DNA from: Hyphomicrobiales bacterium
Lineage (GTDB): Bacteria; Pseudomonadota; Alphaproteobacteria; Rhizobiales; Methyloligellaceae
Assembly: GCA_003135455.1 (NCBI GenBank)
Contig: PLBV01000100.1
Location: forward strand, 13,159 to 45,601
Length of the DNA: 32,443 nucleotides
Direction of reading: 5' to 3'
Shown: positions 1-32,443 of the stretch, piece after piece
How positions within the stretch are numbered: position 1 is the stretch's first letter
Layout of the letters: the number at the start of each line of letters is the position of its first letter
Notes under the pieces: generated by a model
What the model saw: the letters and a program-made list of their open reading frames with translations, nothing else
Database searches by the model: none
Told to the model about the DNA's origin: nothing
Program-made: the position numbers and the translations under genes

Positions 1-104
1 AGGTCGTTGCCGTCGGCGCCATAGCCATGCAGGAACACGACGAGCTGTTTTGCCGGGCCGCCCGAGGCTGGCGCCAGGCGCGGGCCGTCAAGACGGGCGG
101 CCAT
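1..104 (-). CDS. Carboxylesterase/phospholipase-type alpha/beta hydrolase, 5' part only
   Basis: The minus strand reads from an ATG at 104 off the left edge, giving about 34 residues. They include LDGPRLAPASG followed by KQLVVFLHGYGADGNDL. The FLHGYGADGND segment is the first strand and oxyanion-hole turn of the Abhydrolase_2 (carboxylesterase/phospholipase, YpfH-like) family of cytoplasmic serine hydrolases. The nucleophile and the rest of the triad lie outside the window, so substrate cannot be judged. An AAGGTGG stretch about 11 nt upstream could be its ribosome binding site. Confidence 0.75.
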   Translation of the reverse strand, partial: MAARLDGPRLAPASGGPAKQLVVFLHGYGADGND

Positions 105-285
105 CTAACGCCACCTTGAGTGCGAGAGGAGCGTGCCGCAAGAGGGCCGAGCTGCGCCCAACATGCCGCCTTTGCTTCCCGTCTGCGGTCGTCTGACGCA
201 CGGGGGCGGGAGGCGTAACGCCAGGCCAGAGGCAGCAATTGCGGGCAAGCGGCTCATGGGTGGCCTCCTTACCTTGGCTATAGGT

Positions 286-299
286 CGTTCGGTCGAACG
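286..299. promoter_or_regulatory. Perfect 6-bp inverted repeat, possible operator
   Basis: CGTTCG and CGAACG are separated by GT, making a 14-bp dyad 60 bp upstream of the small exported peptide gene. It lies in the 255-bp space between the divergent hydrolase and that peptide. The size suits a dimeric repressor, but no regulator gene is adjacent and the role is inferred from symmetry alone. Confidence 0.25.
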
Positions 300-359
300 G
301 CATGGCCCCGCGGTTGGGATGTTTCCACCCCGTCGGCCAGCAACTCAAGGAGACCCATC

Positions 360-458
360 ATGAAGAAGCTTTTCCTCGCCGTCGCCCTGGTCATGGCCTT
401 TGCCGCGCCGGCCATGGCCCAGAATTTCCCCAATCTCTATTGCCATACCTGCCAGTAG
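360..458 (+). CDS. Tiny exported peptide (32 aa)
   Basis: An ATG at 360 follows AAGGAG with ideal spacing. The product is a textbook Sec signal peptide (MKKLFLAVALVMAFAAPAMA) and then only QNFPNLYCHTCQ before a TAG. The predicted mature peptide would be about 12 residues with a C-x-x-C pair, which could form a disulfide or bind metal or haem. A strong hairpin with a T-run follows at 513-549, so this looks like a self-contained transcription unit. If the TAG were bypassed the frame would add only about ten codons before TGA. I do not recognise a family. It may be a true micro-peptide or the truncated start of a longer secreted protein. Confidence 0.55.
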   Translation: MKKLFLAVALVMAFAAPAMAQNFPNLYCHTCQ

Positions 459-512
459 GGCCTGGCAAATTGGTTCGCGCCGATCATGTGACCCCCCGGT
501 TCGGCGCGATTT

Positions 513-549
513 AACGGGCACTCGCTATTGTAGAGCGGGTGCCCGTTTT
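513..549 (+). terminator. Rho-independent terminator after the small peptide gene
   Basis: AACGGGCACTCGC (513-525) pairs with GCGGGTGCCCGTT (535-547) with one T-G wobble around a 9-nt loop, followed by TT. It ends transcription of the peptide gene at 360-458 and separates it from the convergent bacterioferritin gene. Confidence 0.75.
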
Positions 550-582
550 GATCCAGGCGTCACCGGGTGCCGCGCCAGCTTC

Positions 583-1080
583 TTAAGCGCCCTCCTCCGG
601 CACCTTGTCGGCGGAATGGGCGTTGAGCTGACCATAGTTCTGGACGCCGATGTCGTTCAGGAGATTGAGCTGGGACTCCAGGTAATTGATGTGGCCCTCC
701 TCGTCGGCGAGCAGCTCCTCGAACAGGTCCATGCTCACATAGTCCTCTTCCTTCCGGCAGGCGGCGCGCGCCTCCATGTACAGCGCGCGGGCGCCGTACT
801 CGGCCTTCAGGTCGCATTCGAGCACCTCCTTGATGTTCTGGCCGATCATCAAAGGATCGATATGCTGCAAATTGGGAAAGCCCTCGAGAAAGATGATACG
901 GGTGACGAGCTTGTCGGCGTGATGCATCTCCTCGATGGATTCCTCGCGCTCCTTCTTGGCGAGCTTGGTGAACCCCCAATCCTCGAGCAGGCGATAATGC
1001 AGCCAGTATTGGTTGACGGCGGTGAGCTCGCTCGTCAGCCCCCTGTTGAGATATTCGATGACCCGCGGATTTCCCTTCAT
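583..1080 (-). CDS. bfr: Bacterioferritin
   Basis: This 165-aa protein is the haem-containing 24-mer iron-storage ferritin of the cytoplasm. It oxidises Fe(II) at a di-iron site and stores Fe(III) mineral. The four-helix ferritin fold is visible with diiron ligands in SELTAVNQY (Glu18), EEMHHAD (Glu51, His54) and DEEGH near residue 127-130. The Met in EEMHH is the expected haem ligand between two subunits. Length matches the family (about 158-165 aa). GAGGAGG upstream of the ATG at 1080 fixes the start. The gene lies downstream of bfd, the ferredoxin that releases iron from this protein, but 158 bp including a palindromic repeat separate them. Confidence 0.96.
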
Positions 1081-1138
1081 GCTCTTGTCCTCCTCTCAAC
1101 CTTGATGACGATCATGGCCTGTTCTTCTGCGTCCCGCT

Positions 1139-1239
1139 AGAGCGCTATCGCGAGAACAGAGTCGCGACAGCGCTTCTCGCCTTTTCTTGACGCATGGTCT
1201 TTTTCGGAAAACCGGTTCCCACTTTTCTAAGATCATGCT
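1139..1239. repeat. Composite palindromic intergenic repeat, copy 1
   Basis: The head AGCGCTATCGCG...TCGCGACAGCGCTTC is itself palindromic. It is followed by the tail GACGCATGGTCTTTTTCGG, AAAACCGGTTCCCACTTTTC and AAGATCATGC. The tail folds as GCATGATC...GATCATGC in better preserved copies. It fills the gap between bfd and bfr. The same unit recurs at 3530-3684, 20131-20230 and at the right edge. This copy has diverged (GGTC for GATC, CTAA for CCGG). Confidence 0.85.
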
Positions 1240-1475
1240 TAGGCCTCCTCGACCGGACGCCGCGTGCCCCCGCTTGCTCCGCTCAGGCCCTCCTCGTCAT
1301 AGGCCACCATCAGCTTGGTGATCAGCGGCAGGCAACTGCCGCAGGAGGGACGCTTGCCGAGCTGGCGGTAGACGAGGCCGGGGGTGAGCACCACGAAGGG
1401 GTCGGCGGTGCGAAGCGCGGAGACCGCCTCGGCGATGTCGCGCGAGGTGATCATGGTGCAGGAACAGACGATCAT
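1239..1475 (-). CDS. bfd: Bacterioferritin-associated ferredoxin
   Basis: This 78-aa [2Fe-2S] protein docks on bacterioferritin and passes electrons to its haem so that stored iron is reduced and released. Four cysteines are placed as in Bfd: C4 and C6 (MIVCSC) and C45 and C48 (PSCGSC). The last roughly 20 residues are a Gly/Arg/Glu-rich tail not expected in the shorter enterobacterial proteins. The ATG at 1475 overlaps the TGA of the upstream glycosylase gene (ATGA), so translation is probably coupled. Confidence 0.92.
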   Translation of the reverse strand: MIVCSCTMITSRDIAEAVSALRTADPFVVLTPGLVYRQLGKRPSCGSCLPLITKLMVAYDEEGLSGASGGTRRPVEEA

Positions 1476-2176
1476 TTGGCCCGGCGCTCGTCCTCGGCAT
1501 CCTGTCGCAAAGTGGAATGGAGGGTGCTAGCCGAGCCGTTCCTCCGCCGCAAGGCGTAGTAGGACCAGAGTAGCCGTGCGGCGACGCCCCGCCAGGGCCG
1601 CCAGCGCTCGGCAATGGCGACCATCTCTGCCTGCCCCGGCCGCATCTGAAGGCCAAGTGCGTCCCTGACCGCGTGTTGCAGGGCGAGATCGCCGGGCGAC
1701 CAGGCATCGGCACGGCCGAGACAGAACAGGAGATAGATGTCGGCGGTCCAGGGACCGATGCCTTTGAGCGCCGTCAGCTCGGCGTGGACCGCCTCATCTG
1801 GCGCCTTGATCAAGGCTTCGAGGTTGAGGCGGCCACCCTCGATCGCCTCGGCGACCCTGCGCAGCGTGTCGACCTTGGCCCGGGAAAGACCGGCAGCGCG
1901 GAGATCGTCATCGGTCAGGCGGAGGAAGGAAGGAGCCTCGAAAGGGTCAAGGCGCGCCTCCAGCCGGCGCCAGATGGCCTCGGCACTTGCAATCGAAAGT
2001 TGCTGACCGGGGATGGCGCGCGCAAGCCCCACAAAGCCTTGCGGATGGCGGCGGAGAGGTGGGTCGCCGGTCTTGCCATGGAGCCGCGCCATGTGGGCGC
2101 AGGCGCTTTTGAGCGCGGCCACGCCTTCTCTGATGTCGCGCTCGCTCTTAATGCTTCGCATGGTCCTGTTAGCCAT
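1472..2176 (-). CDS. alkA: DNA-3-methyladenine glycosylase II (AlkA-like)
   Basis: This base-excision repair enzyme cleaves N-glycosidic bonds of alkylated purines. The helix-hairpin-helix is seen in LKGIGPWTADIYLLF, and the catalytic Asp follows in SPGDLAL, as in the HhH-GPD superfamily. From the ATG at 2176 (MANRTM) the protein is 234 aa, near the family's usual 200-280. GGAG lies 12 nt upstream of this start. A further in-frame upstream start would add 32 unconserved residues across the promoter region. It overlaps bfd by 4 nt and is divergent from a histidine kinase, so the 94-bp gap at 2177-2270 should hold both promoters. Confidence 0.9.
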   Translation of the reverse strand: MANRTMRSIKSERDIREGVAALKSACAHMARLHGKTGDPPLRRHPQGFVGLARAIPGQQLSIASAEAIWRRLEARLDPFEAPSFLRLTDDDLRAAGLSRAKVDTLRRVAEAIEGGRLNLEALIKAPDEAVHAELTALKGIGPWTADIYLLFCLGRADAWSPGDLALQHAVRDALGLQMRPGQAEMVAIAERWRPWRGVAARLLWSYYALRRRNGSASTLHSTLRQDAEDERRAK

Positions 2177-2270
2177 AAAGGCGCTTCGCTCCAGTTGGCT
2201 CCCGGCCTTTAGGCGACTTTTAAGTGGTCTCTGTGAGCATGCATGGGAAACCAAGGGTGGGCCAACAGTC

Positions 2271-3530
2271 ATGCGTCCTGAGGATTTTCGGCCCGACGAT
2301 CTGTTTGCGCAGATCCAGGGCCTGGTTGATGCCGTGCAGGCAGAGCGTCAAGCCCGCGAGCTTGCGGAGGCGGCGGACAAGGCCAAGTCCGAGCTGCTGG
2401 CGCTTGTGAGCCATGAGCTGCGCACCCCCATGGGCGCCATCATCTCCATGGCGGAGCTGCTTTTGGCAAGCCCGCTCGACACCACGCAGCGCCGCTATGG
2501 CGAGACGCTGCAACAGTCGGCGCGCAGCCTACTCACCGTGCTCAACGACATCCTCGACTTCTCCAAGCTGGAGGCCGGGCGCTTCGAGCTCGACTATGCG
2601 CCCTTCGACCTGCATGACCTGGTGCAAAACCTGGCCGCAGGGCTGCAGGCGCGGGCGAGCGAGAAGGGCTTGGCGAGCGGCCTCGATATCGGGGCGAGCT
2701 GTCCTCGCTTCGTCAAGGGCGATGCCGGCCGCATCCGACAGATCGTGGGTAACCTCATCGACAATGCTCTGAAATTCAGTTCCGAGGGCTCGGTGCGGCT
2801 GCGGGCAAGCGCGCGGGAGACGGGCGGCAAGCTCGTGCTCTGCTTCGACGTCACCGACACCGGCATCGGCCTCAGCAAGGCCGAGCAGGAGCGCCTGTTC
2901 CAGCCTTACGTCCAGGTCGACCGCGCCATCATCAGCCAATATGGCGGCACCGGGCTCGGACTTTCCATCGCGCGGCGGCTGGCGCGGCTGATGGACGGCG
3001 AGATCGGCTGCGAGAGCGTTGCCGGCCAAGGCAGCCTGTTCTTTGCCACCATCCCGGCCGAGCGCGTCGAGGCAAGCAGCCCCCATGCGGCACGAGAGGT
3101 GAAGGAGGCGCAGCCCGACGGTGTGCTTTCGGGGCACATCCTGGTGGTCGAGGACAATGCGGTGAACCGCATGCTGATCGGCGCCTATCTCGACGAGTTC
3201 GGCTTAAGCCATGACACGGTGGAGACCGGCGCCGCCGCCATCATGCGCCTCGCCGCCAAGAGCTACGACCTGGTGCTCATGGACATCATGATGCCCGAGC
3301 TCGACGGCATCGAGACGACGCGCCGCATCCGCGAGCTGCATGGTCCCTCGGCGGAGGTGCCGATCCTGGCACTGACCGCCAACGCCATGAAGGGCGACCG
3401 CGAGCAATATCTAGCCGCCGGCATGGACGCCTATGTGTCTAAGCCCATTCGCGGGCGCGAGCTCTATGCCGCGCTCGCCCCCTTCCTCGCTCTCGACGAG
3501 GACGACGAGCCCATGGCCGTGCGCGCCTAG
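2271..3530 (+). CDS. Soluble hybrid histidine kinase without a sensor domain
   Basis: The product is 419 aa from the ATG at 2271. A short coiled coil (residues 10-45) leads into HisKA with the phospho-acceptor His48 (SHELRTP). The HATPase domain follows with N box (GNLIDNALKFS), G1 (DTGIGLS), F box and G2 (GGTGLGLSIA). A receiver domain starts near residue 288 (ILVVEDNAVN), with phospho-acceptor Asp near 338 (VLMDIMMPELDG) and the conserved Lys in VSKPIRG. There is no transmembrane segment, PAS or GAF domain, so it must take its input through the coiled coil or a partner. The receiver as output implies a downstream Hpt protein that is not in this window. Longer in-frame starts exist but overlap alkA. 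Confidence 0.9.
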   Translation: MRPEDFRPDDLFAQIQGLVDAVQAERQARELAEAADKAKSELLALVSHELRTPMGAIISMAELLLASPLDTTQRRYGETLQQSARSLLTVLNDILDFSKLEAGRFELDYAPFDLHDLVQNLAAGLQARASEKGLASGLDIGASCPRFVKGDAGRIRQIVGNLIDNALKFSSEGSVRLRASARETGGKLVLCFDVTDTGIGLSKAEQERLFQPYVQVDRAIISQYGGTGLGLSIARRLARLMDGEIGCESVAGQGSLFFATIPAERVEASSPHAAREVKEAQPDGVLSGHILVVEDNAVNRMLIGAYLDEFGLSHDTVETGAAAIMRLAAKSYDLVLMDIMMPELDGIETTRRIRELHGPSAEVPILALTANAMKGDREQYLAAGMDAYVSKPIRGRELYAALAPFLALDEDDEPMAVRA

Positions 3531-3684
3531 AGCGCTATCGCGTCAAGTTGAATCGCGACAGCGCTTCTCACCTTTTGTTTGAGCATGATCTTTTTGCGAA
3601 AACCGGTTCCCACTTTTCCGGATCTAGTTTTTTTGACGCATGATCTTATCGGAAAACCGGTTCCCACTTTTCCGGATCATGCTC
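3530..3684. repeat. Composite palindromic intergenic repeat, one head and two tandem tails
   Basis: After the kinase stop comes the head AGAGCGCTATCGCGTCAAG plus TTGAATCGCGACAGCGCTTC. A first tail follows (GAGCATGATCTTTTTGCGAA onward to TTTTCCGGAT), then a second, more perfect tail starting at about 3635 and ending in CCGGATCATGCT. The tail's GCATGATC and GATCATGC arms and the inner CGGAAAA/TTTTCCG arms can form a long stem. Tandem duplication of only the tail half shows the two halves are separable modules. Confidence 0.88.
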
Positions 3685-3740
3685 AGAGATTGTCCGGACG
3701 CCGGCGACCAGGATCAGATAGGCGATCATGATGGGCAGGC

Positions 3741-4088
3741 TCACTTTCCAGGGCAGCCGGCGGCGTCGCCGACGCGGGCCATGGGCTTGCCGTTGATGAA
3801 CACGCCGGAGGTGCCGGAGACGATGGAGCCGCCGCAGCCGGTCTGGTCGCCTTGCACCGCCGCGGGCTTGCCGTTGATCAGCACGTCGGGCGAGCCTTCG
3901 ACGACGGTGCTGCCGCAGCCGGTGGTGTCGCCGGCCCGCGCGGCTTCTTTGCCTTCTACCATCACGCCCTCGCTGCCGGAGGTGATGGTCGAGGCGCATG
4001 GAGGCTGGCCGGCCTGATCAGCCGCCAGCGCCGGGAGTTGCCCCGCGAAAAATGCCAACAGAGCCCCTGCGATCATCCGGTGGTTCAT
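3741..4088 (-). CDS. Sec-exported PAAR-motif protein
   Basis: From the ATG at 4088 the product is 115 aa. Residues 1-22 form a signal peptide ending in LPALAA. The mature part is a PAAR-like repeat domain with regularly spaced modules: ITSGSEGVMVEGKEAARAGD, then VVEGSPDVLINGKPAAVQGD and IVSGTSGVFINGKPMARVGD, each followed by a Cys-containing turn (TGCG, TGCG, AGCP). PAAR proteins normally cap the type VI secretion spike and lack Sec signals, and no T6SS gene is in this window. Here the protein is predicted to be periplasmic or released. It lies 8 bp downstream of ecm on the same strand and may be co-transcribed. Confidence 0.75.
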   Translation of the reverse strand: MNHRMIAGALLAFFAGQLPALAADQAGQPPCASTITSGSEGVMVEGKEAARAGDTTGCGSTVVEGSPDVLINGKPAAVQGDQTGCGGSIVSGTSGVFINGKPMARVGDAAGCPGK

Positions 4089-4096
4089 GCAGGCCC

Positions 4097-6160
4097 TCAC
4101 TGGATGACGGTCTCGCGCACCCGCATCGCGGGAAGCTCCGCACCTTGTTGCTCCGCGGCTTGTTGCTCCGCCGCCTTGCGGTCGACGAGCTTGATGATGC
4201 CGATCATGATGTCGTTGAGCTGGAAGTCCTTGGGCGTGTAGACGGCAGAGGCGCCGCATTGCTTCAGCACGTTCACGTCGGCGGCGGGGATGATGCCGCC
4301 GACCACGATCGGCACGTCGCCGAGCCCGGCGTCGCGCATGCGTTGGGCCACCTCGCGCACCAGCGCCACGTGGGAGCCGGAGAGGATGGAGAGCCCGACC
4401 ACATGGGCGTTGGCCTGCCGCGCCGCCTCCACGATCTGGGCCGGGGTGAACCTGATGCCGTCATAGACGACCTCCATGCCGCAGTCCTTGGCGCGCACGG
4501 CGATCTGCTCGGCGCCGTTGGAATGCCCGTCCAGCCCAGGCTTACCGACGACGAAGGTGAGCCTGCGGCCGAGCTTCTCCGACACCTCGTCGACCAGCCG
4601 GCGCACCTCTCCCAGCCGCGCCTCGTCGATCTTTCGGTGAGCGCCGATGCCGGTCGGGGCGCGATACTCGCCGAACACCTCGCGCAACACCTGGCCCCAT
4701 TCGCCGGTGGTGACGCCGGCCTTGGCCGCGGCGATCGAGGGCTCGATGATGTTGCGGCCCTCGGAGGCCGCCGATTTCAAGTCGATCAGCGCACTCCGCA
4801 CGGCCTTGTCGTCGCGCCGCTGCCGCCAGGCTTGCAGGGCCGCGACCTGCTCGAGCTCGACTGCCTCCGACACCGTTTGAATGCCTTCGCCGGCGGCTGC
4901 CAGCGGCGACGGCTCGGTCTCGGTATAGGCGTTGACACCGACCAGCACCTGCTCGCCCTGCTCGATGGCGGCGATGCGCGTGGCGTTGGCGGCGATCAGC
5001 GTGCGCTTCATATAGTCGATCGCGGCGACCGCGCCGCCCATCGTCTCGATGTTGGCAAGCTCGGCGCGGGCCTCTTGCTTCAGCTCCTCGACCTTCTTTT
5101 CGATCACTTCGGAGCCGTCGAAGATGTCGCCATAGTCGAGCAGGTCGGTCTCATAGGCCACGATCTGCTGTAGCCGGAGCGACCATTGCTGGTCCCAGGG
5201 CCTGGGCAGGCCGAGCGCCTCGTTCCAGGCCGGGAGCTGCACGGCGCGGGCGCGCGCCTTCTTCGAGGCGACCACGGCCAGCATGGAGAGCAGGATGCGG
5301 TAGACGTTGTTCTCCGGCTGCTGCTCGGTGAGCCCCAGCGAATTCACCTGCACGCCGTAGCGGAAGCGCCGAAGCGCCGGATCGGTCACGCCATAGCGAT
5401 CCCGCGTGATCTCGTCCCAGAGATCGACGAAGGCGCGCATCTTGCACATCTCGGTGATGAAGCGGACCCCGGCATTGACGAAGAAGCTGATGCGGCCGAC
5501 CAGATGCGGGAATTCCGCCTCCGACACCTCGCCCGAGCTCCTCACCTCGTCGAGCACGGCCTCGGCCGTGGCGAGCGCGAAAGCCAGCTCCTGGGGGGGC
5601 GTGGCTCCCGCCTCCTGCAGGTGGTAGGAGCAGATGTTGGTCGGGTTCCATTTCGGCATCTCGCGCGAGGTGTAGACGATGACGTCCTTGATCAGCCGCA
5701 GCGACGGCGCCGGCGGAAACACATAAGTGCCGCGCGAAAGATACTCCTTCAGGATGTCGTTCTGCACCGTGCCGGTGAGCGAAGCGCGCGGCACGCCTTG
5801 CTCGTCGGCGAGCGCCACATAGAGCGCCAGCAGCCAGGCGGCCGTCGCGTTGATGGTCATGGAGGTGTTCATCTCGCTCAAGGGAATGCCCTCGAGCAGT
5901 GCGCGCATGTCGCCGAGATGGGAGACCGGCACCCCCACCTTGCCCACTTCGCCGCGGGCCAGCGGATGGTCGGGATCGTAGCCGGTCTGGGTGGGGAGGT
6001 CGAAGGCTACCGAGAGCCCGGTCTGGCCCTTGGCGAGGTTCCGCCGGTAAAGCTCGTTGGAGGCGCGCGCCGTCGAGTGCCCCGCATAGGTGCGGAACAT
6101 CCAGGGCTTATCCCGCTTCTCTTTGCCGCTCACTTTGAGGCCCGGTCCTTTCCCGCACAT
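4097..6160 (-). CDS. ecm: Ethylmalonyl-CoA mutase (MeaA-type)
   Basis: This AdoCbl-dependent enzyme converts (2R)-ethylmalonyl-CoA to (2S)-methylsuccinyl-CoA in the ethylmalonyl-CoA pathway. The mutase barrel opens with KRDKPWMFRTYAGHSTA and LPTQTGYDPDHPLARGEVGK, wording typical of MeaA rather than methylmalonyl-CoA mutase. The C-terminal B12 domain has D-x-H-x-x-G at about residues 544-549 (GLDGHSNG; His546 is the lower Co ligand), followed by SxL and VVGGIIP. I chose the ATG at 6160 (687 aa), close to the family's roughly 660-690. GTG at 6133, preceded by AAAGGA, is an alternative, and an upstream ATG at 6292 would overlap the terminator at 6257-6287. The adenosyltransferase that makes its cofactor is at 11985. 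Confidence 0.93.
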   Translation of the reverse strand: MCGKGPGLKVSGKEKRDKPWMFRTYAGHSTARASNELYRRNLAKGQTGLSVAFDLPTQTGYDPDHPLARGEVGKVGVPVSHLGDMRALLEGIPLSEMNTSMTINATAAWLLALYVALADEQGVPRASLTGTVQNDILKEYLSRGTYVFPPAPSLRLIKDVIVYTSREMPKWNPTNICSYHLQEAGATPPQELAFALATAEAVLDEVRSSGEVSEAEFPHLVGRISFFVNAGVRFITEMCKMRAFVDLWDEITRDRYGVTDPALRRFRYGVQVNSLGLTEQQPENNVYRILLSMLAVVASKKARARAVQLPAWNEALGLPRPWDQQWSLRLQQIVAYETDLLDYGDIFDGSEVIEKKVEELKQEARAELANIETMGGAVAAIDYMKRTLIAANATRIAAIEQGEQVLVGVNAYTETEPSPLAAAGEGIQTVSEAVELEQVAALQAWRQRRDDKAVRSALIDLKSAASEGRNIIEPSIAAAKAGVTTGEWGQVLREVFGEYRAPTGIGAHRKIDEARLGEVRRLVDEVSEKLGRRLTFVVGKPGLDGHSNGAEQIAVRAKDCGMEVVYDGIRFTPAQIVEAARQANAHVVGLSILSGSHVALVREVAQRMRDAGLGDVPIVVGGIIPAADVNVLKQCGASAVYTPKDFQLNDIMIGIIKLVDRKAAEQQAAEQQGAELPAMRVRETVIQ

Positions 6161-6256
6161 CGAAGCACGGTGGGCGCCGCAGGGCAACCGGGCGGGATGC
6201 ACTTTGGCTTGGGTGCTTTTTCCTCCCACGGCCGGGGTTAAGAGGGCGGTAAAGCG

Positions 6257-6287
6257 AAAGGCGGCGCCCCCGGAGGTCGCCGCCTTT
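6257..6287 (-). terminator. Terminator hairpin between the secreted protein gene and ecm
   Basis: AAAGGCGGCG (6257-6266) and CGCCGCCTTT (6278-6287) are perfect 10-bp arms with an 11-nt loop. Read on the minus strand, the stem lies 18 nt after the stop at 6305 and ends in CCTTTCGCTTT, a short T-rich tail. It should end transcription of the secreted protein gene ahead of ecm. Confidence 0.7.
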
Positions 6288-6304
6288 GTCATGCAAGTGC
6301 TGCG

Positions 6305-6697
6305 TCAGCGTCGGAGTTGGCCGCCGCCTGAGTGAGACGGACTACCTTCCGACCCCATGGTGTTTCCCTCGGCATTGAGGCCGAGCTGGGCACCGGTGTC
6401 GGCCGCGGGGCCTGTCACGCCTTGCTCAGCGGTCAGCCCCGGCCGCGCATCGGGGGTATCGCGCAGGCCAGTCGTGACACCGTGCTTCGGACCGTTCTCG
6501 GCGCCGAGGCCAGGCTTAACGTTGAAGTCCTCGCCTTGGATGGCGAAGCCGGCGCTGTCGGAAGCGGCGCCGCCGGAGGCGCTACCCACGGCGTGGTTGG
6601 GTTGGCCGCTGCGGTCGTTCGGCTCCGCCTGGGCGGAGCTTGCCGCCAGGGCAAGCGCCAAGACCGCCGGCGCGACAAGTATTCGGATCGTATGCAT
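6305..6697 (-). CDS. Secreted low-complexity protein with GLxAExG repeats
   Basis: This 130-aa protein has a clear Sec signal peptide (MHTIRILVAPAVLALALAAS, cleavage after AQA). The mature part is Gly/Ala/Ser/Pro-rich and carries three imperfect repeats around PGLGAENG, PGLTAEQG and LGLNAEGN, each about 20 residues apart. It has no cysteines and little hydrophobic core, so it is probably disordered. AGAGG 8-9 nt before the ATG at 6697 supports this start over a longer in-frame option. It is divergent from ccr across a 253-bp control region and is followed by its own terminator. I do not recognise a family and offer no function. Confidence 0.75.
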   Translation of the reverse strand: MHTIRILVAPAVLALALAASSAQAEPNDRSGQPNHAVGSASGGAASDSAGFAIQGEDFNVKPGLGAENGPKHGVTTGLRDTPDARPGLTAEQGVTGPAADTGAQLGLNAEGNTMGSEGSPSHSGGGQLRR

Positions 6698-6854
6698 CAC
6701 TATTACCTCTGTTGAGACCCTGCGCAGGGCCGTTTGGCCTCTGGGCATGGCGCTTGGTTTTTGCTAACGCTCCTGCTCGATTGGGCAACGCCCGCCCGCG
6801 AGACAGGTTCCTGAGCAATGCGGCATGGCCTTTTCGGCCGGTCCGACGTTAAAC

Positions 6855-6915
6855 TTGCCGCGAGCAAAGATGTTGCAGTCGCGAGATGGATGGCGGAGAA
6901 TTGCCGCAGTGCAAA
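6855..6915. promoter_or_regulatory. Paired TTGCCGC-n2/3-GCAAA dyads upstream of ccr
   Basis: Two similar elements lie 46 bp apart: TTGCCGCGAGCAAA (6855-6868) and TTGCCGCAGTGCAAA (6901-6915). Each has TTGC/GCAA half-sites in inverted orientation. They sit 83 and 36 bp upstream of the ccr start. ScfR/RamB-family regulators of acyl-CoA and acetate metabolism recognise TTTGCAAA-like half-sites, so a regulator of that kind is a reasonable guess. No such gene is in this window. Confidence 0.35.
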
Positions 6916-6950
6916 AATCGCCGGTTGAGTGGACTGGGGGGACGGAACGG

Positions 6951-8249
6951 ATGAATGAGATGTCGTTAGCAGCAGTGACCCTGCCGGGGGCCACGCCCAA
7001 GGACCTGTACGAGATCGGTGAGATCCCGCCGCTTGGGCATGTGCCGAAGAACATGTATGCCTGGGCGATCCGCAAAGAGCGCCATGGCCCGCCGGACGAG
7101 GCCATGCAGGTCGAGGTGGTGCCGACCTGGCCGCTCGACTCCCATGACGTGCTCGTGCTGGTGATGGCCGCCGGCGTCAATTACAACGGTGTGTGGGCCG
7201 CGCTCGGCAAGCCCATCTCCACGCTCGACGCCCACAAGAACCCCTATCATATCGCGGGCTCGGATGCGTCCGGCATCGTCTGGGCGGTCGGCGCCAGGGT
7301 GAAGCGCTGGAAGGTTGGCGACGAGGTCGTCATCCATTGCAATCAAGATGACGGCGACGACGAGGAATGCAACGGCGGCGACCCGATGTTCTCGCCGTCG
7401 CAGCGCATCTGGGGCTACGAGACCCCCGACGGCTCCTTTGCCCAATTCGCCCGCGTGCAGGACCGACAGCTCTTGGAGCGGCCGAAGCATCTCACCTGGG
7501 AGGAGGCCGCCTGCTACATACTGACGCTCGCCACCTCCTACCGCATGTTGTTCGGCCACCGGCCGCACACGCTGAAGCCGGGCCACAACGTGCTCGTCTG
7601 GGGCGCGTCAGGCGGTCTCGGCTCCATGGCGGTGCAGCTTTGCGCCACGGCCGGCGCCAATGCCATCGGTGTGGTGTCGGATGACGAGAAGAAGGACTTC
7701 GTCATGTCGCTCGGCGCCAAGGGCGTCATCAACCGCAACAACTTCAATTGCTGGGGCCAGCTGCCCACGGTCGGCACGCCCGAATATGATATCTGGCTGA
7801 AGGAAGCGCGCAATTTCGGCAAGGCGATCTGGGAGATCACCGGCAAGGGCGTCAATGTCGACCTGGTGTTCGAGCATCCGGGCGAGGCGACCTTCCCGGT
7901 CTCGACACTGATCGTGAAGCGCGGCGGCATGGTCGTGTTCTGCGCCGGCACCACGGGCTACAACCTCACCATGGACGCCCGCTATGTGTGGATGCATCAG
8001 AAGCGCATCCAAGGCTCCCATTTCGCCCACCTGCTGCAGGCGAGCCAGGCCAACCGGCTGGTGGTGGAGCGGCGCATCGACCCCTGCATGAGCGAGGTCT
8101 TCCCCTGGGAGCAGATCCCCAAGGCCCATATGCGCATGTGGAAGAACGAGCATCGCCCGGGCAACATGGCGGTGCTGGTCAGCGCGCCTTGCACGGGCTT
8201 GCGCACCTTCGAGGACGTGATCGAGGCGAGCAAGCAGATGCACGGGTAG
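6951..8249 (+). CDS. ccr: Crotonyl-CoA carboxylase/reductase
   Basis: Ccr reductively carboxylates crotonyl-CoA with NADPH and CO2 to (2S)-ethylmalonyl-CoA, the committing step of the ethylmalonyl-CoA pathway. From the ATG at 6951 it is 432 aa, the usual Ccr length. It is an MDR-superfamily protein: GroES-like part (VMAAGVNYNGVWAALGKP), a long insert (CNQDDGDDEECNGGDP), then the Rossmann NADPH motif VWGASGGLGSMAVQL. Residues matching the CO2-holding pocket described for the Kitasatospora enzyme seem present: Asn in VNYNG, Tyr-Glu in WGYETPDG (Phe-Glu there) and His in GSHFAHL. GGGGGA is 8-9 nt upstream. A longer in-frame start would run through the operator-like dyads and lacks homology. Confidence 0.96.
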   Translation: MNEMSLAAVTLPGATPKDLYEIGEIPPLGHVPKNMYAWAIRKERHGPPDEAMQVEVVPTWPLDSHDVLVLVMAAGVNYNGVWAALGKPISTLDAHKNPYHIAGSDASGIVWAVGARVKRWKVGDEVVIHCNQDDGDDEECNGGDPMFSPSQRIWGYETPDGSFAQFARVQDRQLLERPKHLTWEEAACYILTLATSYRMLFGHRPHTLKPGHNVLVWGASGGLGSMAVQLCATAGANAIGVVSDDEKKDFVMSLGAKGVINRNNFNCWGQLPTVGTPEYDIWLKEARNFGKAIWEITGKGVNVDLVFEHPGEATFPVSTLIVKRGGMVVFCAGTTGYNLTMDARYVWMHQKRIQGSHFAHLLQASQANRLVVERRIDPCMSEVFPWEQIPKAHMRMWKNEHRPGNMAVLVSAPCTGLRTFEDVIEASKQMHG

Positions 8250-8444
8250 CTTTCGCTTCACCTGTCAATTGTTCGTTGGTCATTGTTCGCTGGAATCCGC
8301 TCCCGCCTGCAGGCGCGAAGCGCCGCCTATGGGCGGCCGCGGATCGATGCGCACGCCCAACCCTGTCGACTCTCGTCTGCAACCGGATATGATGTCGGGC
8401 GTTGCTGTTCGCGTGAGGTGAGCTTCGTCTAGAGGAGGGGCAAC

Positions 8445-8924
8445 ATGGACAATTCGCTGGTGGGACGGAACTTGATCGATCAGATCCTTGCGTTGCGTGA
8501 GGAGGTCGAGCAGCGGCTCAAGCAGAACCAATATTACGTGGCCATGACCAAGCTCGACGAGCTTCTGGCCGCCATTCGGCCGCTCGACATCATCGAGGGA
8601 ACCGCCACCTCTGCCGGCAGCGACGCCGAACCGGAGCCGCAAGGCCAAAGCGCGCCCAGCTTGAGCGCTGAGGCAGAGCAGGCGACACCCGCCGCGCCGG
8701 CCGCGCCGGCCGAGCAAGAGCCCCAGCATGAGCCTGCGGCGGTCGCTGCGCCTCAGCCCGCGTTGCGGAGAAGCTGGCGGCTCGAGCCCGAGCCTGAGAA
8801 AAAGGCGGCCGATCGGAGCTGGCATGCGGGCGACGCTACCCAGGCGAGCAGCCCGTCCGCCGCAGCCCCCATAGAAGCGCACGAGGAGGGTCTCGATCGC
8901 GGCGTTGAGCTCAGGGCGTCTTAA
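8445..8924 (+). CDS. Uncharacterised protein with short helical head and Ala/Pro/Glu-rich tail
   Basis: This 159-aa protein starts at ATG 8445 behind AGAGGAGGGG. Residues 1-50 form an amphipathic helical segment (LIDQILALREEVEQRLKQNQ and VAMTKLDELLAAIRPL) that could dimerise or bind a partner. Residues 51-159 are low-complexity, rich in Ala, Pro, Glu and Gln, and likely disordered. There is no signal peptide or membrane segment, so it should be cytoplasmic. It sits between ccr and mcd on the same strand, 195 bp after ccr and 125 bp before mcd, which suggests shared expression. I do not recognise the family. A scaffold or regulatory role for the pathway enzymes is conjecture. Confidence 0.7.
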   Translation: MDNSLVGRNLIDQILALREEVEQRLKQNQYYVAMTKLDELLAAIRPLDIIEGTATSAGSDAEPEPQGQSAPSLSAEAEQATPAAPAAPAEQEPQHEPAAVAAPQPALRRSWRLEPEPEKKAADRSWHAGDATQASSPSAAAPIEAHEEGLDRGVELRAS

Positions 8925-9049
8925 ATTCTGCGAGCTGGAAACTCCGGCGGAGCCTTCGGCAGCCTTGCCTCGACTTCAGATTTGACTTTCGCGCCCGCGC
9001 ACGGTTCCGTGGCCGCTTTCGTACGCCCTTGAAAAGGACTTCCGAAACC

Positions 9050-10732
9050 GTGACCGTCGCTGAAAGCTTGTCCCCCTCCTCCCCGACCCGCCTGCCTGAT
9101 CTCATCCAGCTCTTGGATGCCGCCACCGAGGCCGCAGGCACGTTGCGCCAGCAGGCGGTGGAAGCCGTCGCTGCCAAGGTCGCACCCGGCGGCAAGCTCG
9201 ACGCTGCCGCGCTGGAGCGCGAGCAGCGCGCCGCCCATGGCCTGGCCTGGGTCGCCACTTACGTCGAGGCGATCCGCCAGATCGCGAGCTATGCCCGGCG
9301 CATGCAAGGCGAGGGGCGCTTCGGCGAGCTGGAGGCGTTGCTGACGCAGATCGGCGTCGCCGAGTACCTGTCGCAACTGTCAGGCGGCGTGATGATGAGC
9401 CAGGGCGAGATCGTGCGCCTGCACGAGCTTGGCCTTGCCGAGAAGGATCACGCCGGCTTGCTGACGCCGGAGGTGCGCGCCCTGATCCTCGGCACAACGC
9501 CTGCCGCGCGCGCGCGCGCCGTGGAGCTGATCCGCGATGCCCAAGGCACCGCCACCTTCGGCGATAGCGGCCTCGATGAGACGCTGGAAGCGATGCGCGA
9601 GGAGATGCGACGCTTCGCCGAGGCCGAGGTGATCCCCCATGCGCAAGCCTGGCACCTCAAGGACGAGTATGTGCCGCTTCCGCTGATCTCGGAGATGGCC
9701 GCGCTCGGCGTCTTCGCGCTCACCATACCCGAGGACTATGGCGGCCTCGGCCTCGGCAAGGAGGCCATGTGCGTCGTCTCCGAGGAGCTCTCCCGCGGCT
9801 ATATCGGCGTGGGCTCGCTCGGCACCCGCTCGGAGATCGCCGCCGAGCTCATCCTCAATGCCGGCACCGACGCCCAGAAGCAGGAGTGGCTGCCGAGAAT
9901 CGCAAGCGGCGAGGTGCTGCCCACGGCGGTGTTCACCGAGCCGAATACGGGCTCTGATCTCGCCTCGATCACCACGCGGGCGGCGCGCGTCGGCGAGGCC
10001 TTTCGCATCACCGGGCAGAAGACCTGGATCACCCACGCCGCCCGCGCCGACATGATGACCGTGCTCGCCCGCACCAATCCCGACGAGAAGGGCTATCGCG
10101 GGCTCTCCATGTTGCTCGCGCCGAAGCCGCGCGGCACCGATTCCGAGCCTTTCCCGGCTGAAGGCATGAGCGGCGGTGAGATCGAGGTGCTCGGCTATCG
10201 CGGCATGAAGGAGTTCGAGATCTCCTTCGACGGCTTCGCGGTGCCGGCCGCCAATCTGCTCGGCGGCGTCGAGGGCCAAGGCTTCAAGCAGCTGATGCAG
10301 ACCTTCGAGGCGGCGCGTATCCAGACGGCGGCACGGGCCATCGGCGTGGCGCAGTCCGCACTCGATCTTGGGCTCCGCTACGGCAGGGAGCGGGTGCAGT
10401 TCGGTAAGCCGATCATCGATTTTCCGCGCGTTTCCGACAAGCTCGCGATGATGGCGGCCGAGATCCTGCTCGCCCGCCAGCTCACCTATTTCGCAGCGCG
10501 CGAGAAGGACGCAAGCCGCCGCTGCGATCTGGAGGCCGGCATGGCCAAGCTGCTCGCGGCGCGCGTGGCCTGGGCTGCCGCCGACAACGCGCTGCAGATC
10601 CATGGCGGCAACGGCTTTGCGCTGGAATATCCGGTGAGCCGGGTCTTATGCGACGCGCGCGTCCTGTCGATCTTCGAGGGCGCCGCCGAGATTCAGGCCC
10701 ATGTCATCGCGCGCCGGCTGTTGGAGGGGTGA
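9050..10732 (+). CDS. mcd: (2S)-Methylsuccinyl-CoA dehydrogenase
   Basis: Mcd is the FAD enzyme that oxidises (2S)-methylsuccinyl-CoA to mesaconyl-C1-CoA. The acyl-CoA dehydrogenase core begins near residue 170 and shows TIPEDYGGLGLGKEAM, FTEPNTGSDLASI, GQKTWITHAARAD and the C-terminal QIHGGNGFALEYPVSR. The roughly 165-residue N-terminal extension and 560-aa total distinguish Mcd from ordinary 380-aa acyl-CoA dehydrogenases. I prefer the GTG at 9050, preceded by AAGGA, while a TTG at 9029 is also in frame. Its electrons should pass to the ETF encoded at 13421-15115. The next gene begins at the base after its stop. Confidence 0.93.
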   Translation: MTVAESLSPSSPTRLPDLIQLLDAATEAAGTLRQQAVEAVAAKVAPGGKLDAAALEREQRAAHGLAWVATYVEAIRQIASYARRMQGEGRFGELEALLTQIGVAEYLSQLSGGVMMSQGEIVRLHELGLAEKDHAGLLTPEVRALILGTTPAARARAVELIRDAQGTATFGDSGLDETLEAMREEMRRFAEAEVIPHAQAWHLKDEYVPLPLISEMAALGVFALTIPEDYGGLGLGKEAMCVVSEELSRGYIGVGSLGTRSEIAAELILNAGTDAQKQEWLPRIASGEVLPTAVFTEPNTGSDLASITTRAARVGEAFRITGQKTWITHAARADMMTVLARTNPDEKGYRGLSMLLAPKPRGTDSEPFPAEGMSGGEIEVLGYRGMKEFEISFDGFAVPAANLLGGVEGQGFKQLMQTFEAARIQTAARAIGVAQSALDLGLRYGRERVQFGKPIIDFPRVSDKLAMMAAEILLARQLTYFAAREKDASRRCDLEAGMAKLLAARVAWAAADNALQIHGGNGFALEYPVSRVLCDARVLSIFEGAAEIQAHVIARRLLEG

Positions 10733-11590
10733 GTGGACGACCGCCCTCCGGCGTCCTCACGCGTGAGCGAGCGCTCCATCCTCATCACCGGTTGCTCGTC
10801 GGGCATCGGGCTGTGCGCGGCAAAGACGCTGAAGGCCCGCGGCTGGCAGGTGTTCGCCACGGCGCGCAAGCCTCCGGACATCGCCCGCCTGCGCGACGAG
10901 GTGGGGGTCGAGGCGCTCTATCTCGACTATGCCCTGCCCGCCTCGATCGCGGCGGCCGCGGATCGGGTGCTCGCGGCGACGGAAGGCCGTCTCACCGCGC
11001 TTTTCAACAATGGCGGCTATGGCCAACCCGGCGCGGTCGAGGACCTCAAGCCCCAGGTGCTGCGCGCCCAGTTCGAGGCCAATGTGTTCGGCTGGCATGA
11101 CCTCACCTGCCGCGTCATTCCGGCGATGCGGACGCAAGGCCGGGGCCGCATCGTGTTCTGCTCCTCGGTGCTCGGGCTCCTTGCCGCGCCCTATCGCGGC
11201 GCCTATTGCGCCTCGAAATTCGCGGTCGAGGCGCTCGCCGACACGCTGCGCATGGAGCTTGCCGGCAGCGGCTTGCACGTGATCCTGATCGAGCCCGGGC
11301 CGATCGCCTCGCGCTTCGTCGAGCACGCCATCGAAGCCTATCGCCGCCATATCGATATGGAAGGGTCGCCGCATCGGGACATCTATCGCGCCCGCATCGC
11401 GCGGATGGAGGAAGGCGGCCAGCAGACCTTCAAGCTCGGGCCGGAGGCCGTGACGGCCAAGCTCATTCACGCGCAGGAAAGCGACAAGCCCAAGTCGCGC
11501 TACTACGTGACCTTGCCCAGTCATGCCGTGGCACTCTTGCGCCGCATTCTCCCGACACGCGCCCTCGACGCGGTCGCCATGCGCAACTAG
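10733..11590 (+). CDS. Short-chain dehydrogenase/reductase
   Basis: This is a 285-aa classical SDR. The cofactor motif TGCSSGIG is near residue 20, NNGG near 89 (the NAG equivalent), catalytic Ser in VFCSSVLG, and the YxxxK pair in YCASK. The C-terminal PGPIASRF loop is also typical. The Arg in ATARKP after strand 2 suggests NADP(H). GTG at 10733 begins directly after the mcd stop, with GGAGG in the end of mcd as ribosome binding site, so the two are translationally coupled. Its substrate is unknown. Ketoacyl or hydroxyacyl-CoA chemistry would suit the neighbourhood, but the subfamily is also common among general oxidoreductases. Confidence 0.88.
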   Translation: MDDRPPASSRVSERSILITGCSSGIGLCAAKTLKARGWQVFATARKPPDIARLRDEVGVEALYLDYALPASIAAAADRVLAATEGRLTALFNNGGYGQPGAVEDLKPQVLRAQFEANVFGWHDLTCRVIPAMRTQGRGRIVFCSSVLGLLAAPYRGAYCASKFAVEALADTLRMELAGSGLHVILIEPGPIASRFVEHAIEAYRRHIDMEGSPHRDIYRARIARMEEGGQQTFKLGPEAVTAKLIHAQESDKPKSRYYVTLPSHAVALLRRILPTRALDAVAMRN

Positions 11591-11632
11591 ACTTCTAGCT
11601 CAGGCGTTCAAAGGGCTGGAAGGGGAAAGGTC

Positions 11633-11824
11633 ATGCAACATCTGCTCGATTACGCCATACCCATCGCACTTGCGGCGGTCGCGATCGTGCTGCTGCTCGG
11701 GCTGTGGAACATGATGCGCGGCGGCAGCCCCAGTCGCAGCCAGATGCTGATGCGGTGGCGCGTGGTGCTGCAGTTCATCGCCATCTGCCTCGTCGCGGCA
11801 GCGGTCTATATTACTTACAAGTGA
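11633..11824 (+). CDS. Small twin-transmembrane protein
   Basis: This 63-aa protein has two predicted membrane helices (residues about 7-26 and 45-61) joined by a basic loop (MMRGGSPSRSQMLMRWR). It resembles the HIG1-like twin-transmembrane proteins that often stand just before cob(I)alamin adenosyltransferase and etfBA in Hyphomicrobiales. GGAAGGGGAAAGG precedes the ATG. HIG1 domain proteins associate with respiratory complexes in mitochondria, but whether this bacterial relative does is unknown. Confidence 0.8.
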   Translation: MQHLLDYAIPIALAAVAIVLLLGLWNMMRGGSPSRSQMLMRWRVVLQFIAICLVAAAVYITYK

Positions 11825-11904
11825 ACCCCGGGACGGCGCCGCTTTCGCTCGCCTCATGCGGGATCGCAGCAAACATGGCTATCCTGCCCGATGACAACGA
11901 AGGC

Positions 11905-11932
11905 TTGACCGCCCCTGGCGCCCGGCTAGGCT
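11905..11932 (+). promoter_or_regulatory. Candidate sigma-70-type promoter for the adenosyltransferase gene
   Basis: TTGACC (11905-11910) and TAGGCT (11927-11932) are 16 bp apart, ending 52 bp before the ATG at 11985. The -35 is good and the -10 is weak. It would start an operon internal to the cluster. Confidence 0.35.
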
Positions 11933-11984
11933 AAGGGCTCTTGGATGGCGAGACCCGCGGGGCCTCGGCGGGTTAGGTTCGGCC

Positions 11985-12560
11985 ATGGTCGTCCTCAACA
12001 AAATCTACACGCGCACCGGCGACGACGGCACGACCGCGCTCGGCTCCGGGCAGCGCGTGGCCAAATACGATCTCAGGGTTGAGGCCTATGGCACGCTGGA
12101 CGAGACCAACGCCGCCATCGGCCTTGCCCGCCTGCATACGCGGATCTCCGACCTTGCGCTCGATGCCATGCTCGCGCGCATCCAGAACGACCTATTCGAT
12201 CTCGGCGCCGATCTCTGCTTCCCGGACGAGACCAAGGACGCCCGCGGGCGCCTCTCGGTGACCGACGCCCAGGTCGAGCGGCTCGAAGCCGAGATCGACG
12301 CGCTCAACCATGCGCTTACCCCGCTCCGCTCCTTCGTGCTGCCGGGGGGATCGCCCGAGGCGAGCTTCCTGCATCTGGCCCGCACCATCTCGCGCCGTGC
12401 CGAGCGGCTGATGGTCGCGCTTGCCGCCAAGGGCGATCCGGTGGGAGAGGCGGGGTTGCGCTACGTCAACCGGCTGTCGGACTTCCTCTTCGTCGCGGCC
12501 CGCTTCGCCAATGACAAGGGCAAGGGCGACGTGTTGTGGGTCAAAGGTCAGAACCGGTAG
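11985..12560 (+). CDS. Cob(I)alamin adenosyltransferase, PduO type
   Basis: The enzyme transfers the 5'-deoxyadenosyl group of ATP to cob(I)alamin, forming AdoCbl. The 191-aa protein shows family hallmarks: the N-terminal ATP motif IYTRTGDDGTTALGSGQRV, E-x-YGTLDETNAAIGLAR, the FVLPGGS motif with H-x-AR-x-x-SRRAER, and YVNRLSDFLFVAAR. AdoCbl is needed by the ethylmalonyl-CoA mutase at 4097-6160, which explains its place in this neighbourhood. The C-terminus ends soon after the NRLSD motif, as is normal. Confidence 0.94.
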   Translation: MVVLNKIYTRTGDDGTTALGSGQRVAKYDLRVEAYGTLDETNAAIGLARLHTRISDLALDAMLARIQNDLFDLGADLCFPDETKDARGRLSVTDAQVERLEAEIDALNHALTPLRSFVLPGGSPEASFLHLARTISRRAERLMVALAAKGDPVGEAGLRYVNRLSDFLFVAARFANDKGKGDVLWVKGQNR

Positions 12561-12579
12561 CGGAAGGCAGTGCAGTCCC

Positions 12580-13293
12580 GTGTTCATCCCCATCCACGAC
12601 ACCAATCCGCTGAAGAGCATCGACTACCAATATGTGACGGTGGCGCTGATCGTGCTCAACATCGCCATCTATGTGATCTTCCTGACCGGCTGGGTGGTTC
12701 CTTTCAACGACGAGGACGCGGCGGCCTTCGCCGTCATTCCGGCGAAGCTGCTGGGGTCCGGTCCAGGCGGTGACATGAGCCTTGCCTCGACCGCCTTCCC
12801 AATCCCTGAGCGGCTCACCCTCATCACCTACATGTTCCTGCATGGGAGCTGGATCCATCTCCTCGGCAACATGCTGTTCCTCTGGGTCTTCGGCGACAAT
12901 GTCGAGGACTCCATGGGCCATCTCCGCTTCATCATGTTCTATCTGATGTGCGGGATCTTCGCCGGCCTCCTGCATGCCTGGATGTCGCCCAAGTCCGATC
13001 TGCCGCTGATCGGGGCAAGCGGGGCCGTGGCCGGCATCATTTCCGCCTATCTCATCCTGCATCCGAGGGTGAAGATCTGGGTGCTGGCGCTATGGCGCAT
13101 CCCGATCAAGCTCACCGCCGCCTGGGCGCTCGGCTTCTGGATCGCGGCCCAGTTCGTCAACCTCGCATTTGACCGCGAGGAGAACGTGGCCTGGTGGGCC
13201 CATATCGGGGGGCTGGCGGCCGGGGCGGTGTTGATCCTGTTTATGCGGCGGCGCGGTGTACCTTTGTTCGACCGCACGCGGGGCGGGGCCTAA
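12580..13293 (+). CDS. Rhomboid-family intramembrane serine protease
   Basis: From GTG 12580 the protein is 237 aa with about six membrane helices. The catalytic dyad is visible: Ser148 in IGASGAVAG and His208 in WWAHIGGLAAG. HxxxGN appears in the second helix (SWIHLLGNMLFLWVFGDNVED). The start VFIPIHDTNPL is typical for alphaproteobacterial rhomboids. GGAAGG lies about 13 nt upstream, 2 nt after the adenosyltransferase stop. Its substrate is unknown. The two-helix protein at 11633 or another membrane protein could be a target, but nothing in the sequence shows this. Confidence 0.92.
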   Translation: MFIPIHDTNPLKSIDYQYVTVALIVLNIAIYVIFLTGWVVPFNDEDAAAFAVIPAKLLGSGPGGDMSLASTAFPIPERLTLITYMFLHGSWIHLLGNMLFLWVFGDNVEDSMGHLRFIMFYLMCGIFAGLLHAWMSPKSDLPLIGASGAVAGIISAYLILHPRVKIWVLALWRIPIKLTAAWALGFWIAAQFVNLAFDREENVAWWAHIGGLAAGAVLILFMRRRGVPLFDRTRGGA

Positions 13294-13319
13294 AAGGCCC
13301 TAGAAATCCCTGGAAAGCA

Positions 13320-13348
13320 TTGACTTGCGGCTGGCCCGGACGTACCGT
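13320..13348 (+). promoter_or_regulatory. Candidate promoter for etfBA
   Basis: TTGACT (13320-13325) and TACCGT (13343-13348) are 17 bp apart, 72 bp before the etfB start. Just downstream, GCAGTTGCGAGATAG (13361-13375) closely resembles GCAGTCGCGAGATGG (6875-6889) upstream of ccr, 13 of 15 positions identical, so it may be a shared regulatory site. Confidence 0.4.
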
Positions 13349-13420
13349 CCCGGCCATTTCGCAGTTGCGAGATAGCGTGCGCTTTGGGGGCCAGTAAAGC
13401 GTGCCTGGAAGAAAAGCCGC

Positions 13421-14170
13421 ATGAAAATTCTCGTGCCCGTGAAGCGGGTGGTCGATTTCAATGTCAAGGTCCGCGTCAAGTCCGACGGCAGCGGGGTCGA
13501 CCTTGCCAATATTAAGATGTCGATGAATCCGTTTGACGAGATTGCCGTCGAGGAGGCCGTCCGCATCAAGGAGCGGGGCGAGGCGGACGAGGTCGTGGCC
13601 GTCTCGATCGGCAGCGCCAAATCCGCAGATACCTTGCGCACCGCGCTCGCCATGGGGGCCGACCGGGCCATCCTGGTGAAGACCGATGCCACCGTCGAGC
13701 CGCTCGCGGTGGCCAAGATCCTGAAGGCTGTGGTGGGAAACGAGAAGGCCGACCTCGTGATCTTGGGCAAGCAGGCCATCGACGACGACTGCAATCAAAC
13801 GGGCCAGATGCTGGCAGGCCTGCTCGGTTGGCCGCAGGGCACCTTCGCCTCCAAGCTCGAGCTCAACGGCGACAAGATCAGGGTGGTGCGCGAGGTGGAT
13901 GGTGGGCTTGAGACGCTTCTCCTCTCCCGCCCGGCAGTGGTCACCACCGACCTCCGCCTCAACGAGCCGCGCTATGCCTCGCTCCCCAACATCATGAAGG
14001 CGAAGAAGAAGACAATCGACGAGACGACGCCCGAAGCGCTCGGTGTCGATATCGCGCCGCGATTGAAGGTGCTTGGCTTGGCCGAGCCCAAAGGCCGCGT
14101 GGCCGGGATCAAGGTTGATAGCGTGGCCATCCTCGTCGAGAAATTGAAGAACGAGGCGGGGGTGCTGTAG
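13421..14170 (+). CDS. etfB: Electron transfer flavoprotein subunit beta
   Basis: EtfB is the AMP-binding half of the soluble ETF dimer that takes electrons from acyl-CoA dehydrogenases and passes them to ETF:ubiquinone oxidoreductase. It is 249 aa, the usual length. It shows [12 protein letters not shown], the [16 protein letters not shown] segment, the AMP-site region [14 protein letters not shown], and the recognition loop [20 protein letters not shown] that docks onto dehydrogenases. Mcd in this window is an obvious electron donor. It is preceded by GGAAGAAA and directly abuts etfA. Confidence 0.97.
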
Positions 14171-15115
<945 letters not shown>

Positions 15116-15142
15116 AGACCAGTGGGTTGATGAGGAATGACG

Positions 15143-16090
15143 ATGGACGACATTGTGCATGGCGCTGGTCGCGAGATCCTCGCCGATCCGAGCTCGCCGC
15201 GCGACCCTGAAGTGATGCCCATTCGCAAGATCGGCGTCATCGGGGCAGGGCAGATGGGCAGCGGCATCGCTCACGTGGTCGCCCTGTCGGGCTATGACGT
15301 GGTGATGAACGACCTCGACAAGGAGCGGGTGGAGGCGGCGCTTGCGGCCATCAACAACAACATGACGCGCCAGGTCGCCTCGGGCAAAATCAGCGAGGAG
15401 GACCGGCAGAAAGCCTTGGCGCGTATCAGCGTTACCGACACCTTCGCGGGCTTCGCCGATGCCGATCTGGTGATCGAGGCCGCCACCGAAGAGGAGACGG
15501 TGAAGCGCAAGATCTTCGTGGCGCTTTGCCCCTTCCTCAAGCCCGACGCCATCGTCGCCACCAACACCTCCTCGATCTCGATCACCAGGCTTGCCGCGTC
15601 GACCGACCGGCCGGAGCGGTTCATCGGGCTCCACTTTATGAACCCGGCGCCGGTGATGGAGCTCGTCGAGATGATCCGCGGCATCGCCACGGAGGACGTA
15701 ACCTTCGGCCGTGCCAGGGATTTCATCGAGAGCCTGGGCAAGACCACGGCGGTGTCGGAAGACTTCCCGGCCTTCATGGTCAACCGCATCCTGCTGCCGA
15801 TGATAAACGAGGCGGTCTATACGCTGTATGAGGGCGTGGGATCGGTCGACGCCATCGACACGGCCATGCGGCTCGGCGCCCACCATCCGATGGGCCCGTT
15901 GCAGCTCGCCGACTTCATCGGGCTCGATACGTGCCTGTCGATCATGCAGGTGCTGTATGAGGGGCTCGCCGATTCCAAGTACCGCCCCTGTCCGCTCTTG
16001 GTGAAATATGTCGAGGCGGGCTGGCTCGGGCGGAAGACCAAACGCGGCTTCTACGACTATCGGGGCGAGAAGCCCATGCCGACGCGCTGA
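15143..16090 (+). CDS. 3-Hydroxybutyryl-CoA dehydrogenase
   Basis: The enzyme interconverts acetoacetyl-CoA and 3-hydroxybutyryl-CoA with NAD(P). It supplies the precursor of crotonyl-CoA, the Ccr substrate. The Rossmann motif [15 protein letters not shown] opens the conserved part. The catalytic His lies in [15 protein letters not shown], and the C-terminal dimer domain ends in [18 protein letters not shown] is spaced best for ATG 15143, and ATG 15137 is also possible. Homology begins only at Met 15215 (291 aa, the family's usual size), so the first 24 residues are either a real extension or untranslated. The gene is probably co-transcribed with etfBA, 27 bp away. Confidence 0.93.
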
Positions 16091-16163
16091 GGCCTAATCC
16101 ACAGCTAAGGCAACGTTCAGGCGCGCAAAAGCGATGGCTCGTAGTGAACCCTGCCGTTAGCGA

Positions 16164-17101
16164 TCAGGGATATCGCACGGCCTCGGGCTCAGGTTCTGGA
16201 AGGGGGATGAACTCGGTATCTCCAGGAACCAAATCGAACCTTGCCATCTTCCAATCAGCTTTGGCCTGCTCGATGCGATCCTTTCTCGAGGATACGAAAT
16301 TCCACCAGATGTGCCTGGGGCCATCCATGGGCTCCCCTCCAAGCGCCATGAAGCGGGCATAGGTTTTTGCCCGAATGGTGATCCGATCACCGGGGTGAAA
16401 TACAAGCAATTGCGCCGGACCGAAGACATCGCCAGCGATCTCAACATCGCCAGCCACCGTGTAGATGGCCCGCTCTTGATAGTCCGGATCGAGCGGCACC
16501 GAGGCCCCCGCACCGAGAGCTACGTCTGCATAGAACATCGCGCTTGACGTCCTCACGGGAGAGGAAGCCCCGAGCACCGATCCGGCACGCGGATCACTTT
16601 GCCCTCGCCATCCAACACTGGGAGATCATTGGCGTCATAGTGGACGAAGTCAGGCTCCGCCTCCTCATCCGGCGCCGAAAGCGCAACCCAACTCTGGATA
16701 CCAAACAGCTTGGAACCGACAGAGCGCAGCTCCGGTGCAGTACGCTCCGAATGTGCGCTACCACGCCCCGCAGTCATCCAGTTAAGTTCGCCCGGCCGGA
16801 TCGGCAGCACGGTGCCGAGAGAATCGCGATGCATGATCTCCCCATCAAATAAATATGTGACAGTCGATAAACCGATATGCGGGTGCGGTCTCACGTCCAT
16901 GCCCGCACCCAGCAGAAATTCAGCAGGACCCATCTGATCAAAGAAAATAAATGGCCCTATCATCTGTCGCTGCGTGGAGGGGAGCGCTCGCCGCACGGAG
17001 AAACCGCCGAGGTCGCGCGCGCGCGGCACAATGACAATGTCGATCGCATCGCAGGCGAGTTTATCGCCGGGCTTGGGGTCTTTGGCTGGTTGCCAGCTCA
17101 T
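16164..17101 (-). pseudogene. Pirin-family protein broken by a frameshift
   Basis: Pirins are bicupin metal proteins, some with quercetinase activity and others acting as regulators. From the ATG at 17101 (TGGAG 8 nt upstream) the N-terminal cupin is intact, with metal ligands in [15 protein letters not shown] and SAHSE. Near 16580 the frame shifts. The first frame ends in DRCSGLPLP and a stop at 16553, while the second continues as [20 protein letters not shown] and on through the C-terminal cupin and DUF to 16164. One missing base would restore a full protein of about 310 aa. The two parts together match the family, so this is a recent mutation, a sequencing error or, less likely, programmed frameshifting. 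Confidence 0.8.
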
Positions 17102-17604
17102 GCTCAACTCCAGCTTCGGTCTGCGGCAGCAACGACGTCGAGCGGGCAGTAGGTTCAAGCCTATGCCGGTCGGTTGCTCGCGGGAACCTCTTTTGGCGGG
17201 CAAAGGCCTTCGCGCCGGCGTCAATTATCGAGAGGCTGCGTGGCGTGCGATTGAGAAGCCGCAGTTGCAGACGCGCCTCGAGCTGATGGAGCTGCCGGCC
17301 TCCACGACGAGGACGAAGGCCCTGAGACCGATTAAGGCCTCAGCGATTGCACAATTTGTCATCAGCGTGACTTCGCTTTTGACAGCGCACGAAGTCCAGG
17401 CGCGGCTCGGTGCGCCCCCCGCGCCGCCATGGCTGAAGCGCTCTGGGCGCGATGAATGGTCGCCAGGGACGTCCAGATCGTTGCGCCACATGGGCGCGCT
17501 CACGGTCATGCTGATCGGCGCCATTTGCCGCAGCTTTCCGGCATGTGGTTTGCAGCAGACCCTCCAGCGTATCCGAGTGCAATCGAACGCTTGGGGGACA
17601 AGCC
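17102..17604. other. 503-bp stretch without a convincing gene
   Basis: Open frames here are antisense to, or upstream of, neighbouring genes and resemble no family I know. On the minus strand, around 17225-17360, the residues LIGLRAFVLVVEAGSSI and CNCGFSI faintly recall the start of a response-regulator receiver domain, but the acidic residues that bind Mg are missing. It may be a decayed remnant. No repeats or RNA genes were seen. Confidence 0.3.
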
Positions 17605-17922
17605 ATGCCATATGCCGTCGCCATCGTCGTGTACAGTTGCCTCGCTTCCGCACCTTTGGATGACTTCAACCCTCATATGGTCGGGGCCGTGCAAGCCTAC
17701 GTGGCGCGGCACCCAGGCATCTGCGCGGCCGACCCGCCACTGATCCTTCAGGTCGACGTGAGTTTCGAAGAGTGCCAGTCGCAAGGCTTGCTGCACTTTA
17801 TGCCCGGATGGCAGCAAAATCACCCCGACAGGGTTTACCTAGGGGCGCCGTGTTTTGTGCATCGACCAGAGCCATTAGAGTTTCATGCGCTGACGCGAGA
17901 AACGAGCGCGGCCAATCCGTAA
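17605..17922 (+). CDS. Small hypothetical protein, possibly exported
   Basis: This 105-aa protein starts at ATG 17605 with GGGGGA 8 nt upstream. The first roughly 18 residues (MPYAVAIVVYSCLASAP) are hydrophobic and could be a weak signal peptide, though they lack a basic N-terminus. The rest contains four cysteines (CAAD, EECQ, CFVH and one in the leader) and HFMPGWQQNHPDRVYLGAPC. This resembles small exported proteins of unknown function common in bradyrhizobia-like genomes. A longer in-frame start at 17545 is possible but lacks a ribosome binding site. Confidence 0.5.
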   Translation: MPYAVAIVVYSCLASAPLDDFNPHMVGAVQAYVARHPGICAADPPLILQVDVSFEECQSQGLLHFMPGWQQNHPDRVYLGAPCFVHRPEPLEFHALTRETSAANP

Positions 17923-18058
17923 TCGCACGGCCGGTCATCAGGAAGCTCGCTTACCCAGAGCCGCCGGCCTTCGGGTCGCCGGCCCTGAGGCAGGAGGTTG
18001 CCGACGACGATCGCCCATCGAGCGCATGCAACGGAGCCCCGCCCGCGTGGCTTTGGGA

Positions 18059-18337
18059 CTATTTGCAGTCTGGCTGATAGCTCCAAGGCTCAGTGGAATG
18101 CGGGCCTGCCTGACATGGACCCACTAACGGTGGCGGCGCTTCGACCGCTGCACCGAGAGGCTTTATGCATTCGGTGTGACCCGTGACGGGATTTATCTCG
18201 GCCACCTGACAGGTGGACGCCGCCGAATTCTGTGCGTCCTGGTTGAGCATGCCGGCCACCGCCGGACTGCTTGCCCACATGGCCACGCCCAGCGCGAGCG
18301 CGCCTATAATTCTCCGCATAACCGTGAGGCCGATCAT
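18059..18337 (-). CDS. Small exported protein of unknown function
   Basis: This 92-aa (or 86-aa from Met7 at 18319) protein has a signal peptide MRRIIGALALGVAMWASSPAVAG. The mature part has four cysteines (STCQV, TECIK, GPCQ, PDCK) that could form two disulfides, and a Pro-rich patch. The ATG at 18337 directly follows the TAG of the ABM-like gene, so the two form a translationally coupled pair. I do not recognise a family. Confidence 0.6.
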   Translation of the reverse strand: MIGLTVMRRIIGALALGVAMWASSPAVAGMLNQDAQNSAASTCQVAEINPVTGHTECIKPLGAAVEAPPPLVGPCQAGPHSTEPWSYQPDCK

Positions 18338-18607
18338 CTAGACCGGTTCACGACAATAAATTGTCGGCCTGTCCCTGACCCCAGCCTCGATCATCGCCTC
18401 CTGCAGGCCAGGCGAGGCAACAAACTCCTTGGCCATTTTTGTGTCCTTGGTATCGAAGACGACGACGAGTTCGCATTTGTCATCGGCGGAGCGAAAGACG
18501 CGAGGATTGGTAAGCCCTGCCGCCTTCTGCGCTCCGGCGTTGCCGTCGAAGGCGGGGCGCCATTTGCCGTAGTCCTTCACCTTGTGGCGGACGATCAACA
18601 TACCCAT
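18338..18607 (-). CDS. Small dimeric alpha/beta-barrel (ABM-like) protein
   Basis: The product is 89 aa from the ATG at 18607 (MGMLIVRHKVKDYGKWRPAF), or 87 from ATG 18601. GAGG is spaced well for the second and AGGA for the first. The pattern MLIVRHKVKDYGKWRPAFD, then VFRSADDKCELVVVFDTKD and AKEFVASPGLQEAMIEAGV, is that of single-domain ABM/cyclase-like proteins. These form dimeric ferredoxin-like barrels and often lack a known substrate. It has no signal peptide and should be cytoplasmic. Confidence 0.7.
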   Translation of the reverse strand: MGMLIVRHKVKDYGKWRPAFDGNAGAQKAAGLTNPRVFRSADDKCELVVVFDTKDTKMAKEFVASPGLQEAMIEAGVRDRPTIYCREPV

Positions 18608-18832
18608 GGCCTCATCCTTGTGGTTCCCGCCGGGCATATAGGAGCCAAGGGGTTTATTGCGAACGTCTTCGGTTGGGCGGCCAACCTCGAAGCTCGGAAG
18701 GCCGGCGCCGCCGGCGCCTTGAACGCCACATGAATGGGTGGCTCAGACGGGGTTAAGTCCCCCTCCTCTACAAAAATGTCCATGATGCTTCTCGGGGTGG
18801 GCTTGAGGAGCAAGACCAAGAGGAGGTTCGCC

Positions 18833-19147
18833 ATGACCAACAAGACCCTTCGCAACTCGCTGACGGCCCTTGCGGTTTTCGCCATCGCCGCCACTTTCCT
18901 CAGCGCCTCGAGCTTCGCCGGCGAATTTACCGTCCACCAAGGAAAGCGATACCGGGCAACCCTCGCCCTTACGTCGATCGAGCAGTTGGCTGACAACGCG
19001 ATGATCGCACAAAAATTTCGCGATCTGGGCTTCTCTGGAGTGCGTGTTTCAGGCTCGGGAGCGACACGCCGGGTCGTAGGCGTCTGGCCAGGTAAGGACA
19101 CCCGCGCCAACATGCCTCCTCAAATCGTAGCGGTTGCCAGTTTGTGA
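18833..19147 (+). CDS. Small exported protein of unknown function
   Basis: This 104-aa protein starts at ATG 18833 directly after a perfect AGGAGG. Residues 1-30 form a signal peptide ending in LSASSFA. The mature part (GEFTVHQGKRYRATLALTSI, FRDLGFSGVRVSGSGATRRVVGVWPGKD) looks like a compact alpha/beta domain with no cysteine. It is divergent from the ABM-like pair. A longer in-frame start at 18734 lacks a ribosome binding site. Confidence 0.7.
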   Translation: MTNKTLRNSLTALAVFAIAATFLSASSFAGEFTVHQGKRYRATLALTSIEQLADNAMIAQKFRDLGFSGVRVSGSGATRRVVGVWPGKDTRANMPPQIVAVASL

Positions 19148-19370
19148 TAGGCGATTTCAGGCGATTACCGGTTCCTCCGACCAACGACAGCGACTTGAAC
19201 CGCAGTCGATATCTGCGCGGCGGGGAATTGCGCGAAGCGTCGAGCGCGCCCGCTTAAACGGGCGCACACTCGCATCGGGGATCGATGTGCTTTAGTCCCA
19301 GTGGCCTACTGCACCGCCCTTGACGGTGGGTCGACGCCCCGTGGCCGCTCGCTATTGCAACGACATCGCT

Positions 19371-19529
19371 CTAGCTGCCCCAGGGTGCCCTTGCCCCCCA
19401 CCACAGGACCGCAAAGATCGCCAGCAGCGCCCACCAGACCGCGCTGGTCGCCTGATTCGTGACAACAGCGAACACGACGCTGATGATAATGCAGATCAGC
19501 GCCACGATATTTCCCACGCCTAAGGTCAT
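19371..19529 (-). CDS. 52-aa two-helix membrane protein
   Basis: Reading the minus strand from an ATG at 19529 gives MTLGVGNIVALICIIISVVF, then AVVTNQATSAVWWALLAIFA and VLWWGARAPWGS before TAG. Two membrane helices (residues 6-24 and 31-46) are joined by a short polar turn. GGGAGGG lies 8 nt upstream of the ATG, an excellent ribosome binding site. Codon use is normal for the window. The hydrophobic pattern and ribosome binding site make it a likely real gene despite its length. Function is unknown. Upstream, 19530-19753 holds no other gene I can support. Confidence 0.6.
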   Translation of the reverse strand: MTLGVGNIVALICIIISVVFAVVTNQATSAVWWALLAIFAVLWWGARAPWGS

Positions 19530-19753
19530 GTCACACGCCCTCCCTTGTAGCCTCGCTGCAGGATAGTGGAAACTGGCGACTGGGTGCTGATAAAAAAATG
19601 CGAGCTGCCTGCGGCACTACGTCAAGGCCCGGCATAGACCTCGACGACTCGCTGCTCCTCACCAGAGGTGGTGAGTGGCTCACTCTCTTGTGATGCCTCG
19701 TGCATTGCGAGTTGGCGACTGCACGCATAGGGTCGGCGCGCCGGGGAAGGTTG

Positions 19754-20053
19754 ATGATGGAGAACAAGATGCATCACCTCCTCCCTAAACTGTTTGCTGC
19801 GGCATTGACTGTGGGCCTGTTCGCGGGCTTCGGCCAGGCCGATGCGATGCCCACCCTCTCACTGAATGCTCCAGCGAGTTCGGCCTCACCGGTCGAGAAA
19901 GCCCGTTATTATGGGTACCGGTACGGCTACAATTCCTACCGATCTTACCGACCGTACTACGGCCACAACAATCGGTCCTACTACGGGTATAACCGGCAGT
20001 ATTACGGGTACGGGTACTATCGGCCCCGTTACGGATACAACTGGCGCTACTAG
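19754..20053 (+). CDS. Tyrosine/glycine-rich secreted protein
   Basis: This 99-aa protein starts at ATG 19754 (or 19757) after GGGGAAGG. A signal peptide (residues about 1-30, ending in FGQADA) is followed by a short linker and then a tail of YGY/YY modules: YYGYRYGYNSYRSYRPYYG, then SYYGYNRQYYGYGYY. About one third of the last 55 residues are Tyr. Such tails occur in small envelope or surface proteins of rhizobia. They may bind metals or polysaccharide, or crosslink through tyrosine, none of which is shown here. A hairpin follows at 20070-20105. Confidence 0.75.
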   Translation: MMENKMHHLLPKLFAAALTVGLFAGFGQADAMPTLSLNAPASSASPVEKARYYGYRYGYNSYRSYRPYYGHNNRSYYGYNRQYYGYGYYRPRYGYNWRY

Positions 20054-20069
20054 CAAGAGTCGCGGCCAC

Positions 20070-20105
20070 AGTCAGGACCGGTGGGGCTATCCGCTGGTCC
20101 TGACT
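20070..20105 (+). terminator. Hairpin after the Tyr-rich gene, possible terminator
   Basis: AGTCAGGACC (20070-20079) and GGTCCTGACT (20096-20105) are perfect 10-bp arms around a 16-nt loop, 17 nt after the stop at 20053. The following CTCTGTCCC is only weakly T-rich, so termination is plausible but not certain. Confidence 0.5.
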
Positions 20106-20130
20106 CTCTGTCCCGGGCGAACAGCCCCTA

Positions 20131-20230
20131 GCGCGCTATCGCGTCAGGTTGAATCGCGATGGCGCTCCAGCTTCTTGTTGGAGCATGATCTTATCGGAAA
20201 ACCGGTTCCCACTTTTCCGGATCATGCTCC
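20131..20230. repeat. Composite palindromic intergenic repeat, copy with full head and tail
   Basis: The head GCGCGCTATCGCGTCAGGTT and GAATCGCGATGGCGCTCC is followed by the tail GGAGCATGATCTTATCGGAA to TTTTCCGGATCATGCTCC. In the tail, GGAGCATGATC pairs with GATCATGCTCC and CGGAAAA with TTTTCCG, making a nearly perfect long hairpin. It lies between the Tyr-rich gene and the amidotransferase remnant. Confidence 0.88.
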
Positions 20231-20250
20231 AGCGCGCGGCCCGCGACCGT

Positions 20251-20481
20251 TCATGGCCTCTTCAGCGATGCCTTGAAGTTCTCGTGGAGCGTCCGTGCGT
20301 CTTTGCTGAATTGAGGAAGCCGCCCGGAAACTTCGGTCTTCAATCGAGCGACTGCGCCCTTCCCCATGGCAGCCTCAGAGAGCACGCATAGGCCGGTATG
20401 GCTGCCCATTGGTCGACGGTGTTGGCGGTAATTTCGACACGGGCGTTCGACGGCGACGTGCTGCAGGATGAGGACGTTCAT
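20251..20481 (-). pseudogene. Glutamine amidotransferase remnant, internally deleted and frameshifted
   Basis: From an ATG at 20481 the minus strand reads MNVLILQHVAVERP, the exact start style of class I glutamine amidotransferases of the GMP-synthase-like type. The central catalytic part is missing. Another frame then gives VEITANTVDQWAAIPAYACSL, the late part of such proteins. The first frame resumes with LSEAAMGKGAVARLKTEVSG and ARTLHENFKAS, the typical C-terminal helix. About 150 codons including the catalytic Cys and His/Glu are lost. It is a dead gene. Confidence 0.7.
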
Positions 20482-20555
20482 CCCCGGATGGTGACCCCAA
20501 GGAGGCCGAGCGAACAAGCCTTGGCCAATTTCCTTCCCTAAGCCACTGAATATAT

Positions 20556-20632
20556 TGGTGACCCCGAGCGGATTCGAACCGCTGACCCTCAGATTAGGAA
20601 TCTGATGCTCTATCCTACTGAGCTACGGGGTC
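20556..20632 (-). tRNA. tRNA-Arg (anticodon CCU)
   Basis: The minus strand reads GACCCCGTAGCTCAGTAGGA onward. Acceptor arms GACCCCG/CGGGGTC, the D loop, the anticodon stem TCAGA/TCTGA with loop TTCCTAA (anticodon CCT), and the T loop GGTTCGAATCC are all present. The 3' CCA is encoded. It decodes AGG, a rare codon in GC-rich genomes. tRNA genes of this kind often serve as integration sites, but the mobile remnants lie on the 5' side here and I found no duplicated 3' end. Confidence 0.97.
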
Positions 20633-20766
20633 CTCAATCGGTTGGCTCTGGTGCGTAGCGCGGGGGGCTCTGGCTTCTAATAGGCCGCCTCGGTTCATTG
20701 TGGGCCGTAGCTGGAGCAATCTCAAGGAGTCTCGTTGGGCGGTAGTGGTACAGTTTGATTGTGGCT

Positions 20767-20786
20767 CCCGTAAACGGGTGCTGTCC
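20767..20786. repeat. Left inverted repeat of an IS-like remnant
   Basis: CCCGTAAACGGGTGCTGTCC here matches, in inverted orientation, GGACAGCACCCGTAAACGG at 21381-21399 (17 of 19 positions). The two ends bracket 594 bp containing a small exported protein gene and a transposase fragment. The last 12 bases agree perfectly. Confidence 0.6.
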
Positions 20787-20887
20787 TAGTTTGCGGCTCA
20801 GTGTCCTAATTCATCGGATTCGAACGAAATTGGCCCACCAGCGTTCTTCAGTTGCCGAGTTTTTGGCCAACCCCAAAGGAAAATCAC

Positions 20888-21049
20888 ATGAAGCGCATTG
20901 TATTAATGACTGTCGCTCTTGGTCTTGCCGTTGCGTTGTCCGGGCCAGCAATGGCCGGCACGAAAACTCCGAAAACGCAGGCTTCTTGTGAAAAGGCCCA
21001 CATGACGTGGGATGTCGCGACCAAGAAGTGCACAAAGGGAGCGATGTAA
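20888..21049 (+). CDS. 53-aa exported protein with a Cys-pair motif
   Basis: The ATG at 20888 follows AAAGGA with 8-nt spacing. Residues 1-23 are a signal peptide ending in PAMAG. The 30-residue mature part has the pattern SCEKAHMTWDVATKKCTKG: two cysteines enclosing a Trp-Asp turn. I have seen the same C-E-K-A-x-M-x-W-D-x-x-x-x-K-C pattern in small exported proteins of bradyrhizobia and relatives, all of unknown function. A strong terminator follows 9 bp after the stop. It lies between the two inverted repeats of the IS-like remnant, so it may have been a passenger gene. Confidence 0.72.
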   Translation: MKRIVLMTVALGLAVALSGPAMAGTKTPKTQASCEKAHMTWDVATKKCTKGAM

Positions 21050-21058
21050 CGTCCTAAG

Positions 21059-21091
21059 CGAGGCCGCCCTTCAGTCGGCGGCCTCGTTTTT
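21059..21091 (+). terminator. Rho-independent terminator of the 53-aa exported protein gene
   Basis: CGAGGCCGCC (21059-21068) and GGCGGCCTCG (21077-21086) are perfect arms around an 8-nt loop, followed by TTTTT. It is a textbook terminator. Confidence 0.9.
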
Positions 21092-21130
21092 AGCCTTCGG
21101 AGGCAACAACTGCTTATTGGCTTCCAGCGC

Positions 21131-21379
21131 CTCACCGCCTTAGCCTCCACCTCCAAGGCGATCCTGAGCTACCGGGTCGGCAAGCGGAACGGCGCGAACA
21201 CCGAGGCATTCGTTGAGGACCTACGCGGGCGCGTCATAGGATCGCCCGAAATCTCCACCGATGGCCTCCACTACTATGAGACCGCGATCCGCTTCGCCTT
21301 CGGTACCCGCGTGGCCTATGGCCAAATCATCAAGAGCTACGTAGGCGAGCCAAAAATGGACGCGGCCCGGCGGTATTCA
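21131..21379 (+). pseudogene. IS1-like transposase fragment
   Basis: An open frame without a start reads LTALASTSKAILSYRVGKRN, then AFVEDLRGRVIGSPEISTDG, AFGTRVAYGQIIKSYVGEP and AARRYS. This matches the catalytic middle of the IS1-like transposases widespread in alphaproteobacteria, where WTALDADSK and STDG hold DDE residues. The N-terminal zinc-ribbon/HTH part and the C-terminus are missing, and the first catalytic Asp appears replaced (LTALASTSK). The right inverted repeat begins 2 bp after the last matching codon. Confidence 0.65.
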
Positions 21380-21380
21380 C

Positions 21381-21399
21381 GGACAGCACCCGTAAACGG
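21381..21399. repeat. Right inverted repeat of the IS-like remnant
   Basis: GGACAGCACCCGTAAACGG is the inverted partner of 20767-20786. It is followed by a 9-bp perfect hairpin (CACGTTGTT/AACAACGTG at 21402-21423, CTGA loop) and the palindrome CCAACGTTGG, further small dyads typical of element boundaries. Confidence 0.6.
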
Positions 21400-21523
21400 C
21401 ACACGTTGTTCTGAAACAACGTGGGCCCAACGTTGGTAATGGGCTCCTTTGAATGTGGCAAAACAATCAGATCGATCTGACGTGGTCAGATGTTGAACAA
21501 TTGGCTATTAGCGGGAACCTTGA

Positions 21524-22591
21524 ACTCGCGTATCGCGGGTAGCTAAAGGCCACCTCCGAAGCGAGCTCGTGGAGAGTTACCCCCTCTTTTTGGCGAACGA
21601 TGAGTTGCTGGCATCGGCCGGATCAGCTTGGCATGACTGGCGCTGCCTCAGCCCCCAATGGATGAAATCAAGGGATGCGCAGGCGTAGCGCCAGCGGATC
21701 AAGGAGGTAATCACAGAGGAATACGCCAATGAGCCTCTGTTCTTCATAAAAGACCCACGAATTTGTCGATTCCTGCCCTTCTATTTGTCGGTCCTAAGCG
21801 AGCTGAGCGTCAGTCCTGTCGCAATCCTGCCCGTGCGAAATCCACTTGAGGTCGCCCGCTCACTGCGGCGCCGGGACAATCTTACGGTCCCACGATCGAT
21901 TCTCATATGGCTTCGCCATGTTCTTGAGGCGGAATATTATTCGCGGGATATTCCTAGGTCATTCGTGCTCTACGACAGGTTCCTGGTCGATTGGAGACAA
22001 TCCTTTCTCCAGATAGCCAGACACCTCGGCGTTGTGTGGCCTGAATACTCTAGCGAGTCGACAGAAAAAGTGGATCAGTTTCTGTCGTTAGAACTTTGGA
22101 GAGAGCGCTCAACACCCGAAGAGTAGGGTGATCATCCGGATGTGACTTCTTTGGCACTCGCTATATTTAAAATTTTTTCAGAGAATGCGACCAACGGAGA
22201 GCGAGATAGCCTGACCAAAGAACTCGATCGGATAAGAGAAAAATTCGACGAGAGCTGCGATGTATTCGGCGTTGCCTTGCTGGCGGAAGAATTGTCCGGA
22301 GAGCAATTGCGGACGGCACTTCAGCAACAGACGACTGAGGTGGCCGCTCTTAGGCAGACGGTTGGACTCCTCGCGCGAGAGAAGCAAGATTTGCAAGACT
22401 TGGACGACGAGCTTCGAAGCGCGCTGACCCGCTTGGAGATGGAGGCGACCTCGCTTGCACAGCAGCTGCAGGGGATGGTCAGCTCCACGTCTTGGAAAGT
22501 ATCCGCGCTAGTCCGAATCGTTGGGCGGGGGCTCCCAGCTCTCGCAAGGGTTAGTCGCCGCATGCTTCGCTCTTTTTGGCGCCTCGGCTAA
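21524..22591 (+). pseudogene. Sulfotransferase-like/coiled-coil protein with two in-frame TAG stops
   Basis: A single frame, with no compensating shifts, carries the whole remnant. ELVESYPLFLANDELLASAG and SAWHDW lead to TAG at 21686-21688. Then come EEYANEPLFFIKDPRICRFL and PVRNPLEVARSLRRRDNL with YDRFLVDWR and a TAG at 22124-22126. HPDVTSLALAIF, a coiled coil (about residues 60-115 of the last segment) and SSTSWKVSALVR follow. KDPRICRFLPF and PVRNPLEVA are typical of the large sulfotransferase-related proteins found with cell-surface glycan genes, which end in a coiled coil and an STSWR-like motif. The nucleotide-binding N-terminus (HRSGTSA) is gone. Without suppression this is a dead gene. 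Confidence 0.7.
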
Positions 22592-22710
22592 CCTGTCCGC
22601 CTCCACTTAAAGCTCGCCGCCGTGCACCGGAGAAAAAGGCGGTTCAGATCGGTTGCAAACGGTTGCCATCGCCGGGGTTTGGACATGGCCTCGCCTTGTC
22701 ATGAATTTGA

Positions 22711-23337
22711 TCAGAGCTTCATCTTGAGGCGGGCAAGGTCTTGCGGCGTATCGATGTCTGCGAAAATGCCGTCCGAGGCCATCTCCACTTCGGTCACGCA
22801 CTCCTGGTACCGGGCGATCAGCTGCTTGGCGCCAACGTCGCCGCCTATTCCCATCATCTCGCTGAACAAGGCGGCGCCAAAGAGCACGGGTTTGCCCTGC
22901 CTGCCATGGCGCACCGGCACGCAGATCCCAGCGCCTCCTCGGGCCGCGAAAGCGGTCATCAAGGTCTTCAGATCGCCGCTCTTTATTGCCGGCATGTCGC
23001 CGAGACAGATGAGCGCGCCGTCGGTGTCCGGCGGCAGCGCGCGAAGGCCCGCCCGCAGCGACATGCTCAACCCCTCCTCATAGGATGGATTGTGGACAAT
23101 AGTCACCTCCAGCCCGCGCAGCGCGTCGGCGACACGGGCGGCGTCGAACCCCGTCACCGCGATCACGGGACGGGCGCCGCTGGCAAGCGCGGTCATGGCC
23201 ACGCGGCGCACCATCGGCATCCCGTCGATCGGCTCCAGGAGCTTATTGCGAGGCGCCATGCGGGAAGAGCGGCCGGCCGCAAGAACGAGGCCTGCCACCT
23301 TCAGGGGCTTGCCGACTGGGTGGACGCGTGCGCTCAT
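22711..23337 (-). CDS. mocA: Molybdenum cofactor cytidylyltransferase-like protein
   Basis: MocA transfers CMP from CTP to molybdopterin to form the dinucleotide cofactor of many hydroxylases. The 208-aa protein has the nucleotidyltransferase start VAGLVLAAGRSSRMAPRNKL, the LGDMPAI metal motif near residue 118, GRQGKPVLFG, and the C-terminal DIDTPQDL. Its ATG at 23337 overlaps the xdhC stop (ATGA). The family also contains purine-hydroxylase-specific versions, so the nucleotide is not certain. The divergent molybdo-hydroxylase at 26768 is the evident client. Confidence 0.88.
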   Translation of the reverse strand: MSARVHPVGKPLKVAGLVLAAGRSSRMAPRNKLLEPIDGMPMVRRVAMTALASGARPVIAVTGFDAARVADALRGLEVTIVHNPSYEEGLSMSLRAGLRALPPDTDGALICLGDMPAIKSGDLKTLMTAFAARGGAGICVPVRHGRQGKPVLFGAALFSEMMGIGGDVGAKQLIARYQECVTEVEMASDGIFADIDTPQDLARLKMKL

Positions 23338-24353
23338 CGGCGTCCTTGCCACTTGCCGCGTTGGGTGGCCGTGATCTCGGCGATGATGGAGAGCGCGATC
23401 TCGGCGGACCCTTGCGCCCCGATATCCAGCCCGATCGGCGCGTGAATGCGCTCGATGTCGGCGGCGGCGATTCCCGCTTGCCGCAGCCGCTCGACGCGCT
23501 TGGCATGGGTTTGCTTGCTCCCCAGCGCACCGACGTAGAAGGCCTCGGAGCCGAGCGCATAGATCAGCGCCGGGTCGTCGATCTTCGGATCGTGGCTGAG
23601 CACAACGACCGCGGTGCGGCGGTCGACGCCGATCCTGGGCAGCGCCTCGTCGGGCCATTCTGACGCGATCTCCACCCCGGTAAAGCGCTCTTCCGTGGCG
23701 AAGGCCGAGCGCGGGTCGACGATCGCTACGTCGTAGCCCAAGGCTCGCGCCATGGGCACCAAGCTCTGCGCTACATGCACCGCGCCAATGATGACCAGGC
23801 GGACCCTCGGGTTGAACACATTGATGAAGACTTCGCCGTCGTGACCCTCCAGCGAGACGCTTCTGTCGCGGCCGAACGCATCTTCCAGCGCCAACGCCAG
23901 CTCTCCATGGAGATCGGCCGGCGAATGAGCGAGGTTTGCCGCGCCAGTTGCAAGCTCGGTTACCAGCGCAATGGGGCGGCGTCTCTCCACCTCGCCCAAG
24001 AGCTGGCGCAGAACCCCGTCCGTCGATCCGGCTGCCAGCGGCTGGAGGAAAATGCGAATGGTGCCGCCGCAAGCAAGGCCGACCTTCCAAGCCGTGCCGT
24101 CCTCAACCTTATATTTGAGCACCTTACTCTTGCCGGATGAGAGTACGTCGGCCGCTTCGGTGATGACCGCGCCCTCCACGCAGCCACCCGACACCGAGCC
24201 TAAGAAATTGCCGTCCCCATCGATGAGGAGCTGGCTGCCGACCGGCTGCGGCGCCGAGCCCCAGGTTTGAATGACGGTGGCGAGCGCGACGCGGCGCCCC
24301 TCGGCCAGCCAGTTGAGCGCGCTTCGAAGGATGGATAGGTCCGGTGCAGGCAT
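23334..24353 (-). CDS. xdhC: XdhC-family molybdenum cofactor insertion chaperone
   Basis: XdhC binds Moco, promotes its sulfuration and hands it to xanthine-dehydrogenase-type apoenzymes. The 339-aa protein has the N-terminal XdhC/CoxI domain (ALATVIQTWGSAPQPVGSQL, SVSGGCVEGAV) and a C-terminal Rossmann-like part (VRLVIIGAVHVAQSLVPMA, EAFYVGALGSKQTHAKRVER, HAPIGLDIGAQGSAEIALSI). AGGAAGAG with good spacing supports the ATG at 24353 over one nine codons upstream at 24380. It is divergent from the deaminase gene across about 110 bp. Confidence 0.92.
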   Translation of the reverse strand: MPAPDLSILRSALNWLAEGRRVALATVIQTWGSAPQPVGSQLLIDGDGNFLGSVSGGCVEGAVITEAADVLSSGKSKVLKYKVEDGTAWKVGLACGGTIRIFLQPLAAGSTDGVLRQLLGEVERRRPIALVTELATGAANLAHSPADLHGELALALEDAFGRDRSVSLEGHDGEVFINVFNPRVRLVIIGAVHVAQSLVPMARALGYDVAIVDPRSAFATEERFTGVEIASEWPDEALPRIGVDRRTAVVVLSHDPKIDDPALIYALGSEAFYVGALGSKQTHAKRVERLRQAGIAAADIERIHAPIGLDIGAQGSAEIALSIIAEITATQRGKWQGRR

Positions 24354-24464
24354 AGAACTCTTCCTATTTAGACGCTCCATTGTAATCGGACGATCAAGGC
24401 ATCAATCTCTATTCTTTAACAATGGGCTGCTAATCGTCGCCCAGTTGGCCAACCGAGGATGGGG

Positions 24465-25886
24465 ATGGCGACGCTGCTCGCAAAGAATGCGGACGTGGTC
24501 GTCACCATGGACGGCAAACGCCGGGAGCTCAAAAACGCAGGCCTTTTTGCCCGCGACGGCGTCATCGAGCAGGTGGGACCCACGGCGGAATTGCCGGCCA
24601 CGGCCGATCGGGTGCTTGACCTAAATGGTCACATCTTGCTTCCCGGGTTGATCAACTGCCACCATCATCTCGACCAGGTGCTGACGCGGAATTTGCCCGC
24701 GGGCCAGAACACCAACCTCTTCCCCTGGCTGAAGGCGCATTACCGAATTTGGGCGGCGCGGACGCCCGAAGACACGCGGACGGCCGTGCTGGTCGGCTGT
24801 GCGGAGCTGGCGCGGTCGGGCTGCACCACGGTCTTCGACCACGCTTACGTGTTCAAGAACGGCTGCAAGGTCGATGATCAGATCCACGCCGCGGCCGAGA
24901 TCGGTGTCCGCTTCGTCGTCTCACGCGGCAGCATGTCGCTTGGGCAGTCCAAGGGAGGGTTGCCGCCCGACGACTGCGTGGAAGACGAAGCTGCGATCCT
25001 CAGCGACTCCGTCCGCGTCATCGAGCAGTACCACGACGGCAAGCCCGGCTCTATGCTGAAAATCGTGCTTGCTCCCTGCTCGCCATTCTCGGTCACGGCG
25101 GATTTGATGCGCGAGTCGGCGAAGATTGCGAGACATTACGGGGTCAAGCTGCATACCCATCTCTCCGAGACTTTGGACGAGGAGCGCTTCACCCTCCAGC
25201 ATATGGGCTTGCGACCGGTCGCCTATATGGAGTCTCTGGATTGGGTCGGGAAGGACGTCTGGTATGCCCATGCGATACATGTGAACGACGACGAGGTGCG
25301 TCAGTTCGCCGCCAAGGGCACTGGGGTCTGCCATTGCCCGTCCTCCAATATGCGGCTCGCTTCCGGCATCGCTCCCATCAAGAAATATCGTGACGCGGGT
25401 GTCCGGACCGGGCTCGGGGTCGACGGCTCGGCGAGCAATGACGGCTCGAACCTGCTGATCGAGGTGCGGGAGGCGATGCTGCTGGCGCGGCTGAAGATCG
25501 GGCTTCTCCCGCCGGAAGGGCCAGAGACCGTGCTGTCCACCTCCGATCCCCTCCGAGCCAAGGAATGGATGACCGCGCGCGATGCATTGGAGATCGCGAC
25601 GATCGGCGGGGCTGCCGTGCTCGGGCGCAGCGATATCGGCTCGCTGGAGCCCGGCAAATGCGCCGACTTCTTCACGCTGGATCTCAACGCCATTGCCTAT
25701 AGCGGTGGCTTGAGCGATCCGGTCGCGGCCATCGTCTTCTGCGCACCGACGGGGGCTCGGCATACCGTCGTGGGTGGCCGGCTGATTGTCGACAATGGCG
25801 AGGTGGTGAGCATCGACATGGCCCCTGTCGTTCAGGAGAACAATCGCAACGCCGCGCGTCTGGCCGCGCTGTCGGCGCAAGGCTGA
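24465..25886 (+). CDS. 8-Oxoguanine deaminase-like amidohydrolase
   Basis: This TRZ/ATZ-family zinc amidohydrolase is closest in wording to 8-oxoguanine deaminase, which yields urate and ammonia. The 473-aa protein shows the metal-binding HHH at residues 66-68 (LINCHHHLD), LHTHLSET, WYAHAIHVNDDE and GLGVDGSASNDGSN with the catalytic Asp. GAGG fits ATG 24465 (MATLLAK) better than ATG 24459. It is followed by the FAD and Mo subunits of a purine-type hydroxylase, which supports a purine substrate. Related family members act on hydroxyatrazine, guanine or S-adenosylhomocysteine, so the substrate is inferred. Confidence 0.85.
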   Translation: MATLLAKNADVVVTMDGKRRELKNAGLFARDGVIEQVGPTAELPATADRVLDLNGHILLPGLINCHHHLDQVLTRNLPAGQNTNLFPWLKAHYRIWAARTPEDTRTAVLVGCAELARSGCTTVFDHAYVFKNGCKVDDQIHAAAEIGVRFVVSRGSMSLGQSKGGLPPDDCVEDEAAILSDSVRVIEQYHDGKPGSMLKIVLAPCSPFSVTADLMRESAKIARHYGVKLHTHLSETLDEERFTLQHMGLRPVAYMESLDWVGKDVWYAHAIHVNDDEVRQFAAKGTGVCHCPSSNMRLASGIAPIKKYRDAGVRTGLGVDGSASNDGSNLLIEVREAMLLARLKIGLLPPEGPETVLSTSDPLRAKEWMTARDALEIATIGGAAVLGRSDIGSLEPGKCADFFTLDLNAIAYSGGLSDPVAAIVFCAPTGARHTVVGGRLIVDNGEVVSIDMAPVVQENNRNAARLAALSAQG

Positions 25887-25940
25887 GGCATGGTACCGTC
25901 AGACCGGTGATCTTGCGCTTTCGCCGATAAGGGAACGGCC

Positions 25941-26771
25941 ATGAACCTGAACACTGTTACCGAGGTCAAACGGCCCTCTTCGGCCGACGAGATCACGGGG
26001 TGGCGCGACGGATATGCCTGGCTCGCCGGCGGGACCTGGCTGTTCTCCACCCCGCAAATCGCTACCGACACGCTCATCGACCTTCAGTCGCTGCACTGGC
26101 CCGCGCTTGAGGCTTCGATCCGCGGACTGGATATTGCCGCAACCTGCACGATCGCCGAGCTTGATGGGTTCGAGGCGCCGGCCGCGTGGACCGCCGCACC
26201 GTTGTTGCCGATGTGCTGCCGCTCGCTGCTCGCATCGTTCAAGATCTGGAACGCGGCGACGGTCGGCGGCAATATCTGCATGTCGCTGCCCGCCGGCTCA
26301 ATGATCTCTCTCACGGCCTCGCTGGAAGGCGTCTACATTTTGTGGCCGCGGGACGGAAAACCGCGGGCCGTCAAAGCCGTCGACTTCGTCACTGGCAACC
26401 ATATGAACGTGCTCCAGCCAGGGGAGCTGTTACGCAACATCCATCTGCCCGCGACCGCGCTCTCCAAGCGCTTCGCCTTCCGGCGCTCCTCCCTCACCCA
26501 TCTCGGGCGCTCGGCGGTGATCGTAATCGGCACGCAGACTGCGGGTAGCGACGATCTCCTGCTCACGGTCACGGCGGCGACCGCGAGACCTATGCAAATT
26601 CATTTCGACCATGTGTCGACCACAGCCAAGCTCCGTCACGCCATCGATGCGCATATCTGCGATGCCGACTACTTTGACGATGTGCATGGGTCGGCGGCCT
26701 ATAAGCGGCACCTCACTTATTATTACGCCGAGCAGATCCGCGCCGAGCTCCGGCAGGGAGCCGTGACATGA
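25941..26771 (+). CDS. FAD-binding subunit of a xanthine dehydrogenase-type hydroxylase
   Basis: The 276-aa protein has the FAD_binding_5 domain typical of CoxM/XdhB medium subunits. YAWLAGGTWLFSTPQ lines up with the FAD pyrophosphate loop (usually AGGTDL), and LLASFKIWNAATVGGNICMSLPAGS gives the second FAD motif (usually RNxATIGGN). The C-terminal CO_deh_flav domain is short and unusual (PTHL, RPMQIHFDHV). It would pass electrons from the FeS clusters to NAD. Its last codons overlap the next start (ATGA). Confidence 0.88.
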   Translation: MNLNTVTEVKRPSSADEITGWRDGYAWLAGGTWLFSTPQIATDTLIDLQSLHWPALEASIRGLDIAATCTIAELDGFEAPAAWTAAPLLPMCCRSLLASFKIWNAATVGGNICMSLPAGSMISLTASLEGVYILWPRDGKPRAVKAVDFVTGNHMNVLQPGELLRNIHLPATALSKRFAFRRSSLTHLGRSAVIVIGTQTAGSDDLLLTVTAATARPMQIHFDHVSTTAKLRHAIDAHICDADYFDDVHGSAAYKRHLTYYYAEQIRAELRQGAVT

Positions 26772-29485
26772 ATTGCACCGTCAACGGGAAGCTGATCTCG
26801 GCGGAACCGGCTCCCGGCCAGTGCCTGCGCACCTTCTTGCGCGGCCTCGGATTTTTCGGCGTCAAGAAGGGCTGCGACCAGGGCGATTGCGGCGCCTGCA
26901 CGGTCCATATCGACGGCAAGCCTTTCCATTCTTGCCTGGTGCCCGCCTTCCGCGCCGCAGGGCAGGAGATCACGACCATCGAGGGGCTGGCACGCGACGG
27001 CAGACTGCACCCGATGCAGCAGGCCTTTCTCGATGCGCAAGCCTTTCAATGCGGGTTCTGCACGGCGGGCATGATCATGACAGCCGCAACCTTCGACGAG
27101 CAGGCACATCAGGACCTGCCGCGCATGCTGAAGGGCAATCTCTGCCGCTGCACCGGCTATCACAGCATCGACGACGCGCTCCATGGCGTCGTCAATGTCG
27201 AGGAGGAGGACGGTGGGGGCGATGCCTGCGGCAAGAGCCTGCGCAACCCGTTCGCCCAATCGATCGTCACCGGTCAGGCCCGCTACACCCTCGACGTGGC
27301 GATGGAGGGCGCGCTGCACCTCAAAGTGCTGCGCTCGCCGCATCCGCATGCCCGCATCAAGAGCATCGGCCGCGACAAGGCGCTTGCCGTCCCCGGCGTC
27401 GTTGCCGTCTTCACCTGGGAGGATGTGCCACGCAAGCTCTACTCGACGGCGACGCACGAAGATCACCTCGTGGACCCGGACGATACCTACATGCTCGACA
27501 ATGTCGTCCGCTTCGTCGGCCAGCGGGTGGCGGCCGTCGTGGCCGAAACCGAGGGCGCTGCCGAAGAAGCCTGCCGCTTGCTTGAGGTCGAATACGAGCT
27601 CCTGCCGGCCGTGTTCGATCCGGAAGCGGCCATGGAACCGGGCGCGCCGATCCTGCACGACAAGGGCATGGCGTCGCGTGGCAACATCTATGTCGACATC
27701 CATGGCGAGATCGGCAGCGTCGAGCAGGGCTTCAAGGAAGCCGACGCGATACACGAGATGAGCTATTCAACCTCGCGGGTGCAGCACGTGCATCTGGAGA
27801 CGCACGGCTCCCTCGCTTGGCGAGGCGAGGATGGACGGCTGCATGTGCGGACGAGCTCGCAGGCGCCGTTCATCGCCAAGCAGAAGCTCTGCTATTTGTT
27901 CGGTCTGTTCGACCGCGACGTGCATGTCTTCACCGAGCGTATCGGCGGCGGCTTCGGCGGGAAGCAGGAGATGATCTCCGAAGATCTGTGCGCGCTCGCC
28001 ACGCTGAAGACCGGCCGTCCGGTGATGTGGGAGTTCACGCGGGCTGAGCAATTCATCGGCGCCACCACGCGCCACCCGATGACCACCCATGTGAAGCTCG
28101 GGGCCAAGAAGGACGGAACGCTGACGGCGTTGCAAGTGCGCGTCGTGTCCAATACCGGCGCCTATGGTGGCCATGGTGGCGAGACGCTCGCGGCCGCGCT
28201 TTCCAGTCCAATCGCGGCTTATCGATGTGTAAACAAGAAGGCCGACGGCTATGCCGTCTATACCAACATGATGCCAGCCGGCGGCTTCCGCGGTTATGGC
28301 GCATCGCAAACCACCTTCGCCATCGAATGCGCCGTGGACGATCTCGCCAAGTTGCTTGGAGTTGGTCCCTTCGAGATTCGGCGCAAGAACATGATCCGGA
28401 AGACCGACCGGATCGAGTCGATTTGGAAGGACCCTTCCGATGCCATCTTCGGCAGCTATGGGCTCGACCAATGTCTGGATCTGGTCGAGAAGGCGCTCGC
28501 GAGCGGCCGGGGATTGCCGAAGCCGAAAGGCGAGGAATGGCTCGAGGGCACCGGTATCGCGCTCGCGATGCTAGAATCCGGGCCGCCCACGGAGCACCGA
28601 TCGGGTGCCGAGATGCGGCTGATGCCCGATGGCAGCTACCACGTTGCGGTGGGCTCCACAGAGATGGGAAACGGCTCGACCACCTCACACCGTCAACTCG
28701 TCGCGTCCGTGCTCCACACGCGGGCGGGGAGCATTGCCATCATCAACGGCGATACCGATCTCACGCCCTACGACACGGGCACTTTCGCCAGCACCGGGAC
28801 GGTCGTGGCCGGCCATGCCGTTGAGCTTACCGCGATTGCGCTCCGTGACAACATCACCGACTTCGCCAGGCGTCATTTCGGCTGTGAGGCGGCCGATTGC
28901 CGTTTGCAGGATGACGCGATCATCTGCGCCAACCGGAAGGTTTCGCTCGCCGAACTCTATGCGGCTGGAACCAAGGAGGGCCATCGCTTCGAGGTCAGAC
29001 GCAAGGCATATCTGTCGCCGCGCTCGGTCGGCTTCAACGTGCAAGGGGTCCGCGTCGCCGTGCATCGCGCCACCGGCGAGATCGCCACGCTGCAAAGCGT
29101 GCATGCCGCTGACATCGGGAGATTGATCAACCCCATGCAGTGCCGCGGCCAGCTCGACGGCGCCATCGCCATGGGGTTCGGCTGGGCGCTCTACGAGAAG
29201 ATGGTCTATGACGATCAAGGCGCGATGGTGAACCCGGCGCTCCGCGACTATCGGATTCCGGCCTTCGCCGACGTGCCGCGCAGCGAGCTGTACTTCGCCG
29301 ACACCTATGACAGCGTCGGCCCGCTGGGAGCCAAGGCGCAAGGCGAATGCGCGATCAATGCGGTTGCGCCTGCGATCGCCAATGCCGTCGCCAATGCCAC
29401 GGGGGTGCGCTTCGCCGATCTCCCGCTCACGCCGGACCGCATTTTCGAGAGGCTTAGCCTCGACAAGCTCAGCGCTCGGTCATGA
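26768..29485 (+). CDS. Fused [2Fe-2S]/molybdopterin subunit of a xanthine dehydrogenase-type hydroxylase
   Basis: This 905-aa protein joins two subunits that are usually separate. Residues 1-75 hold the plant-type [2Fe-2S] cluster (C36, C41, C44, C56), and 76-150 the alpha-helical [2Fe-2S] domain (C95, C98, C126, C128 in CGFC...CRC). From about 165 on come the Mo domains with RIGGGFGGKQEM, GGFRGYGASQTTFAIE, TEMGNGSTT and GAKAQGE, whose Glu860 matches the general base of xanthine dehydrogenase. The layout resembles Desulfovibrio aldehyde oxidoreductase (907 aa) but with a separate FAD subunit upstream. With the 8-oxoguanine-deaminase-like neighbour, a purine is the likeliest substrate. A hydroxylated aldehyde or heterocycle cannot be excluded. 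mocA and xdhC serve its maturation. Confidence 0.92.
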   Translation: MNCTVNGKLISAEPAPGQCLRTFLRGLGFFGVKKGCDQGDCGACTVHIDGKPFHSCLVPAFRAAGQEITTIEGLARDGRLHPMQQAFLDAQAFQCGFCTAGMIMTAATFDEQAHQDLPRMLKGNLCRCTGYHSIDDALHGVVNVEEEDGGGDACGKSLRNPFAQSIVTGQARYTLDVAMEGALHLKVLRSPHPHARIKSIGRDKALAVPGVVAVFTWEDVPRKLYSTATHEDHLVDPDDTYMLDNVVRFVGQRVAAVVAETEGAAEEACRLLEVEYELLPAVFDPEAAMEPGAPILHDKGMASRGNIYVDIHGEIGSVEQGFKEADAIHEMSYSTSRVQHVHLETHGSLAWRGEDGRLHVRTSSQAPFIAKQKLCYLFGLFDRDVHVFTERIGGGFGGKQEMISEDLCALATLKTGRPVMWEFTRAEQFIGATTRHPMTTHVKLGAKKDGTLTALQVRVVSNTGAYGGHGGETLAAALSSPIAAYRCVNKKADGYAVYTNMMPAGGFRGYGASQTTFAIECAVDDLAKLLGVGPFEIRRKNMIRKTDRIESIWKDPSDAIFGSYGLDQCLDLVEKALASGRGLPKPKGEEWLEGTGIALAMLESGPPTEHRSGAEMRLMPDGSYHVAVGSTEMGNGSTTSHRQLVASVLHTRAGSIAIINGDTDLTPYDTGTFASTGTVVAGHAVELTAIALRDNITDFARRHFGCEAADCRLQDDAIICANRKVSLAELYAAGTKEGHRFEVRRKAYLSPRSVGFNVQGVRVAVHRATGEIATLQSVHAADIGRLINPMQCRGQLDGAIAMGFGWALYEKMVYDDQGAMVNPALRDYRIPAFADVPRSELYFADTYDSVGPLGAKAQGECAINAVAPAIANAVANATGVRFADLPLTPDRIFERLSLDKLSARS

Positions 29486-30465
29486 ACGACGCAGGCCCCG
29501 CGAAGGCTTCCGGAGTGACGGTCGTCACGCAAACACGGGTTGCACCTGACAAGGCCGATGCCTTCGCCCGCTGGCAGCAGAAAATCAGCGAGGCGGTCGC
29601 GGCCCAACCGGTGTTCATCAAAGAAACCGTCATGCCGCCCGGCCCTCCCGCTCAACTCGACTGGGTCATCCTGCAGCGCTTCGCCAGCAGCGAGGCGGCA
29701 GTGGCGTGGCTCCGCTCCGACGAGCGGCAGCGCCTGGTGGCCGAGGCGCAACCGATGCTGGTCGGCCAAGATGACGTCCATCTCGTTGATGACAGCCAGG
29801 CGGGTGTGTTGCCGGCTCCGGCCTCGGCCGTGATCTCGACGCGGATCAAGCCCGGCCAGGAGAATGCCTACCGGCAGTGGGAGCGCAAGATCGCCGCGGC
29901 GCAGGCGCGGTCACCCGGATTTCAGGGTTACCGGTTCGAGCCGCCGGTCCCGGGCGTGCAGGATGACTGGCTGACCATCTTGAAGTTCGATTCCGAGGCC
30001 AATCTGCAGATCTGGCTGAATTCGCCGGAGCGCAAGACGCTGCTCGCCGAGGCCGCTGCGTTCACCGACGAATTTCATGCGCGCATCGTGCGCACGGGTT
30101 TCGATCAATGGTTTCAGGTCGGGGGCGCCGGAGCAGCTCCGCCGCCACGCTGGAAGCAGAACATGATCGTGCTGCTGATGCTCTATCCGGTGGTTTTCCT
30201 GATCACGGCCTGGTTCGAGCACCCGTTCTTGGTTGGGCACTTGAAGATGTCGCATTGGAGCGCGCTGTTCCTCGACAACGTGCTCAGCGTCCTCGTGCTT
30301 AGCGTTTTGACGCCGTGGGCGAGCCGGCGCCTCGAGTGGTGGCTGCGTCCCGCCGGCGACGATCTCAAGCGCGACATCACTGGAGCGGCGCTGGTGCTGG
30401 GTCTCTATGCCCTTTGCCTTCTCGCGTTCGGGCAATATGAAACTCACGTCTGGCGGCCCTGGTGA
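29482..30465 (+). CDS. Membrane protein with two ABM-like domains
   Basis: This 327-aa protein has two tandem dimeric alpha/beta-barrel (ABM) domains at about residues 10-105 (VTVVTQTRVAPDKADAFARW) and 113-210 (AVISTRIKPGQENAYRQWER). They are followed by three membrane helices at about 228-250, 262-283 and 300-320. The family is annotated as antibiotic biosynthesis monooxygenase-like (COG3224) and has no firm function. The ABM domains precede the first helix and should be cytoplasmic. The ATG overlaps the stop of the molybdo-hydroxylase (ATGA), so the two are translationally coupled. Anchoring or product handling for that enzyme is a guess. Confidence 0.85.
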   Translation: MNDAGPAKASGVTVVTQTRVAPDKADAFARWQQKISEAVAAQPVFIKETVMPPGPPAQLDWVILQRFASSEAAVAWLRSDERQRLVAEAQPMLVGQDDVHLVDDSQAGVLPAPASAVISTRIKPGQENAYRQWERKIAAAQARSPGFQGYRFEPPVPGVQDDWLTILKFDSEANLQIWLNSPERKTLLAEAAAFTDEFHARIVRTGFDQWFQVGGAGAAPPPRWKQNMIVLLMLYPVVFLITAWFEHPFLVGHLKMSHWSALFLDNVLSVLVLSVLTPWASRRLEWWLRPAGDDLKRDITGAALVLGLYALCLLAFGQYETHVWRPW

Positions 30466-30482
30466 TCGGGCTAAACTCCGCC

Positions 30483-31370
30483 ATGATCCGCGCAGCCCTA
30501 CCGATAGTCGCCGCGCTGGTGCTGACGGCGGGCGGCTATGCCAAAGCGGGGGCAGGTGCGGGCGTCACGACCGCCGTAAGCGAGCTGTCGGAGCCGCAAA
30601 CCGGCACTGTCGCGCGGGTCGAGGACGGCGAGACGCTTGAGCTCACCGATGGCTCTGTCGTGCGGCTGATCGGCGCCAAGGCGCCTTCGTCGCCGCTTGG
30701 CTGGCGGGGCGACCGTCCCTGGCCGCTGGTGGAGGAGGCGAAGCAGGCGCTTGACCAGCTCGCCTCGGGTGCCGAGGTGGAGCTCCGCTTCGGCGGTACC
30801 CGCGTCGATCGCCATGGCCATGCGCTCGCCCAGGTCTTCGTGGTGAAGGGGAGGACGCGCGTCTGGCTGCAGCAGGCGCTCGTCGCGGCAGGCTTGGCAC
30901 GGGTCTATTCCTTCCCCGACAACCGCGCTTGCGTTGCAGAGCTCATGGCGCGCGAGGCCGAGGCCCGCGCCGCGCGTAAAGGTGTTTGGGGCGTCTCGGC
31001 CTACCGCATCCGTGACGCCGCCGAGGACCCCGAGCAGATCGCGCGGCTCAAGCATAGTTATCAGCTGGTCGAGGGGGTCGTGGCGGCGGTGGGCGGAGGG
31101 GCGGCGCGGACCTATCTCAATTTCGGCCAGGACTGGCATACCGATTTCACCGTTGAAATCGACCGCAAGGACAAGGCCGCCTTCGCCAGCGCCGGCATCG
31201 ATCTTGGCGCGCTTGCGGCCAAGCGCATCCGGGTGCGGGGCTGGATCGAGTGGCGCAATGGCCCGATGATCCGCGCGAGCCACCCCGAGCAGATCGAGGT
31301 TCTACCGGCGGATGCCGCGCCCAACCCCGTCAGGCCCGAACCGCACGCAGCTGGAGCCGTCGCGCTTTAG
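30483..31370 (+). CDS. Exported thermonuclease-fold protein with altered active site
   Basis: The product is 295 aa from ATG 30483 with a signal peptide (MIRAALPIVAALVLTAGGYA). A GTG at 30462 overlapping the previous stop is an alternative start. The SNase-like domain spans about residues 35-170: ARVEDGETLELTDGSVVRLI, VDRHGHALAQVF and LARVYSFPDNRACVAELM. In staphylococcal nuclease the key residues are Asp21, Asp40, Glu43 and Arg87. Here the equivalents appear to be Glu (DGET), Lys (GAKAPSS), Ser, and His (HGHA). It is therefore probably not a standard nuclease. The C-terminal part (AARTYLNFGQDWHTDFTVEI and RVRGWIEWRNGPMI) resembles an OB-fold. Confidence 0.85.
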   Translation: MIRAALPIVAALVLTAGGYAKAGAGAGVTTAVSELSEPQTGTVARVEDGETLELTDGSVVRLIGAKAPSSPLGWRGDRPWPLVEEAKQALDQLASGAEVELRFGGTRVDRHGHALAQVFVVKGRTRVWLQQALVAAGLARVYSFPDNRACVAELMAREAEARAARKGVWGVSAYRIRDAAEDPEQIARLKHSYQLVEGVVAAVGGGAARTYLNFGQDWHTDFTVEIDRKDKAAFASAGIDLGALAAKRIRVRGWIEWRNGPMIRASHPEQIEVLPADAAPNPVRPEPHAAGAVAL

Positions 31371-31402
31371 GCGCCGTCATGTCCCTTTACCGACAGCGGG
31401 CG

Positions 31403-31431
31403 CCGACCCTCCCGCTATAGGAGAGGGTCGG
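31403..31431. terminator. Hairpin between convergent genes
   Basis: CCGACCCTC (31403-31411) and GAGGGTCGG (31423-31431) form a 9-bp stem with an 11-nt loop. It sits between the nuclease-fold gene (ends 31370) and cdnL (ends 31461). No T-run on either side, so it may slow rather than end transcription. Confidence 0.4.
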
Positions 31432-31460
31432 AGCAATGGGTGGATGGTGGGAAGTCTGAC

Positions 31461-32027
31461 TTAAGCGGCGCGGCCGCGTGCCTCGGTCTCGGCCGCCATC
31501 TTGTTGTGGCGGGCGGTTTTGGAGAGCACGTCGTCAATCTTGGCGACGGCGCTCGCCTCGTCCAAACGCTCCACCGCCGCGATCTCGCGCGCCATGCGGT
31601 CGAGAGCAGCTTCGTAGAGCTGGCGCTCGGAATAGGACTGCTCGGGCTGGGCCTCGGACCGGTACAGGTCGCGCACCACCTCGGCGACGGAGATGAGATC
31701 GCCGGAGTTGATCTTCGCCTCATATTCCTGGGCGCGGCGCGACCACATGGTCCGCTTCACCCGGGCCTTGCCCTTGAGCGTGCCGAGAGCCTTCTTGACG
31801 ATCTTGTCCTCGGACAGCTTGCGCATGCCGACGGCGGCGAGCTTGGCGGTCGGCACCCTGAGCGTCATCTTGTCCTTCTCGAAGTTGATGACGAAGAGCT
31901 CGAGCGTCGCGCCGGCGATCTCCTGCTCCTCGATGCTCACGATGCGGCCGACGCCATGGGCCGGATAGACGACGTACTCGTTGGTGCGAAAGCCGTGTCT
32001 CTGCTGGGGTTTTTTCTTTTCGGGCAT
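31461..32027 (-). CDS. CdnL/CarD-type RNA polymerase-binding regulator
   Basis: This 188-aa protein of the CarD_CdnL_TRCF family binds the RNA polymerase beta subunit and stabilises open complexes at rRNA and other promoters. The RNAP-interaction domain is at residues 10-70 (RTNEYVVYPAHGVGRIVSIE, KDKMTLRVPTAKL). The DNA-interacting helical domain follows (KARVKRTMWSRRAQEYEAKI, YEAALDRMAREIAAVE). The C-terminal tail is basic and Ala-rich. The Trp in TMWSRRAQEYE, which wedges at the upstream edge of the bubble in CarD, is present. Confidence 0.94.
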   Translation of the reverse strand: MPEKKKPQQRHGFRTNEYVVYPAHGVGRIVSIEEQEIAGATLELFVINFEKDKMTLRVPTAKLAAVGMRKLSEDKIVKKALGTLKGKARVKRTMWSRRAQEYEAKINSGDLISVAEVVRDLYRSEAQPEQSYSERQLYEAALDRMAREIAAVERLDEASAVAKIDDVLSKTARHNKMAAETEARGRAA

Positions 32028-32420
32028 TTACTCTGGTCTCACTTTGCCAAGAATTGCGGGCTGGCGCCAGATGCCTCAACGCGGTGAGCCGGCCCTTCGC
32101 TCCGAACGCTCGACTAAACCGAGGCACCAGGGGTCATCACTCCTGGCAGCTCGCGTCGAGTGCGGGGCAGCGGGCACAAGGGAAGTCTCCGATCAGGAGC
32201 CTGATCGCGCGACTTCTCCTCTCTATGGAAAAAAAGCGCGCCCAAACGAGGGACGCTTCTCCGAATGCTCACGCGACTGCAGTCTACGCCGTTTCGACAT
32301 GAGGATAACACAATTTTAGTGAATCGAAAAGCCGTCCCGTGGCGCAGCGCGAGCCTTTTTGCGCCGCAACATGCGGCATTTTGACCGCAAGGTTAATACT
32401 TACTCTGCGGTTGTGCCGCG
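32028..32420. other. Intergenic region upstream of cdnL
   Basis: About 390 bp before the edge holds no gene I can support. Open frames here lack ribosome binding sites and resemble nothing. It should contain the cdnL promoter on the minus strand. A T-rich stretch on the minus strand near 32228-32234 and short GC dyads are the only visible features. Confidence 0.4.
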
Positions 32421-32443
32421 AGAGCGCTTTCGCGTCAGGTTGA
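32421..32443. repeat. Beginning of another composite palindromic repeat, cut by the window edge
   Basis: AGAGCGCTTTCGCGTCAGGT then TGA is the head of the same repeat seen at 3530 and 20131 (AGCGCTATCGCGTCAGGTTGA). The tail lies outside the window. Confidence 0.7.

Follow-up and report, generated by a model that had tools for sequence, protein, structure and literature searches.

A xanthine dehydrogenase family molybdenum hydroxylase encoded with a maturation pair and a deaminase in a Hyphomicrobiales bacterium: a probable variant of known purine chemistry

The closest described gene order is that of E. coli ygfJ(mocA)-ygfK-ssnA-ygfM-xdhD, where an amidohydrolase, a separate FAD subunit and a fused FeS/Mo subunit follow each other in the same order as in the locus described here, with MocA nearby. 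According to the part of PMC12507026 drawn on here, E. coli XdhD reduces urate to 2,8-dioxopurine, and deletion of xdhA leaves xanthine unconsumed. XdhA, XdhB and XdhC of E. coli are three separate chains, whereas in the present locus FeS and Mo domains are fused. A single FeS/Mo chain of about 907 amino acids is found in MOP, the Desulfovibrio-type aldehyde oxidoreductase (1sij, 1dgj), which aligns nearly full-length with the fused subunit and is not known to have an FAD partner. Fused FeS/Mo chains are thus already known, from ygfM-xdhD as well as from the families TIGR03311, TIGR03313 and NF045668. A preliminary description of the locus, which had called the combination of a fused FeS/Mo with a separate FAD subunit uncommon, was therefore partly right, but the arrangement is not new.

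The window, i.e. the whole stretch of DNA that was analysed, comprises 32,443 nucleotides. The five genes previously read as a cluster with its own cofactor maturation were all found intact and in place, with Pfam domains over the gathering scores (Table 1). They form two divergent arms, as had been described: mocA-like and xdhC genes on one side and the genes of the deaminase, the FAD subunit and the FeS/Mo subunit on the other, 78 bp apart. A promoter scan of this gap found no sigma-70-like site. Adjacent genes share overlaps of 4 bases, including the stop of xdhC with the start of mocA, with the exception of the deaminase and FAD genes, which are separated by 54 bp. The cluster had been drawn too short at one end, as a sixth gene, which encodes an ABM-domain membrane protein and overlaps the FeS/Mo gene by 4 bases, belongs to the same operon. 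A staphylococcal-nuclease-like reading frame overlaps the stop codon of the ABM gene and is possibly the tail of the operon; the 36 conserved clusters shown for related loci do not include such a gene.

Table 1. Features of the locus, with positions in the window
Feature	Length	Position	Strand	Evidence
MocA-like MobA/NTP-transferase	208 aa	22711..23337	-	NTP_transf_3 126 bits, over gathering score
XdhC-type maturation factor	348 aa	23334..24380	-	XdhC_CoxI and XdhC_C over gathering scores
Intergenic stretch between the divergent arms	78 bp	24381..24458	.	
Deaminase		24459..25886	+	Amidohydro_1 over gathering score; NF006055 match
FAD subunit, FAD_binding_5 only	276 aa	25941..26771	+	PF00941 54 bits, over gathering score
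Fused [2Fe-2S]2/molybdenum subunit	905 aa	26768..29485	+	Fer2, Fer2_2, Ald_Xan_dh_C, MoCoBD_1 and MoCoBD_2 in one chain, over gathering
ABM-domain membrane protein, ABM domains and hydrophobic C-terminal part	327 aa	29482..30465	+	PF03992 49.5 bits, 2 stretches
Staphylococcal-nuclease-like protein, start uncertain		30462..31370	+	PF00565 39.6 bits

The MocA-like protein is a probable molybdenum cofactor cytidylyltransferase; its best NCBIfam model is TIGR03310 (MocA/YgfJ) with 145.6 bits, below the cut-off of 186.45. The XdhC-type factor also stays below the NCBIfam cut-offs (207 of 350 bits for NF045664, 96.8 of 161.6 for TIGR02964), and a search of the window for YqeB matched solely the xdhC gene (76.6 bits). 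MocA would make the cytosine-dinucleotide form of the cofactor, which XdhC would bind for sulfuration and insertion.

With two [2Fe-2S] domains, a hammerhead domain, molybdenum cofactor-binding domains and the putative catalytic Glu860, the hydroxylase is a member of the xanthine dehydrogenase (XDH) family. All eight cluster cysteines (36, 41, 44, 56, 95, 98, 126, and 128) are present in the FeS/Mo subunit. This subunit remains below every NCBIfam cut-off, the best model being XdhA NF043082 with 570 of 780 bits, and it does not reach the further curated xanthine dehydrogenase scores either (552.6 of 916 for PRK09970, 424.2 of 830.45 for TIGR03311). It is 34% identical to E. coli XdhA. Membership in the MOP-type aldehyde oxidoreductases was rejected, with 422.8 of 1100 bits for NF045668 and a pocket motif GGGFGGKQ which differs from GGTFGYKF in MOP. 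Below all curated cut-offs, with its eight cluster cysteines and a mostly XdhA-like Mo pocket, the enzyme forms by sequence a branch of its own. In the FAD subunit the motifs GGTWL and AT-GGN are conserved across 71 family rows; a Pfam scan yielded no match to CO_deh_flav_C, a domain which is missing or below threshold in E. coli ygfM, too. The two subunits would form one enzyme, passing electrons from Mo over two [2Fe-2S] clusters to FAD. In a first survey of the class at E 1e-150 the window itself was the sole match, and at the looser E 1e-100 a hydroxylase match was obtained in 63 of 289 genomes, with identities of 31-37% among the matches listed, two excepted. In the bacterial family the hydroxylase is present in 2 of 30 genomes, the window's own included.

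Seven pocket positions, picked from motifs and background knowledge, were compared. Six of them are identical to E. coli XdhA (Glu344, Gln400, Ala476, Arg508, Tyr510, and Glu860), and at the seventh XdhA has a threonine in place of Gly347. XdhD agrees with the window at four of the seven, the pocket being nearer to XdhA than to XdhD. Glu344, Gln400, Arg508 and Tyr510 are invariant in 70 family rows, Ala476 is found in 66 and Glu860 in 69 of these. The pair Glu802/Arg880, which we take to be the purine-binding hallmark of bovine XDH (with positions as counted along the alignment), corresponds to Gln400 and Ala476 in the window, and E. coli XdhA likewise has glutamine and alanine there. The site of bovine Glu802 is occupied by threonine in HbaA, alanine in Qor, valine in CoxL and phenylalanine in MOP, so that none of the aldehyde, quinoline, CO and benzoyl-CoA enzymes in the alignment has a counterpart of Gln400. 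The agreement with XdhA in six of seven residues would favour a purine-type substrate. Glutamate 606 of XdhD, proposed for urate specificity in the part of PMC12507026 used here, falls on a gap in all 70 rows of the window's hydroxylase family.

The deaminase scores 619.6 bits with the 8-oxoguanine deaminase model NF006055, above the curated cut-off of 532, which bears out the 8-oxoguanine-deaminase-like partner noticed before, and it stays below the cut-off of the guanine deaminase model TIGR02967 (148 of 375.4 bits). Its PDB matches include 3hpa (E 6.3e-159) and 7ww2 (E 1.6e-142). Compared with these and other PRK08203/NF006055 proteins it keeps HxH with the glutamine after it, HTH--E, -AH- and GVDGSASND, as seen in its motifs HHHLDQ (68-73), HTHLSE (232-237), YAHAIHV (from 269) and GVDGSASND (from 320). 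It falls in a separate subclade with support of 100/99, where HHHL[DN]Q, CTT-FDH and [YF]AHA-HV stand in place of HHHMYQ, CTTSSDH and HAHCVKL, which are typical of the NF006055 family, and where an insert of about 20 residues (near 348-370 in the window's protein) sets the sequences apart from typical members. These changes beside catalytic residues, three motifs and the insert, are common to the 10 rows of the subclade in a table of 41, the criterion being a comparison made here and not a published definition of 8-oxoguanine deaminase. A cysteine to serine change in HCPCSN was rejected as a mark of the subclade since both letters occur inside and outside of it. In the part of PMC6186785 drawn on here the metagenomic isocytosine deaminases URA3, URA4 and Vcz are placed in the same deaminase family, URA4 (GenBank MH015235) is described as having an additional loop between helices 10 and 11, and two metagenomic relatives are stated, with data not shown, to convert 8-oxoguanine to urate and guanine to xanthine. 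The URA4 loop may be the same insert as in the window's deaminase. In so well-marked a subclade of '8-oxoguanine deaminases' action on 8-oxoguanine should not be taken for granted.

The neighbourhood of the hydroxylase was surveyed in 80 loci retrieved from some six phyla, with 33 random windows as control. In all 71 loci that extend 850 nt or more upstream, the FeS/Mo gene is immediately preceded by the FAD gene, so that this core exceeds chance. An ABM gene is the immediate 3' neighbour in 66 of 74 loci (control 0/33), and 53 of 64 have either a secreted multicopper oxidase or the secreted protein termed cluster 5 (0/33 for each). The ABM protein and the multicopper oxidase or cluster 5 are thus constant partners of the hydroxylase. 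The deaminase was rejected as a constant part, an 8-oxoguanine-type enzyme being nearby in 5 of 80 loci versus 1 of 33 controls (p 0.43). GuaD-like genes occur in seven loci, and either type in 12 of 80 versus 1 of 33, which is no significant excess (p 0.06). GuaD-like or 8-oxoguanine-type deaminases occur near the hydroxylase in several lineages. Of four GuaD-like proteins scanned, L025 exceeded the TIGR02967 cut-off (423 versus 375.4 bits), L057 and L073 remained below it with 307-312 bits, and for L036 the scan covered a fragment. Upstream in the closest relative, L065, are a multicopper oxidase and a further ABM gene, and no deaminase. Starting from 8-oxoguanine-type deaminases in the same order, an XDH-type gene (Mo or FeS subunit) was no more than 10 kb away in 8 of 20 cases as compared to none of the 33 random windows (Fisher p 1.4e-4). 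The four other subclade members found in this survey are not near the window's hydroxylase type; the association therefore rests on deaminases outside the subclade, which itself contributes 0 of 4.

The gene set probably represents a variation on known purine chemistry, with a predicted substrate. We assign a probability of about one half to an accessory set in which a deaminase acting on a guanine-like ring joins a single molybdenum hydroxylase of the XDH family and its maturation pair. The deaminase would take the 2-amino group off a guanine derivative, isocytosine or a pterin, the hydroxylase would oxidise what results, or a purine or pterin related to it, and the ABM membrane protein would probably handle or oxidise the product further. 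The genes, their domains, the cofactor ligands, the conserved pairs of genes and the pocket residues are read from the sequences; the substrates, the order of steps, the redox partner and what the ABM protein does are predicted. The domains and intact cofactor ligands, the constant FAD gene, the XdhA-like pocket with Gln400 together with the xanthine phenotype of the E. coli xdhA deletion, the NF006055 match of the deaminase, the association of deaminases with XDH-type genes and the occurrence of two different 2-amino-ring deaminase families near the hydroxylase (5/80 and 7/80) argue for this purine-type reading. The missing bovine residue pair, the scores below all cut-offs, the lack of a significant deaminase excess, the position of the other subclade members away from this hydroxylase, the absence of an upstream deaminase in L065 and usual partners that we do not know from purine pathways argue against it. 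It is possible, at well under even odds, that the hydroxylase acts on an aromatic compound, an aldehyde or another N-heterocycle in one oxidative pathway with the ABM protein and the secreted laccase-like multicopper oxidase, the deaminase being incidental or a side branch. This would agree with the constancy of these partners and the scarcity of the deaminase, with the top PDB score of the FeS/Mo subunit, obtained for 4-hydroxybenzoyl-CoA reductase, and with contig C103 of the same genome, where a multicopper oxidase and a second ABM gene accompany a RidA-like gene and a second FeS/Mo gene reduced to a 180-nt remnant. The pocket residues, above all Gln400, and the guanine-type deaminases nearby in several lineages speak against it.

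Of the earlier proposals, the purine substrate stood up in part, and the route from 8-oxopurines to urate did not. In the latter, 8-oxoguanine would be deaminated for salvage or detoxification and the hydroxylase would help to bring oxidised purines to urate, as might be expected from the NF006055 assignment and the activities of the metagenomic relatives. 8-Oxoguanine and water, however, yield urate directly, so that a co-expressed hydroxylase needs another reason. The route is weak because deamination suffices and because the families of PuuD-type urate oxidase, OHCU decarboxylase and xanthine/uracil permease gave no hit in the genome, which is 84% complete. Another candidate guanine deaminase gene, on contig C57, might make that of the window superfluous, but it reaches 398 versus 375.4 bits solely by summed pieces, its reading frame being interrupted in the assembly. 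The altered residues of the subclade, the distance of its four other members from the hydroxylase and the occurrence in 2 of 30 family genomes, unlike a housekeeping repair function, add to making this route unlikely. A reductive pathway like that of E. coli, with XdhD-like urate reduction and SsnA-like ring opening by the amidohydrolase, is largely refuted and most improbable. The gene order and the 31% full-length identity to XdhD would fit, as would the urate reduction by XdhD itself. The scores, however, are 123.5 of 455.5 bits for SsnA, 464.6 of 1101.9 for XdhD and, for the FAD subunit, 30.5 of 241.5 with the SDMH/XdhD-type cluster model; YgfK, HyuA, YgeW, YgeX and YgeY have no match in the window at E 1e-5, and the eight cysteines and the pocket arginine kept here are not retained in XdhD. 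Membership in either the reductive urate (XdhD/SsnA) or the SDMH group was rejected on these grounds.

Tentatively, and with considerable doubt, the FAD, FeS/Mo and ABM genes, usually with the secreted laccase-like multicopper oxidase or cluster 5, may make up a previously undescribed oxidative pathway that gene transfer has carried into about six phyla. In some lineages it would be fed by guanine-type deaminases, and the cytoplasmic molybdenum hydroxylase would pass an oxidised purine or pterin on to the ABM protein and the exported copper oxidase. A search of an open-licence library of papers found no description of the module, and we know of no purine-pathway role for multicopper oxidase or cluster 5 genes. 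If real, the module joins three classes, namely XDH-type hydroxylases, ABM membrane proteins and secreted copper oxidases, for which the same search found no joint description, and it offers the genes concerned a first testable function in relatives of Reyranella, Hyphomicrobium, Mycobacterium and Rhodococcus. An AlphaFold model of cluster 5 (mean pLDDT 78.4) gave one structural match with E < 0.001, which is 4jx2 (E 5.4e-5, TM 0.36).

The gene cluster is real, and the interpretation given to it in the preliminary description holds in part. Both divergent arms were found in the window with all five genes described, 78 bp lying between the arms. Elsewhere in the window, positions 9029-16090 hold a fatty-acid-oxidation-type block consisting of an acyl-CoA dehydrogenase, a short-chain dehydrogenase, both ETF subunits and a 3-hydroxyacyl-CoA dehydrogenase, and positions 2013-3530 a hybrid histidine kinase whose receiver domain is C-terminal.

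Hydroxylase gene sets in the window and on contig C103 (locus L135) of the same genome
Feature	Location	Strand	Remark
XdhC-type factor	window 24380-23334	-	leftward arm
MocA-like nucleotidyltransferase	window 23337-22711	-	leftward arm
Deaminase	window 24459-25886	+	rightward arm
FAD subunit	window 25941-26771	+	rightward arm
FeS/Mo chain	window 26768-29485	+	rightward arm; 905 aa, both [2Fe-2S] domains and molybdenum domains
ABM-domain membrane protein	window 29482-30465	+	rightward arm; start overlaps FeS/Mo stop; beyond the span of the preliminary description
Nuclease-like ORF	window, 3' of ABM gene	+	
Multicopper oxidase, long C-terminal part	L135 (C103) 671-3898		RidA-like gene precedes
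Second ABM gene	L135 (C103) 3906-4844		
Second FeS/Mo gene, remnant	L135 (C103) 4953-5132		180 nt; follows second ABM gene

A fused FeS/Mo chain beside a separate FAD subunit had been called an uncommon arrangement. Fused chains are already known, both from three NCBIfam families spanning the FeS and Mo parts (TIGR03311, TIGR03313 and NF045668) and from xdhD of E. coli K-12, where mocA-ygfK-ssnA-ygfM-xdhD has the same gene order as the window. The window chain falls below every NCBIfam cut-off, the best being the XdhA-type model with 570 of 780 bits. The eight cluster cysteines are kept in the family (the first four in all 68 rows reaching them, the last four in 70 of 70) and in the window chain, whereas E. 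coli XdhD has none of the eight in the alignment. The E. coli record (L006, 21317-24184) calls XdhD an Fe-S binding subunit, yet the cluster cysteines are absent from its FeS domain.

Seven pocket positions, picked from motifs and background knowledge, were compared. E. coli XdhA equals the window chain at six of them, including Gln400 and Ala476, which occur in 70/70 and 66/70 family rows, respectively, and XdhD at four. Gly347 of the window chain is Thr in XdhA and Ile in XdhD, and Arg508, invariant in the window's family, is Gln in XdhD. When the chain is aligned to solved structures, bovine XDH has Glu opposite Gln400, 4-hydroxybenzoyl-CoA reductase has Thr, quinoline 2-oxidoreductase Ala, a CoxL protein Val and the aldehyde oxidoreductases Phe; bovine Arg880 corresponds to Ala476. 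According to PMC12507026, E. coli with xdhA deleted failed to consume xanthine. This phenotype and the pocket comparison with XdhA and the other hydroxylases favour, without proving, a purine-like substrate for the window hydroxylase.

A scan of named genomes yielded 90 relatives of the FeS/Mo chain, the best 80 of which (57-88% identity in the best segment) were used. These are mostly from Alphaproteobacteria and Actinomycetota; Vulcanimicrobiota, Planctomycetota, Verrucomicrobiota and Myxococcota, as labelled, contribute one or two loci each. Many of the 80 come from MAGs, so the group label may be incorrect in some cases. The FAD gene is found immediately 5' of the FeS/Mo gene in all 71 loci with enough DNA, the ABM protein immediately 3' in 66/74 (at any position in 71/80), and a multicopper oxidase or a secreted protein termed cluster 5 occurs in 53/64. 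All of these were absent from 33 random 20-kb control windows, which were drawn from other genomes of the window's order and not from the genomes holding the 80 loci. This conserved neighbourhood, with its ABM membrane protein and secreted copper oxidase, is more interesting than the focus of the preliminary description. Cluster 5 is a helical, mostly secreted protein of about 368 amino acids (L080, 5980-7086, and 24 other loci, 19 of the 25 being included in alignment A1), and many loci of the Reyranella type encode it directly 5' of the FAD gene; it is without a Pfam match, and its sole fold match, to 4jx2, is weak. A PhyH-type dioxygenase gene (L053, 3277-4107, and related loci) is found in 28/80, in many drawn loci 3' of the ABM gene.

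The window deaminase exceeds the cut-off of the 8-oxoguanine deaminase model (619.6 vs 532 bits), its top structure matches being 3hpa and 7ww2. Together with nine other sequences it forms one clade in a 41-row table (support 100/99), marked by HHHL[DN]Q, CTT-FDH, [YF]AHA-HV and an insert of about 20 residues, whereas the usual pattern outside the clade is HHHMYQ or a similar motif, CTTSSDH and HAHCVKL with no such insert; in two outside sequences, L186 and L187, another insert occupies this place. As the marking positions flank catalytic residues in the sequence, a changed substrate is plausible for the clade. Among 297 genomes surveyed across the order, four further clade members turned up, none with the hydroxylase within 10 kb; in one of these four genomes it is present elsewhere.

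A purine or pterin role for the cluster is given a probability of about 50%. The deaminase would most likely take the 2-amino group off a guanine-like ring, and the hydroxylase, its cofactor matured by MocA and XdhC, would most likely oxidise the ring so formed or a related purine or pterin. Isocytosine, guanine and 8-oxoguanine are reported as substrates of relatives of the deaminase in PMC6186785, and PMC12828455 lists several purines, pyrimidines and s-triazines for the wider guanine-deaminase cluster; for AtzB homologues the native substrate can be an unexpected one, N2,N2-dimethylguanine being an example (PMC13054789). The general idea of a base-breakdown cluster is not new, because an earlier review already placed ssnA in an E. 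coli island that may degrade modified bases (PMC5270733); selenium-linked marker families are described in PMC2276186. The literal route from 8-oxopurines to urate proposed previously is unlikely, the hydroxylase being chemically redundant there because deamination takes 8-oxoguanine straight to urate. Urate-degrading genes had been suggested as a check: the OHCU decarboxylase and PuuD-type urate oxidase families, like Xanthine/uracil permease, were not found in the genome, which at 84% completeness is weak evidence. Reductive use of urate is hardly to be expected. A tentative but serious alternative is a non-purine oxidative pathway to which the deaminase would be incidental.

Window-type deaminases occur in 5/80 hydroxylase loci (1/33 controls, p 0.43) and GuaD-like genes in 7/80; any such deaminase in 12/80 vs 1/33 (p 0.06), an enrichment suggestive at best. 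Four GuaD-like genes were scored with the guanine deaminase model: L025 is above the cut-off, L057 and L073 are below it, and for L036 a fragment was used. Of the six FeS/Mo genes accompanied by a deaminase, three were placeable in the FeS/Mo tree, where they fall into separate branches. Seen from the deaminase side, 8 of 20 8-oxoguanine-type loci have an XDH-type hydroxylase gene (Mo or FeS subunit match) nearby vs 0/33 random windows (p 1.4e-4), some of the 20 sharing a genus and thus not being fully independent; all eight are among the 16 outside the clade. At L022, a cytidine-deaminase-fold protein (13126-13605, minus strand; TadA model 67.4 of 150 bits) adjoins an 8-oxoguanine-type deaminase and hydroxylase set; we take it to be possibly a B. 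subtilis-type guanine deaminase.

The genome holding the window is a 2.68-Mb draft. Contig C57 carries a guanine-deaminase gene (L228, 8913-10241; 398 vs a cut-off of 375.4 bits, pieces summed), which may be broken or contain sequence errors because its reading frame is interrupted in the assembly. The sole other hydroxylase from a TIGR03313 search was a pair of a 157-aa FeS and a 764-aa Mo protein, whose identity of only 24-25% to XdhA and XdhD leaves the window enzyme as the sole XDH-like candidate seen. The FeS/Mo remnant on C103 has a DNA identity of 84.9% to the window copy and 90% to L065, a Hyphomicrobiaceae MAG locus with the closest FeS/Mo relative in the named-genome collection (88% identity) and the order XdhC / copper oxidase-ABM-FAD-FeS/Mo, copper oxidase and FAD matching in two pieces each. 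In a genome of the window's own genus a match begins at the same contig position as in L065 and has an equal identity, so that the host, too, probably belongs to the Hyphomicrobiaceae. From the remnant set and this gene order we infer that a copper-oxidase version was probably once present in the lineage, the window copy being the deaminase version. The hydroxylase is carried by 2/30 genomes of the family, including the window's; it is accessory and probably mobile.
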